Positions 1-53,052 of a stretch of DNA of 53,052 nucleotides are shown one piece after another. The first letter of the stretch is position 1. Every line of letters begins with the position of its first letter. The translations under genes were made by a program, and so were the position numbers. Origin of the DNA: Rhodoferax sp. (GTDB lineage: Bacteria > Pseudomonadota > Gammaproteobacteria > Burkholderiales > Burkholderiaceae_C); the NCBI RefSeq assembly GCF_018063565.1, contig NZ_JAGPBB010000016.1, forward strand, positions 1-53,052, read 5' to 3'. The notes beneath the pieces are model-generated. The model did not search any database. It was given only the letters and a program-made list of their open reading frames with translations, and had not been told where the DNA came from.

Positions 1-72
1 GGCCACTTCATTGGTCTGTGCTTGATAGAACGGCTCTTGGGTGATGCTGTATTGCTGGGCAAGATTCGTCAT
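1..72 (-). CDS. cbbQ: CbbQ, RuBisCO activase-type AAA+ ATPase (N-terminal fragment)
   Basis: Only the first 24 codons lie in the window. They read MTNLAQQYSITQEPFYQAQ and then TNEVA, which resembles the N-terminus of CbbQ (the EPFY...NEVA block). CbbQ is a MoxR-type AAA+ ATPase that works with CbbO to reactivate inhibited RuBisCO, and a cbbM-cbbQ-cbbO order is usual for form II enzymes. An AGGA Shine-Dalgarno-like sequence precedes the ATG. It is co-directional with cbbM, 415 bp downstream of it, an unusually long gap. The call rests on the short N-terminal match plus position, so it is good but not certain. Confidence 0.7.
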   Translation of the reverse strand, partial: MTNLAQQYSITQEPFYQAQTNEVA

Positions 73-487
73 GGCGGATTCCTGTGGGGTCAACTTTACG
101 GTCGCTGGGAAAAAAGGATGCCGGGTGTTTTGTTAACTGTAACCCGCAGCGCGCGTGGGGTATCTGACTTCGCTCGTGTCCCCCGGCCCCGACTGCGTCT
201 GGGCCTCCTCCTTAACCTCGCTACGCCAGACACCCCACACACGCTGCTGGACGCCGGTTAGGGGGTTACACAGTCTCAACGGAGGGCACAGTTCCACACT
301 AAACGTAAGCGCTTGGTGATGGGCTGCCCTGCAAAGCGTGGACTTGGGGTTTTGCCAAGTCAAGGAGGAGGGGCGGACGCAGTCTACCCCGGGGGACATG
401 AGCGGCGCAGGGCGGCCCATCGCCAGGCGCGCTCCAAACAAAGGAAACCCAAAGTTGCCTTCAGGTTTTCTGTATCAGAGCCCTTGC
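73..487. other. cbbQ-cbbM intergenic spacer, no gene seen
   Basis: This 415-bp stretch separates cbbM from cbbQ. Short open frames exist on both strands but none has a convincing start or recognisable product. The main structure is a pair of inverted repeats (separate entry) that would fold in the cbbM-cbbQ transcript. Confidence 0.6.
172..403. repeat. Inverted repeat pair, about 49 bp per arm
   Basis: Bases 172-220 match the reverse complement of bases 355-403 with roughly 80% identity, including the blocks GTCCCCCGG, GACTGCGT and CCTCCTCCTT. Weaker similarity continues on both sides of each arm. The arms enclose about 134 bp. It could be two head-to-head copies of a dispersed repeat, a MITE-like element, or an RNA hairpin shaping cbbM versus cbbQ message levels. 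No transposase is present. Confidence 0.7.
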
Positions 488-1867
488 TTACTTGTGAACG
501 CCAAGCTTCTCGCGCCAGCCCGGGAAGATCTGGTCAGCATCTTTCGGGAACGACTCGAACGCACGGGCAAATTCCTTGTGCTCTTTGGCGAACTCGATCG
601 GGTCGGCACCGGCTTTCCAGCACTCATACGACTGGCGCAGGGAAATCGCACCGGCTGCGGGTGAGTCAATGTGGCCATAAGAGCCGCCACCGGCGGTGTT
701 GATCACGTTGCCGTGGCCCAGATTCTGGAAGAAACCTGGCAGACGCAGCGCGTTCATGCCGCCCGAGATGATCGGGGTGGTGGGCTTCATGCCATACCAT
801 TTCTGGAAATAGACCGGGCCCTGACACTCGTCACGCTCAATCATGTAGGCAATGTTGCGGTCATCGCCTTCACCTTCCATCTTGCCGTAGCCCATGGTGC
901 CGACGTGGATGCCGCTGGCCCCTTGCAGACGCGAGATTTTGGCCAGCACAAAGGCGGTGTAACCGCGCTTGGCGCTGGGGCTGGTGATCATGCCGTGGCC
1001 GGCGCGGTGGTAATGCAGGTACTGGTTGGGGTACTGGCGACGGGCGGTGGTGATCATGCCGGGGCCGCCGACAAAACCGTCCACCAGGAAGGCGACCTTG
1101 TCCGCATCCGGGCCAAAAGTTTCCAGAATGAAGTCAGCACGGGCGCACATTTCGTAGTGGTCGTCTGCGGTGATGTTGGCCGAGAACAGCTTGGCCTGAC
1201 CGGTTTCGTCCTGGGCGCGCTTCAGGGCGTCATAGACCAGCGGATAAACCTTCTTGGCCGGGCAGAACACCTGGTTGCCTTGCGGCTCGTCGTTCTTGAT
1301 GAAGTCACCACCCAGCCAGAATTGGTAGGCTGCCTTGGCAAACGGCTCGGGACGCAGGCCCAGCTTGGGCTTGATGATGGTGCCGGAAATGTAGCCGCCG
1401 TCTTTCACCGGGCGACCCAGGATGCGCCACATGTCAGTAATGTCTTTGGACGGGCCGTCAAACAGCTGGATGGCGCGCTCGGGCATGTAAAAGTCGTGGA
1501 TCTTGGCGTGCTTGATGTCGCCCATGCCCTGGTTGTTGCCGATGACCAGCGTCAGGAAAGACACAATCATCATGCGCCCGTCAGTCATGTTGCGGTCAAA
1601 CAGGTCAATCGGGTACGCAATGCGCATGTCTTCCGTGGCTTCGTCGATGTAGTACACCAGCGCATCCACACCGCGGGTGAAATCATCGGTGGTGCTGACT
1701 TCCACATTGGTGCCGGTGGAGGACTCGGCGGCAAAGTGCGCGGCCGCCTCCAGGTAGCCGTAGCCGGGCTTGGGTGCCATCTTGTAGGCCACCAGAATGT
1801 GTTTGCCACCGGCAATGAGGTCTTCTTCCTTGAGGCTCAGGTCAGCGTAGCGGTTCGATTGATCCAT
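488..1867 (-). CDS. cbbM: Ribulose-1,5-bisphosphate carboxylase/oxygenase, form II
   Basis: The 459-aa product is a full-length form II RuBisCO, a homodimeric-type enzyme without small subunit that fixes CO2 onto ribulose bisphosphate. Diagnostic segments are present: the catalytic lysine region IIKPKLGL, the carbamylated-lysine and Mg-binding block [14 protein letters not shown], and the phosphate-binding [10 protein letters not shown]. The ATG at 1867 follows AGGAG at good spacing. cbbQ lies downstream and a parA-like gene is divergent. A sigma70-like promoter and a CbbR-type half-site pair lie upstream. Form II enzymes have low CO2/O2 specificity and suit high-CO2, low-O2 habitats, which agrees with the sulfur-oxidation genes in this window. 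Confidence 0.98.
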
Positions 1868-1910
1868 GGTTTATCTCCTGTTGAGTGGGTTGAAGCTGTT
1901 GATGGGCTGA

Positions 1911-1959
1911 ACTATAGACACGCTTATTCATCATGAAAATTCAAATAAATTGCTAATCA
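1911..1959 (-). promoter_or_regulatory. Putative cbbM promoter with CbbR-like site
   Basis: Read toward cbbM, TTTTCA (1934-1939) and TATAGT (1911-1916) are separated by 17 bp, a reasonable sigma70 promoter about 45 bp before the start codon. Immediately upstream, 1946-1959 reads TGA-N8-TTA, fitting the TNA-N7/8-TNA pattern described for CbbR. An 8-bp inverted pair (ATTCATCA / TGATGAAT) also frames this AT-rich region. The assignment is by pattern only. Confidence 0.45.
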
Positions 1960-2063
1960 AATTAGGTTTAACTGATGAATTGGAGGCCATGTGAGGGCGT
2001 TGAGTTCACGGACAATAGCGGCTATTACCCTGCCGATTCACTATTGCGTCAAAGGAGCGCTCC

Positions 2064-2831
2064 ATGCCCATCGTTGTCTTCAATCAAAAAGGCGGTGTCG
2101 GCAAGTCCACCATCACCTGCAATCTGGCCGCCATCAGCGCCAGCCAAGGCCTGCGCACGCTGGTGATCGACCTGGACCCGCAGGGCAACTCCACCAGTTA
2201 TTTGCTTGGCAGCACGGCCAGCGACGATCAACCCACCGTGGCGGGCTTTTTTGAGCATTCGTTAAGCTACAGCTTCAAAACCATTCCAGCGATTGAATTC
2301 GTGGTCGAGACGCCGTTTGAAAATCTTGACGTGATGCCGTCGAGTCCGGCGCTCAACGAGTTGCAGGTCAAGCTCGAATCGCGGCAAAAAATCTACAAGT
2401 TGCGCGAGGCTCTCAAGCAGCTGGGCGAAACTTACGACCGTATCTATATCGATACCCCACCGGCGCTGAACTTCTTTACCCGTGCCGCGCTGATTGGCGC
2501 CACCGGTTGCCTGATCCCGTTTGACTGCGATAGTTTTTCGCGCCAGGCGCTGTATGCGTTGCTCGAGAACGTGCAGGAAATCCGCGCCGACCACAACCCG
2601 CAACTGCAGATCGACGGCATTGTGGTGAACCAGTTCCAGGCGCGTGCCAACCTGCCACAACGCATGGTGGCAGAACTGATTGACGAAGGTTTGCCGGTGC
2701 TGCAGCCGTATTTGCCTTCGTCGGTGAAGATTCGCGAGTCACACGAGCAGTCGCTGCCGATGATTTATTTGGACCCCAACCACAAGATCACGTTGGCGCT
2801 GGTTGAACTGCATGACGGATTGCGCCAGTAA
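2064..2831 (+). CDS. ParA/MinD-family ATPase (solitary)
   Basis: The 255-aa product is a deviant-Walker ParA ATPase: the N-terminal KGGVGKST P-loop, VIDLDPQGN (Walker A') and YIDTPP (Walker B) are intact. Such proteins form ATP-dependent dimers that bind DNA nonspecifically and position plasmids, chromosomes or protein cargo. There is no parB or parS-like partner beside it, so it is not an obvious segregation cassette. It is divergent from cbbM (197-bp gap) and convergent with the AEC permease. The ATG follows AAAGGAG. Cargo positioning related to RuBisCO is conceivable, but no carboxysome gene is seen here, so the role is open. Confidence 0.85.
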   Translation: MPIVVFNQKGGVGKSTITCNLAAISASQGLRTLVIDLDPQGNSTSYLLGSTASDDQPTVAGFFEHSLSYSFKTIPAIEFVVETPFENLDVMPSSPALNELQVKLESRQKIYKLREALKQLGETYDRIYIDTPPALNFFTRAALIGATGCLIPFDCDSFSRQALYALLENVQEIRADHNPQLQIDGIVVNQFQARANLPQRMVAELIDEGLPVLQPYLPSSVKIRESHEQSLPMIYLDPNHKITLALVELHDGLRQ

Positions 2832-2838
2832 CCTGGCT

Positions 2839-3771
2839 TCAGTGTTGCAGCACCAGGAGTAGCAAGCTCAATGTGATGAAAGATAGCACGGTTGCACCTA
2901 GTTGCGCCGCTGAGCAGAGTTTTTCTTGCCCAAAACGCTGCCCCAGCAGCGGGTAGATGCCCATCATGGGCACCGCGGCCATCAGGATGGCGGCGGTGCG
3001 CAAGTCGGGGTTTGACACCGGAAACAGCAGCAGGGCGGCCGCCACGGCCAACGGGTGCAGCAGCAGTTTGCCCAGCACGATCAGGCTGAGGTTGCCCACC
3101 ATGCCACCCAGGTGCAGGCCATGCAGGTTGGCGCCTATGACAAATAGCGCCACCGGACCGGATGCCATCGCCAGCATGTCAACGGTGCGCGCCAGCGGTG
3201 TCGGCAATGGGATGCCCAAAATGGACAGGGCCATGCCCACGGCAATCGACACGATCAGCGGTGAACGCAGCAAGCGGGTGGCAATGCCGCCCAACACCGG
3301 CCAGAAGCGCTGCCCCTGACCGAAGCTGATCTCGGCCAGCGCCAGTGTCAGCGGGATCATCAGCAGGTTTTCCACCAGCATATTGAGTGCCAGCGCCACA
3401 CTGGCAATCGGGCCAATCACCAGCAACGCCAGCGGATAACCAATGTAGCCACTGTTGGAACATGACATACCCATGGCACTGATGGCGCTGACATCAATAG
3501 GTGTCTTGAGCACCCAATGCGCAACCATCAGGCCCACTACCATGGAAACCAAGGACCCCAGCGCCAGCGCCAGCAGGTAGTGGGTGTCGATGACTTCGCC
3601 CATCGAGCGCTGCGAGAAAGTGCGCACAATGAGCGCAGGCAAGGCGAACATCAGCACAAAAGTGCCGAGCGGGCGAATCTCGGTTTTGGCAAATAGCCTG
3701 AACTGGATCGACAAATAACCCAAGCCGATGATCAGAAAAATGGGCAGGGTGATGGAAAAAATGTCCAGCAT
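2839..3771 (-). CDS. AEC-family (auxin efflux carrier) permease
   Basis: The 310-aa product is a hydrophobic protein with about ten predicted membrane segments and the two-half organisation of the AEC/BART superfamily. It shows the family-typical glycine-rich N-terminal segment (IIGLGYLSIQFRLF) and a GYIGYPLALL motif near residue 110. Members export or import small carboxylates or other anions, and the substrate cannot be read from sequence. It is convergent with the parA-like gene, with only 7 bp between the stop codons. It may be co-transcribed after the two small genes upstream, which run in the same direction. Confidence 0.85.
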   Translation of the reverse strand: MLDIFSITLPIFLIIGLGYLSIQFRLFAKTEIRPLGTFVLMFALPALIVRTFSQRSMGEVIDTHYLLALALGSLVSMVVGLMVAHWVLKTPIDVSAISAMGMSCSNSGYIGYPLALLVIGPIASVALALNMLVENLLMIPLTLALAEISFGQGQRFWPVLGGIATRLLRSPLIVSIAVGMALSILGIPLPTPLARTVDMLAMASGPVALFVIGANLHGLHLGGMVGNLSLIVLGKLLLHPLAVAAALLLFPVSNPDLRTAAILMAAVPMMGIYPLLGQRFGQEKLCSAAQLGATVLSFITLSLLLLVLQH

Positions 3772-3851
3772 GGGGGCGATCTTGCAGCAAGGGGTCCCGC
3801 CAGAAACATCAGACCATCATGGTGTGCCCTGCGCGCATGTAAACCCGGAGT

Positions 3852-4067
3852 CTAGATCTGGCGGGCCCACGGACCCAGCGTCTGCCGCTCCGCGCGCGCC
3901 AGTTCGCGCGCAAACCGGGCGGATGCGAGCAACGAGTTCTTGAGCAGACCCCAGCGAACGGCTTGGGCGTACTGCTCACGCGCCAGGTCAAATGGCAGGC
4001 CCAGCAGCAAGGAGGCGGTGCGCCGAAAGTTGCCAGCGCCGGGGCTGGTCGGGGAGTTGGATTTCAT
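3852..4067 (-). CDS. Small protein of unknown function (71 aa)
   Basis: The start chosen is the ATG at 4067 because GAGGAAAT precedes it at ideal spacing; the frame stays open further upstream but without a ribosome site. The product is a basic, probably helical protein with a central amphipathic stretch (LLLGLPFDLAREQYAQAVRW). It contains no signal peptide or cysteine. It begins 10 bp after the stop of the 89-aa gene, so the two form a pair. I do not recognise the family. Confidence 0.65.
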   Translation of the reverse strand: MKSNSPTSPGAGNFRRTASLLLGLPFDLAREQYAQAVRWGLLKNSLLASARFARELARAERQTLGPWARQI

Positions 4068-4077
4068 GGTAATTTCC

Positions 4078-4347
4078 TCATTCGGCGGCTTTTTCATGAC
4101 GGTTGGCGGCGGCATACAAGTCTTGGGCATACCGTGGGTCGTGGGCGTAAAAGCGGTCGGCATAGGCGCGCAGTTCTGCGGCTTGTTGTTGTGCCGTCAG
4201 TTGCGGATCCGGCTGGCGGTACTGCGCCAGCTTGAAAAATGCTGCCACGACCAGTCGTCGGGTGGCCAGCGCCAGATCTTGTAAGGCGGTCAGGACGTTT
4301 TGTGCTTCCAACGTCAGATTGGGCGCCTGATAAGTGGTGTCGGTCAT
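4078..4347 (-). CDS. Small protein of unknown function (89 aa)
   Basis: The ATG at 4347 follows AAAGGAAT and begins MTDTTYQAPNLTLEAQNVL. The product is soluble, Ala/Gln/Tyr-rich and likely all-helical, with an aromatic C-terminal stretch (YADRFYAHDPRYAQDLYAAA). It has no recognised domain. It is the first gene of a two-gene unit with the 71-aa protein, lying between cbbR and the AEC permease and reading away from the cbb operon. Its upstream region carries a palindrome and a short tandem repeat, so it may be individually regulated. Confidence 0.7.
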   Translation of the reverse strand: MTDTTYQAPNLTLEAQNVLTALQDLALATRRLVVAAFFKLAQYRQPDPQLTAQQQAAELRAYADRFYAHDPRYAQDLYAAANRHEKAAE

Positions 4348-4375
4348 GGTCGATTCCTTTGTGAAAACCAAATGG

Positions 4376-4406
4376 TGCAGTGCAGTGCAGTATAGGGTAA
4401 ACCCTA
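4376..4406. promoter_or_regulatory. TGCAG tandem repeat and TAGGGT-AA-ACCCTA dyad
   Basis: Three tandem TGCAG units (4376-4390) are followed by a perfect 6-bp inverted repeat, TAGGGT (4393-4398) and ACCCTA (4401-4406). This lies 30-60 bp upstream of the 89-aa gene, where an operator or promoter element would be expected. The binding protein is unknown. Confidence 0.35.
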
Positions 4407-4474
4407 ATATCGCGAGGCATCCTTGGTTAGCGTGGGGTTTTTCCGTCTCCACTTTGCGACACCCTGACGAACCC

Positions 4475-5386
4475 TTAACTCCAGGTGTCCATCAAGGCGC
4501 CGCCCTGCTCGATCAGAAAGCCTTTGAACGCCTTGGCGGCCGGCGAGAGCTTTTTGCTGCTGAGATGCGTCACATACCAGTGGTTGATCTGTGGCAGGCC
4601 CTGTACGTCGAGCAGGGCAATGTGGCCGCTGGCGAGTTCGTGGCGAATGGTGCGCATCGACAAGAAGCTCAATCCCATGCCGGCCATCACCGCCTGCTTG
4701 ATGGTCTCGTTGCTGGGCATGCCCATCACCACCCTGAGTGTTGTCTTGTGGTCTTCAAACAGGCGCTGCATCGCCGCGCGGGTGCCTGAGCCTTCTTCAC
4801 GCACCACAAAGCTGTACTCGGCCAATGCTTCAAACGGCAGGTTTTTGCGCCGTGCCAGCGGGTGGTCGGGTGGTGCCACCATCACCAGCGGGTTGGTGGC
4901 AAAGGGGGTGGCTTCGCAGTCGAGGTGGCTGGGTGCGCGCCCCATCACCACCAGGTCGGTTTCGTTGCGTGCCAGCAGACCGAGCACGTTCTCGCGGTTA
5001 TCGATGTTGAGCTGCACATCGATACCCGGGTGCAATCGGGTAAAGCGCACCAGCAGCATCGGGATGAAGTACTTGGAGGTGCTCACCACCGCCAGGTCGA
5101 TGCGGCCTTTTTTCAGGCCCACATGCTCGGCCATCAGGGCCTCGAGGTCCTTGAACTGTCCCATGGCGTTGGTGGCGTAGGTCAAAAATGCTTCGCCTGC
5201 CGCAGTCAACTGAATGTTGCGCCCCATCGGCTCCACCAGCGCCAGACCGAACGCGTCTTCCAACTGGCGCAGTTGCATTGACACGGCTGGTTGCGTGACA
5301 AACAGGCGCTCAGCCGCCTTGGAAACCGAGCGCTGGCGCGCCACTTCCATAAAAGTCTGGATTTGTTTGAAGGTGTAGGGGCGCAT
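4475..5386 (-). CDS. cbbR: CbbR, LysR-type regulator of the Calvin-cycle genes
   Basis: The 303-aa product has an N-terminal winged HTH (about residues 1-65, with the LysR signature SVSKAAERLFVTQPAVSMQL) and a periplasmic-binding-protein-like effector domain. Full-length LTTRs are about 300 aa. Divergent placement beside cbbY and the cbb operon is the classical CbbR arrangement; CbbR activates cbb genes in response to metabolites such as RuBP, PEP or NADPH. The ATG at 5386 lies next to a dyad (5398-5415) that fits the CbbR site pattern. cbbM is nearly 3 kb away and may also be a target. Confidence 0.9.
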   Translation of the reverse strand: MRPYTFKQIQTFMEVARQRSVSKAAERLFVTQPAVSMQLRQLEDAFGLALVEPMGRNIQLTAAGEAFLTYATNAMGQFKDLEALMAEHVGLKKGRIDLAVVSTSKYFIPMLLVRFTRLHPGIDVQLNIDNRENVLGLLARNETDLVVMGRAPSHLDCEATPFATNPLVMVAPPDHPLARRKNLPFEALAEYSFVVREEGSGTRAAMQRLFEDHKTTLRVVMGMPSNETIKQAVMAGMGLSFLSMRTIRHELASGHIALLDVQGLPQINHWYVTHLSSKKLSPAAKAFKGFLIEQGGALMDTWS

Positions 5387-5397
5387 GGACTGAGTTA

Positions 5398-5415
5398 CAT
5401 CAGGGGTTCCTGATG
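5398..5415. promoter_or_regulatory. Putative CbbR operator in the cbbR-cbbY divergent region
   Basis: CATCAGG-GGTT-CCTGATG is a perfect 7-bp inverted repeat. Bases 5400-5413 read TCA-N8-TGA, matching the CbbR TNA-N7/8-TNA consensus and the general LysR T-N11-A rule. It sits about 12 bp upstream of the cbbR start and about 100 bp upstream of cbbY, suited to autoregulation and operon activation. Confidence 0.6.
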
Positions 5416-5517
5416 ATTTTTCAATAAAACGTGATTAGAGTTTATGAGTCAGCCCCATTAAAGTAAAGCCATGCCGATCGCAGTCGGCCCTTTTTCACCC
5501 GCAAAGGACACTCTTCC

Positions 5518-6246
5518 ATGGCCACTGGCGCTCTGAAAGCTCTGATTTTTGATGTCGACGGCACGCTGGCCGACACCGAGAGCGTGCACATGGCCGCCTT
5601 CAACCACGCCTTTGCCGAAGTCGGCCTGGGTTGGGTCTGGAGCACCGACATGTATATCGGACTGCTGGAGATTTCGGGCGGCAAGGAACGCATCCTGCAT
5701 TACTGGAACCAGGTCAACCCTGCAGTCAGAGAGCTTGACGCTCACGCGCTGCACGACCAGATCGTGCGTATCCATGAGCTTAAAACAGCGGCTTACGAGG
5801 CGGCTGTCAACAGCGGTGCGGTGAGTCTACGCCCCGGCGTCCTCAAGCTCATGGACGAGGCACTGAGCGCCGGCCTGCAACTCTCGATTGCCACCACCAC
5901 CTCACCGGTGAACATTGCCGCATTGATGCGTCACGCCGTCGGTGCGGACTGGCGTCTGAACTTTTCAGCCATTGGCGATGCGTCCACCGCCCCGATCAAA
6001 AAGCCGCACCCGCAGGTGTATTTGCAGATGCTGGCCGCACTCAAACTGCCTGCGGCTGCCTGCCTGGCGTTTGAAGACTCCAACAATGGCCTGCGGGCGG
6101 CCACGGCGGCGGGCCTGGGGACCATCATCACGCCGAACCCGTTTACCGCGCACCATGACTTCACGGGCGCGCTCAAAGTTGTGCCTGATTTGAGCCATGT
6201 CACGCTGACCGCCCTGCGCCAGTGGCAGAATTTCCCGCGGGCCTGA
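5518..6246 (+). CDS. cbbY: CbbY, HAD-family sugar-bisphosphate phosphatase
   Basis: The 242-aa product is a HAD hydrolase. The nucleophile motif I reads FDVDGTLADTES, motif II is IATTTS, and motif IV contains FEDSNNGLRAA with the acidic Mg ligands. CbbY removes xylulose-1,5-bisphosphate, a misfire product that inhibits RuBisCO. The alternative family, phosphoglycolate phosphatase, is represented by a separate HAD gene further down the same operon (cbbZ), which supports the CbbY call here. This is the first gene of the plus-strand cbb operon, 131 bp from cbbR, with AAAGGA upstream of the ATG. Confidence 0.88.
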   Translation: MATGALKALIFDVDGTLADTESVHMAAFNHAFAEVGLGWVWSTDMYIGLLEISGGKERILHYWNQVNPAVRELDAHALHDQIVRIHELKTAAYEAAVNSGAVSLRPGVLKLMDEALSAGLQLSIATTTSPVNIAALMRHAVGADWRLNFSAIGDASTAPIKKPHPQVYLQMLAALKLPAAACLAFEDSNNGLRAATAAGLGTIITPNPFTAHHDFTGALKVVPDLSHVTLTALRQWQNFPRA

Positions 6247-6296
6247 AGCGCACCCGCTGCCTGTTCAATTTTTAACCTTCTGAAAGCACCTTCCCC

Positions 6297-6995
6297 ATGA
6301 ACTCCAGCCCCGTCCTGCGTTTGGCTCCATCCATTCTGTCTGCCGACTTTGCCCGCCTGGGCGAAGAGGTACGCGCCATTGAGGCTGCGGGTTGCGACCT
6401 GGTGCACTTTGATGTAATGGACAACCATTACGTGCCCAACCTGACCATTGGCCCGCTGGTGTGCGAAGCCATCCGCCCCCATGTGAGCATCCCGATCGAC
6501 GTGCATTTGATGGTCGAGCCGGTGGACGCCATCATTCCGCTGTTTGCCAAGGCCGGTGCCAACATCATCACCTTTCACCCCGAGGCGTCCAAGCATGTGG
6601 ACCGCAGTCTGTCGATGATTCGCGAGCTGGGCTGCAAGGCCGGTCTGGTGCTCAACCCGGCCACCCCGGTGGATGTGCTGGACCATGTGATGGACAAACT
6701 CGACATGATTTTGCTGATGAGCGTCAACCCTGGCTTTGGCGGGCAGAAGTTCATCCCCAGCACACTCGCCAAACTGCGCACGGTGCGCGCCAAAATTGAC
6801 GCCCATGTGGCCGCCGGTGGCCAGCCGATCTGGCTGGAGGTGGACGGTGGTGTCAAGACCGACAACATCGGCGAAATCGTCGCCGCTGGCGCCGACACCT
6901 GCGTGGCGGGCAGTGCCGTATTTGGTGCCAAAGACCCCGATGGTGGCTACAAGGGTGTGATGCAGGCGCTACGCCGCGCGGCCCACCCTGCCTGA
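6297..6995 (+). CDS. cbbE: Ribulose-phosphate 3-epimerase
   Basis: The 232-aa TIM-barrel protein interconverts ribulose 5-phosphate and xylulose 5-phosphate in the regenerative part of the Calvin cycle. It starts with the typical [17 protein letters not shown], carries the metal-binding [12 protein letters not shown] and HLMVEPV motifs, the [12 protein letters not shown] phosphate loop, and the second active-site aspartate in LEVDGGV. The length is normal. It lies 50 bp after cbbY and 40 bp before cbbF in the same operon. Confidence 0.96.
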
Positions 6996-7035
6996 TCAGA
7001 CCACCGCAAGTATTTAAATTACCAGGAGACTTCCT

Positions 7036-8139
7036 ATGTCCATGACCCTTCGTTCCAACCGGTCGACGCTGACGCAATTCCTGATCGAGGAACGCCGCCG
7101 TTTCCCTTCTGCCAGCGGCGACTTCAATGCGCTGATTCTTGACGTGGCGCTGGCCTGCAAAGGTATCGCCAAGGCCGTGGCCTATGGCGAACTCGCTGGC
7201 ATGATGGGCAACCATGCTGCCGACGAGGGTGGCTCGGTCAATGTGCAAGGCGAAACGCAGAAAAAGCTCGACGTGCTCTCCAACGACGTCTTCATGCAGC
7301 GCACCGAGTGGTCAGGCAACCTGGCTGGCATGGCCTCGGAAGAGATGGACTTGCCCTACCAGATCCCCAAGCAGTACCCGCGGGGTAACTACTTGATCGT
7401 GTTTGACCCGCTTGACGGTTCGAGCAACATCGACGTCAATGTGTCGGTGGGCAGCATCTTCAGTGTGCTGCGCGCGCCACAAGAGGTGATTGACTCCGGG
7501 CGCGATGTGGTCGAGGCGGATTTTTTCCAGCCCGGCACGAAACAGATGGCGGCGGGTTACGCCCTGTATGGCCCTACCACCATGCTGGTGCTGACCGTGG
7601 GCGACGGCGTCAACGGCTTCACGCTGGACCCGAATCTGGGCGAGTTCATGCTCACCCACCCCAAACTGCGCATTCCCGAAGACACGCAGGAATTTGCCAT
7701 CAACGCCTCCAACGCGCGCTTCTGGCAGGTGCCGGTCAAACGCTATGTGGACGAGTGCCTGGCCGGCAAGACCGGCCCGCGTGGCAAAGACTTCAACATG
7801 CGCTGGATTGCCAGTATGGTGGCTGAGGCGCACCGCATTCTGATGCGCGGCGGCGTCTTCATGTACCCGCGTGACACCAAAGACCCGTCCAAACCGGGTC
7901 GCCTGCGCCTGCTCTACGAAGCCAATCCGGTGGGCATGATCATGGAGCAGGCCGGTGGGCGCGCCTCCACCGGTGAGATGCCGGTGCTCGAAGTCCAGCC
8001 CAGCAGTCTGCACCAGCGCATAGGCTTTGTGTTCGGCTCGAAAAACGAGGTGGAGCGCATCGAGCGCTACCACCGCGAACCGGTCGAGGTCGAACTGCAC
8101 AACCCGCTGTTTGCCGAACGTAGTCTGTTTCGCGACTGA
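7036..8139 (+). CDS. cbbF: Fructose-1,6-bisphosphatase, class I
   Basis: The 367-aa product is a class I FBPase that may also hydrolyse sedoheptulose-1,7-bisphosphate, as CbbF enzymes often do. The metal site [17 protein letters not shown] is intact, as is the substrate region [20 protein letters not shown] with the G(G)RAS segment near the C-terminus. The N-terminus retains the conserved NVQGE[11 protein letters not shown] stretch. An AGGAG site precedes the ATG at 7036. Its stop is followed by a copy of the dispersed palindromic repeat before cbbP. Confidence 0.96.
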
Positions 8140-8154
8140 TTATTAACAAAAAAT

Positions 8155-8190
8155 ATAGCTGCCAGCGCATACCCATATTGGGCTAGAGCC
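8155..8190 (+). repeat. Dispersed 35-bp palindromic repeat, copy 1 (cbbF-cbbP)
   Basis: ATAGCTGCCAGCGC, then GGGCTAGAGCC, matches the copies at 12011, 13417 and (reverse) 43565 in the conserved ends TAGCT...AGCGC and CTAGAGC. It is non-coding and lies directly after the cbbF stop codon. Confidence 0.6.
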
Positions 8191-8228
8191 TGTTTTATAC
8201 CAATTTTTAAACTTGAGGAGAGCTTGCC

Positions 8229-9104
8229 ATGTCAGTACGTCACCCCATCATCGCCATCACGGGTTCCAGCGGCGCTGGTACCACTTCGGTTACCCGTACG
8301 TTTGAGAACATCTTCCGCCGCGAAAAGGTCAAGGCGGCGGTGATCGAGGGCGACAGCTTTCACCGTCATGACCGCAAGGCCATGAAGCTCAAGGCTGCTG
8401 AAGCCGAAGCCGCCGGCAACAAAAACTTCAGCCATTTTGGCCCGGAAAACAACATGCTGGGCGACCTGGAGGCGCTGTTTCGCAACTACAGCGAAACCGG
8501 CACCGGCAAGCGCCGCAAGTACCTGCACGACGCAGAAGAAGCTGCGCCGTACAAGCAGGACCCGGGCACCTTCACGCCTTGGGAGGACGTGCCCACCGGT
8601 ACCGACTTGCTGTATTACGAGGGTCTGCATGGCGCGGTGGTGACCGACGAGGTAAACGTGGCCCAGTACCCCGACTTGCTGGTGGGGGTAGTGCCAGTCA
8701 TCAACCTGGAGTGGATCCAGAAGCTGTATCGTGACAAGAAGCAACGTGGCTACAGCACCGAGGCGGTGACCGACACCATCCTGCGCCGCATGCCCGATTA
8801 CGTGAACTACATCTGCCCGCAGTTCATGCACACCCATGTGAACTTCCAGCGTGTGCCCATGGTCGACACCAGCAACCCGTTCATTGCGCGCGACATCCCG
8901 AGTGCCGACGAGAGCATGGTGGTGATCCGCTTCAGTAACCCCAAGGGCATCGACTTCCAGTACCTGATGAACATGATCCATGACAGCTACATGAGCCGCG
9001 CCAACACCATCGTGGTACCGGGTGGCAAGATGGAGCTGGCGATGCAACTCATCTTCACGCCCTTCGTCTGGCGCATGATGGAGCGACAGAAAAAGGCTTC
9101 CTGA
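8229..9104 (+). CDS. cbbP: Phosphoribulokinase
   Basis: The 291-aa product is a class I (proteobacterial, octameric-type) phosphoribulokinase that makes RuBP for CbbM using ATP. It has an N-terminal P-loop (TGSSGAGTTSVTRTF), the VIEGDSFHRHDR substrate loop, and the LLYYEGLHGAV Walker B-like segment. The length fits the family (about 290 aa). AGGAG upstream sets the ATG at 8229. It lies between cbbF and cbbT in the operon, and together with cbbM makes the Calvin cycle complete at its two unique steps. Confidence 0.97.
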   Translation: MSVRHPIIAITGSSGAGTTSVTRTFENIFRREKVKAAVIEGDSFHRHDRKAMKLKAAEAEAAGNKNFSHFGPENNMLGDLEALFRNYSETGTGKRRKYLHDAEEAAPYKQDPGTFTPWEDVPTGTDLLYYEGLHGAVVTDEVNVAQYPDLLVGVVPVINLEWIQKLYRDKKQRGYSTEAVTDTILRRMPDYVNYICPQFMHTHVNFQRVPMVDTSNPFIARDIPSADESMVVIRFSNPKGIDFQYLMNMIHDSYMSRANTIVVPGGKMELAMQLIFTPFVWRMMERQKKAS

Positions 9105-9109
9105 TGCCT

Positions 9110-9151
9110 GGGGACAGACCAGGATTTGCAGCGCAAATTTGCTCTGTCTCC
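9110..9151. repeat. REP-like imperfect palindrome between cbbP and cbbT
   Basis: A 42-base imperfect palindrome begins GGGGACAGACC and ends GCTCTGTCTCC around the core ATTTGC-AGC-GCAAAT. The GGGGACAGA end resembles REP/RAYT-type repeats of proteobacteria. A second GATTTGCACCGCAA lies near 9188-9202. It could act as an mRNA-stabilising or attenuating hairpin within the operon. Confidence 0.6.
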
Positions 9152-9246
9152 GCCGCCCGATCTTTTTCCCGTTTCAGATAAGACTAAGATTTGCACCGCA
9201 AGAAACTGCGCGTTCACTCAAAGACACTCTCACCATTTAAAAGACC

Positions 9247-11328
9247 ATGACAACACCCACCCCCGAATTCGCCAAACAGATGGCCAATGCCATTCGCATG
9301 CTCGCCGTTGACGGCGTCGAAAAAGCCAAATCCGGCCACCCCGGCGCGCCCATGGGCATGGCCGACATTGCCGAAGTGCTGTGGAACCGCCACTTGAGCC
9401 ACAACCCGACCAACCCGCTTTGGGCCAACCGTGACCGTTTTGTGCTTTCCAACGGGCATGGTTCGATGCTCATTTATGCGCTGCTGCACCTGACCGGCTA
9501 CAACCTGCCGATGGAAGAGCTGAAAAACTTCCGCCAGTTGCACAGCAAGACCGCGGGCCACCCCGAGTACGGCATCACCCCTGGCGTGGAGACCACGACC
9601 GGTCCGCTCGGTCAGGGCATCACCAATGGCGTCGGTATGGCGCTGGCCGAAAAGCTGCTGGCACAGGAGTTCAACCGCGAAGAAGGCGGTGTCCAGCACA
9701 GCATCGTTGATCACTTCACCTATGTGTTTTTGGGTGACGGTTGCATGATGGAGGGCATCAGCCACGAGGCGTGCGCCCTGGCGGGCACACTGCGCCTGTC
9801 CAAGCTGGTGGCCTTCTATGACGACAACGGTATCTCGATTGACGGCCATGTCGAAGGCTGGTTCACGGACGATACGCCCAAGCGCTTTGAGGCCTATGGC
9901 TGGAACGTGATTCCTGGGGTTGATGGTCATGACCCGGCTGCCATTGACGCGGCGGTCAAGGCTGCCAAGGCGCAAGCCGGCGACGCCGCAGGCAAACCCA
10001 CGCTGATCTGCTGCAAGACTGTGATCGGCATGGGCTCGCCCAACAAGGCTGGTACGCACGATGTGCACGGTGCTGCGCTGGGAGCTGCCGAAGTGGCCGC
10101 CACGCGTGAAGCACTGGGCTGGACATCGGCACCGTTCGAGATCCCGGCCGACATCGCCGCCAGCTGGAACGCCGTGGCGCGCGGTGTGGTGGCCGAGCGC
10201 GCCTGGCGTGACCGCTTTGAGGCCTACCGCGCGTTATACCCGGACGACGCTGCCGAGTTTGAGCGCCGCATGGCCGGTGACCTTTTGCCTGCATATTCCG
10301 AGAAGCTGCCAGGTCTGCTGGAATCCATTGCGGGCAACGCCACGGCCTTTGCCACCCGCAAGTCCAGTCAGAACGCGTTGGACGCCATTGCGCCGCTGGT
10401 GCCCGAGTTTTTCGGTGGCAGTGCCGACCTGACCGGCTCCAACCTGACCAACTTCAAGGGCTGCGTGCGTGCCAGCCGTGACACCTGGGGCAACCACCTG
10501 AGCTACGGTGTGCGCGAGTTTGGCATGGCCGCCATCATGAACGGTATTGCGCTGCATGGCGGCTACATCCCCTACGGTGGCACCTTCCTGACCTTCAGCG
10601 ACTACAGCCGCAACGCCATCCGCATGGCGGCGCTGATGAAGATCCGCGTGATTCATGTGTTCACCCACGACTCCATTGGTCTGGGCGAAGACGGCCCGAC
10701 GCACCAGAGCATCGAACACATCCCTTCAATGCGCATCATCCCCGGACTGGACGTGTGGCGTCCTGCCGACGGACTGGAAACCGCAGTGGCCTGGGCGCAT
10801 TCGATTGAGCGCCGTGACGGCCCGAGCGCCCTGTGCCTGTCGCGCCAGAACCTGCCGCGTCTGACCGATGTCAGCATGGTGGACAACATCCGCAAGGGCG
10901 GCTACATCCTGTCGGAGGCGGAAAACCCTCAGGCCGTGATCGTGTCGACTGGCTCCGAGCTTGAAATCGCCATGAAGGCGCAAAAAGTGCTGGCCGAGGA
11001 TGGTATTGGCGTGCGGGTGGTGTCCATGCCGTGCACCAACGTGTTCGACCGTCAGCCGCCGGCTTACCAGGAAATGGTGATTCCGTTCAACACCCCGGCG
11101 CTGGCCATCGAGGCTGCACACCCCGACTTCTGGCGCAAGTATGTGGGCCGCCACGGGGTGGTGCTGGGCATGCCCACGTTTGGCGAGTCGGCCCCGGCTC
11201 CCAAGCTCTACGAGCACTTTGGCCTGACGGTGGACCGCGTGGTGACCAACATCCGCACCATCGTGCACCGCGCCGCCAGCAAGCGTGCCGAGCCGCTGCC
11301 CGACACCGTGGTTCCCTCGGGCAACTAA
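9247..11328 (+). CDS. cbbT: Transketolase
   Basis: The 693-aa product is a full-length thiamine-diphosphate-dependent transketolase that shuffles two-carbon units in the Calvin regenerative phase. The N-terminal domain has [20 protein letters not shown] and the ThDP/Mg motif [13 protein letters not shown] ending in the NG of [10 protein letters not shown]. The pyrimidine domain has the catalytic Glu in [14 protein letters not shown], followed by [16 protein letters not shown]. It is the fifth gene of the cbb operon, 142 bp after cbbP, with the REP-like palindrome between, and it is followed closely by cbbZ. Confidence 0.97.
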
Positions 11329-11342
11329 GGCGCGGCCGTTTC

Positions 11343-12011
11343 ATGCGCAAGTTTGATCTGGTCATGTTTGACCTGGATGGCACGCTGGTAGAGACCGCGC
11401 CCGAAATCATGGACGCGGTCAACGACACGCTTGCGCGTTTCGATCTGCCGCTGGTGTCGCAACAGCAGGTTAACGACTGGATTGGCCACGGTACCTTGTC
11501 GCTGCTGGTCGACGCGGTGGCGTTTGCCACCGGGCGGCCACCCGACGAAGTCCGTGCCAGCGAACTGCTGCGCACCATGGTGGGCGAGTACAACGTGTTT
11601 TACGGCCGCCGCTGTGGTACGCGCAGTCATTTGTACCCGAAGGTGCGCGAAACCCTCGAAGCGCTGCGCGCGCAGGGCACCCGGCTGGCGGTGGTGACCA
11701 ACAAGGAAGAGCGTTACACCCAGATCGTGATGGAAGTGCAGAAACTCACGGATTTGTTCGATGTGGTGATCAGTGGCGACACCTTGGCGACCAAAAAACC
11801 CAACCCGGCCGGTGTTGCGCATTGCCTGACCCGGTTCGGTGTGACTGCCGATCGCGCGCTGTTCGTCGGTGACTCCAGCATTGATGCGGCGACCGCACGC
11901 GCGGCCGGGGTTGCGGTGTGGCTGTTGCCCTATGGCTACAACATGGGTCAACCCATTGCGGCGTGTCAGCCCGACCGTCTGATCCAGAATTGTTCTGAAC
12001 TTCTTAATTAG
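11343..12011 (+). CDS. cbbZ: Phosphoglycolate phosphatase (HAD family)
   Basis: The start is set at the ATG at 11343, just after the cbbT stop; the frame is open further upstream but only inside cbbT. The 222-aa product begins MRKFDLVMFDLDGTLVETAP, the HAD motif I with both aspartates, has VVTNKEE as motif II and FVGDSSIDAATARAAG as motif IV. It dephosphorylates 2-phosphoglycolate made by the oxygenase reaction of RuBisCO. A Gph-type cap region fits its 222-aa length. It sits between cbbT and cbbK. Confidence 0.93.
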   Translation: MRKFDLVMFDLDGTLVETAPEIMDAVNDTLARFDLPLVSQQQVNDWIGHGTLSLLVDAVAFATGRPPDEVRASELLRTMVGEYNVFYGRRCGTRSHLYPKVRETLEALRAQGTRLAVVTNKEERYTQIVMEVQKLTDLFDVVISGDTLATKKPNPAGVAHCLTRFGVTADRALFVGDSSIDAATARAAGVAVWLLPYGYNMGQPIAACQPDRLIQNCSELLN

Positions 12012-12045
12012 TAGCTGCTGGCGCTTGTTAAATAAGCGCTAGAGC
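12011..12045 (+). repeat. Dispersed 35-bp palindromic repeat, copy 2 (cbbZ-cbbK)
   Basis: GTAGCTGCTGGCGCTT, then AATAAGCGCTAGAGC. The first base is the last base of the cbbZ stop codon. It aligns end to end with the reverse complement of 43565-43599 and with 13417-13452. The arms AGCGCTT/AAGCGCT can pair. Confidence 0.7.
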
Positions 12046-12075
12046 CCGATTTGTCATTAACTTTTGGAGTCTGTC

Positions 12076-13269
12076 ATGAAAGTCTTGCGTTTTGCTGATG
12101 TGATTGCTGCGGGTCAAGCCAAGGGCAAGCGGGTGTTCATCCGCGCCGACCTCAACGTGCCGCAGGACGATGCGGGCAACATCACCGAAGACACCCGCAT
12201 CCGCGCCAGCGTGCCGTGCATCAAGATGGCGCTGGAGGCCGGTGCCGCCGTCATGGTCACCAGCCACCTGGGCCGCCCGACCGAAGGCGAGTTCAAGCCC
12301 GAAGACTCACTTGCACCCGTGGCCAAGCGCCTGGGTGAACTGCTCGGGCGTGAGGTGCCGGTCGTAGCCAACTGGGTCGATGGTGTGGACGTTCAACCCG
12401 GTCAACTCGTGATGCTGGAAAACTGCCGCGTCAATAAAGGGGAGAAGAAAAACAACGAAGACCTGGCCAAAAAAATGGCCGCACTGTGCGACGTGTTTGT
12501 GCACGACGCCTTTGGCACTGCCCACCGCGCTGAAGGCACCACCTACGGCATTGCCCAGTTCGCCCCAATCGCTTGCGCCGGCCCCCTGTTGGCGGCTGAA
12601 ATTGACGCCATCAACAAAGCCCTGGCCAACCCCAAACGCCCGCTGGTGGCGATTGTGGCGGGCAGCAAAGTCAGCACCAAGCTCAGCATCCTGCAAGCGC
12701 TGGCCAAAAATGTCGACAACCTGATTGTGGGGGGCGGCATCGCCAACACCTTCATGCTCGCCGCCGGGCTAAAAATCGGCAAAAGCCTGGCCGAACCCAG
12801 CCTGCTGGGCGAAGCCACGGCCGTGATTGCCGCGATGAAAGCGCGTGGTGCCGACGTACCCATCCCCACCGACGTGGTCTGCGCCAAAACCTTTGCCGCT
12901 GACGCACCTGCCACGGTCAAGGCCGCCACCGATGTGGCCGACGACGACATGATTCTCGACATCGGCCCGCAAACTGCAGCCAAACTCGCTGCGCAGCTCA
13001 AGGCCGCAGGCACGATTGTGTGGAACGGCCCGGTGGGCGTGTTTGAATTTCCCGCATTCGAGAACGGCACCAAGACCATTGCCATGGCCATTGCCGAGTC
13101 GGATGCGTTCAGCATCGCCGGGGGGGGTGACACGCTGGCAGCCATTGCCAAGTACGGCATCGAGAAAGACGTGGGTTACATCAGCACTGGCGGCGGCGCG
13201 TTTCTTGAAGTGCTGGAAGGCAAGACGCTGCCGGCGTTTGAGATTTTGCAAAAGCGCGCCGAAGGCTGA
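12076..13269 (+). CDS. cbbK: Phosphoglycerate kinase
   Basis: The 397-aa product phosphorylates 3-phosphoglycerate, the RuBisCO product. The ATG at 12076 is preferred because TTGGAG lies 7-10 bases upstream; a TTG at 12064 is inside that site. Visible motifs are the N-terminal [14 protein letters not shown], the substrate loop [11 protein letters not shown], the basic region [11 protein letters not shown], and the nucleotide-binding [10 protein letters not shown] and [11 protein letters not shown]. The length is normal. No glyceraldehyde-phosphate dehydrogenase gene accompanies it here, so that step must be encoded elsewhere. Confidence 0.97.
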
Positions 13270-13274
13270 CTCAG

Positions 13275-13332
13275 CAGCCTTTGGGGTCAGATCCGCGAAG
13301 CGAAGCGCAGACGGCTCTGACCCCAATGGCTG
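13275..13332. repeat. REP-like long hairpin between cbbK and cbbA
   Basis: TTGGGGTCAGA (13281-13291) pairs perfectly with TCTGACCCCAA (13316-13326). The stem extends by CAGCC/GGCTG across one mismatch, giving 17 positions around a 24-base loop. There is no T-tract, so it looks more like a REP element or RNA stabiliser than a terminator. Confidence 0.7.
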
Positions 13333-13416
13333 CGGTGAGCAGGCGCACGGCCGACGATCCAAGCGCGGAGCCATAGGGCGGCATTCAACGCAAGCCGCCA
13401 AGTAAACACAAAAAAC

Positions 13417-13452
13417 ATAGCATCTCTCGCATTCCAGATAAGCGCTAGAGTC
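13417..13452 (+). repeat. Dispersed 35-bp palindromic repeat, copy 3 (cbbK-cbbA)
   Basis: ATAGCATCTCTCGC, then GATAAGCGCTAGAGTC: the right half is nearly identical to the other copies, and the left half is degenerate. It lies 31 bp before the cbbA start codon. Confidence 0.6.
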
Positions 13453-13483
13453 AATTTTCATCAGTAAAACCAGGAGACAAACC

Positions 13484-14521
13484 ATGGCCTTCGTATCCCT
13501 TCGTCAAATGCTCGACCACGCCGCTGAAAACGGCTATGGCGTGCCTGCCTTCAACGTCAACAATCTGGAGCAAATCCAGGCCATCATGGAGGCCGCCGCG
13601 GCCACCGACAGTCCGGTGATCCTGCAAGCCAGCGCAGGTGCCCGCAAGTATGCGGGCGAAGCCTACCTGCGCCACATGGTGCTGGCCGCTGTTGAAACCT
13701 ATCCGGACATTCCGGTGGTGATGCATCAGGATCACGGCACCACCGCTGCAGTGTGCCAGCAGTCGATCCGCTCTGGCTTTACCAGCGTGATGATGGATGG
13801 CTCGCTCATGGGCGACGGCAAGACCCCCTCCAGCTATGAGTACAACGTGGACATCACCCGCAAGGTCTGCGAAATGGCGCATGCCGTGGGTGTGTCGGTG
13901 GAAGGTGAATTAGGTTGTCTGGGTAGCCTGGAAACCGGTGATGCCGGCGAAGAAGACGGCATTGGCGCCGAAGGCAAACTCAGCCACGACCAGATGCTGA
14001 CCGACCCGGTGCAGGCCAAAGACTTTGTCGCCAAGACCGGCGTCGATGCGCTGGCGATTGCCATTGGTACCAGCCACGGCGCTTACAAATTCACCCGCAA
14101 GCCCACGGGCGACATCCTGGCGATCGACCGCATCGCGCAAATTCATGCGCAAATTCCCAATACGCATCTGGTGATGCACGGCTCCAGCAGTGTGCCGCAG
14201 GAGTGGCTGGCGATCATCCGCCAGTACGGCGGCGAGTTGAAAGAAACTTACGGTGTGCCGGTGGAAGAAATCGTGCGTGGCATTCAGAATGGCGTGCGCA
14301 AGGTCAACATTGACACCGACATCCGCCTGGCCATGACCGGTGCCATGCGTGAGAGTTTTGCCAAAAATCCCAGCGAGTTCGACCCGCGTAAAAGCCTGAT
14401 CGCCGCGCGCAAGGCGGCCATGGGAATCTGCAAACTGCGTTTTGAGGCCTTTGGCTGCGCCGGCAAGGGCTCGCGCATCAAGCCGATCCACCTTGACGTG
14501 ATGGCTGCACGGTACAACTAG
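13484..14521 (+). CDS. cbbA: Fructose-bisphosphate aldolase, class II
   Basis: The 345-aa product is a zinc-dependent class II aldolase of the Calvin-cycle subtype. It starts with [24 protein letters not shown], has the zinc/catalytic motif MHQDHGTT, the phosphate-binding [13 protein letters not shown] segment and the [13 protein letters not shown] motif. In the cycle it condenses triose phosphates to fructose bisphosphate (or sedoheptulose bisphosphate). AGGAG precedes the ATG. It is the last gene of the operon, followed by a hairpin and a convergent gene. Confidence 0.97.
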
Positions 14522-14530
14522 CCGGTGTTT

Positions 14531-14553
14531 GGCCCGACAGCGTTCGTCGGGCC
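14531..14553. terminator. Hairpin between convergent cbbA and the Rieske-fusion gene
   Basis: GGCCCGAC and GTCGGGCC form a perfect 8-bp stem with a 7-base loop, 10 bp after the cbbA stop. No clear T-run follows on either strand, so it may be a Rho-assisted or bidirectional terminator rather than a canonical intrinsic one. Confidence 0.5.
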
Positions 14554-14598
14554 GATACCGCGGGCTGAACTCGCCGCGCGTTGCCGCATCCTGGTTGT

Positions 14599-15237
14599 TT
14601 ACCAGTGCGCCAACAGGCGACCCTTGACCACTTTCGATTCGATTCGTGTCAAGCCGGTGTTGCCCTTTTTGATGCAGCTACCATCGTGCGCATCAAATTC
14701 CCATTGGTGTTTGGGGCAGGTCAAGGTGGTGCCGCTGATGGCCAGTTCCGGGATGTTGGTGCTTTGGTGCGGGCAGTGGCTGTCGTAAATCTGAAACGTC
14801 TTCCCCTCACGATAGACAAACAGCCCGCGACCCTGGCATTCGGTGCGGGTAACCTGTCCGTCCTTGACGTCCTTGCTGGCCATCACGTCGCGCCACTCGG
14901 CCGGTGCAGGGGTCTTCTGGTTGATGACGTCTGGGTCAAAACCCGGGATGTTCATGTCGAGAATAATGTCCACTGCCCAAGTGATCTTGGCCAGTCCCAG
15001 TGCCGGGAAGGCCATCAGCAGGGCGTCAAGCACTTCCATCGGTGTGCAACCCTCGCGCAGAGCGCGGCCCAGGTACTGGCGAAAACCACGGTCGGTCTGG
15101 GAGTAGACCTTGGTGATGACGGAGATCAGGTTTCTGGTTTTGGGGTCCAGATGGGTGCCGGTCTGTTTCAGAAAGGCAAAGTAATGGCTGATGGTCTCGG
15201 GCCGGGTCTTGATCAGGTAATTCAGGGCGTCACTCAT
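14599..15237 (-). CDS. Fusion of a CMD/AhpD-like helical domain with a Rieske [2Fe-2S] domain
   Basis: The 212-aa product has two parts. Residues about 1-120 are helical and resemble the carboxymuconolactone decarboxylase/AhpD fold (RGFRQYLGRALREGCTPMEV), but lack the CxxC of peroxidase-type AhpD. Residues about 125-212 are a Rieske domain, with ligand pairs in SHCPHQSTN (C-x-H) and LTCPKHQWEFD (C-x2-H). It is the last gene of the soe operon. A role as an electron carrier or redox partner for sulfite metabolism is inferred from position only. No signal peptide is seen, so it should be cytoplasmic. Confidence 0.78.
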   Translation of the reverse strand: MSDALNYLIKTRPETISHYFAFLKQTGTHLDPKTRNLISVITKVYSQTDRGFRQYLGRALREGCTPMEVLDALLMAFPALGLAKITWAVDIILDMNIPGFDPDVINQKTPAPAEWRDVMASKDVKDGQVTRTECQGRGLFVYREGKTFQIYDSHCPHQSTNIPELAISGTTLTCPKHQWEFDAHDGSCIKKGNTGLTRIESKVVKGRLLAHW

Positions 15238-15255
15238 CGCAGTTCTCCAGGGGGT

Positions 15256-16080
15256 TCAGGTTAAATTGAGCGCAAGCACCGGATTGTCCGACAAGCCGAT
15301 GATTTTTTGCGCCACGCCACCAATCATGGCATGACCGACGTGGCTGTCGTTGCGACTGCCAATCACCAGCAAATCGGCCTGTATCGCCGAGCCCGCAGCA
15401 ATGATCTCGGCATAGGCTTTGCCATGGCGCACCTGGGTCTGCAGTGCGATACCGGAATTGAGCGCGGCTTTCCTGGCTTGTGCCAGAAAGCTGTCGGTAT
15501 CGGCGGCGGGCTTGTCGGTCGCCGTGACATAGACCAGATGCAGCGGCAGGCTGCATTCGGCGGCAATGGCCGCGGCGGTGCTGACCAAGCGCAACCCTTG
15601 GACACCGGGCTCGGCTGCCACCAGAACACACTGGCTCCACATCCGTGCGCCGCGGGGTGCAAACAAGACGTGGCAGGGCGCGTGTGCCAGCACCTTGCTG
15701 ACCATTTCGCCCATCATCAACTTGGCCAGAAAGCCGCGCTTGCCGCGCCGGCGCACGATGATCAACTCGGTCTTGCGGTCCCGCGCTTCGTCAACGATCT
15801 CCTGATACGGCTCCTCGCCGCGTCGCACATGCAAGTCAATGACCACGCCTTGCTGGTCGGCCTCAGAACGAATCTGGGCAATTTTGGCCGCAGCCTCTGC
15901 TTCAGCGCGGGTGGCGATTTCTGGCGCCAGTGCTTCGTACTCGGGGTTGCTGATCAGTGGCAATACGGTGGCCAGCGGCAAGCCACAACGTTTGGCCATG
16001 CTCAGCGCAACGGCCTCGGACCCGGTATCAAACTCGGTATGTTCGGTGGCCAACAGCAAGCGGGTAAAGACCTGACCCAT
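15256..16080 (-). CDS. Tandem universal stress protein (UspA family)
   Basis: The 274-aa product contains two Usp domains (about 1-140 and 148-274), each starting with a hydrophobic beta strand (RLLLATEHTEF and QCVLVAAEPG) and ending with a nucleotide-binding-type loop. The second loop reads LLVIGSRNDSHVG, the first IIVRRRGKRG, which departs from the ATP-binding G-x2-G-x9-G consensus, so the first domain may not bind ATP. The ATG at 16080 is chosen because it is 2 bp from the upstream stop; the longer frame would overlap that gene. It is part of the soe operon. Confidence 0.88.
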   Translation of the reverse strand: MGQVFTRLLLATEHTEFDTGSEAVALSMAKRCGLPLATVLPLISNPEYEALAPEIATRAEAEAAAKIAQIRSEADQQGVVIDLHVRRGEEPYQEIVDEARDRKTELIIVRRRGKRGFLAKLMMGEMVSKVLAHAPCHVLFAPRGARMWSQCVLVAAEPGVQGLRLVSTAAAIAAECSLPLHLVYVTATDKPAADTDSFLAQARKAALNSGIALQTQVRHGKAYAEIIAAGSAIQADLLVIGSRNDSHVGHAMIGGVAQKIIGLSDNPVLALNLT

Positions 16081-16082
16081 GT

Positions 16083-16511
16083 TCAATGCCCTCCGGTCAG
16101 AACGCCGGATGCGGCCAGCACCAGCACCAGCATGATGGCCAGGCAAATACCGGCATAGGTGAAGTCGCGCCGCTGGAGGTACAGCGGGATCAGGCTCAAC
16201 AAAGGCGGAATCGAGCAACCGGCCAAGATGGCAATGCCCAGCAGGTTGAGCATGTCCCCCTTGCCCAGCATGGACAGCCAGCCCCAGCCCAGGGGTGTGC
16301 CGGTCTTATGCTGAAAAACCGCGACCGGTTGATTCCACAACTGGGGTAAGTCCTGCAGTGCCACCAGGGGGGTGGTCAGTCCCAGAACGTAAGCGGCAAA
16401 GCTCAGAATCAGAACCAGCAGTCCAAGACGCGTACCCCAGTCCAAAATGCTGGCATAGCGTGTGGCCTCGGCTTTCTGAAGCGTGGTGTTTTCTGCAGTG
16501 GGTGCAATCAT
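16083..16511 (-). CDS. DUF1634-like membrane protein
   Basis: The 142-aa product has three membrane segments (about residues 27-46, 85-110 and 118-137) and a short loop YLQRRDFTYAGICLAIM typical of the DUF1634 family, whose genes usually sit next to TauE/SafE transporters. The immediate upstream neighbour is indeed a TauE/SafE protein, 15 bp away, so this is probably an accessory subunit for anion (sulfite) export. The function is unproven in the family. Confidence 0.7.
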   Translation of the reverse strand: MIAPTAENTTLQKAEATRYASILDWGTRLGLLVLILSFAAYVLGLTTPLVALQDLPQLWNQPVAVFQHKTGTPLGWGWLSMLGKGDMLNLLGIAILAGCSIPPLLSLIPLYLQRRDFTYAGICLAIMLVLVLAASGVLTGGH

Positions 16512-16526
16512 GATGTGGGTTAGTCC

Positions 16527-17516
16527 TTAAATCCAGATGCCCAGACCTTTGAGAAGGGCGCGAATGCCGGCGAACAGTAGCAAGGCAATCACCATTTTGC
16601 GAATCACCGAGGCCTTGAGCACACTCAGCAACCGGGCACCGATTTTGGCACCCGCCATCATGCCCACCACGGAGGGCACGGCGATCATCGGCAAGACCGC
16701 GCCCCGGTTGATGTAAACCCATGCGGCAGAAGAATCCACCAGCGACAGTACCAGACTGGAGGTGCCTGCAGACACTTTCAAAGGGGCACCCATCAGCAGG
16801 TTCAGGGCAGGCACGTTGGCCCACCCCGCGCCGATGCCAAACATCCCCGCCATGACGCCAATCAGCAAAAACAAGAACAGACCCATCGGTGTGCGGTGCA
16901 CCTGCCAGTTGATGGCGTTGCCCGATGCACCGTCAATGAAAATGCCGTGAATACCCAGAGCACTGGAGAGGCGGTCCGGTTGGGATACCACTGGAAACTC
17001 CGATTTTTTGGCGGTGAACATCAGCACCACGATGCCGAGAACGATCACTCCAAGCAGGATCTGCACCGTCGATGCCGGCATTGCCAGACCCAACATGGCC
17101 CCGGCAATGGAACTCATGGCCGCCAACAGGGCGAGTGGCAGCGCCAGCCGCAAGCTTGAAAGCCCACCGCGCAGCAACAATGGGCCAGCGGCCAGGGCAC
17201 TGGCCAACGCGACCAGCAATCCGGCACCGCGTACAAAGTCCAGGTGAAACGGAAAAAAACCGCCAATGATGGGCACAAACAGGGTGCCGCCGCCAATGCC
17301 GGCCGGCACGGCGACGATGCCAATCAAAAAACAGGTGACAAACAGGGCCAATGGCCAGAACCACCAAGGCAGAGTTGAGGCGGGCACCACACTCTCGGCT
17401 GCGGCGTGCGCCGAGTTGCCTAGCAGAACGAACAGCGCCAGAAGAATGAAGGGACGGGCAAAAATTGCCAGTTTCTTGAATGCGGGAACGCCGCAACACA
17501 GGTCAAAACGGTTCAT
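16527..17516 (-). CDS. TauE/SafE-family sulfite/organosulfonate exporter
   Basis: The start is taken at the ATG at 17516; a longer frame starting at 17615 would overlap soeC by 50 bp. The 329-aa product has eight or nine membrane segments and the family repeats GIGGGTLFVPIIGGFF and GMFGIGAGWANVPALN. TauE/SafE proteins move sulfite or sulfoacetate out of the cytoplasm. Within the soe operon the likely role is export of excess sulfite made by Dsr, protecting the cell when SoeABC is saturated. Confidence 0.85.
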   Translation of the reverse strand: MNRFDLCCGVPAFKKLAIFARPFILLALFVLLGNSAHAAAESVVPASTLPWWFWPLALFVTCFLIGIVAVPAGIGGGTLFVPIIGGFFPFHLDFVRGAGLLVALASALAAGPLLLRGGLSSLRLALPLALLAAMSSIAGAMLGLAMPASTVQILLGVIVLGIVVLMFTAKKSEFPVVSQPDRLSSALGIHGIFIDGASGNAINWQVHRTPMGLFLFLLIGVMAGMFGIGAGWANVPALNLLMGAPLKVSAGTSSLVLSLVDSSAAWVYINRGAVLPMIAVPSVVGMMAGAKIGARLLSVLKASVIRKMVIALLLFAGIRALLKGLGIWI

Positions 17517-17565
17517 GATGCCCAAGGTGAATGTTGGCAGGGCCTGCGCTGACAGATCCGCCGAC

Positions 17566-18507
17566 TCAGGAGATGGTCTGGTAATACAGGTTTTGTGGGT
17601 GGTTGGCTTGCGCAAAAAAGAACCATCGTTCAGCCAGCAGCCCCAGGTATTGCAAGGCGAAGGCAGCCGTCAGCAGTCCAGCAGATGCCGAAGAAGCACC
17701 CATCGCCAAAAGCAACAAAGGAACTGGAAATACCAGCAGCAGGAAGATCCATTTGATGGAGCGCAGCATCTCGGCGCTGCGACCGTGGAAAAACTCCCGC
17801 GTGTTGAACGAGCCTCCCATAAAACCCTGTGACTTCTGCACGATTCGCGGGTGCTTGATGCCGATGGCGCTTTGCAGGGTCGACTTGGGTTTCAGACGCG
17901 CGTTACGTATCAGAGACGCGGTGCGGGTGATCCAGGCCAACAAAGTCAACACCACAGCCGCCATGGCGTAGGGAGTCACCAGACCCGGCACGCCTTTGAG
18001 GGCCGCCAGGGCAGTGGCCAGCGTCAAACCGGAAGCGCAGCCAAGCAGAAAATAGTTCACCAGCGTCAAGGCACTAGCCCACTCCTGTAGGAAACGCACC
18101 GAAGCGTAGATCATTGCGGTGCAGACAAACAGGGTCAGGCAAGCCAGCACCGTAAGTGCGCCAATCACCGGGGTCATGGGCAAACCCAAGAGATGTGCCA
18201 GTGCGTAAACAAACAGGCCGCCCATAAAAATGGGCAGTGCGATGACTTCACGCGACAGCCAGGAGGTGCGCCACATGGCCGCAGAACGCCAGGCCCGCTC
18301 CGGGTGCCCGAGGTGGAAAAACGATGCGATCAAGCCCAATCCGGTCAAAACCAGCGCGACCAGACTGCCAGTGGCCAAAAAGCCTTGTTGTTCCTGCGGG
18401 GTCAGTGCCCCAATACCTGACACCTCTGTGCCATAAAGCGCGAGAAACAGGCCTTGTGCCGCACCGGCCAGGGTGGTGAGAAAAATAACGGAAAAAGCGG
18501 GTTGCAT
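17566..18507 (-). CDS. soeC: SoeC, membrane anchor of sulfite:quinone oxidoreductase (DmsC-like)
   Basis: The 313-aa product is a DmsC/NrfD-superfamily integral membrane protein with eight likely helices. It shows the family feature FFHLGHPERAWRSAAMWRTSWLSRE near residue 65 and a C-terminal RWFFFAQANHPQNLYYQ typical of this subgroup. It should anchor SoeAB at the inner face of the cytoplasmic membrane and pass electrons to quinone. Gene order soeA-soeB-soeC with 21 bp between B and C matches the SoeABC locus of purple sulfur bacteria. A polysulfide reductase anchor is the main alternative. Confidence 0.88.
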   Translation of the reverse strand: MQPAFSVIFLTTLAGAAQGLFLALYGTEVSGIGALTPQEQQGFLATGSLVALVLTGLGLIASFFHLGHPERAWRSAAMWRTSWLSREVIALPIFMGGLFVYALAHLLGLPMTPVIGALTVLACLTLFVCTAMIYASVRFLQEWASALTLVNYFLLGCASGLTLATALAALKGVPGLVTPYAMAAVVLTLLAWITRTASLIRNARLKPKSTLQSAIGIKHPRIVQKSQGFMGGSFNTREFFHGRSAEMLRSIKWIFLLLVFPVPLLLLAMGASSASAGLLTAAFALQYLGLLAERWFFFAQANHPQNLYYQTIS

Positions 18508-18528
18508 GTTGGGAATCGCGGTTGAGGT

Positions 18529-19254
18529 TCAGGTGGCAAAGTCTTCACGGCCCGCGCCACGATAACTGTCGGGCAGCTTGGTGTCGATCTTGAGCGGGTT
18601 GTCGACCCGCTCAAGATCCTCGGGGTGAATCCGCATCTCGGTCTTGCGCCGTGGCAGGTAATGGTTGGATGGCTTGGTGCCCCATTCGGGCATCAGCGGG
18701 TAGCCACCCCGCTCAGTGATCGCCTTGGAGACCACGGATTCCGGATCGTGCACATCGCCAAAAAGGCGTGCATTGGCAGGACACGCCAGTACACAGGCCG
18801 GTTTTCGCTCTGCTTCCGGTAGCGTGGTACTGGTGACACGGTCCACGCACAGGGTGCACTTGGTCATCACCTTGCGCTGCTCGTCAAATTCACGCACACC
18901 GTAGGGGCAGGCCCAGGTACAGTATTTGCAGCCAATGCACTTGTCGTAGTCCACCAGCACAATGCCGTCCTCAGCACGTTTGTAGCTGGCGCCCGTGGGG
19001 CACACCGGCACGCAAGGCGGCTCTTCGCAGTGCAGGCAGGATTTGGGGAAATGCACGGTCTGGGTGTTGGGAAACTCGCCGACCTCAAAGGTTTGCACCC
19101 GGTTGAAGAAGGTGCCGTTGGGGTCCGCGCCGTACGGGTCCAGGTCGGTCAGATAACCGGCAGAACCCGAGGTGTTCCACTGTTTGCAACTGGTCACGCA
19201 GGCATGGCAGCCTACACACACGTTCAGGTCAATGACTAAAGCGAGTTGGGTCAT
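18529..19254 (-). CDS. soeB: SoeB, iron-sulfur subunit of sulfite:quinone oxidoreductase
   Basis: The 241-aa product carries four [4Fe-4S] binding motifs in DmsB/NrfC order: CVGCHACVTSC, CLHCEEPPCVPVC, CIGCKYCTWAC and CTLC with a distal CVLAC. There is no signal peptide, in line with a cytoplasmic SoeAB module. The gene overlaps the soeA stop by 4 bp (ATGA), implying coupled translation. It relays electrons from the molybdenum site to SoeC. Confidence 0.92.
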   Translation of the reverse strand: MTQLALVIDLNVCVGCHACVTSCKQWNTSGSAGYLTDLDPYGADPNGTFFNRVQTFEVGEFPNTQTVHFPKSCLHCEEPPCVPVCPTGASYKRAEDGIVLVDYDKCIGCKYCTWACPYGVREFDEQRKVMTKCTLCVDRVTSTTLPEAERKPACVLACPANARLFGDVHDPESVVSKAITERGGYPLMPEWGTKPSNHYLPRRKTEMRIHPEDLERVDNPLKIDTKLPDSYRGAGREDFAT

Positions 19255-22172
19255 TTCTGCATCCCCTTGCCCGCAAACCAGGCTTGCCAGCGCGGCAAGC
19301 TGGCCTGTACCCCGGGCGCTGCGGGTACGGCCTTGAACTGTGGAAATGTTTCAGCAGGCTCACCCGCCTCAGCCTTGTAGATGCGCACGCGCACGTCGTA
19401 CCAGGCAGCCTGCCCGGTGATCGGGTCAGAGTTGGAGATGTGCGCGCCGTCCGCCGAAGCCGGCAGTTCCTCGGAAATCAGGTGGTTGAGCAGGAAACCC
19501 CGTTGTGATTCGTTGGCATCAGGCGTCAGGTTCCAGGCACCTTTGGATTTGCCAATGGCGTTCCAGGTCCAGACCGTGCCGGGTTCAACGGCTTCAGAAT
19601 AGCGGCACATGCAGCGTACTTTGCCCCACTGCGATTCAACCCACATCCAGCCACCGTCGGTGATGCCTTCGCGGCCCGCTGTTTTGGGGTTGACGAACAG
19701 GTAGTTGTGGGTATGAATCTGGCGCAGCCAGGCATTCTGTGAGTCCCAGGAATGGTACATGGCCATCGGGCGCTGGGTCAGGGCATTGAGCGGGTACTTG
19801 GCTTTGTCCGTGGCCTGCTCTTCGAGCGGAGCGTAGTAGAACGGCAGCGGGTCAAAATAGGTCTCCACGCGCTTGCGCAGTGCGTCTGGCGGCTGCTTGC
19901 CGGCACGTTTGCCTTGAGCGGCGCGGCGAAACCCTTGCAGGAATTCAGAGTAGATGTGGATGACGATGGGATCTTTATCGCGGCGGATACCGATGCTCTG
20001 CGCCCATTCCATGTAGCCCTTGTTCCAATTGCGCATGTACTGGTGCTCATGCGGCATCTCGTAATGGAAGAAGCAGTTGTTCTTGGCGTACATCTCCCAT
20101 TGGTTCGGGTTGGGTTCACCGCGCATGGATTTTTCGCCGCTCTTGCCGCGCCAGCCCGAGAGGAACCCGATGCCAGAGCCCGGTGCGGTCTCGTAATTGA
20201 CGACGAAGTCAGGGTAGCTTTTGAACTTGCGGGCGCCGTCGGCCTGGGTGAAAGCGGGGAACTGCAGGCGGCTGGCCAACTCGATCAGCACCTCCTGGAA
20301 CGGCTTGCAGTCGCCCTTGGGCGGCAGAATGGGAACCCGCACCGCGTCCACCGGGCCGTCGAACTCGGAAATGGGGCGGTCCAGCATCGACATACAGTCG
20401 TTGCGCTCCAGGTAGGTGGTGTCGGGCAGGATCAGGTCGGCAAATGCCGTCATTTCCGACTGGTAGGCATCGCACACCACCAGGAACGGAATTTTGTATT
20501 CACCCTTTTTGTCGCCATCCGCATGTTTGTCGTTGAGCATCTTGCGCACTTCAGAGGTGTTCATGGTGGAGTTCCACGCCATGTTCGCCATGAAGATCAG
20601 CAGGGTGTCAATGTGGTAGGGGTCGCCGCGCACCGCGTTGGTGATCACGTTGTGCATCAGCCCGTGAGCCGACAGCGGGTGTTCCCACGAAAACCCTTTG
20701 TCAATGCGCACCGGTTGGCCCTGGTCGTCGACAAACAGGTCGTCCGGGCTTTCGGGCCAACCCAACGGCGCACCCCCCAACGGCGTGTTGGGCTTGACAT
20801 CTTGGGGGCCTTTGGGTGGGCGGGCGTTGGGTGGCACGGCGCGTGGATAGGGTGCCTTGTGCCGGAAACCGCCCGGTCGGTCAATGGTGCCCAGCAACGA
20901 CATCAGGATCGCCAGCGTGCGGATGCTGTGAAATCCGTTGGAGTGTGCGGCCAGGCCGCGCATCGAGTGAAAGGCCACCGGGTTGCCGGTGACGGTTTCG
21001 TGGCGTTTGCCCCAGCAGTCGGTCCAGGCAATGGGCAACTCGATCTTCTGATCGCGCGCTGTAATGCCCATTTCGTGCGCCAAGCGGCGAATGGTCGCTG
21101 CAGATATGCCGGTGATGCCTTCGGCCCACTCTGGGGTGTAGGCTTTGACACGGTCTTGCAGGAGTTGGAATGCCGGCACGGCAGTAGTGCCATCAGGCAT
21201 TTTGAAACGGCCAAGCAGCGCCGGGTCTGCACCCTCGGTGTGGTCGGCCACGGCGCTGTCGGTGTGCCGGTCCCACCATTGAAAATTGGCGGGGCGCAGC
21301 GGGTTGACAATGTCGCCGTCAGCCTTGCGCAAAAACATGCCGAAGTCGTCGCTGCTCGTATCCTGATTCACCAATTGCCCGGAGTTGGTGTAACGGGTCA
21401 GAAACTCGCGGTCGTAGAGACCTTGTTTCAGCAGTTCGTGAATGAATGCCAGCATTAGGGCGCCATCGGTCCCAGGCTTGATGGGTACCCATTCATCTGC
21501 AATCGCTGAATAACCCGTTCGCACCGGGTTGATGGAGACGAAACGGCCACCGTTTCGCTTGAACTTGGAAAGTTCACGCTTCATCGGGTTGGAATGATGG
21601 TCTTCGGCCGTGCCGATCATCACGAACAGCTTGGCGCGCTCAAGGTCCGGGCCGCCAAATTCCCAAAACGACCCGCCAATGGTGTAGATCATGCCAGCGG
21701 CCATGTTGACTGAGCAAAAACCACCATGTGCGGCATAGTTGGGTGTACCAAACTGGCGCGCGAACAGACCCGTCAAAGCCTGCATTTGATCGCGGCCGGT
21801 AAACAGGGCAAATTGCTTGGGGTCGGTGGCGCGCAAGTGGCGCAGCCGCTGCTCCAGCGTCGAAAATGCTTCGTCCCAGGTGATTTCTTCAAACTGGCCA
21901 TCACCGCGTTCGGCACCGGGCTTGCGTTTGAGGGGTTTGGTCAGACGCGCAGGTGAATACTGCTTCATGATCCCTGATGAGCCTTTGGCGCAGATGATGC
22001 CCTGGTTCAGCGGGTGTTCGGGGTTGCCCTCGATGTAACGTACCTCGCCATCGCGCAAATGCACACGGATGCCACAACGGCAGGCACACATATAACAAGT
22101 GGTGGTGCGTATGTCGGTGCTGGCACCGCTCAGTACGGGTTGGGTAGGGTCGTGGAGTGGTACAGCGGACAT
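19251..22172 (-). CDS. soeA: SoeA, molybdopterin catalytic subunit of sulfite:quinone oxidoreductase
   Basis: The 973-aa product is a complex iron-sulfur molybdoenzyme of the DMSO-reductase family. The N-terminus has the FS0 [4Fe-4S] site CYMCACRC with its fourth cysteine in IICAKGSSG, and there is no twin-arginine signal, so it stays in the cytoplasm. That, with soeB and soeC adjacent and dsr genes nearby, points to sulfite oxidation to sulfate (SoeABC), as known from Allochromatium vinosum. Polysulfide or thiosulfate reductase (PsrA/PhsA) is excluded mainly by the missing Tat signal and by context. It is transcribed divergently from a NarXL-type pair. Confidence 0.9.
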   Translation of the reverse strand: MSAVPLHDPTQPVLSGASTDIRTTTCYMCACRCGIRVHLRDGEVRYIEGNPEHPLNQGIICAKGSSGIMKQYSPARLTKPLKRKPGAERGDGQFEEITWDEAFSTLEQRLRHLRATDPKQFALFTGRDQMQALTGLFARQFGTPNYAAHGGFCSVNMAAGMIYTIGGSFWEFGGPDLERAKLFVMIGTAEDHHSNPMKRELSKFKRNGGRFVSINPVRTGYSAIADEWVPIKPGTDGALMLAFIHELLKQGLYDREFLTRYTNSGQLVNQDTSSDDFGMFLRKADGDIVNPLRPANFQWWDRHTDSAVADHTEGADPALLGRFKMPDGTTAVPAFQLLQDRVKAYTPEWAEGITGISAATIRRLAHEMGITARDQKIELPIAWTDCWGKRHETVTGNPVAFHSMRGLAAHSNGFHSIRTLAILMSLLGTIDRPGGFRHKAPYPRAVPPNARPPKGPQDVKPNTPLGGAPLGWPESPDDLFVDDQGQPVRIDKGFSWEHPLSAHGLMHNVITNAVRGDPYHIDTLLIFMANMAWNSTMNTSEVRKMLNDKHADGDKKGEYKIPFLVVCDAYQSEMTAFADLILPDTTYLERNDCMSMLDRPISEFDGPVDAVRVPILPPKGDCKPFQEVLIELASRLQFPAFTQADGARKFKSYPDFVVNYETAPGSGIGFLSGWRGKSGEKSMRGEPNPNQWEMYAKNNCFFHYEMPHEHQYMRNWNKGYMEWAQSIGIRRDKDPIVIHIYSEFLQGFRRAAQGKRAGKQPPDALRKRVETYFDPLPFYYAPLEEQATDKAKYPLNALTQRPMAMYHSWDSQNAWLRQIHTHNYLFVNPKTAGREGITDGGWMWVESQWGKVRCMCRYSEAVEPGTVWTWNAIGKSKGAWNLTPDANESQRGFLLNHLISEELPASADGAHISNSDPITGQAAWYDVRVRIYKAEAGEPAETFPQFKAVPAAPGVQASLPRWQAWFAGKGMQK

Positions 22173-22276
22173 GCAGTGGGTGCAATCTAGGGGTCAAATC
22201 GGGACGTATGAATAACCCTTATTACATGTAAGGAACTTGATAGCGTCCATAGCCGCCACGGGTAATTTAAGCTAAA

Positions 22277-22309
22277 CCAAATGGGTAGCCGATGCACCAA
22301 TATGGTGCA
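22277..22309. promoter_or_regulatory. Putative regulator sites in the soeA / sensor-kinase divergent promoter region
   Basis: Bases 22277-22290 (CCAAATGGGTAGCC) match 13 of 14 bases of a sequence in the dsrA promoter region (37999-38012, opposite strand) and contain ATGGGTA, a perfect NarL-type heptamer (complement TACCCAT). Next to it is a perfect 7-bp dyad, TGCACCA-ATA-TGGTGCA (22293-22309). The neighbouring response regulator is NarL-like, so it is a natural candidate to bind here. This is pattern evidence only. Confidence 0.45.
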
Positions 22310-22365
22310 ACTACGGGTTTTCACGCTATATCGCAGGCAACGAATGTATTAGCATCGAGTAGACC

Positions 22366-23583
22366 ATGATCAACGCTCCCACCATGATGATGACCAAAGA
22401 GGTGCATGGCATTTCCACGGCAAACGCCTTGGCTGCCGCAGCGGCCTTGGGTATGTCTGATATCAACGACCTTGAAATGCTGTTGGAGCGATTCCTGGTG
22501 TCGATCATCGCCATGGCCGGAGCCAAGGCAGGTGCCGTGCGCGTGTTGACAGACGATGGTCAGAAAATGCGCCTGGTGAGTCAGCTCGGTCTGCCAGATC
22601 ATGTGGTGGCCGCGGAGCGTCATGTAGAACGCGGCTGCGGCATGTGTGGTGTGGCGTCTGCCCAAGACACCCTGATCTGGATGGATGACATGGGTCCGTG
22701 TGCCCAACACAGTCAACAAAGCTACTTTGGTGTGCAATGTCAGCGCGTACTGGTGATCTCGCTACCCCATGGGCCGGAGATTCTGGGCATCTACAACCTG
22801 TTTTTTGAGGATTCCGTCCACCTTGCCTCAGAAACAGAAACCATGTTGCGTCTGATCGGGCAGTTGCTGGGTCTGGCCTTGCACAATGCCCGACTGGAAC
22901 GGGAACGACTGCGCGCCACGGTGATGCGCGAGCGGCAGGAAATGGTTGGCGAGATTCACGATGTTATTGCGCAGACCCTGGCCTACGTGAAGATGCGCTT
23001 GCCGCTTTTGAACGCCGCCATGCTGGCGCATGATGACCTTCAGTCAGTCAAGTACTTTAACGATGTGAAAAACGCTGTCGGCGAAGTGCACCATAATTTG
23101 CGTGAAGTCATGACGTACTTTCGCGCCCGCATGGACCCTTTGGGTTTGCTTCATGCGATCGATGGCATCGCCAAAGGTTTTTTTGACCGTACCGGGATTA
23201 AACTGGAGATACGAAACTCGGTTCGCCAACTAGGCCTGAACGACGAACAGGAGATTCAGGTGTTTCACATAGTTCAGGAAGCATTGGCCAATACCGCCAA
23301 ACACTCGATGGCCCGCCATGCGATGGTGGGTATTGACCGAACAGAGGCGGGACTGGAGTTTTGTATTGAGGATGATGGTTTGGGTATGGGGGTGCCATCA
23401 GTGTCAACCATTGTGGCTATGGCGAAAGAAATGACCAGTTCCAGTCATTTTGGTCTGGAAATCATGCGCAGTCGTGCCCAGCGATTGGGTGGCAGCATGG
23501 ATGTCAGCACCAACGAGCGTGGTGGCACCCGTGTTCGGCTGCTGATCCCGGCAAGCGTTTTGTCCCCTACACTGCGTCAATGA
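22366..23583 (+). CDS. NarX-type soluble sensor histidine kinase with four-cysteine GAF domain
   Basis: The 405-aa product has no membrane segment. An N-terminal GAF-like domain (about 35-175) holds Cys91, Cys94, Cys112 and Cys125. It is followed by a HisKA_3 dimerisation domain with phospho-acceptor His198 in GEIHDVIAQTLAYVKM and a C-terminal HATPase domain (QEALANTAKH, EDDGLGMG). The layout resembles the cytoplasmic part of NarX/NarQ, which also has clustered cysteines. Lacking a periplasmic sensor, it may respond to intracellular redox state, a Fe-S cluster or sulfur species. It is divergent from soeA and overlaps its response regulator by 4 bp. Confidence 0.85.
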   Translation: MINAPTMMMTKEVHGISTANALAAAAALGMSDINDLEMLLERFLVSIIAMAGAKAGAVRVLTDDGQKMRLVSQLGLPDHVVAAERHVERGCGMCGVASAQDTLIWMDDMGPCAQHSQQSYFGVQCQRVLVISLPHGPEILGIYNLFFEDSVHLASETETMLRLIGQLLGLALHNARLERERLRATVMRERQEMVGEIHDVIAQTLAYVKMRLPLLNAAMLAHDDLQSVKYFNDVKNAVGEVHHNLREVMTYFRARMDPLGLLHAIDGIAKGFFDRTGIKLEIRNSVRQLGLNDEQEIQVFHIVQEALANTAKHSMARHAMVGIDRTEAGLEFCIEDDGLGMGVPSVSTIVAMAKEMTSSSHFGLEIMRSRAQRLGGSMDVSTNERGGTRVRLLIPASVLSPTLRQ

Positions 23584-24278
23584 GCATGAGTATTCGGGTG
23601 ATGCTGGTCGATGACCATGCGCTGTGTCGTAGCGGGCTGACTGAGTTGTTGATCCACCGGGGCAATATGCAGGTGGTGGGAGCCACCGGAAATCCTGATC
23701 TGGTGGTTCCGATGCTGAGGGAGCATCAACCTGACCTTGCCGTTTTTGATTTGCGGCTGGCGTCAACCGACGGGTTGAGTTTGTTGCGCCATGTGCGGTC
23801 GCAAGGTTGTGAGACCCCCGTGGTCATTCTCACCATGAGCGACAGCGAAGCTGATTTGTCGGCGGCATTGCGGGCAGGAGCACGTGGCTATCTGCTCAAG
23901 GACATGGAGCCTGAAGAAATGATCGATGCCATCGGCCGCGCCGCACGGGGCGAGATGGTCGTTGCCTCTGCCATGACCTTGAAGCTGGCGCAATTGCTGC
24001 AGTCCGGGCCAAAGGTGTCGGTGCGAGGTGACCTGGTGGCGTCTTTGACCGAACGGGAGCGCGAAGTGCTCAACCATGTGGCGCACGGCCAAAGCAACAA
24101 AGTGATTGCCAAAGCGCTTGACATCAGCCACAACACGGTCAAATTGCACGTGCACCATATCATGGACAAGCTCAAGCTGAAATCGCGGGTTGAAGCGGCT
24201 GTCTTTGCCTTTGAGTTTCGCAGCGAGACCGACGGGCACAAAGCGGTTGGTGATTCCGCCATCAAAACAAAGAGCTGA
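23580..24278 (+). CDS. NarL/LuxR-family response regulator
   Basis: The 232-aa product has a receiver domain with the acidic pocket (VDDHALCRSGL), the phospho-acceptor Asp in AVFDLRLAS and the conserved Lys in YLLKDMEPEEM. The C-terminal LuxR-type HTH (LTEREREVLNHVAHGQSNKV) includes the recognition helix ISHNTVKLHVHHIM. The ATG overlaps the kinase stop (ATGA), so the two are a translationally coupled pair. Placement opposite soeA suggests it controls soe and possibly dsr transcription. The two divergent control regions share a 13/14-base box containing a NarL-type heptamer. Confidence 0.93.
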   Translation: MSMSIRVMLVDDHALCRSGLTELLIHRGNMQVVGATGNPDLVVPMLREHQPDLAVFDLRLASTDGLSLLRHVRSQGCETPVVILTMSDSEADLSAALRAGARGYLLKDMEPEEMIDAIGRAARGEMVVASAMTLKLAQLLQSGPKVSVRGDLVASLTEREREVLNHVAHGQSNKVIAKALDISHNTVKLHVHHIMDKLKLKSRVEAAVFAFEFRSETDGHKAVGDSAIKTKS

Positions 24279-24295
24279 AGAGCACCCACCAGAAT

Positions 24296-25090
24296 TCATG
24301 CGGCCGTGTCGGCGGCTTTGGCTTTTGGCCTGAACCAGGCAAGCTCGGCGTGCAGTTTGACGACGTTGCCAATGATCGTCAGACTGGGTGATTTAAGTTT
24401 CTGCGTCGTGACGCGTTCGGCAATAGTGCTCAGAGTGCCCGTCACCACTTTTTGTGTGGGGCTACTACCGTCCTGCACCACGGCCACCGGCAAGTCCGAT
24501 GGTGCACCATGAAGAACCATCCGCTGGCAGATATCAGGAAGCCCACTCAAACCCATATAAATCACCACAGTTTGCTTGGGTCGCACCAGACTCGGCCAAT
24601 CCAGATCGGCCGTGCCGTCCTTCAGGTGGCCCGTGACAAACAGACAGGTTTGGGCGTAATCCCGATGCGTCAGGGGGATGCCGGCATAACTTGAGACGCC
24701 TGACGCAGCGGTGACGCCAGGGATAACCTCAAAGGCAACACCATGCGCCGCCAGGGTCTGCAGTTCCTCGCCACCGCGTCCAAAGATAAATGGATCACCG
24801 CCCTTGAGGCGCACCACCCGCTTGCCCTCGCGCGCCAACTTGACCAGCAGCGCATTGATTTGCTCCTGGCGCATGGTGTGTTCATTGCGCCGCTTGCCCG
24901 CATAGATGCGCTCAGCGCCGGGCGGCAAAAAGTCCAGCACTTCTGCCGACACCAAGTTGTCGTACACCACCACATCGGCGCGCTGCAACAAGCGCACCGC
25001 TCGCAGCGTCAATAACTCGGCATCACCGGGGCCAGCTCCGATGAGGTAGACACAACCACTGGTCAGGGATTCAGGATCGGATGCGCTCAA
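24296..25090 (-). CDS. cobA: Uroporphyrinogen-III C-methyltransferase (siroheme pathway)
   Basis: The product of about 264 aa methylates uroporphyrinogen III twice to precorrin-2, the first dedicated step to siroheme. It has the SUMT motifs VYLIGAGPGDAELLTLRA, the VRLKGGDPFIFGRGGEE loop and VIPGVTAASGV. The start is probably TTG at 25090: this overlaps the preceding stop (TTGA) and is 6 bp from a GGAGG embedded in the upstream gene; TTG at 25096 is too close to that site. It is the last gene of the dsr operon and supplies siroheme for DsrAB, together with DsrN. Confidence 0.92.
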   Translation of the reverse strand: MSASDPESLTSGCVYLIGAGPGDAELLTLRAVRLLQRADVVVYDNLVSAEVLDFLPPGAERIYAGKRRNEHTMRQEQINALLVKLAREGKRVVRLKGGDPFIFGRGGEELQTLAAHGVAFEVIPGVTAASGVSSYAGIPLTHRDYAQTCLFVTGHLKDGTADLDWPSLVRPKQTVVIYMGLSGLPDICQRMVLHGAPSDLPVAVVQDGSSPTQKVVTGTLSTIAERVTTQKLKSPSLTIIGNVVKLHAELAWFRPKAKAADTAA

Positions 25091-25455
25091 TGGCAACCTC
25101 CACCTTTGCTACCGCAACCACCACTGCCACAGCCACCGGAAGAGCAGCCACCTGAGGTCACCCCCCGCGTTTGACGACCATCCACAAAGATGAAGTTGAA
25201 CTCACCGGGTTCGAGTTCAACAAAGTCGAGCGTGGTTTCTTCGAGCAAAGGCTGATGCTCAGTGCCAATGACAATGCTCACACCTTCAAGATTGAGTTTG
25301 AGATCATCGTCATCTGGCTCATCAAAGCCCATGCCGTATTGCAGGCTGCCGTCGCTGTCGAGCTTGGCCGCAAGTCGCAGGGCCATGTGCTCCGCGCTGC
25401 TGGCCTGAGCCGCCAACTGGATTTGCTGCGCTGCAGCGCTGGTGAGTGAAAACAT
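25087..25455 (-). CDS. dsrR: DsrR-like A-type (IscA/HesB fold) protein with Gly/Cys-rich tail
   Basis: The 122-aa product matches A-type carrier proteins over residues 1-100 (FSLTSAAAQQIQLAAQ; LDFVELEPGEFNFIF), but the first ligand cysteine, normally around residue 36, is absent (DSDGSLQYGMG). The usual CGC end is replaced by a flexible tail with Cys104, Cys109, Cys114 and Cys121 among glycines and serines. DsrR of A. vinosum also has an IscA fold without the cysteine set and affects dsr expression post-transcriptionally. Its place after dsrN fits the dsrN-dsrR order. The Cys-rich tail is the unusual part and might bind metal or sulfur. Confidence 0.8.
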   Translation of the reverse strand: MFSLTSAAAQQIQLAAQASSAEHMALRLAAKLDSDGSLQYGMGFDEPDDDDLKLNLEGVSIVIGTEHQPLLEETTLDFVELEPGEFNFIFVDGRQTRGVTSGGCSSGGCGSGGCGSKGGGCH

Positions 25456-25477
25456 ACTGATCTCCTATATAAATAAA

Positions 25478-27217
25478 TTAGTGCTCGCCTTTGGTTTTCC
25501 ATAAACCAGCCAACCGATTGCCCTGTTTTTGCGGACCACCAATGGGAAACATGGCGTGCAAATTATGATTGTTGCCACGTTCTACCCCCCAGGTTTCCGT
25601 GAAATGTTTGATCATAAAACGGACCTGCGCCTGAACCTGATGCTCTTCGTAATAGTCCCTGAGGAAATAAATAACTTCCCAGTGCGCATCCGTCAGTTCA
25701 AGCCCTTCCATCTGCGCACGGGCACGGGCGAAGTCTTCAGACCATTGGTCGACCTGAAGAAGATAACCTTCCGAGTCAGTAGCAATGGACTGATCTTTGA
25801 CGTGCACACAAAACGGTTGGTGGGTTCGTTCTTGGTGTTGTTTCGACTCTTTGACCGAGCGCACAAATGCGGCGAAGGCGGGAGCCCAATTGGAGCCAGC
25901 CCCGGTGCGCAGGTGTGTATACGAGGCGAGCACATTGCGATAGACCAACCCGTCATGGTCACCGTCGACTCCATGTCCTCGGGTCACTTCATAGGCGAAT
26001 TTGACATCCGGTGCAACGTTCTCCAGACTGGAATAGTGAAACTCATGCCCGCGCACCGAGCCCGAGCCGTCATATGTTCGCCAGGGTGCCTGCGGGGTGA
26101 GCTTGAGCGATACATAACCTCTTCCGACCGGCCTTTCGTGCATCACAACGTCGGCCGGCAGCGCACCGACCATGTTGAACTGTTGGTTCTTCCAGCGCAA
26201 GCTGCGCGCCAGATACATCAGCCCACCGCATTCGGCGTAAACCGGCAGGCCCTGCTCAACCGCTTCTCGAATGCTGTTGCGCATGGCTTCATTGGCAGAG
26301 AGTTCGGCCATGAAAACTTCAGGGAAGCCACCACCGATAAATAAACCGTCAATGTCCGGAAGCCGTGGGGCTCTCAGAGCGTCGAAGCGGACGATATCAG
26401 CACCCGCGTCACCCAGCGCCTGCAAATCATCCGGGTAGTAAAAGCCGAAAGCCTGATCAACGGCGACACCAATACGCAAGCGGTCTTGACTTGAACTTGC
26501 CTTTGCTGACTCGACAGGCGTTAATGGCAAGGGTTCGACGCCACGTGCAACCTGCAGCAGTTCACTGAGATCGACCTGCTGTGAAATACGTTCGCCGATG
26601 GACTGAACCAGGGTCTGCGGGTCAGCGAGTTCGCGGCTGGGCATCAGGCCAAGATGCCGCTCGAGCACGCCGAGTAAAGGATCATGTGCCACCGCGCCGA
26701 GCACTTTGACATTGGTGTAATGCTCGATCACCGCCCTGAGTTTGGATTCATGGCGGGCACCACCAAGCTGGTTGAGGATCACTCCGGCAATCCGGATCTG
26801 CGAATCAAAAGCCTGATAACCGAGGATCAATGGCGCGATGCCACGTGTCATGCCACGTGCATCGAGCACCAGCACCACCGGGAGGTCCAGCAAGTTGGCC
26901 AATGCCGCATTGCTGTTGCTGCCGTCCAGTGCCAAACCGTCGTACAGGCCTTTGTTGCCCTCGACAATGCTGATGTCAGCCGTTGCAGCCCATCGGCCAA
27001 ACAGCGAACTGATTTGGTCGCTATTTGACAGGTAGGGGTCCAGATTGAAGCAACTGCGACCACTGGCTTGGGTCAGCCACATGGGGTCGATGAAATCCGG
27101 CCCCTTCTTGAAAGGCTGGACTGCCAAGCCCCTCGCGCTGAGCGCGGCGCACAGTCCAACAGTGATGGTTGTTTTTCCAGACGACTTGTGAGCCGCTGAA
27201 ACCAGTACGCGCGCCAT
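25478..27217 (-). CDS. dsrN: DsrN, siroheme amidase (CbiA-like), fused to a cysteine-less DsrC-like domain
   Basis: The 579-aa product is longer than typical DsrN (about 450-470). Residues 1-460 are a cobyrinate a,c-diamide synthase-type enzyme: P-loop AHKSSGKTTITVGL, glutamine-amidotransferase nucleophile in YAECGGLMYLAR, and RGHEFHYS with the catalytic His. DsrN makes siroamide for DsrAB. Residues about 469-579 (25478-25813) align with DsrC: DSEGYLLQVDQW, ELTDAHWEVIYFLRDYYEEH and a MFPIGGPQKQGNRLAGL end. The domain stops at KTKGEH with neither of the two C-terminal redox cysteines. The frame is continuous, so this is a genuine fusion in this assembly. Confidence 0.92.
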   Translation of the reverse strand: MARVLVSAAHKSSGKTTITVGLCAALSARGLAVQPFKKGPDFIDPMWLTQASGRSCFNLDPYLSNSDQISSLFGRWAATADISIVEGNKGLYDGLALDGSNSNAALANLLDLPVVLVLDARGMTRGIAPLILGYQAFDSQIRIAGVILNQLGGARHESKLRAVIEHYTNVKVLGAVAHDPLLGVLERHLGLMPSRELADPQTLVQSIGERISQQVDLSELLQVARGVEPLPLTPVESAKASSSQDRLRIGVAVDQAFGFYYPDDLQALGDAGADIVRFDALRAPRLPDIDGLFIGGGFPEVFMAELSANEAMRNSIREAVEQGLPVYAECGGLMYLARSLRWKNQQFNMVGALPADVVMHERPVGRGYVSLKLTPQAPWRTYDGSGSVRGHEFHYSSLENVAPDVKFAYEVTRGHGVDGDHDGLVYRNVLASYTHLRTGAGSNWAPAFAAFVRSVKESKQHQERTHQPFCVHVKDQSIATDSEGYLLQVDQWSEDFARARAQMEGLELTDAHWEVIYFLRDYYEEHQVQAQVRFMIKHFTETWGVERGNNHNLHAMFPIGGPQKQGNRLAGLWKTKGEH

Positions 27218-27229
27218 GCTATGGCAAGA

Positions 27230-28453
27230 TCAGTGTGCAGCAGCAGGTGTTGTGGCGTTCGTATCAGCTGATTCTTCATCGGCCAGATCGGCAGGTAAAA
27301 AGCCCAGTACCTTTAACGACAGAAGAACAATGATCCCGACGATCGCAATCCCCCCAAAACCCAGCAACCACTCCGGTAATGTCGGCGAATAACTGTTGAT
27401 GACACCATCGTAGAAGGTACTGCGCACTTCTTTGCCAGGAAACAGCACGAGCGGGAAAGCCTGACCACCGATGATGGTGACATACATCTGGGCAAATCCA
27501 CCGGCAACCACCAAACCGGCACAGGCCACGATGCGCCCACGCATTTGGCCGATTTTGGGATGCAGCAGCAAAGCCAGAGGAAGCACCCCACCGAGTATTA
27601 CCGGTCCCAACCAGAACAGATAGGTATAGACACTGCCACTAAGCAGGATGAAGTGGTCAAACGCGTGGTGGCGGGTGAAATACAGGTTGGTCAGATAGTA
27701 AATGGTGACAAAGTACAGCCCGGCAGAGATAAAGATCACTTGCAGGCGGGCAAATCGCGCCATCATGGTGTTCCCGATGGGACGTCCGCTGCCAAGGCTT
27801 GCTGCCATCAAAACCAGCAGGAATACCGCCAGCCCGTAGCTGAAAGACAGGGCGATGAACAATGGCGCGAGCAACGCAGAATCATAAGCCTGACGGGCCA
27901 CCAGAAACCCGAAAATCGACCCGGTTCCGGTAGTCAGTGCCATGCGCCAGATAAACGCAAACAAGCCTGCCAACGGCGTAAAGCGATTCATCCGGTGCTC
28001 CATCATGGTCCAAAGATAGGCAATGACAAACCCGGTGAACCCGGAATACAGAAAAATATTCAGCGCAAAGATCGACTTGAAGTTGTAATACGTCATCGCC
28101 ACGATCAGCCGATCAGGACGGCCCAGATCAAGCATCAAAACCGTCAGTCCGCCGATCAGCAATGAGATCGCCAACATGCCGGACAAGGGCGCCAAGGGTT
28201 TGAACTCGGTTTTTCCAAACACCGATGCCATCGACGCTACGTTCAGGGCACCTGACGCTGCCACGACCAGGAATACGGCAAAAACGTGCGGCAGACCCCA
28301 GACAATCTGGTTGTTCATGCCCGTGACGATGTGACCGTTATGCTCCATGTACCACACGGCAATCAGGCCAATCAGGGCAACCAGAGCCAACCCTCCCAGA
28401 AGCGTGTAGTACCCGGGGCTACTGCCCTTGAGTTCTCGCAAGGTGATTTTCAT
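27230..28453 (-). CDS. dsrP: DsrP, NrfD-like membrane subunit of DsrMKJOP
   Basis: The 407-aa product has about ten membrane helices and belongs to the NrfD/PsrC superfamily. It begins with the polar stretch MKITLRELKGSSPGYYTLLG, and residues such as YNFKSIFALNIFLYSGFTGF are characteristic of DsrP/Hme-type proteins. DsrP exchanges electrons with the quinone pool and, with DsrO and DsrJ, forms the periplasmic-side module of the Dsr transmembrane complex. It is separated by 3 bp from dsrO upstream and 12 bp from dsrN downstream. Confidence 0.93.
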   Translation of the reverse strand: MKITLRELKGSSPGYYTLLGGLALVALIGLIAVWYMEHNGHIVTGMNNQIVWGLPHVFAVFLVVAASGALNVASMASVFGKTEFKPLAPLSGMLAISLLIGGLTVLMLDLGRPDRLIVAMTYYNFKSIFALNIFLYSGFTGFVIAYLWTMMEHRMNRFTPLAGLFAFIWRMALTTGTGSIFGFLVARQAYDSALLAPLFIALSFSYGLAVFLLVLMAASLGSGRPIGNTMMARFARLQVIFISAGLYFVTIYYLTNLYFTRHHAFDHFILLSGSVYTYLFWLGPVILGGVLPLALLLHPKIGQMRGRIVACAGLVVAGGFAQMYVTIIGGQAFPLVLFPGKEVRSTFYDGVINSYSPTLPEWLLGFGGIAIVGIIVLLSLKVLGFLPADLADEESADTNATTPAAAH

Positions 28454-28456
28454 GCT

Positions 28457-29224
28457 TCAGACTCCCAAATAGCGAACGCCGGTATTGAGGTTGAGGTTTT
28501 CGCGAATCTGGCGAGCCGGATATTTGGCAACACGCTTGGAAATCTCACTGTTGGGGTCATTCAGGTCGCCAAACACAATGGCTTCATGCCCGGCCTGTGA
28601 ACAGGCGCTGACACAAGCGGGTTGTTCACCCCGATCCACCTTGTGCACACACAGAGTGCACGACTCCACCGTTCCCATGCCGCGAGGGACGTTCGGGTTC
28701 TGATTGGTTTGCGGTGAGTGAACAAACGAGCGCGCCTTGTACGGGCAAGCCATCATGCAATAGCGGCACCCGATACAAATGTGTTTGTCGACCAGCACAA
28801 TGCCATCAGCGCGCTTGAACGAGGCACCCGTGGGGCAGACGTCGACACAGGGTGGCTCCGCGCAGTGCTGGCACATCATGGGCAGTGACTGCAGCTTGCC
28901 GGAGTGCACGTCCTTGATCTCGATCTTGCGAATCCATTGCGAATCAGTGGGCAAGGTACCACCCGACAGGCCGTTCTCGGTATTGCAGGCGCTTACACAG
29001 TCGGTGCATCCGCTGCTGCATTTGGAACTGTCAATCAACATTCCCCAGCGCACTTTGCTGGTGGCACCCGTGGCGGCAGGTGCCGCTTGCGCGATTTCAA
29101 TCAGACGTACGCCGGGTGCAATCAGGACACCCGCCAGACCGGCGGCCGCGACACCCAGGAAGCCGCGCCGACTTGGGGTCGGGTTGTGATCACCATGGGT
29201 GGGTTGTGATGTGTCTGGCTTCAT
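28457..29224 (-). CDS. dsrO: DsrO, periplasmic ferredoxin-like subunit of DsrMKJOP
   Basis: The 255-aa product has a Tat signal (twin arginines at 19-20 in SRRGFLGVAAAG) and four [4Fe-4S] motifs: CSSGCTDCVSAC, CQHCAEPPCVDVC, CIGCRYCMMAC and CTLC with CVSAC. It transfers electrons between DsrJ haems and DsrP in the periplasm. Its ATG overlaps the dsrJ stop (ATGA). The length and order match dsrJOP of purple sulfur bacteria. Confidence 0.94.
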   Translation of the reverse strand: MKPDTSQPTHGDHNPTPSRRGFLGVAAAGLAGVLIAPGVRLIEIAQAAPAATGATSKVRWGMLIDSSKCSSGCTDCVSACNTENGLSGGTLPTDSQWIRKIEIKDVHSGKLQSLPMMCQHCAEPPCVDVCPTGASFKRADGIVLVDKHICIGCRYCMMACPYKARSFVHSPQTNQNPNVPRGMGTVESCTLCVHKVDRGEQPACVSACSQAGHEAIVFGDLNDPNSEISKRVAKYPARQIRENLNLNTGVRYLGV

Positions 29225-29673
29225 GGCTTAACCTGCTGCTCGGTGGATACCAGCGGTGTCTTCGCAACCTGTGCTGTCGTTGAGGCTGGCTTGCTGGCAT
29301 GGCAACCAAAGCAATCCAGCGAGACCGCTGCATAGTTATGGCAGCTCTGGCAGAAGTTGCTGTCGCTGGCGCTCACACTGTTGGTCTTCTGACTGGCATG
29401 GCACTCAATACACCCCTGCAAACTGTACTTGCCGGTTCGCACGCCGCCGCGCAAGGTATCCACGCGCTGATGTTTCAACAGCAGCATATGGTTGCGGCGC
29501 ATAAAGTCAGGGCTTTCAACACACTGGCCACTGCGAGCCGGTTCGATCACCGGCTTTGGCACGCGCCCTGCGTTGGCATTTTGCGCCTGAGCCCCCAAGC
29601 TCCAAGCCAGCAGCATGACAGCACAGATCCACAGCCGACGCACGCCTGGTGCAAAGACAGTGCAAAGCGACAT
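29221..29673 (-). CDS. dsrJ: DsrJ, periplasmic triheme c-type cytochrome
   Basis: The ATG at 29673 is chosen; the longer frame runs into dsrL without a better start. The 150-aa product has an N-terminal hydrophobic signal/anchor (LWICAVMLLAWSLGAQA) and three haem motifs: CIECH, CQSCH and CFGCH. The segment SGQCVESPDFMRRNHM retains the cysteine known as an unusual haem ligand in A. vinosum DsrJ. It is the periplasmic electron-transfer subunit of DsrMKJOP. The dsrL stop is only 4 bp upstream of this start. Confidence 0.93.
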   Translation of the reverse strand: MSLCTVFAPGVRRLWICAVMLLAWSLGAQAQNANAGRVPKPVIEPARSGQCVESPDFMRRNHMLLLKHQRVDTLRGGVRTGKYSLQGCIECHASQKTNSVSASDSNFCQSCHNYAAVSLDCFGCHASKPASTTAQVAKTPLVSTEQQVKP

Positions 29674-29677
29674 GGAA

Positions 29678-31636
29678 TCAGTCCCCCAAACCCATCTGGA
29701 TGTAGCCAGTGGGGCATACGTCAGCGCAAATATGGCAGCCAATACACTTGTTGTAGTTGGTATCGACATAACGCCCGGTGGTGGCTTTGGCCTTGGGCAC
29801 TTTGAACACTGCTACCTGCGGACAGTACACCACACAGTTGTCACATTCAAAACACTGACCGCAACTCATGCAACGCTTGGCCTCGGCCATGGCCTGCGCC
29901 TCAAGCAGCGGCTGTAAACGCTCCTGAAAGTTGTTGAGGGCTTCCGCGGCTGTCAGCGACGTGATGCCGCGGCGATTGCGTTCGGTGTAAGAAAAATGGC
30001 CGAGGAACAGTTCCTTGTGCGAAATCACGTAGCGGTCCGAGCGGTCATCAAAATTGTGAATCGCCACATTGCTGTTGCAGGTGCCGCGCATAGGCTCCGG
30101 AGCCTCGGCGAAGGTGTAGCCCTTCTCCAGCATCTTGCGTTTCAGATCAAACGCATGGACGTCGATCTTTGGCCGCTTTTCCAAGGCTTCATTTTGCAGG
30201 AAGCGATCAATGCCGTCAGCGGCAATGGCACCATGCCCAATGGCGGTGGTCAAAAGGTGCGGACGAATCACGTCGCCACCGACAAACACACCGGGTTGAC
30301 CCTGCACCTGGTAATTCTTGTCGCTGTTGATGGCGCCCTTGCCGTTGTTGAATTCCTCCAGACCGGAGAAATCAACCGCCTGGCCGATCGCCGACACAAT
30401 CAAATCAGCTTCAATGTCTTCTTCGGTGCCAGCAATGTTCTTGATGTCCAGGCGGCCACTGACGATCTTGGCCTCACATTGAATGACGCGCAACGCTGTG
30501 GCACGGCCGGTCGCATCGCGGACCACGCCGATCGGAGCCATGCCGCCACGGATGGTGATGCCCTCGGACTGCGCGTGCTCAACCTCATGGCGGCTGGCCT
30601 GCATTTTGTCGACCGCAAAAATGGAGGTCAGCGTCACCTCTGCGCCCTGGCGTACCGAAGCTTCGGCCACGTCATGGGCCATGTTGCCGCCGATCACGTT
30701 TTCGGGACGGTCTGACTCATGAATTTTGTCGATATGGCCCAGACGCCGTGCCACCGTTGCCACGTCAATCGAGGTGTCACCACCGCCAACCACCACCACA
30801 CGTTTGCCGACATGGCGCAGACGGCCATCGTTGAAGGCCTTGAGGAAGGCAGTCGCCGTGACCACATTGGGCGCATCGGACCCGTCCACCGGAAGAGCGC
30901 GCCCAGCCTGGGCACCAAGTCCCAGAAACACGGCGTCGAAGTCAGCGCGAATCTGCGCCATCGTGATGTCCTTACCGATGCGGCAATTCAGCCGTGCGGT
31001 CACACCCAAATCCAGAATGCGCTGAATCTCAGCGTCCAGTACGTCACGCGGTGTGCGGAACCCCGGAATGCCGTACCGCATCATGCCGCCGAGCTCGGCC
31101 CGCTCGTCAAACAAGGTCACCGAGTGGCCCTTCAAGGCGAGCTGGTAGGCCGCAGACAGGCCGGCCGGACCACCACCAATCACGGCGACCGACTTGCCAG
31201 ATGCATGAGCGGGCCTGTTGAAAGCCAGCTTGTTGTGGACCGCGTAGTCACCCAAAAAGTGCTCGACACTGTTGATGCCGACAAAGTCTTCGAGCTGATT
31301 GCGGTTGCAACCGGACTCGCACGGTGCCGGGCAGACACGGCCCATCACCGAGGGAAATGGATTGGCTTCGGTCAGACGGCGAAATGCGTATTCTTGCCAC
31401 TTCATGCCTGCCGGTGGTTTTTCAACACCCCGAACAATATTCAGGTAACCCCGAATATCCTCACCTGCCGGGCAGCTACCTTGGCATGGCGGAGTGCTCT
31501 GAATGTAGGTGGGGCATTTGTGCGAGTGACCGGCATCAAAAATATCTTTCTGCAGGGACTTCACCTTGCTGTCGCCGTCTTTAAAGCGGCGAAAGTTCAG
31601 TGCCTGAACGGCAGGGGCTTCTGTGGTTGCTGACAT
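29678..31636 (-). CDS. dsrL: DsrL, NAD(P)H:acceptor oxidoreductase partner of DsrAB
   Basis: The 652-aa iron-sulfur flavoprotein resembles the small subunit of glutamate synthase. It has an N-terminal cysteine cluster (CPTYIQSTPPCQGSC), the FAD site AVIGGGPAGLSAAYQLAL, the NAD(P) site VVVVGGGDTSIDVATVA, and a C-terminal pair of [4Fe-4S] motifs (CMSCGQCFECDNC; CIGCHICADVC). In sulfur oxidisers DsrL accepts electrons from DsrAB during oxidation of DsrC-bound sulfane sulfur and reduces NAD+. Its presence is one of the clearest signs that this Dsr system runs in the oxidative direction. AGGAG sets the ATG. Confidence 0.95.
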   Translation of the reverse strand: MSATTEAPAVQALNFRRFKDGDSKVKSLQKDIFDAGHSHKCPTYIQSTPPCQGSCPAGEDIRGYLNIVRGVEKPPAGMKWQEYAFRRLTEANPFPSVMGRVCPAPCESGCNRNQLEDFVGINSVEHFLGDYAVHNKLAFNRPAHASGKSVAVIGGGPAGLSAAYQLALKGHSVTLFDERAELGGMMRYGIPGFRTPRDVLDAEIQRILDLGVTARLNCRIGKDITMAQIRADFDAVFLGLGAQAGRALPVDGSDAPNVVTATAFLKAFNDGRLRHVGKRVVVVGGGDTSIDVATVARRLGHIDKIHESDRPENVIGGNMAHDVAEASVRQGAEVTLTSIFAVDKMQASRHEVEHAQSEGITIRGGMAPIGVVRDATGRATALRVIQCEAKIVSGRLDIKNIAGTEEDIEADLIVSAIGQAVDFSGLEEFNNGKGAINSDKNYQVQGQPGVFVGGDVIRPHLLTTAIGHGAIAADGIDRFLQNEALEKRPKIDVHAFDLKRKMLEKGYTFAEAPEPMRGTCNSNVAIHNFDDRSDRYVISHKELFLGHFSYTERNRRGITSLTAAEALNNFQERLQPLLEAQAMAEAKRCMSCGQCFECDNCVVYCPQVAVFKVPKAKATTGRYVDTNYNKCIGCHICADVCPTGYIQMGLGD

Positions 31637-31679
31637 GTCGGAATCTCCTGAAATTTATAAGGACTGCCTAAAGGACGGA

Positions 31680-33173
31680 TTACTTGTCACCCAGGCGGAT
31701 CGCCTTGCTGACCAACTGATGAACGCCGCCGACCATACTCATGTTGAAACCGTAGTAGGGCAGCACCTTGGTGAATTGCGCTTTGCAGATCGCACAGATG
31801 GTGGCCATGAAATTGACGTCGTGGTCGTCCACCACATGCTTGAGCGCTTCCATGCGGGGTAGCGCACCCTTGACGCGCAACTCCATCAGGTCATCGGTCA
31901 GCAGGCCTCCACCACCACCGCAGCAAAAGGTGCTCTCGTGGATCGTCTCGGGGGCCATGTCGTGAAAATTGTTGGCGACTGACGTAATGATGCGACGTGG
32001 AATGACAAACTGGCCACCAGGCATGTTGCCCATGCGCGATGCCCGCGCCACATTACACGAATCATGAAAGGTGATGATCCGGCTGTCGTTGGCTTCCTTG
32101 TCGAACTTCAGCGCACCCTTTTGAATCAGGTCGTCAGTGACCTCGCAAATATGTTGGGGTACCGGGTAGCGCTGGTCCAGGAAATCAAAGGGACCAATCA
32201 GTGTGTTCCAGAAACTGTAGGCCACGCGCCAGGCGTGCCCACACTCGCCGACCACAATGCGCTTGACGCCGAGCTCAAGCGCCGCTTCTCGGACGCGCAT
32301 CGAGATGTTGCGCATCTGCTCATAGTTGCCGATGAACATGCCAAAGTTGCCGGCCTCGGAGGCATGAGAACTCAGGGTCCAACTGATACCTGCGGCGTGA
32401 AACACCTTGGCATAGCCAATCAGGCTCTCGACGTGCGGCTCCGAGAAAAAGTCGGCCGATGGGGTAATCAGCAAGACCTCGGCCCCTTTGACGTCCAGCG
32501 GGAACTTGATGTCAAACCCCGTGTCATCTTTGGTGTCTTCTTCAAGACCTTCCAGCGTGTTGATCAGTGCCGGCCCTGGAATGCCCAGGTTATTGCCAAT
32601 GCGGTGCACCTTGCCAATGATCTCGTTGGAGTATTTCTGCCCCATGCCGATCGAGTCCATGATCTCGCGGGCAGCCATGGTGACTTCGGCGGTGTCAATA
32701 CCATAGGGGCAAAACACCGAGCAACGGCGGCACTCTGAGCACTGGTGGTAGTAGCTGAACCACTCGTCAAGCACTTCGCGGGTCAGGTCAACTGCGCCCA
32801 CCAACTTGGGAAAATACTTGCCAGCAACGGTGAAATAGCGGCGATACACCTTGCGCATCAAATCCTGGCGCGCGACCGGCATGTTCTTGGGGTCGCCGGT
32901 ACCCAGGAAATAGTGACATTTGTCAGAGCAGGCACCGCAATGCACGCAGGCATCCATATAGACCTGAAGCGAGCGGTACTTACCCAGTAACTCGCCCATC
33001 TTGGCGATGGCCTTGGCCTGCCAATCGTCGACCAATTGCTCCGGAAAATTCAGAGGCTTTTGAATGGGACCCGGTGCCACGAAGGGTTTAAGGTGCGACA
33101 TCGCACCCGCCTGGACCAATGGAATGACAGGGTAGCTCTTGAGCTTGGGCGTTTCAAATGCAGCGGTAGCCAT
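31680..33173 (-). CDS. dsrK: DsrK, HdrD-like iron-sulfur subunit of DsrMKJOP
   Basis: The 497-aa cytoplasmic protein has two ferredoxin motifs (CVHCGACSDKC and CSECRRCSVFC) and HdrB/D-type CCG elements (VGECGHAW, FHDSCNVAR, TFCCGGGGGLL) that would hold the noncubane [4Fe-4S] site acting on DsrC trisulfide/disulfide. It works with DsrM, immediately upstream (14 bp), in the core DsrMK module. The length agrees with DsrK of purple sulfur bacteria. Confidence 0.95.
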   Translation of the reverse strand: MATAAFETPKLKSYPVIPLVQAGAMSHLKPFVAPGPIQKPLNFPEQLVDDWQAKAIAKMGELLGKYRSLQVYMDACVHCGACSDKCHYFLGTGDPKNMPVARQDLMRKVYRRYFTVAGKYFPKLVGAVDLTREVLDEWFSYYHQCSECRRCSVFCPYGIDTAEVTMAAREIMDSIGMGQKYSNEIIGKVHRIGNNLGIPGPALINTLEGLEEDTKDDTGFDIKFPLDVKGAEVLLITPSADFFSEPHVESLIGYAKVFHAAGISWTLSSHASEAGNFGMFIGNYEQMRNISMRVREAALELGVKRIVVGECGHAWRVAYSFWNTLIGPFDFLDQRYPVPQHICEVTDDLIQKGALKFDKEANDSRIITFHDSCNVARASRMGNMPGGQFVIPRRIITSVANNFHDMAPETIHESTFCCGGGGGLLTDDLMELRVKGALPRMEALKHVVDDHDVNFMATICAICKAQFTKVLPYYGFNMSMVGGVHQLVSKAIRLGDK

Positions 33174-33187
33174 GGTCGTGCAGGTTC

Positions 33188-33922
33188 TCAGGGACGTTTT
33201 TCAAGCGCGGCAGCCCAGGCCGACACATGGCGGACCTCCCGGGCGTTGTCTGTCTGATTGCGCGTTGGACTAAAGAACAATCCGGGCGCATGCAGCAATT
33301 TGCTCAACGGGAAAATAATCATCAAAATGGCCACCAAACCCAGGTGGACCAACAAAACTGGATCAGCTGGCAAGGGCTGCCAGTCAAAGCGCATCAGGCC
33401 CAACATAAAAGCCTTGACCGCCACGATATCCGTGTGCGAGACGAAGCGCATCGTCAGGCCGGAAATACCAATCAGCATCAGCAGTGCCAAATGCAGGTGA
33501 TCGGAAGGCGTCGAAATGTAGCGAACCCGGTCAACCAGCCACCGCCTGGCCCACAGCCCGCCCAATGCAGCGACCATGACGAAGCCACCGTAAGTCCCAA
33601 AGGGCTGGATCATGGCCACAGGAAGCCACACCGGCTCCTGAAAATAACGCAAATGGCGCAGCGTGACCAGGAACAAGGTAAAGTGAAATGCCCAACCAAA
33701 TATCCAGGTCCATTTGCTGGACTTGAAAAGGCTTTCAAAATAGACAACTTCCCGAACCAGGCGCCAATACACCCCACTTTGGGTCATGGGTGCTGGTGTG
33801 GTGGCGATTTTCAAAGGTGCCGGGCTGCCGGCATAGCGGCGAATCCTGTTTGCCAAACCCGCAAACAAGACAATGGCCGCTACATTGAAGAGCACAGCAT
33901 AGAAAATCGACAGCATCGACAT
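33188..33922 (-). CDS. dsrM: DsrM, NarI-like cytochrome b subunit of DsrMKJOP
   Basis: The 244-aa product has about five membrane helices and conserved histidines suited to two b haems (FGWAFHFTLF, HLRYF, DHLHLALLM, LLVHLGLVAI). DsrM links quinone oxidoreduction to DsrK on the cytoplasmic side. Two in-frame ATGs (33922 and 33916) are possible; the first is used. It lies between dsrC (58 bp away) and dsrK. Confidence 0.93.
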   Translation of the reverse strand: MSMLSIFYAVLFNVAAIVLFAGLANRIRRYAGSPAPLKIATTPAPMTQSGVYWRLVREVVYFESLFKSSKWTWIFGWAFHFTLFLVTLRHLRYFQEPVWLPVAMIQPFGTYGGFVMVAALGGLWARRWLVDRVRYISTPSDHLHLALLMLIGISGLTMRFVSHTDIVAVKAFMLGLMRFDWQPLPADPVLLVHLGLVAILMIIFPLSKLLHAPGLFFSPTRNQTDNAREVRHVSAWAAALEKRP

Positions 33923-33980
33923 GGCCAGACCCGAGGTTAATCAGCGTTCGGTTGGAGAAGTGAGTTCCGCAAACTGTGCT

Positions 33981-34313
33981 TTAGATACAGCCGGTGGGCT
34001 TGGGCAAGCCAGCGATTTTGCAAGCCTGCTTGGCCGGACCATAGGGGAACAGGTCGTACAGGTACTTGCTGTTGCCTTTTTCTTCACCAAACTGTTTGCC
34101 AATGGCCTTGGTCAGCACACGGACGGCTGGGGCAATCTGGTACTCGTTGTAGTACTCGCGCAGAAAGTTGATCACTTCCCAGTGGTTGTCGGTCAGAACC
34201 ACTTTCTCTTCTTCTGCCAGGTGTCCGGCAGCGTCGGTGGTCCACTCTGCCAGGTTCAGCAGGTAGCCTTCTTCGTCGGTTTCGTAGGTTTTACCGTTAA
34301 TTTCAAAGCTCAT
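33981..34313 (-). CDS. dsrC: DsrC, sulfur-carrier protein with both redox cysteines
   Basis: The 110-aa product is a canonical DsrC. The start is the ATG at 34313, preceded by GGAG. It shows TDEEGYLLNLAEW, LTDNHWEVINFLREYYNEYQ and the C-terminal arm with Cys98 and Cys109 (KQACKIAGLPKPTGCI), 11 residues apart and with the final cysteine penultimate. DsrC takes sulfur from DsrEFH and presents it as persulfide/trisulfide to DsrAB and DsrK. It is the only fully functional-looking member of the three DsrC-family sequences in this window. Confidence 0.97.
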   Translation of the reverse strand: MSFEINGKTYETDEEGYLLNLAEWTTDAAGHLAEEEKVVLTDNHWEVINFLREYYNEYQIAPAVRVLTKAIGKQFGEEKGNSKYLYDLFPYGPAKQACKIAGLPKPTGCI

Positions 34314-34348
34314 GTTTTTCTCCAGAAAGTTAAATAAAAAATCGCTGA

Positions 34349-34648
34349 TCAAAGCCAGGAATGCGAGGTGCTGTATTCCAGCGTCAGATCAACAAAGCCA
34401 CTGTAATCGACCAGGGTGATGCCGTCCATGACTTTGCCGGTGGCGCCACGCGCGTCAACATCGGGCTGTAAGGCATAAAACTTGATGCCACTGGCGGCCT
34501 GGCGCACCATGGTTTCAACGCTGGTGCCGACGGTGGCACCGTACACGCCGTCTTCAATCAGAAGCACGGCACTGCCGGGTTTGGCCAAACGCAGGCAAGT
34601 TTGCAAGCTGGTGGACTGGAACGGTGATTTGTTAACAATGTGCAACAT
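34349..34648 (-). CDS. dsrH: DsrH, subunit of the DsrEFH sulfurtransferase
   Basis: The 99-aa product belongs to the DsrH/TusB family, starting MLHIVNKSPFQSTSLQTCL with Cys18 near the conserved position, then LLIEDGVYGATVG. It joins DsrE and DsrF in a hexameric sulfurtransferase that hands sulfane sulfur to DsrC. The gene lies between dsrF and dsrC with short gaps. Confidence 0.94.
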   Translation of the reverse strand: MLHIVNKSPFQSTSLQTCLRLAKPGSAVLLIEDGVYGATVGTSVETMVRQAASGIKFYALQPDVDARGATGKVMDGITLVDYSGFVDLTLEYSTSHSWL

Positions 34649-34676
34649 GGGATGGGTCCTATTTCTTGGCTGCTGG

Positions 34677-35072
34677 TCAGAAACTCAGGATCACATCCTG
34701 TTCGGCCATGAGTTGCCCCATTTCCTCGGTGTCCAGCACTTCCACCGGGACCAGCAAATCCTTCTCTGTCAGGCCGCGCTGGTCAAGCGACGCGCGGTCG
34801 ACGTAAAGTTTCTCGACGTCGTAACCATCCAGCGCCCGGTAGGTTTTGGAGTGGTTCTTGATACCGATGGCCTTGGTTTCCTGGCCCTTGAGCAGTTCAT
34901 AGACGCCATCATCGATAAAAACCAGGCTCACATCCTGGTCGAAGGTCGCGGTAATCAGGACCACTTCCAGGCTTTCCAGCGCGTAGATGGTGCCGTAGGG
35001 TGCCTTGCGGTTCACAAACATGAATTTCTTCACTTTGGGGCCGCTGGCGGGGGATGCTTGCTGTTCACTCAT
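34677..35072 (-). CDS. dsrF: DsrF, subunit of the DsrEFH sulfurtransferase
   Basis: The 131-aa product has the DsrE/F alpha/beta fold: FMFVNRKAPYGTIYALESLE at the front and DVSLVFIDDGVYELLKGQET in the middle, as in TusC/DsrF. A short polar extension precedes the domain. It has no cysteine, as expected for a subunit that is not the main sulfur-binding site. It is flanked by dsrE and dsrH. Confidence 0.93.
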   Translation of the reverse strand: MSEQQASPASGPKVKKFMFVNRKAPYGTIYALESLEVVLITATFDQDVSLVFIDDGVYELLKGQETKAIGIKNHSKTYRALDGYDVEKLYVDRASLDQRGLTEKDLLVPVEVLDTEEMGQLMAEQDVILSF

Positions 35073-35090
35073 TTGCTGTCTCTTTATGCG

Positions 35091-35450
35091 TTAATCACCA
35101 AAGGTGACCAGTCGATCCGCCTTGATGCCACTGTCCACCAGCTGACCCAGACCCGAGATGCGGAAACCTGGCGCCAGGTTTTCGTCGCGGATACCGCGAC
35201 GCAAAGCAGCCGCCACACACACCACCAGATCCACCTTGTGGTCCGCGGCCAGCGCCGACCAGCGGTTGACAATGTGGCGATCATCCTGTGGCGGGTCCGT
35301 CAGTCGGGTCGCGTTGTTGACACCATCGTGATAGAAAAAGATACGCTGGATCTCATGCCCTTTGGCGATAGCGGCTACCACAAACTGGTAGGCGCTATCA
35401 GACGCCTGATGCGTGTAAGGGCCTTCACTGACAAGTAAGCCGAATTTCAT
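35091..35450 (-). CDS. dsrE: DsrE, catalytic subunit of the DsrEFH sulfurtransferase
   Basis: The start is the ATG at 35450 (MKFGLLVSEGPYTHQ). The 119-aa product has the active-site cysteine at residue 78 (DLVVCVAAALRRGI), the same position reported for A. vinosum DsrE. It carries persulfide sulfur and, with DsrF and DsrH, passes it to DsrC. dsrEFH is found in sulfur oxidisers and not in typical sulfate reducers, so it helps assign the direction of this pathway. Confidence 0.95.
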   Translation of the reverse strand: MKFGLLVSEGPYTHQASDSAYQFVVAAIAKGHEIQRIFFYHDGVNNATRLTDPPQDDRHIVNRWSALAADHKVDLVVCVAAALRRGIRDENLAPGFRISGLGQLVDSGIKADRLVTFGD

Positions 35451-35472
35451 GGTGAAGATGTTTGGTAATGGA

Positions 35473-36543
35473 TCAGAAGCGGATATGAGTCGAGGCATTC
35501 AAGCTCGAGCGAGAACCACGCCAGTCGTCAATCAGGTACTTGGTAAAGGGCAGATCGCATTTCTCAAAGAACTGCGGCCAGCCGATGCGCTCGATCCAGT
35601 CCGAAACGCGCTCCCACGAACGTGCATCTTCCTTGTAGGTGTAGAGAATTTTCTTCACCATGGCCGACACTTCGGGCCAACGCGGCGGGTTGTTGGGCAG
35701 GCCAGAGGCCACCATCTTCATGAACGTTGGCTTGCCACGGGCGTTGGAATTCTTGCCGCCCACCCAGATCGCCAGCTTGCTGTGGTCCGGGTCATTGATC
35801 TGCATCGGGGGGCAGGGCGGGTAGCAGGCGCCGCAGCACATACATTTCGACTCGTCAATTTCGAGCGACGGCTTGCCGTTGACCATGGCCGGGCGAATGG
35901 CTGCCACCGGGCAACGCGCCACCACGGTGGGGCGTTCACACATGTTGGCCACCAGATCGTGATTGATCTTCGGCGGTTTGGTGTGTTGCACCACAATGGC
36001 GATGTCAGCCTGGCCGCCGCAATTGATTTCGCAGCAGGAGGTGGACAGGTGCACACGGTTGGGCATCTCTTCCTTGACAAATTCAACCACCAGCTCGTCC
36101 ATCAGCGCTTTGACCGCACCGGAGGCGTCTGTGCCAGGAATGTCGCAGTGCAGCCACCCCTGGGTGTGGGCGATGGCAGACACCGAATTGCCCGTGCCGC
36201 CGACCGGAAAACCATTGCTGCTCAGCGCCTCGATCAGGGGTGCCACCTTGGTCTGATCCGACACCATGTATTCGATGTTGCTGCGGATCGTGAAACGCAC
36301 ATGACCGTCGGCAAAGTTGTCGGCGATGTCACACAGCTTGCGAATGGTGAACAAATCCATCTGGCGCTGCGTGCCGGCTCGCACGGTCCAGATCTCATCG
36401 CCCGAATGCGCCACATGGTGCAGCACGCCCGGACGCGGCCGGTCGTGGTACTTCCAGTTGCCATAGTTCTTGACCATCAGCGGGTGCAGATACTGTTTGT
36501 TATCTGGCACGCCACTCTCAATAGGTGTACGTAAGGTTGCCAT
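35473..36543 (-). CDS. dsrB: DsrB, beta subunit of reverse dissimilatory sulfite reductase
   Basis: The 356-aa product contains the sirohaem/[4Fe-4S] region TSCCEINCGGQADIAIV and a ferredoxin domain (RCPVAAIRP, then KCMCCGACYPPCPPMQI). DsrAB forms an alpha2beta2 enzyme that, in this context, oxidises DsrC-bound sulfur to sulfite. The gene is 29 bp downstream of dsrA, and the length is standard. Confidence 0.97.
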   Translation of the reverse strand: MATLRTPIESGVPDNKQYLHPLMVKNYGNWKYHDRPRPGVLHHVAHSGDEIWTVRAGTQRQMDLFTIRKLCDIADNFADGHVRFTIRSNIEYMVSDQTKVAPLIEALSSNGFPVGGTGNSVSAIAHTQGWLHCDIPGTDASGAVKALMDELVVEFVKEEMPNRVHLSTSCCEINCGGQADIAIVVQHTKPPKINHDLVANMCERPTVVARCPVAAIRPAMVNGKPSLEIDESKCMCCGACYPPCPPMQINDPDHSKLAIWVGGKNSNARGKPTFMKMVASGLPNNPPRWPEVSAMVKKILYTYKEDARSWERVSDWIERIGWPQFFEKCDLPFTKYLIDDWRGSRSSLNASTHIRF

Positions 36544-36572
36544 GTTGTCTTCCTTTTACAAGTTCTTGGGGT

Positions 36573-37853
36573 TCAGGCCGCTGCTTTGCGTGCGTTGATC
36601 TTGGCGACTTCGTCGTCCCAGCCGTCGGTACGGACATAGGGGTTGGTCCGTGGAGTCGAGACCATATTCGGGTCGATTTCCACGCCGATGCCTTCGAGGA
36701 AGTTGATCAGGCCGATGCGCTCGATCATTTCGCCGGTGCGTTCATGCTCCAGGGCGTTTTCGGCGAAGAAGTCGATCGATTTCTGTGCGTGCTCCACCAG
36801 GGCTTCGTAATCTTCATCGGTTTCCATCTTCATGAACGGAATCACCACGGTACCCATCAGGTCACCAATCTTCAGGGTGCGCTTGCCGCCCATCAACACG
36901 GTCACGCCCTTGTCGGTGCCAATCTGCAGGGCGCCGGTCATCACGTTGATGCAGTGCATGCAACGCACGCAGTTGCCGTTGTCGATTTCGAGGGCCTGGG
37001 TGTCATTGACGGCGACGCTGGAAATCTTGGCACCGGTGCCGACATCCTTGATTTCCTTGAGCATGATCGCCTTGGTCGGGCAGCGGCTGACCACGTCGTT
37101 CACCAGTTCGTTCATGCCATGCTTGGCGAACCACTTCTTGGCCATGCCTTCGTCGGTGCGAATGTTGTCGCGCCAGGTACCGATCACGGCCATGTCGGCG
37201 CGCTGGATCGAGTTCATGCAGTCGTTGGGGCAACCCGAGAACTTGAACTTGAACTTGTAGGGGAGCGCCGGGCGGTGCATGTCGTCCAGGAAGGTGTTGA
37301 CCACTTCGCGGTGGGCACGGGCTTCGTCGTAGCACGATTGTTCGCAGCGCGCTGCACCCACGCAGGACATCGAGGTGCGCACTGCCGGGCCGGCACCACC
37401 CAAGTCAAAGCCGAGTTCGTTGAGTTCGTCAAAAGCACCTTGCACATTGGCGGTGCTGGCACCCTGGAACATGATGTCGCCCGATTGACCGTGGAACGCG
37501 ATCAGGCCTGAGCCATGTTTCTCCCAGATGTCGCACATCTTGCGCAGCACGTTGGTGTCGTAGTGCATGCCGGCGGGCGGCTGAATACGCAAGGTGTGGA
37601 ACTCTTTGGATGCCGGGAACATCTCGGCCACTTCAGAAAAACGGGGGATGACACCGCCGCCGTAGCCAAACACGCCCACGGTGCCACCCTTCCAATAGCC
37701 CTTGCGGGTTTTGTAAGAGTGCTCGAGCTGACCCATCAGGTCAGTCATGTAGTCGTTGTCTTTGGCCAGGCGTTTCAGACCAGTCACGAAACTCGGCCAT
37801 GGACCGCTTTCGAGCTGATCGAGCATTGGGGTGTCATGGGGTTGTTTGCTCAT
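36573..37853 (-). CDS. dsrA: DsrA, alpha subunit of reverse dissimilatory sulfite reductase
   Basis: The 426-aa product carries the sirohaem-[4Fe-4S] ligands as C-x5-C (SCVGAARCEQ) and C-x3-C (SGCPNDCMNS), and a ferredoxin insertion with CPTKAIML and CVRCMHCINVM. It is the first gene of the dsr operon; GGAG precedes the ATG. With DsrB it is the catalytic core of oxidative sulfur metabolism here. A divergent accessory cluster starts 306 bp away. Confidence 0.97.
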   Translation of the reverse strand: MSKQPHDTPMLDQLESGPWPSFVTGLKRLAKDNDYMTDLMGQLEHSYKTRKGYWKGGTVGVFGYGGGVIPRFSEVAEMFPASKEFHTLRIQPPAGMHYDTNVLRKMCDIWEKHGSGLIAFHGQSGDIMFQGASTANVQGAFDELNELGFDLGGAGPAVRTSMSCVGAARCEQSCYDEARAHREVVNTFLDDMHRPALPYKFKFKFSGCPNDCMNSIQRADMAVIGTWRDNIRTDEGMAKKWFAKHGMNELVNDVVSRCPTKAIMLKEIKDVGTGAKISSVAVNDTQALEIDNGNCVRCMHCINVMTGALQIGTDKGVTVLMGGKRTLKIGDLMGTVVIPFMKMETDEDYEALVEHAQKSIDFFAENALEHERTGEMIERIGLINFLEGIGVEIDPNMVSTPRTNPYVRTDGWDDEVAKINARKAAA

Positions 37854-37998
37854 GGCGAATCTCCAGTCAGGGGCTAATTGGGCGTTGATAAAACGGGGTT
37901 TGGCGATAGCAACAAGAAAGGCCGCTAAAGCATCAGAAGCGAGACGAATGTTACGGGCCGCCGGTGCTGCCCAACTATCACCCTCGTTGAGTAGGCAA

Positions 37999-38108
37999 GG
38001 CTACCCATTCGGTCTATATGCGCCCACCCGAGTCGGTTATAGACGCCAAGCTCAGGATTGCGCCAAATACGGTTTGTGGCAGATTTTTGTTTGATCTGCA
38101 GATTTTTG
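37999..38108. promoter_or_regulatory. dsrA / accessory-cluster divergent control region
   Basis: This 306-bp gene-free gap (37854-38159) holds several structures. Bases 37999-38012 read GGCTACCCATTCGG, matching 13 of 14 bases of the soeA-region box on the other strand and including the heptamer TACCCAT. GCAGATTTTTG occurs twice (38079-38089 and 38098-38108), 19 bp apart, with ATCTGCAGAT as a palindrome at the second copy. These are plausible operator sites for regulation in both directions; none is proven. Confidence 0.45.
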
Positions 38109-38159
38109 CGACCCGATCGCATCCGATCCATTGAATCCTAAAAAAGCGAAACCAGGACT

Positions 38160-38414
38160 ATGTTCAGCGTGATACCCCTGGAAAAATTTACCAGCCCGTT
38201 AGGCGGGCAGGTCATCGAACTGCAGCAGCTTGACTACGACGCCGGCGGCATGAGTCTGTTGCGTACCCGTATTCGCGAGCGCAGCCGCTTTACCGTTTTT
38301 GAAGTGGATCCCCTGCTGGCACGCCAATGGGGCGAAGCGCTGTTGCGTTGGGCCAATTCGCAACCCCAAGAGCAGACAGATCGCAGCACCACCACAGCGG
38401 GTGGGGCGACATGA
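38160..38414 (+). CDS. Unknown 84-aa protein, first gene of the dsr-divergent cluster
   Basis: The product begins MFSVIPLEKFTSPLGGQVIE and is predicted to be a small soluble alpha/beta protein with a polar C-terminus. It contains no cysteine, signal or recognised motif. The Shine-Dalgarno match (AGGA) is close to the ATG. Its stop overlaps the start of the Cas6-like gene (ATGA), so the two are probably made together. Given that coupling it may be a partner of the RAMP protein. I do not recognise the family. Confidence 0.65.
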   Translation: MFSVIPLEKFTSPLGGQVIELQQLDYDAGGMSLLRTRIRERSRFTVFEVDPLLARQWGEALLRWANSQPQEQTDRSTTTAGGAT

Positions 38415-39025
38415 ACACCATCCCGGTGGGGGTGGCGCATCCTGTGGATGCCATTTTCTCCGTCGAAGGGCAGTGTTTGCCCAGGGATCACGCGCAGGCC
38501 TTGCAGCAATCACTGTGCGTGCTGTTTCCGTGGCTGCAGCAGGATGCGGTAGCAGCCGTGATGCCGCTCAAACTGGTCGACGGGGAGGGCGAGTTGGTCG
38601 CGTTGTCCAAACGTATGCAGTTGGTGCTTCGGGTTCAGAGCAGCCGTATGCCCGATGTGTTGGCGGTGGCCGGGCGTGAGGTATCGGTGGCGGGCTGCAA
38701 GTTGCGGCTCGACAAACCGCATTTTCGCGAACTGCGCCCCCACGCCACCCTGTACGCCTACAAGGTGGCATCGGCGGGTCAAGGTGAGTTGGCGTTCATG
38801 GAGAGCATGAATCAGGAGTTGGCGCGGCTGTCGATTGGCGGCGAGCGGGTTTGTGGCAAACGCAGCCAGATGACGGTGTCGGGTCAGGTGCTCGAAACTT
38901 TCAGTCTGATGTTGCACGCCTTGCCGCCAGACCAGTCTTTGCGGCTGCAGCAGTTTGGCCTTGGACCACACCGCCTGTTGGGTTGCGGGGTGTTTGTGCC
39001 CCACAAATCAGCGGCGGCGGTGTGA
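38411..39025 (+). CDS. Cas6/Cmx6-like RAMP protein outside any CRISPR locus
   Basis: The 204-aa product resembles the Cas6/Cmx6 (type I-MYXAN) pre-crRNA endonuclease family from end to end: an N-terminal VDAIFSVEGQCLPRDHAQAL block (family pattern F-x-G-x-x-LPxDHGYxL), LVLRVQ in the place of the L-R-x-R-hydrophobic strand, VLAVAGREVSVAGCKLRL, ATLYAYKVA, and the C-terminal glycine-rich loop GLGPHRLLGCGVFVP. His27 is a candidate catalytic residue. The ATG at 38411 overlaps the preceding stop. No CRISPR array or other cas gene is in the window. The similarity is from my memory of the family and needs a profile search; its function here is unknown. Confidence 0.75.
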   Translation: MNTIPVGVAHPVDAIFSVEGQCLPRDHAQALQQSLCVLFPWLQQDAVAAVMPLKLVDGEGELVALSKRMQLVLRVQSSRMPDVLAVAGREVSVAGCKLRLDKPHFRELRPHATLYAYKVASAGQGELAFMESMNQELARLSIGGERVCGKRSQMTVSGQVLETFSLMLHALPPDQSLRLQQFGLGPHRLLGCGVFVPHKSAAAV

Positions 39026-39056
39026 TTTTTTATCAATTGAAACTGGAGAAAAGGGT

Positions 39057-39386
39057 ATGAGCTACAACATTGGTGGCGTGGAGCACGAAGCTGACGATCA
39101 GGGCTATCTGGTGGAACCGGTGTTTGACGATGAGGCACCGCGGGTGATTGCCGCAGCCGAGAACATCGAGCTGACCGACGCCCACTGGGAAGTCATCAAC
39201 TACCTGCGCGACGAATACCGTGAAAATGGTCACACTCCCAATTTCCGCAACATGCTCAAGGGTTTTGCAGAAATTCACCCCGGGGTTGACAGCAAATACC
39301 TCTACGACCTGTTCCCCATCGGTCCGGCCAAGCAGGGCCCCAAGGTGGCCGGTTTGCCACAGCCGTTGGGTAAAGGCGGTTATTGA
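39057..39386 (+). CDS. Cysteine-free DsrC paralogue (RspA/TusE-like)
   Basis: The 109-aa product aligns with DsrC along its whole length (ADDQGYLVEPVFDDEAPRV, ELTDAHWEVINYLRDEYREN, SKYLYDLFPIGPAKQGPKVAG), but the C-terminal arm reads GLPQPLGKGGY. Both redox cysteines are gone and there is no cysteine anywhere. DsrC homologues without both cysteines have been grouped as RspA and proposed to be regulatory. The ATG at 39057 has GGAGAAAAGGG upstream. It follows the Cas6-like gene by 31 bp. Confidence 0.92.
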   Translation: MSYNIGGVEHEADDQGYLVEPVFDDEAPRVIAAAENIELTDAHWEVINYLRDEYRENGHTPNFRNMLKGFAEIHPGVDSKYLYDLFPIGPAKQGPKVAGLPQPLGKGGY

Positions 39387-39404
39387 TCATTGTCAGGATC
39401 GAGC

Positions 39405-40031
39405 GTGTCCAAAATCCGCATCAAGAGCCAGTGGTTTCGCCCCGGGGCCGACAAAACCCCTGAGCAAACTGCCAGCGCCGTGGCCTTTACCGCCTGGCGC
39501 GTGGCGCAGAACATGCTCAAGCAGATGCGGGTGGCGCAGTTTGACATTGAAATCGGCGAGCAGTACTTTGCCTTTACCCGCGAGGTGCTGGTGTTTCTCA
39601 CCCAAGTCCTTGACCGCATGGCCTACCAGCGCATGTCAGCGCAGGAGCGCCTGGCTTTCGTGACCGCACTGGTCAAGCGGGTGGGTGAGATCTTGCAGGA
39701 CAACGAAGACGGGTTGCTGGGACAACCGGCTGTAGGGCAGCCCAGCCATTACGAGCAGTTTATCGACCTGTTCAACGAACTGGCGGACCATTACGCCGAT
39801 TTTGGCTTCAACGCCCAAGGGCCGGACTTTGATTTTGTGCGCTACCTGGGTTACCGCATTGAAATGCTGATGCCCAAGAAGGACCAGCGATGGGTGCTCG
39901 ATCAGGTCATGGCCAGCGAGGTACCCGAGGCCATTGCTTACCTGCAGAAAGCCATGGATGGTGTGCTGAGCACCGAGCCGCGCGCGCCACGCCCGTCGCG
40001 AGTGCCGCGTGGCGTCCTGTCGGGTGACTGA
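39405..40031 (+). CDS. Unknown helical protein (about 208 aa)
   Basis: GTG at 39405 is the preferred start because AGGA lies 8 bp upstream; TTG at 39390 is an alternative. The protein is soluble and largely helical with no cysteines (RVAQNMLKQMRVAQFDIEIG; FIDLFNELADHYADFGF), and ends in a disordered Pro/Arg-rich tail. No domain is recognised. It starts 18 bp after the DsrC paralogue and ends 6 bp before the dioxygenase gene, so it is part of the same operon. Confidence 0.75.
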   Translation: MSKIRIKSQWFRPGADKTPEQTASAVAFTAWRVAQNMLKQMRVAQFDIEIGEQYFAFTREVLVFLTQVLDRMAYQRMSAQERLAFVTALVKRVGEILQDNEDGLLGQPAVGQPSHYEQFIDLFNELADHYADFGFNAQGPDFDFVRYLGYRIEMLMPKKDQRWVLDQVMASEVPEAIAYLQKAMDGVLSTEPRAPRPSRVPRGVLSGD

Positions 40032-40037
40032 TTTGAA

Positions 40038-40943
40038 ATGAACGCGTCCCCCTTTGACCTGCAGACAGATGCTGCCTATCAGCGCTGGCGTGCCGATAAG
40101 TTGGCCCGATGTCCCACCCGCGCCGAACAACTGGTGGTGGACATTGGGGATCCGCGCGTGTTGACCGCTGCAGAAAAGCAGGCCTTGCTCACACGCTGTG
40201 TCACCAGCAATATGGTGCTCTATCGCAGCCCGGTGCTCGCAGAAGACAAGGTCATCCCGCTTGCGCTGGGCCGTCAGGTGGGTTTGCACCAGCTCGACGG
40301 CAACTGGCTGGCCGATGAAGACGGCATTTCACCCATTGCCGTGTCGCAGCCACCGGGTGAGCGCATGGCCTTCATCCCCTACACCAATCGCCCGATCAAG
40401 TGGCATACCGATGGCTACTATCAGCCGCCCGAGCGCAAGATTCGCGGCATGATCCTGCACTGTGTGCGCCAGGCGGCGCAAGGTGGCCACAGCGCCCTGA
40501 TGGACCACGACATGGCTTACCTGGCCATGCGCGACGCCAACCCCGAATGGGTGGCTGCGCTGATGCATCCCGATGCCATGACCATTCCCGAGCGCCTGGA
40601 CGACGACGGCATCGCCCGTGCCGCGCAAAGTGGTCCGGTGTTTTCAGTCGATGCGGCTAGCGGGGCCTTGCACATGCGCTACACCGCCCGCACCCGCAGC
40701 GTGGTCTGGCGCGATGACGCAGTGACCCGCGCGGCGGTGGCGTTTCTGGAGCAGTTGCTCGCCAGCGAGCACCCGGCGGTATTTCGCCTGCAGCTGCAGC
40801 CCGGTATGGGCCTGCTGTGCAACAACGTGCTGCACGACCGATCGGGTTTTACGGACGACCCGGCGGCCCCTCGTTTGTTGTACCGCGCGCGTTATCTGGA
40901 CCGCGTCGCAATGCCACATCCTGAACCCGTCAATGGTGGCTGA
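40038..40943 (+). CDS. TauD/TfdA-like Fe(II)/2-oxoglutarate dioxygenase
   Basis: The 301-aa product has the iron facial triad in the expected order: His123-x-Asp125 (IKWHTDGYYQP) and the distal His266 (NNVLHDRSGF), with Arg284 in LLYRARY as the candidate 2-oxoglutarate ligand. TauD relatives oxygenate taurine, sulfonates and other substrates using O2 and 2-oxoglutarate. The substrate cannot be assigned here; a sulfonate or a protein/RNA target are both possible given the neighbours. It is in the middle of the dsr-divergent cluster. Confidence 0.82.
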   Translation: MNASPFDLQTDAAYQRWRADKLARCPTRAEQLVVDIGDPRVLTAAEKQALLTRCVTSNMVLYRSPVLAEDKVIPLALGRQVGLHQLDGNWLADEDGISPIAVSQPPGERMAFIPYTNRPIKWHTDGYYQPPERKIRGMILHCVRQAAQGGHSALMDHDMAYLAMRDANPEWVAALMHPDAMTIPERLDDDGIARAAQSGPVFSVDAASGALHMRYTARTRSVVWRDDAVTRAAVAFLEQLLASEHPAVFRLQLQPGMGLLCNNVLHDRSGFTDDPAAPRLLYRARYLDRVAMPHPEPVNGG

Positions 40944-40950
40944 ATTTTTC

Positions 40951-41000
40951 ATAAAAACTGTTTATAGCCCATATTTGGTATGGTTTTAATGCTATATAAA
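40951..41000 (-). repeat. Degenerate copy of the dispersed repeat (reverse orientation)
   Basis: Reading the minus strand, TATAGC, CCATACC, ATATGGGCTA and a following GTTTTTAT correspond to the 8155-8190 copy and its flank. It fills the 76-bp gap before the HTH-ferredoxin-reductase gene. Confidence 0.4.
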
Positions 41001-41019
41001 TTATAACAAATCAATCGTC

Positions 41020-42495
41020 ATGGCGCATCAGGTCAGTATTTGGCGAGCGGCCCAGTTGGTGGGCGTGGCACGGGGTGTGTTACAGCAGCAAGTGCGCACC
41101 GGTGCCTTGCTGCTCAATGATGGCATGGTGTCGACCGAAGCATTGCTGCGTTTGTACCCGAACGCTTCTCTGGAAGAGTCCGGTCTGCTGGAGCGGGTGG
41201 CGCAAATCCGTGACGAGGCTTTTGGCAAGCGTTTGCGCGAGCGCCTGTTGCCCAGCCAGGAGGTCCTGGCACAGCGCCTGTTTGCACAAAGCCAGGAGCT
41301 TGGTGACGTCCGCCTGCATTTGCAGCGCTACCACGAGCTCGTCATTGCCTTGCAAAAAACCATTCGCGAGCGATTGGCCCACCGTCCGCAGGACACAGCG
41401 TGGCAAGCGCTGGAGCGTCAGGTGACCGGTGGCCTGGCCGCGGCACTGGCCACAGATGCGGTCGATTTACTCGAAGTGATGGACGATATGCTCAAAATCA
41501 TGACGGCACAGGTCACGGTGCAGCCCAGCGGTCACCAGTTTCTGGTGGAAGGGCATTCCAACCTGCTGCAGTCCGGCCTGCATTCGGGCTTGCGGCTGAA
41601 CTACGGCTGTGGCAACGGCAGCTGCGGTATGTGCAAGGTGCGGGTCATCTCAGGCGATGTGGTGCAAACCCAGCATTACGACTACTGCCTGTCCGAAACC
41701 GAAAAGTCACAGGGTTACACCCTGATGTGCTGCCATACTGCCGGAAGCAGTGAGCTCACGCTGGAAATGCTCGAAGCGGGGGGGCCGCAGGACATCCCCG
41801 AGCAGCAGATTGTCACCAAGGTGCGCGCACTGACCACCCTGGCACCCAATACCCGATTGCTGCAGTTGCAAACGCCGCGCACCCACCGACTGCGTTTTCT
41901 TGCCGGGCAGTCGGTGTCGCTTGGGTGGTCAAATTCCGCGCAGGGTGACGCCCAAAGTACCGAGGCCATTGCCAGTTGTCCGTGCGATGACCGCAATCTG
42001 CTGTTTTTTGTAGCGCGTGATGAAGACAGCGCATTGGCTCAGGCGGTGTTTTCGGACCAGTTGGGTCATGGTGACGCCGTCACGGTGCGTGGCCCGATGG
42101 GGGAATTTGTGCTGTCCGAGGGTCATCGGCCCCTGGTGTTTGCAGCCTGTGATCTGGGTTATGCCCCGATCAAAAGCCTGATTGAACACGCGCTGGCGCT
42201 GGATGCCGTGCCCTCGCTGTCGTTGTTCTGGCTGACTTTGCGTGCCGATGGCCACTTTCAAGCCAATCAATGCCGTGCCTGGTCAGAGGCACTCGACAAT
42301 TTCGAGTACGGCCTGTTCACCAATACCGACGTGGTGGCGGGTGCCAGGGAGATTGCGCTGGCCATGCACGCTGACCTGTTTGACATCGAGTGCGACTTTT
42401 ACCTGTGTGGCCCGGCGGCATTTGTTGACACCTTGTTTGACGACTTGCGTCACGCGGGCGTTCCCGCTGCCCAGATTTTCAAGCAGGTGATGTGA
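41020..42495 (+). CDS. Three-part protein: HTH-like N-terminus, 2Fe-2S ferredoxin, FNR-type reductase
   Basis: The 491-aa product has residues 5-48 resembling a MerR/excisionase-type HTH (VSIWRAAQLVGVARGVLQQQ), then a helical, possibly coiled-coil stretch (55-160), a plant-type ferredoxin with Cys197, Cys202, Cys205 and Cys237/238 (YGCGNGSCGMCKVRV), and an FNR-like module (262-491) ending with FYLCGPAAFVDTLF. The FAD-binding R-x-Y-S motif is replaced by STEAIAS, so flavin binding is uncertain. It may reduce a cluster partner such as the dioxygenase, or act as a redox-responsive DNA-binding protein. The HTH assignment is tentative; the ferredoxin/FNR part is firm. Confidence 0.8.
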   Translation: MAHQVSIWRAAQLVGVARGVLQQQVRTGALLLNDGMVSTEALLRLYPNASLEESGLLERVAQIRDEAFGKRLRERLLPSQEVLAQRLFAQSQELGDVRLHLQRYHELVIALQKTIRERLAHRPQDTAWQALERQVTGGLAAALATDAVDLLEVMDDMLKIMTAQVTVQPSGHQFLVEGHSNLLQSGLHSGLRLNYGCGNGSCGMCKVRVISGDVVQTQHYDYCLSETEKSQGYTLMCCHTAGSSELTLEMLEAGGPQDIPEQQIVTKVRALTTLAPNTRLLQLQTPRTHRLRFLAGQSVSLGWSNSAQGDAQSTEAIASCPCDDRNLLFFVARDEDSALAQAVFSDQLGHGDAVTVRGPMGEFVLSEGHRPLVFAACDLGYAPIKSLIEHALALDAVPSLSLFWLTLRADGHFQANQCRAWSEALDNFEYGLFTNTDVVAGAREIALAMHADLFDIECDFYLCGPAAFVDTLFDDLRHAGVPAAQIFKQVM

Positions 42496-42839
42496 TGCAG
42501 CCTCATGCCCAGGACCCTGAAATGGCGGTGCCCGACTGCGCCGGAGGGGAGTCGTTTGCCCTGATGGTGATGGGGCAAAGCATGACACCCGAGTTTCAGG
42601 AGGGCGAAATCATCATCATCGAACCCGAGGGTTTGGCCAAGGATGGCTCCTATGTGCTGGCCTGGCATCATGAAGAATGGACGTTTCGGCAACTGCTGCA
42701 GGCCGGGGACGGCTGGCTGCTGCATGCGCTCAACCCGGCTTTTCCGGACGAGCCCCTGTCGAGCCTCGCCGATGTGCGCGGCGTGATCATTCAAAAAGCC
42801 TTGCCGGGCCGACGGCGCGCGTCAAAGCACTACATCTGA
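42495..42839 (+). CDS. S24/LexA-like signal-peptidase-fold protein without HTH or catalytic lysine
   Basis: The 114-aa product matches the S24 (LexA C-terminal) fold: ALMVMGQSMTPEFQEGEII with the catalytic-type Ser29, then GSYVLAWHHEEWTFRQLL. The lysine that completes the Ser-Lys dyad is an arginine here (Arg65), so self-cleavage activity is doubtful. No DNA-binding domain is attached. The ATG at 42495 overlaps the upstream stop (TGATG), and may be coupled with the HTH-bearing neighbour, which raises the possibility that the two act together as a split regulator. Confidence 0.8.
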   Translation: MQPHAQDPEMAVPDCAGGESFALMVMGQSMTPEFQEGEIIIIEPEGLAKDGSYVLAWHHEEWTFRQLLQAGDGWLLHALNPAFPDEPLSSLADVRGVIIQKALPGRRRASKHYI

Positions 42840-42865
42840 ACCAAATCCTGATCTGAAATTTCGCC

Positions 42866-43084
42866 ATGCCCTACTACATTTTTTCGGTCAACCCTGGTGC
42901 ACAGTATAAAAAACTGAGCGAATTTGGCGCCTTCAGCGAGGCGTCTGCCCACGCCAAAACGCTGCGGGCACAACAACCCGCCAAAACCCTTGAAAAAATC
43001 AAGGTGATGTTTGCCGAGAGTGAAGATCAGGCCATCGAGCTGATGTTGCAAGTGCGAGAACCTGGCCCCAAGGGCGACGACTGA
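42866..43084 (+). CDS. Small unknown protein (72 aa)
   Basis: The product begins MPYYIFSVNPGAQYKKLSEF and continues with a helical SEASAHAKTLRAQQ and an IKVMFAESEDQAIELML segment, suggesting a compact alpha/beta domain. There is no cysteine or signal. It lies 26 bp after the S24-like gene and 14 bp before the last gene of the cluster. The family is not recognised. Confidence 0.7.
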   Translation: MPYYIFSVNPGAQYKKLSEFGAFSEASAHAKTLRAQQPAKTLEKIKVMFAESEDQAIELMLQVREPGPKGDD

Positions 43085-43098
43085 GCGCTCTGGCGTCC

Positions 43099-43539
43099 AT
43101 GGACGAAGCAGCCTTCCACGCGGCGCGTCAGGCTCTCACGCCTGCGGCCTGCGTGTTTGCCAAAGCGCTGCTGTCAGGGTGCGCACCATGCACCCTGGCC
43201 AAGCGCACGGCCATGGCCGAGCGCGAAGTCATCACGTGCGGCTCGGCGATTGCACACATCAACTGCGGCACGCTCAACGATTTGTTTCGTGAGCGCGCGC
43301 GGTTTGCGCTGCGTTTGCCCCACCGGGACGAACCCATTGTTCATGCCAAGGCGATGAAACTGCAATGTGGCGGACTACGAGGACTGCAGCTTGCGCTCGA
43401 CGCGTCGGGCGGCGATGTTCATGCGATGGTGCAGCAGGCGATGCAAGAAGGCGGCAGTCTGCTCGATCTGCCCTGGGATCGCATCGTGGCCAGTATCGCG
43501 GGATGGGAACTTCGTCGGCGGGCTCCGCCGTTGCACTAG
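43099..43539 (+). CDS. Unknown cysteine-rich protein (146 aa)
   Basis: Six cysteines (residues 18, 28, 31, 47, 56, 90) include GCAPCTLAKR and HINCGTLNDLF; the spacing could suit an Fe-S cluster or zinc site, though no known motif fits exactly. A basic helix (FRERARFALRLPHRDEP) and the C-terminal DLPWDRIVASIAGWELRRR follow. It closes the dsr-divergent cluster, after which a repeat copy and the oppositely oriented yedE gene occur. The function is unknown. Confidence 0.72.
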   Translation: MDEAAFHAARQALTPAACVFAKALLSGCAPCTLAKRTAMAEREVITCGSAIAHINCGTLNDLFRERARFALRLPHRDEPIVHAKAMKLQCGGLRGLQLALDASGGDVHAMVQQAMQEGGSLLDLPWDRIVASIAGWELRRRAPPLH

Positions 43540-43564
43540 CTCCCATCAATCGTATGCATTTGGT

Positions 43565-43599
43565 GCTCTAGCGCTTATCCAGAAAGCGCTGGAAGCTAC
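43565..43599 (-). repeat. Dispersed 35-bp palindromic repeat, copy 4 (between convergent genes)
   Basis: The reverse complement reads GTAGCTTCCAGCGCTTT, then GGATAAGCGCTAGAGC, aligning base for base in length with 12011-12045. It lies between the ends of two convergent genes, where it might help termination. Confidence 0.7.
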
Positions 43600-43620
43600 T
43601 AAAAAAGTACCAAGTTTGAC

Positions 43621-44724
43621 CTATCGCTGTTGCCACTTCATCATCGCTACCGCCCCCGCGACAATGCCCGCGAGCGTGATGAATGAGCCAATCGCCAGCG
43701 TCGACACGCCCGACATACCCTGACCGACGGTGCAGCCGATGGCGGTCACCCCGCCAAAACCCATCAGGATGGCGCCGATCAGTTGGGTCTTCAAATCGTC
43801 AATTGAGGCAAAACCTTCCCAGCGGAACTGCTTGGTGCTGATGGCATATACAAAGGAGCCCATGACCACACCCAAGGCGGTGGCAATGCCAAAGGTCATG
43901 CGGGTTGAGGTGTCGGTCCACAGCATCAGCAACTCCAGGCTGAAAGACACCGGCGCCACAAAACTGAAGGATTCGATGGTGCGGCTGTTGGTGGCAAAGT
44001 AAACCGTCTCCAGTGTCTCCTGGTTTTCACCGTAGCCGATATGCCCACTCAGGTACCAGGCCGCTACCACCAGCAAGCCCAAAATCACCGAGGCCACCAC
44101 CTGGATCAGGTTGCCGCGAAACCGCTTGTCCTTGAATACGAATGCCAGGATGGCCAGCACCAGCACTGCCAGGGTCAGCAGCAGCGCAGTCTGCTCCGCC
44201 ATCCCCGTCAGCTTGGCCAGCAACTGCGACAGACTCTGGTTGGTCATGCCCAGTTTGCTCAGGTCAAGGGTGACCGGATCCAGAAAACCTGCACGCCACT
44301 GGCCAAACAGCCCTTTGAGGGTCATGTATGCAGACAGACCCAGAAACACCAATACCACCACCGAGCGCAGGCTGCCAGCGCCGACGCGGATCAGGTTCTT
44401 GTTGGCGCAGCCACCCGACATGGTCATGCCCACACCAAACAGGACGCCGCCCACCACCATCGACAGCCAGGGCAAGGCCGGGCGCTGATACACCGACTTG
44501 GTCAGATCGATCATGCCAGCGCTGTGCAACCAGTTGGCACCGATCATGGCCACCGCAATGGCCAGCAGCCACATACGCACGCGGCCCCAATGCTCCATGT
44601 TCACCACGTCCGAGATCGCACCCATGGTGCAGAAGTTGGACTTGCTGGCCACAGCACCAAAGACAAAGGCCAGCACAAAGCCACCCCAGATGACGATGCT
44701 TGACGGGTTGACTGCTTCATTCAT
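43621..44724 (-). CDS. YeeE/YedE-family sulfur-compound (thiosulfate-type) transporter
   Basis: The 367-aa membrane protein with about nine to ten helices carries the three cysteine motifs of the family: SNFCTMGAISDV, SGGCANKNLIRVGAGSL and AIGCTVGQGMSGVSTL. In characterised members (TsuA/YeeE) such cysteines line the path for thiosulfate uptake. It is the last gene of a minus-strand unit with tusA and dsrE2, so it probably imports thiosulfate or another sulfane-sulfur compound for the sulfur relay to DsrEFH. Confidence 0.9.
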   Translation of the reverse strand: MNEAVNPSSIVIWGGFVLAFVFGAVASKSNFCTMGAISDVVNMEHWGRVRMWLLAIAVAMIGANWLHSAGMIDLTKSVYQRPALPWLSMVVGGVLFGVGMTMSGGCANKNLIRVGAGSLRSVVVLVFLGLSAYMTLKGLFGQWRAGFLDPVTLDLSKLGMTNQSLSQLLAKLTGMAEQTALLLTLAVLVLAILAFVFKDKRFRGNLIQVVASVILGLLVVAAWYLSGHIGYGENQETLETVYFATNSRTIESFSFVAPVSFSLELLMLWTDTSTRMTFGIATALGVVMGSFVYAISTKQFRWEGFASIDDLKTQLIGAILMGFGGVTAIGCTVGQGMSGVSTLAIGSFITLAGIVAGAVAMMKWQQR

Positions 44725-44749
44725 GACAGTTGCTCCAACTCAATCTGGT

Positions 44750-45622
44750 TCAGTTACCACCGCCTGCGACACGAACCATCGTGGCGCGAATGGCGTCCGG
44801 TGCGTTGATGATGCCCATGAACTGGCCCATACCCAAGGCGGGCCAAGCCAGTGCGATGCGATAGCGGGCATACAGCGAGTACACCTTGTTGCCGACAATG
44901 AACACCTCATAGGGCAGGCCAGCCATGTGATCGGCACCAATCTTGTTGACCCACCAGCCCTCGCCGTCCGAAGCGCTGTTCATCGCCACGCCAAATACCG
45001 CCGTCTGATTCTCGGCTGACACTACTTCGTACACCCGGCTGGTGTCCGAGACGCCGCTGGCCAGATTGGCACGGACCGCCTTTAGCGCTGCGTCAAAATT
45101 GGCATGGGTGGCAATCTCACTGTTGGGCGAGTCAAAACGCTCCATGCCGAACATATATCGGTAGTTTTCCAGATCACCCTCTGCAACATCGCCGCCCATG
45201 CCACCGCCATCACCCAGTGCCTTGGCCAGGCGTGCCTGCACCGACTTGGCACCAGTCTGTGCTGATTTGAACTGACCACGCAGGTAGGCGCGATACCAGT
45301 AATCAGGATTGGTGTATGACACCGAGCCGTCGGGCAGCACGCCCACCCGGATCGCCGACGCAATGACCGTAGAGCCACCCGCTTTGCGGATGACCGCAAG
45401 CATGGCCGGATCGGTGACCACCACCGTGGCATGGTCGGTCAGCCCTTTGGGCAGGTGCCGACCGGCCAGGGTAAAACCCTCGGCCTGCAATTTTTTCTCC
45501 AACAGATCAACCCGTGCCGTCAGGTCTGCGGCGGCGACCTTGTCGCCTTTGATGTACGGTGCCAGCGCAAGACTGAGTTGCGACCAAAAAAGCAGGACAG
45601 CCCAAAGGATCAGTTGTTTCAT
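44750..45622 (-). CDS. Secreted or periplasmic protein of unknown function (290 aa)
   Basis: The start is the ATG at 45622, which gives a clean signal peptide (ILWAVLLFWSQLSLALA). The mature part begins with a VDLLEKKLQAEGFTLAGRHL segment, faintly like DUF302-type proteins, followed by an alpha/beta region with many aromatics (YTNPDYWYRAYLRGQF) and a Gly-rich loop (GDGGGMGGDV). No cysteine or haem motif is present. It sits between yedE and dsrE2, so a role in periplasmic capture or handling of sulfur compounds is likely but unproven. Confidence 0.75.
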   Translation of the reverse strand: MKQLILWAVLLFWSQLSLALAPYIKGDKVAAADLTARVDLLEKKLQAEGFTLAGRHLPKGLTDHATVVVTDPAMLAVIRKAGGSTVIASAIRVGVLPDGSVSYTNPDYWYRAYLRGQFKSAQTGAKSVQARLAKALGDGGGMGGDVAEGDLENYRYMFGMERFDSPNSEIATHANFDAALKAVRANLASGVSDTSRVYEVVSAENQTAVFGVAMNSASDGEGWWVNKIGADHMAGLPYEVFIVGNKVYSLYARYRIALAWPALGMGQFMGIINAPDAIRATMVRVAGGGN

Positions 45623-45728
45623 CGTGGTTCTCGGAAAAATGACATCAGCAAACAAACGACCGGCCCGTTGCGGCAGGGTCGCAAGGGCCGATTTGGCACC
45701 CAGCGGTGCGGCGACAGGCAAGCGGAAA

Positions 45729-46199
45729 TCAGATAAACAGGCAGACGTCGGATTCGCCAGCAAACTTCATGAATGTGGCGGCTCCACCGTACTCCACATC
45801 CTTGATGAACTCGCTGGTTTCAAACTCAAACAAATCCACGGTCATCTGGCAGGCGACAAACTTGACGTCGGCCTCCAGGCATAGGTCACGCAGTTCCTCC
45901 AGCGTGGCCACACCTTTGGACTTCATCTTGTTTTTCATCATCATGGTCGCCATCGACTCCATGCCCGGCAACATCTGCACAAACACCGGCATCGGCACCG
46001 GCATGGGCATGGCCGGGTTGGCCAGCGGGCTGATCTTGACGTCATCCAGACTCTTGCGCAGCAATTGCAGACCGTAGAAAGTGAAGAATATCTGCACATC
46101 CCAACCCAAGGCCGCCGCTGTCGAGGCCAAGATGAAAGGAGGGTACGCCATGTCGAGCGTTCCCTTGGTCGCGATCAGCGCCATTTTTTTAGTAGCCAT
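45729..46199 (-). CDS. dsrE2: DsrE2-type sulfurtransferase/sulfur carrier
   Basis: The 156-aa product is a DsrE2 family protein: KKMALIATKGTLDMAYPPFI at the start, a Met/Pro-rich loop (PAMPMPVPMPVFVQMLPGM) and the conserved cysteine in KFVACQMTVDLFEF. In sulfur oxidisers DsrE2 is typically encoded next to TusA (often with a rhodanese) and forms part of the cytoplasmic sulfur relay toward DsrEFH or sHdr. The Met-rich stretch may associate with the membrane. No rhodanese gene is found here. Confidence 0.92.
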   Translation of the reverse strand: MATKKMALIATKGTLDMAYPPFILASTAAALGWDVQIFFTFYGLQLLRKSLDDVKISPLANPAMPMPVPMPVFVQMLPGMESMATMMMKNKMKSKGVATLEELRDLCLEADVKFVACQMTVDLFEFETSEFIKDVEYGGAATFMKFAGESDVCLFI

Positions 46200-46239
46200 G
46201 GGTAGGATGCTCCGTTAGAGAAGAACTTAGCGTTCAGGC

Positions 46240-46467
46240 TCAGGCCTTCTTGATGAAGAACACATACTTGCCGCCTTCAGTGCCTTGCTCCAGCAAGGGG
46301 TTGCCGGTTTGTTCGGCAAAGGCGGCCATGTCACACACCGAGCCTGGGTCGGTCGAAATCACGCGCAGCACCTGACCGGAAGTCATGTCGACCAGCGCTT
46401 TCTTGGTCTTGACGATAGGCAGCGGGCACGACAGACCAGATGCATCAAATTCTTTGTTGAATTCCAC
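46240..46467 (-). CDS. tusA: TusA, sulfur carrier protein
   Basis: A GTG start at 46467 with GGAG 7 bp upstream gives a 75-aa protein; the open frame upstream has no ribosome site. It carries the TusA signature SGLSCPLPIVKTKKALVDM with the sulfur-binding Cys in the C-P-x-P motif. TusA accepts persulfide sulfur and passes it on to DsrEFH. It is the first gene of the tusA-dsrE2-orf290-yedE unit. Confidence 0.94.
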   Translation of the reverse strand: MEFNKEFDASGLSCPLPIVKTKKALVDMTSGQVLRVISTDPGSVCDMAAFAEQTGNPLLEQGTEGGKYVFFIKKA

Positions 46468-46591
46468 TTTAGTTCTCCAATTGCTGACTGCAGGCAGTCG
46501 ATAGGTTGTTTTCAGATTTGACAAGTGCGCCAAACACCACAGTGCTCGAATGCACCACGGTTGCACGGGGTGATTTTTCGGTAGTCCTTGG

Positions 46592-46667
46592 GGTACGTCC
46601 ATCACCCCAAAGGGTAATCCGGCGTAGCCCATATGGGTAATAGGGTCTTGGTGAACCCGGGTTTGCC
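46592..46667. promoter_or_regulatory. Cluster of GGGTA/CCC-rich half-sites upstream of tusA
   Basis: The region holds GGGGTACG, AAGGGTAAT, TAGCCCATATGGGTAA (a near-dyad including ATGGGTA at 46633-46639) and AACCCGGGTT, all within 76 bp and 125-200 bp upstream of tusA. The repeated GGGTA pattern suggests regulator binding, possibly of the NarL type, or the shared 3' end of the neighbouring gene unit. It is weak evidence. Confidence 0.3.
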
Positions 46668-46669
46668 AG

Positions 46670-47404
46670 TCACCGTGTTACCCCCGGCTTGCCAAGGGTG
46701 ACGAAGATCTGGTGGTTGGCCAGCGACACCAGCCAGCATACCAGGCCAGTCCAAAGGGTATGACTGGGGTAATGTGCACCGCGCAAGGTTTGTGTCGCCC
46801 CCAGCAGCAGGCCCACCAGCAAAACCCCCAGCAGGATGTGCTGGCCAACCTTCTGCTGTGACGAAACCGATGACAACAGCCACGGCAAGGGAAATGCCAG
46901 ATAGGCAAAAGCTGCCGAGGCGTGCCCCCCCGGAAAGCAACGTCCGGAGCCGCCGTCCTGAATTCCCCAGGCCCAGTGCGACACAAAGTGCGCGTTGCCC
47001 CCGTAGGCCTGCAGGTCCCACGGGCAACTGGTCTGACTGTAGTGTTTGATCGCACTCACCACCAGCAGACTCAGGGTGATGCCACAGGCGATTTCAAGCC
47101 GCTGCCGTCGGCTGATGCGCTTCAGCGCTCCCAGCGGCCGCCAAACCATCATCCAAATGCCCACGAAGAGAACCACCGCCAGTTGTCGGGTGCCATCGTG
47201 CAACACCCGCTCCAGCCACCAGTTGTGCCGCAGCGCGAAGCCGTGGCCGTCGGCCAGCCGGGACATCACGGCCGGATCAAGCCCACTGGCATCCCAGAGC
47301 AGCGCTGGCAGTGCAAGGATCAAGGTGTAGTACCACCAGCTTCGCAATCGCAGGGGCACGCTTGGCTCGGTCGGTGAGTCGTGCAGGCGGGAGATAGTAC
47401 TCAT
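46670..47404 (-). CDS. PAP2-family membrane phosphatase
   Basis: The 244-aa product has about six membrane segments and variants of the three PAP2 motifs: KHYSQTSCPWD (motif 1), CFPGGHASAAFA (motif 2, with the catalytic-acid His) and RGAHYPSHTLWT (motif 3, with the nucleophile His). Such enzymes dephosphorylate lipid phosphates; beside eptA, relatives act on lipid A or undecaprenyl pyrophosphate. A PmrA-like box 24 bp upstream of its start suggests control by the divergent two-component system. Confidence 0.88.
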   Translation of the reverse strand: MSTISRLHDSPTEPSVPLRLRSWWYYTLILALPALLWDASGLDPAVMSRLADGHGFALRHNWWLERVLHDGTRQLAVVLFVGIWMMVWRPLGALKRISRRQRLEIACGITLSLLVVSAIKHYSQTSCPWDLQAYGGNAHFVSHWAWGIQDGGSGRCFPGGHASAAFAYLAFPLPWLLSSVSSQQKVGQHILLGVLLVGLLLGATQTLRGAHYPSHTLWTGLVCWLVSLANHQIFVTLGKPGVTR

Positions 47405-47427
47405 CCACCCGATTGAAGCCGCAGCGT

Positions 47428-47444
47428 GTTAAGTGAACCTTAAA
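47428..47444. promoter_or_regulatory. PmrA/BasR-like box
   Basis: GTTAAG-TGAAC-CTTAAA matches the PmrA consensus YTTAAK-N5-YTTAAK at 10 of 12 defined positions with the exact spacing. It lies between the PAP2 gene and the OmpR-type regulator gene. Confidence 0.55.
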
Positions 47445-47565
47445 TCGGGCCTGGTCCGCCCCAATCAAGTCGCGACAGTGCGCGCGCGGTGATCCAGTCC
47501 TGGCAAAGGCATCTGAGACAATCCGTCCGATCAGCCACACGATAGCCTGGAGCCTGCAAATACCG

Positions 47566-48258
47566 ATGCGGATTTTGATTGTTGAGGACGATACGGGCAT
47601 CGCCGAGGGATTGGCGGCGACCCTCAAATCAGCCGGATACGCCGCGGATGTCTGTGCGACCCTGGCGCTGGCCGACGCGGCGCTGCTTGTCGAGTCGTTT
47701 GACCTGGTTCTGTTGGACCTCGGCCTGCCTGATGGTGACGGTTTGCACTGGCTGCGCCAGCAACGCCAGGCGGGCTGCAGCTTGCCAATGCTGATCATGA
47801 CGGCGCGCGACAGTGTGCCCGATCGTGTTGCCGGACTGGACGAGGGAGCCGATGATTACCTGGTGAAGCCGTTTGAGCCAGAAGAGTTGCTGGCCCGGAT
47901 GCGCGTGGCATTACGGCGCAGTGAGGGGCGTGCCTCACCCATGCTGTACCACGGTAAGCTGACGGTCGATCCCGCCGCTCACATGGTTTGGTACGCCGGA
48001 CAACGCGTGCCATTGCGTGCCAAGGAGTTTGCGCTGTTGCTCGCTTTGCTGCGTGGTAGCGGACAGGTGTTGACGCGCCGCAGGCTTGAAGAGGCCTTGT
48101 ATGGTTTTGATGAGGCGCTCGACAGCAACGCGCTGGAGGTGCACATCCATCACCTGCGGCGCAAACTGGGTGACGATCTGGTCAAGACCGTGCGCGGCGT
48201 GGGTTACTTCGTACCACCCTCAGACCCCGATCCAATGGCACTCCGGCGAGCCAGGTGA
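47566..48258 (+). CDS. OmpR/PhoB-type response regulator, PmrA/QseB-like
   Basis: The 230-aa product has a receiver domain (LIVEDDTGIAEGL, phospho-acceptor Asp in DLVLLDLGLPDGDG, Lys in YLVKPFEPEEL) and a C-terminal winged helix (LEVHIHHLRRKLGDDLVKTV). It most resembles the PmrA/QseB group that controls lipid A modification. It is coupled to the kinase gene by overlapping stop and start codons, and it faces the PAP2 gene across a PmrA-like box. Confidence 0.93.
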   Translation: MRILIVEDDTGIAEGLAATLKSAGYAADVCATLALADAALLVESFDLVLLDLGLPDGDGLHWLRQQRQAGCSLPMLIMTARDSVPDRVAGLDEGADDYLVKPFEPEELLARMRVALRRSEGRASPMLYHGKLTVDPAAHMVWYAGQRVPLRAKEFALLLALLRGSGQVLTRRRLEEALYGFDEALDSNALEVHIHHLRRKLGDDLVKTVRGVGYFVPPSDPDPMALRRAR

Positions 48259-49655
48259 TGCACCGCGCCGCACCCCTTCGACCCCGCCCATTGTGGCGTT
48301 ACTTGTGGGTTCTGACCCTGATTGCGCTGGGCATGAGCTGGTTGACCCTGGTGTTCGTGGCGTATTTCACCGGCTTGCACGAGGCCGATGAAGTCACCGA
48401 CGGTCAATTGGCATCCAGCGTGCAGATGTTGTTGCGTCAACCTGCAATGGCAGCCCCAGCGGCGGCGCCAATGGTCTTGACCAAGCGCGATGGCACGGTT
48501 GAGGACCTGGCCAGCTATGCCCCCGAGCTGCACGTGGTCGTTTGGCAAGATGAGCGCGTGCTGTGGGATACCCATGGCCTCGCCAGCGCATTGCCAGCCC
48601 GTCTGACGGAGCAGCCGCAGGATGTGTCACTGGTATGGAAGGGGCAGTCCCAGGTCTGGCGGGCCTTGCTGGGTACTGCAAGCACCGGGTCTGGCGGTAC
48701 ACGCAAGGTGTTGGTGTTGATCGACAAGGACCGGCGCGAAGCCCTGGGTCGGGACATTGCCTGGCACATCGTGCGGCCAGCCCTGGTGCTGTTGCCGCTG
48801 GTTGCGTTGCTGCTGCTGTGGGCGATCCGGCGCGGCTTGCTGCCGCTGCAGCGACTGGCCGAAAAAGTTGCCGATCTTGACCTGGATGCCGGTCAGCTGT
48901 TGCCAACCCTGCAGCCCTATGAGGAGCTGTCGGGCACCGTGAATGCGATCAACCGTCTGGCACAACGTTTGCAGGCGCAGGTGCTGCGAGAGCGCAGTTT
49001 TGCTTCGGATGTTGCCCACGAGCTGCGCACACCGCTGACCGCCCAGGTATTGCAGGCAAGGCTGGCGCGCGTCGCTGTTGAAAGCAACGAACGCGATCTG
49101 GCGCTGCAGCAGGTGGAACAAAACGCGCTGCGCGCCGGGCGCATTCTGGCGCAGTTGATGGATCTGGCGCGTGCACAGGGGTTGGACCACCAGGCGTTGC
49201 AGCGGCTCGATCTGAATGCGCTATGCCATCAGCTGGTGGCAGAGCATGTCCCCTTGGCTCACCAGCTGGGACAGGAACTTGCGCTGGAGGTGCCAAACCA
49301 GGCTCTGTGGGTGTATGCGCACAACACCATGCTTGAGTTGGCGTTGGGCAATCTGATTGACAACGCCTTGCGCCATAACCCGGCGGGGACACAGGTGGAG
49401 GTGTCGGTGGTGCAGCAGGTGCAGGGTCAGGTCAGTGTGAGGGTCAGTGACGATGGCGTGGCCTGGTCGTCCCGGACGGTGGTGCAACCCGGCATGGGGA
49501 TCGGGTTGACACTGGTGCGGCGCATCGCCGACTGGCATGGCCTGGTGTTCGATCAGCGCGATGGCACGGCACCCTTTACCAAATGTTACGCACTGACCTG
49601 GCGCGCCGCGCCAGCGCAGAGCAGCGACGCAGTCAGCGCCGCAAGCCCCGCTTAA
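48258..49655 (+). CDS. Membrane sensor histidine kinase, PmrB/QseC-like
   Basis: The 465-aa product has two membrane segments (about residues 18-38 and 160-185) flanking a periplasmic sensor region, then a HAMP-like linker, HisKA domain with the phospho-acceptor in SDVAHELRTPLTAQV, an N-box (LIDNALRHNP) and a degenerate ATP lid (GIGLTLVRR). The ATG at 48258 overlaps the regulator stop codon (TGATG). A GTG one codon earlier is possible. The likely role is sensing envelope or metal stress and activating eptA and PAP2. Confidence 0.92.
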   Translation: MHRAAPLRPRPLWRYLWVLTLIALGMSWLTLVFVAYFTGLHEADEVTDGQLASSVQMLLRQPAMAAPAAAPMVLTKRDGTVEDLASYAPELHVVVWQDERVLWDTHGLASALPARLTEQPQDVSLVWKGQSQVWRALLGTASTGSGGTRKVLVLIDKDRREALGRDIAWHIVRPALVLLPLVALLLLWAIRRGLLPLQRLAEKVADLDLDAGQLLPTLQPYEELSGTVNAINRLAQRLQAQVLRERSFASDVAHELRTPLTAQVLQARLARVAVESNERDLALQQVEQNALRAGRILAQLMDLARAQGLDHQALQRLDLNALCHQLVAEHVPLAHQLGQELALEVPNQALWVYAHNTMLELALGNLIDNALRHNPAGTQVEVSVVQQVQGQVSVRVSDDGVAWSSRTVVQPGMGIGLTLVRRIADWHGLVFDQRDGTAPFTKCYALTWRAAPAQSSDAVSAASPA

Positions 49656-49709
49656 TCTGCTGATAAGGCAAACCGCGGACAATCTGAGGCGTCACTCTGC
49701 TACTGAAAT

Positions 49710-51374
49710 ATGCTCTTAGCCGTCTCTGCCAGAACACCCTGGCACCCCGTTGCACTTCTGTTGATCCTGGCACTCTGGCTGGCCACGGTGGGCAACATTC
49801 CCCTCTGGAGTGCCATCTGGCGCCTGCCGGAGACCCATGGATGGCACGCCCTGGTGACCGTGGGCAGTCTCGGACTTGCCGTGCTGGCGGTCATCTGGTC
49901 TGCCCTCTGTCTGCTGCTCTGGCCGCGTTGGCTTAAGCCGGCGGGCCTGCTGTTCCTGATCATGAGTGCTGCAGCGAGTTTTTTCATGCAACGCTACGGC
50001 GTGGTAATCGACCCAAGCATGATCGCCAATGTGGCACAAACCGATGCCCGCGAAGTGCTGGATCTGTTGTCGTGGTCCATGTTGTTGACTGTGCTGCTGG
50101 GGGTCGTGTTGCCGGCAGTCTGGCTTTGGCGGCAGCCGCTGCGGCAGGTGGCCGTGTGGTCCCTGATGTGGCAACAAATGGGGGTTGCACTGCTGGCACT
50201 GCTGCTGACGGTTGCACTGTTGTGGTTGTCGTTTCAGGATTTGGCCTCCTTGATGCGCAATCACAAGTCGCTGCGCTACATGATCAACCCGTTCAACAGC
50301 GTTTACGCCATCACGCGGCATACCCTCGGACAGGCAGCAAAGGCGCAGCAGCCCTTGCTGCCCTTGGGTGAGGATGCTCGCCTGACGCGGGCAGCGGGTG
50401 CGCCGGATGCTTCGCCCCTGATTGTGGTGGTGGTCGGTGAAACGGCACGCGCGGCCAATTTTGGTCTGGGCGGGTATGCGCGTGACACCACACCACGCCT
50501 GAGAGAGTTGCAGTCTGCGGGTGACCTGGCGTACTTTTCGGACGTCAGCTCCTGTGGCACCAACACCCAGACCTCTGTGCCGTGTATGTTCTCGCATTTG
50601 GGTCGTAGCGCTTACCAGAAAAGCGATGTGCGCTATGAAAATATGCTTGACGTGTTGCAGCGTGCCGGCCTGGCCGTGCTTTGGATGGACAACCAGTCGG
50701 GCTGCAAAGGGGTCTGTGACCGGGTGCCAGAACGGCAAACCAGTGATCTGAAACTCCCTGATGTCTGTGGTCAGGACGGCTGTTTCGACGAGGTCATGCT
50801 GCGTGAGCTCGCCACGCAGCTCGATACTCTTGACCCGCAGCGCCGTGCCCGCGGCACGGTGGTGGTGCTGCACCAGATGGGCAGCCATGGCCCCGCCTAT
50901 TTCAAGCGTTCGCCGGCAGCGTTCAAACGCTTCCAGCCGGAATGCACCAGCAACGCCCTGCAGGACTGTCAACCTGAGCAATTGGTCAACACCTATGACA
51001 ACTCGATTGTCTATACCGACCATTTTCTGGCCGAGGCAGTACATTGGCTAAAAACGCAGGCCTCGGTACGCCCGACCGCGCTGCTGTACATGTCAGACCA
51101 CGGTGAGTCCCTGGGTGAAAAAGGCCTGTACCTGCACGGCATGCCTTACAGCATGGCACCCAAAGAGCAAACCCATGTGCCGATGGTGCTGTGGTTGTCA
51201 CCCGCCATGCAGCGTGAACGCGGCTGGCACATGGACTGTGTGCGGCAGCAGGCGCAAAAGCCCTGGTCACACGACAACTTGTTTCACACCGTGGTTCGCA
51301 TGGCAGGCGTGGCAACCCAGGTGGTGGAACCGCAACTTGACGTCCTCGCAGCGTGCTCGGGCCCGGCAGGTTAA
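49710..51374 (+). CDS. eptA: Lipid A phosphoethanolamine transferase (EptA family)
   Basis: The 554-aa product has five N-terminal membrane helices (to about residue 170) and a periplasmic sulfatase-fold domain. Metal and catalytic residues are visible: Glu in VVVVGETARAANF, the nucleophile Thr in CGTNTQTSVPCMF, and MSDHGESLGEKGLYLHG. Paired cysteines typical of EptA/MCR are present (CKGVC, CGQDGC). It transfers phosphoethanolamine from phosphatidylethanolamine to lipid A. It follows the two-component genes in the same direction by 54 bp and precedes the convergent dgkA. Confidence 0.93.
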   Translation: MLLAVSARTPWHPVALLLILALWLATVGNIPLWSAIWRLPETHGWHALVTVGSLGLAVLAVIWSALCLLLWPRWLKPAGLLFLIMSAAASFFMQRYGVVIDPSMIANVAQTDAREVLDLLSWSMLLTVLLGVVLPAVWLWRQPLRQVAVWSLMWQQMGVALLALLLTVALLWLSFQDLASLMRNHKSLRYMINPFNSVYAITRHTLGQAAKAQQPLLPLGEDARLTRAAGAPDASPLIVVVVGETARAANFGLGGYARDTTPRLRELQSAGDLAYFSDVSSCGTNTQTSVPCMFSHLGRSAYQKSDVRYENMLDVLQRAGLAVLWMDNQSGCKGVCDRVPERQTSDLKLPDVCGQDGCFDEVMLRELATQLDTLDPQRRARGTVVVLHQMGSHGPAYFKRSPAAFKRFQPECTSNALQDCQPEQLVNTYDNSIVYTDHFLAEAVHWLKTQASVRPTALLYMSDHGESLGEKGLYLHGMPYSMAPKEQTHVPMVLWLSPAMQRERGWHMDCVRQQAQKPWSHDNLFHTVVRMAGVATQVVEPQLDVLAACSGPAG

Positions 51375-51397
51375 CGGCAGGCTACGTTTCGTCTGCG

Positions 51398-51784
51398 TCA
51401 GACTGCCCACCAGCGCCACAACGCACTGAGCCAGACACCGCCGCACAACAGCAGACTGATGTGCACCGCGGCACTGCCCATGTCCTTGGCGCGTTTGGAC
51501 AGTTCATGCCATTGGGGGCCAATGCGGTCGATGGCGGACTCGATGCCGGTGTTGAGCAGTTCCACCACCAGCACGAACGCCAGGCAGGCAATCAAAAAAC
51601 CGGTTTCGAGCCAGCTCTGACCCAGCCAGAACGCTGCCGGTAGCCCCAGCATGGCGAGCAGGGCTTCCTGGCGGAAAGCGGGCTCAAACCAGGCGGCGTA
51701 AAGTCCTTGCCAGGAGTAGAGGGTGGCGTGCCAGACGCGCGCCAGCCCTGTACGTTTGGGTGCAACCGGTGGGGAGTTGTTCAC
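51398..51784 (-). CDS. dgkA: Diacylglycerol kinase
   Basis: The 128-aa membrane protein has three helices and the DgkA signature VELLNTGIESAIDRIGPQWH and KRAKDMGSAAVHISL. It phosphorylates diacylglycerol, which is released when EptA strips phosphoethanolamine from phosphatidylethanolamine, so its place next to eptA makes metabolic sense. The start is probably GTG at 51784, with no strong ribosome site. The start region lies close to the edge of an integrated element, so its native promoter may have been changed. Confidence 0.9.
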   Translation of the reverse strand: MNNSPPVAPKRTGLARVWHATLYSWQGLYAAWFEPAFRQEALLAMLGLPAAFWLGQSWLETGFLIACLAFVLVVELLNTGIESAIDRIGPQWHELSKRAKDMGSAAVHISLLLCGGVWLSALWRWWAV

Positions 51785-51863
51785 ATCAAGCCACGTGAGA
51801 ATGCCGTCAATTTGGTCCGCTGACAGGAATCAAAGTTCCCTAGCGTCAACGGGGGTTAATGCA

Positions 51864-51887
51864 AAATGTGCCCCCAAATGTGCCCCC
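51864..51887 (+). repeat. Perfect tandem repeat AAATGTGCCCCC x2
   Basis: Two exact 12-bp units lie 22 bp before the integrase start codon, and a preceding GGGGG (51851-51855) can pair with either CCCCC. It may be an integrase arm-type site or part of the attachment region. Confidence 0.6.
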
Positions 51888-51908
51888 AAATTGCAAAGGA
51901 TACCCATT

Positions 51909-53052
51909 ATGCCAATGACCGACGCCCTACTTCGCAACCTGACCGAACCCGGCAAACACTTTGACGGTGGCGGCCTTTATCTGGAACTGACCAAAGCGGG
52001 CGGCAAATACTGGCGCTTGAAGTACCGATTTGGCGGCACTGAAAAGCGACTGGCGTTCGGGGTTTATCCTGAAGTCGGATTGAAGGCCGCCCGCGATCTG
52101 GCCAATGAAGCCCGCAAGGCACTGAAAAGCGGAAGCGACCCGGGCGAGCTACGCAAGGCCGAACGGGCGAGAGTTGTTCAGGAAACGGTCAACACCCTTG
52201 AGGCCGTTTCCCGTGATTGGATGACGCACCAAGCCGCCCGCTGGGCACCTGTCACGCGTGACCGAATTCGCGCAAGCCTTGAAGCAGATGTTTTCCCGAG
52301 CCTAGGGGCACGCCCTATTGCCAGTCTCAAGCCCGGCGAGATCATGGCAGCGGTGAAAGCAATTGAAACCCGGGGCGCTGCGGATCAGGCAGACCGGGTT
52401 CTGAAAAGGGTCAAGGCGGTGTTTCGCTGGGCTGTGACCCATGAACGCATCGAATCAAACCCGATGGTCGATCTGGTTCCAAGCGAGATATTCAAACCCC
52501 GTCACGTAACGCACCGGGCCGCACTGGCTGACAAAGACTTACCCGAATTCCTGGCCAAGCTGGACGCCTATGAAGGCGACCCCCACACCTTGAACGCCCT
52601 GCGACTGTTGATCCTTACCGCAACCCGCCCCGGTGAAACTCGCGGGGCAAGGTGGGCAGAATTTGACATTGACGCGGCGCTGTGGGTGATTCCGCCCGGA
52701 CGTATGAAAATGAAGATTGAACACCGAGTACCACTGTCACGGCAAGCGGTGGCAGTGATGCGCACCATGCAAACCTTGACCGGCGGCGGTGATCTGGTGT
52801 TTCCAAGCCCGTTCTATCCCAGTCAAGCATTAAGTGAAAACACCTTTAATTCCGCCCTGGCACGCCTGGGCTTCAAAGGCACGGCGACTGCCCATGGTTT
52901 TAGAGCGCTGTTTTCCACGGTAGCGAACGAATGCAACTGGAACCCGGATGCGATTGAACGTCAACTGGCACACGTTGAGCGCAACGGCGTTCGGGCTGCT
53001 TACCATCGTTCAACCTATCTTGATGACCGGGCAAAGCTGATGCAGTGGTGGG
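51909..53052 (+). CDS. P4-type tyrosine recombinase (integrase), C-terminus beyond the window
   Basis: The frame is open from the ATG at 51909 (AAAGGA upstream) to the last base, 381 codons. It begins MPMTDALLRNLTEPGKHFDG, the N-terminal DUF4102-type DNA-binding domain of P4-like integrases, followed by a core-binding domain and the catalytic domain. Catalytic residues are visible: Arg in TATRPGETRGARW, His and Arg in AHGFRALFSTVA, the second His in RQLAHVERN, and the Tyr in RAAYHRSTYLDD. Only the end of the C-terminal tail is missing. Such enzymes insert genomic islands site-specifically, often at tRNA genes. Confidence 0.93.
   Translation, partial: MPMTDALLRNLTEPGKHFDGGGLYLELTKAGGKYWRLKYRFGGTEKRLAFGVYPEVGLKAARDLANEARKALKSGSDPGELRKAERARVVQETVNTLEAVSRDWMTHQAARWAPVTRDRIRASLEADVFPSLGARPIASLKPGEIMAAVKAIETRGAADQADRVLKRVKAVFRWAVTHERIESNPMVDLVPSEIFKPRHVTHRAALADKDLPEFLAKLDAYEGDPHTLNALRLLILTATRPGETRGARWAEFDIDAALWVIPPGRMKMKIEHRVPLSRQAVAVMRTMQTLTGGGDLVFPSPFYPSQALSENTFNSALARLGFKGTATAHGFRALFSTVANECNWNPDAIERQLAHVERNGVRAAYHRSTYLDDRAKLMQWW

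Follow-up and report, generated by a model that had tools for sequence, protein, structure and literature searches.

Results

A Cas6/Cmx6-family protein in the reverse-Dsr locus

Next to the dsr genes of the window, by which we mean the whole 53,052-nucleotide stretch of Rhodoferax sp. DNA that was analysed, lies a gene for a protein of the Cas6/Cmx6 family (Table 1). The facts support a Cas6/Cmx6-type protein that has become detached from CRISPR-Cas and is a fixed, vertically inherited accessory of the Gammaproteobacterial reverse-Dsr locus, which suggests that an RNA-handling immune protein has been taken over for sulfur metabolism. In the reading that we prefer, with a probability of about one half, the protein would bind RNA and regulate the dsr system together with a neighbouring DsrC paralogue that we take to be RspA.

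Table 1. Features of the window around cas6, in order of position (strand as + or -; a dot marks a region without strand).
Feature	Positions	Strand	Basis and occurrence
Canonical dsrC, C-terminal cysteines (ACKIAGLPKPTGCI end)	33981..34313	-	Sequence; name presumed
dsrB	35473..36543	-	Name presumed
dsrA, at the head of the divergent dsr operon	36573..37853	-	Name presumed from sequence and gene order
Divergent dsrA/DUF6967 intergenic region	37854..38159	.	Block at about 37971-38064 conserved in the window's closer relatives
DUF6967 (PF22295), 84 aa, overlaps the cas6 start	38160..38414	+	E 1.6e-24; 50/58 order Cas6 loci
Cas6/Cmx6-family protein, 204 aa	38411..39025	+	PF09559, TIGR02807, PADLOC, PDB 8fcj_B, AlphaFold2 model with Foldseek, conservation
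RspA-type DsrC paralogue (name presumed), 109 aa, no Cys, C-terminus KGGY	39057..39386	+	PF04358 E 9e-30; TIGR03342
Conserved 213-aa protein, mostly in the cluster	39390..40031	+	No Pfam match over cut-off; 55/58 order Cas6 loci
TauD-family (2-oxoglutarate/Fe) dioxygenase-like protein, often in the cluster	40038..40943	+	PF02668 E 2e-18; 46/58 order Cas6 loci

The initial annotation had named a Cas6/Cmx6-like RAMP protein by its motif pattern. The reading frame has the position and length given there, and family membership of its product is settled. The protein scores above the curated cut-offs of both Pfam PF09559 (E 3e-52, 177.7 bits against 26.7) and the equivalog-level NCBIfam model TIGR02807, cas6_cmx6 (133.4 bits against 98.85), and it matches six Cas6 models in PADLOC. 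Up to an E value of 10 the sole sequence match in the PDB is 8fcj_B, the Cas6 of a type I-B CAST Cascade (E 2e-11). An AlphaFold2 model, for which 45 related sequences were the input, has a mean pLDDT of 93.6 and is predicted to adopt the Cas6 (RAMP) fold; a Foldseek search of the PDB with it places Cas6 structures at the top, led by 8fcu_B with a TM score of 0.85. The motifs named initially are present, both LPxDH with His27 and the C-terminal glycine-rich loop of G183, G185, G191 and G193 that is typical of the family. The assignment was to have fallen if comparison with Cas6/Cmx6 structures gave no significant match, and the matches of profile and fold are both significant. RRM/ferredoxin-like folds are common, so that a different ferredoxin-like protein might resemble Cas6, but with an equivalog-level score above the curated cut-off, and with both the PDB sequence match and the TM score of 0.85 leading to Cas6, a wrong family call is scarcely conceivable. 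The ATG of cas6 overlaps the stop codon of the 84-residue reading frame as ATGA, in line with the coupling of the two genes that had been proposed. A GTG at 38444 is an alternative start that agrees equally well with the starts of the homologues.

Co-occurrence and gene order with dsrA

The cas6 cluster is divergent from the adjoining dsrABEFHCMK genes on the minus strand, of which we take those in Table 1 to be dsrA, dsrB and dsrC. In a sample of 300 genomes from the order a Cas6-family protein was found in 58, with one copy in each, and dsrA in 64, all 58 Cas6 genomes being among those with dsrA (Fisher p 1e-55). In 321 genomes from the class a profile search found Cas6 in 104, dsrA in 104 and both in 97 (p 3e-64), these p values being merely indicative because the genomes are related to one another. 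The gene order is as constant as the co-occurrence. cas6 is divergent from dsrA in all 58 order loci, with a median start-codon spacing of 579 bp and a maximum of 4.9 kb, and in 18 of the 20 class loci that were fetched at length; of the two exceptions, L205 stops at a contig end and L219 has dsrA about 41 kb off. A DsrC-like gene lies downstream of cas6 within 1.5 kb in every order locus (58/58) and adjoins cas6 in 18 of the 20 class loci. Even four genomes of only 1.0-1.1 Mb retain the cas6/dsrA arrangement. By co-occurrence and by gene order, cas6 is an accessory of the reverse-Dsr locus, and the location in a sulfur-oxidation cluster that was first noticed in the window is conserved across the Gammaproteobacteria, the Burkholderiales included. 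A rearrangement peculiar to this one strain, which had been considered at the outset together with a profile search of dsr-containing genomes, is rejected by the co-occurrence with dsrA in order and class, as Cas6 beside dsr recurs in the class.

Six of the order genomes with dsrA have no Cas6. In G122 the contig ends just upstream of dsrA, and in G145 one dsrA is at a contig end and another is without the usual neighbours. In the other four (G083, G132, G217 and G277) no Cas6 was found even at an E value of 10, and DUF6967 and the gene for the 213-residue protein are retained. Seven class genomes have Cas6 without dsrA. In five of these a KGGY RspA adjoins Cas6; in G425 the contig breaks off a short way beyond Cas6, in the direction in which dsrA would be expected, and the other six are assemblies of 200-500 contigs. 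A further seven class genomes have dsrA without Cas6, the most complete being G505 (99%), G421 (95%) and G408 (94%).

In a draw of 219 genomes from the phylum, PF09559 had no match in any of the 218 others, 45 of which have dsrA, all 45 lying outside the class. The identity of their DsrA is 68-69% in two (G791 and G707) and 45-58% in the rest, from which it seems that some of these genomes may have another Dsr type. A scan of a genome collection with the Cas6-family protein gave at least 586 confirmed relatives among 588 candidate stretches, and in a set of 80 of these at least 586 the names Rhodoferax, Polaromonas, Hydrogenophaga, Sulfuricella and Thiobacillus are frequent. Judged by this similarity, the window would come from a Rhodoferax-like betaproteobacterium.

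Beyond the genes of Table 1, positions 41020-42495 of the window encode a 2Fe-2S/FAD reductase-like protein with an additional N-terminal region; an S24-peptidase-like reading frame of 115 residues (42492-42839) comes after its gene and overlaps it.

CRISPR context

Neither a repeat array nor another cas gene had been seen near cas6 initially, and this holds on a wider search. Direct repeats of at least 20 nt within 200 nt, sought over the entire 53-kb window, comprise five two-copy families that are 70-86% identical; none is near cas6 and none falls in 30000-46000, and the search revealed no CRISPR-like repeat array in the window. The genome-wide cas search covered Cas1 and Cas3. For the genome of the window, an assembly of 4.13 Mb in 196 contigs that is 92.8% complete, it gave no match to Cas1 and a single match to the Cas3 profile, of 36.4 bits, far under the cut-off of 102.45. 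The components by which a type I-MYXAN system is recognised, an array together with cas1/2, cas3, cas8/cmx8 and cas7 as well as Cas6, were therefore not found as a set in the window, nor Cas1 or a cut-off-passing Cas3 in its genome, and a place for cas6 in a CRISPR locus is rejected. No copy was found in viruses or phages: eight viral stretches fitted the pattern, none of them a relative, and there was no phage match.

Among 72 Cas6-bearing genomes (58 from the order and 14 from the class) a Cas1 match was obtained in 20 and none in 52, and Cas3 scored above its cut-off in 15 and not in 57. The 20 genomes with Cas1, like the family name, are what might be expected if the protein processed CRISPR transcripts from arrays at other places in the genome and lay beside dsr by chance. 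This is very improbable given that 52 of the 72, the window's genome included, have no Cas1 match, that Cas3 passes its cut-off in 15 only and that the linkage to dsr is conserved throughout the class.

DUF6967 and RspA as candidate partners

By profile, DUF6967 is found in just one of the 20 class loci as against 50 of the 58 order loci, so that, as far as the profile sees, it is mainly a partner in the Burkholderiales. In G020, G150 and G817, which belong to one genus other than that of the window (19 genomes searched), DUF6967 and Cas6 are fused as one reading frame of 295-297 residues (L072 7022-7912, L082 7031-7915 and L234 1495-2382). In the model of the fusion (pLDDT 88.4) DUF6967 is predicted to consist of four strands and a long helix, while with a pTM of 0.69 the packing of the two domains is not judgeable. 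This beta4-alpha topology is, we presume, reminiscent of PC4-type nucleic-acid binders; DUF6967 has no PC4 match by sequence, and no PC4 was found in 120 genomes searched for comparison.

The gene after cas6 had been described as a cysteine-free DsrC, and its product does belong to the DsrC family without having the C-terminal cysteines, or indeed any cysteine in its 109 residues. We take RspA to be the name for such a cysteine-poor DsrC paralogue. Among the RspA copies of the 58 order loci, 45 are free of cysteine, 12 have a single one and 1 has two; the C-terminus is KGGY in 57 and KAGY in 1, and the class copies (n=18) also end in KGGY. Canonical DsrC, according to the relevant part of PMC3397948, has two C-terminal cysteines. 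RspA also occurs without Cas6: four genomes of the class (G217, G277, G505, G509) and two from outside it (G707, G791) have the KGGY form, and G378 has a KAGY form. Of the order genomes that have no Cas6, G083, G217 and G277 lack an adjoining RspA, with G217 and G277 having their KGGY copy elsewhere, and in G132 the DsrC-like gene is of another type. A strict coupling of Cas6 and RspA is accordingly not supported: the pair is not obligate, and RspA looks like the wider component to which Cas6 would be a later addition.

Residue conservation and selection

Conservation was assessed over 98 sulfur-linked Cas6 sequences (58 from the order and 40 from the class) against seven cyanobacterial plasmid Cas6/Cmx6 proteins, a small comparison set from one phylum. 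Arg74 and Glu126 are invariant in the sulfur-linked set (98/98), and Arg68, Gly149 and Lys199 are each present in 97 of 98. In the comparison set Arg74 is shared, the position of Glu126 is proline in all seven, Gly149 and Lys199 are absent and Arg68 is found in one. The glycine-rich loop is kept in both, Gly191 and Gly193 being present in all 98 sulfur-linked sequences, Gly185 in 97 and Gly183 in 96, and all four in 7/7 of the comparison set. Positions 67, 68 and 199 are basic in the sulfur-linked proteins and mostly non-basic in the comparison set. Position 27 is more variable. It is histidine in all seven comparison proteins and, in the sulfur-linked set, histidine in 81, tyrosine in 15 and asparagine in 2, and on a dsrA tree of 118 loci, 93 of them with His, it changes nine times. 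His27 is a possible catalytic base in the window protein, one that is not kept across the sulfur-linked set.

In a tree of 56 proteins the sulfur-linked Cas6 proteins are a single clade, split from the seven cyanobacterial ones on a branch with an SH-aLRT value of 99. Six of these seven adjoin cas3 and cas8 or cmx8. The seventh, from Gloeobacter morelensis plasmid pGMOR1 (L226 3977-4768), has no annotated cas neighbour in 8.6 kb, and the row of genes in which it lies includes a cupin gene and one of the PAPS reductase family; it is possibly a second sulfur-linked case. Over 71 loci the distances of Cas6 are correlated with those of DsrA (Mantel r 0.71, the best of 2000 permutations giving 0.13), as expected of common vertical descent, and vertical relatedness alone would yield part of this correlation. 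Eight of nine close pairs have a Cas6 dN/dS of 0.09-0.27 and the remaining pair is saturated, which indicates purifying selection. The dN/dS values for RspA were left aside, since DsrC may have been picked up in its place as the highest-scoring hit.

These residues bear on whether the RAMP fold still binds RNA. The protein might instead be a scaffold or allosteric regulator that no longer binds RNA and acts through RspA, DsrEFH or DsrAB. The neighbouring RspA gene, the fusion to the small protein DUF6967, the near-invariant Glu126, Gly149 and Lys199 that are foreign to the compared Cas6 set and the variability of His27 would all fit such a role. The retention of the glycine-rich loop and Arg74 does not, nor do the basic residues at positions 67, 68 and 199, most of them peculiar to the sulfur-linked proteins, which would be expected of an RNA binder, and we consider the scaffold rather unlikely.

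Candidate RNA targets and the divergent intergenic region

Cas6 cuts at the base of repeat hairpins, and by analogy the sulfur-linked protein could be an active endoribonuclease whose specific site is a hairpin of the polycistronic dsr mRNA, for example in the dsrC-dsrM gap. Cutting there would fix how much DsrC is made relative to the membrane complex encoded downstream. The predicted Cas6 fold and the presence of His27 in 81 of 98 sequences are consistent with this, as is the finding that 71 of 118 loci, such as L047 and L041, have a strong hairpin in the dsrC-dsrM gap, by a threshold of our own choice of at least -12 kcal/mol in stability. In the other 47 loci, however, which retain Cas6, the hairpin is missing; the window is one of these loci, as are many close relatives, His27 and His51 notwithstanding. 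His27 is itself replaced in 17 of the 98 sequences. In a raw table the hairpin is present in 66 of 94 loci with His51 and in 5 of 24 without, but when independent pairs were taken on the dsrA tree neither His27 nor His51 was significantly associated with it (8 and 7 pairs, respectively), so that an early impression from partial data, that loss of these residues accompanies loss of the hairpin, is not upheld. Comparable hairpins also occur in other dsr gaps, at 43% for dsrB-dsrE, 17% for dsrE-dsrF, 6% for dsrH-dsrC, 3% for dsrM-dsrK and 1% for dsrF-dsrH, a contrast that is confounded by length as the dsrH-dsrC, dsrM-dsrK and dsrF-dsrH gaps are shorter; the values for dsrB-dsrE, like those for dsrA-dsrB, are unreliable since starts are often misplaced. 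The dsrC-dsrM hairpins may be ordinary elements of mRNA stability, attenuation or processing. Several of them are without an evident U-tract. With the hairpin missing in 47 of 118 loci and not tracked by the active-site residues, it is not supported as a conserved Cas6 target, and we think an endoribonuclease of this kind distinctly unlikely.

The intergenic region between dsrA and DUF6967 contains a block at 37971-38064 with TACCCA...GGGTTAT and CACCCG...GGTGATAGAC palindromes, conserved in most of 53 aligned sequences (the window and 52 others). These resemble what we take to be the sites of NarL-type response regulators, and they look like DNA operators, possibly of NarL type, which would place both operons under shared control. 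Consensus folding of the block in 43 sequences gave -3.6 and -5.8 kcal/mol for the two strands against -0.4 and -0.5 for column shuffles. The stems have two to four pairs only, and palindromic DNA operators would give the same result. A search against Rfam gave no match in the window at the gathering score of any family.

Discussion

The kept fold, the glycine loop and the basic positions speak for RNA binding by the sulfur-linked Cas6, and its neighbours for a regulatory role connected with the DsrC system. That it is absent from the 45 genomes with dsrA outside the class speaks against a part in core sulfur-oxidation enzymology. In the regulator that we favour, Cas6 would keep the RNA-binding surface of its family and would bind a structured RNA, most likely in the mRNA of either the dsr or the cas6-rspA operon. 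RspA, with DUF6967 in the Burkholderiales, would be its protein partner and would report the state of the sulfur-transfer system, and through the complex dsr expression would be tuned at a post-transcriptional level. Such a regulator could cleave RNA by means of His27 or Tyr27 but need not do so; whether the sulfur-linked proteins cleave RNA is uncertain.

A fuller version of this reading can be offered tentatively. It would have a single domestication of Cas6, in the ancestor of the Gammaproteobacterial sulfur oxidizers, give rise to a ribonucleoprotein switch. RspA, with its KGGY tail in place of the cysteine arm, would dock on both the sulfur-transfer machinery and Cas6, and Cas6, with DUF6967 in the Burkholderiales, would bind or process a dsr transcript, such that the state of sulfur transfer sets dsr expression post-transcriptionally. 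If this were true, a lineage of Cas6 would be used entirely for energy metabolism. RNA binding in itself would imply a Cas6 lineage wholly outside CRISPR and a post-transcriptional level at which reverse-Dsr sulfur oxidation is controlled. With so tight a gene set (DUF6967, Cas6, RspA and divergent dsrA), cultured sulfur oxidizers lend themselves to a direct test of the question.

The Cas6/Cmx6 family is already known and is named in NCBIfam; its fixed place in the dsr locus is apparently unreported, no published link between Cas6 and a dsr locus having been found in the open-licence literature. In the portions of PMC7540712, PMC5728499, PMC10952691 and PMC5944118 that concern Cas6, papers in which dsr terms also appear, only CRISPR is discussed, and the relevant portions of PMC4164917 and PMC10910872 make no such link. 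As the NCBI family rule calls the protein a CRISPR component, many sulfur oxidizers are probably misleadingly annotated.

Comparison with known systems

The closest relatives by family are the Cas6 proteins of type I-MYXAN and I-B systems (Cmx6; TIGR02807, PF09559), which share with the sulfur-linked protein the sequence family, the fold, the glycine-rich loop and LPxDH with its His27. The sulfur-linked protein differs from them in its own near-invariant Glu126, Arg68, Gly149 and Lys199, and in tracking dsrA without an array or a cas operon at the locus; the seven cyanobacterial plasmid proteins are 24-29% identical to that of the window. The nearest solved structure, at a TM score of 0.85, is the Cas6 of the type I-B CAST Cascade (PDB 8fcj and 8fcu), which by PDB title is a member of a Cascade/transposition complex and which in 8fcj has asparagine where the window protein has His27. 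The neighbouring RspA is likewise a paralogue within the DsrC/TusE/RspA family, and whereas canonical DsrC, in the part of PMC3397948 that describes it, has two C-terminal cysteines, RspA of the window has none and ends in KGGY. Recruitment of Cas proteins for functions beyond immunity has precedents, such as the dev operon of Myxobacteria, in the account given in the relevant section of PMC8730458. The non-immune CRISPR components described in that section are multi-gene systems or CRISPR RNAs, whereas here a lone Cas6 is tied to an operon of energy metabolism.
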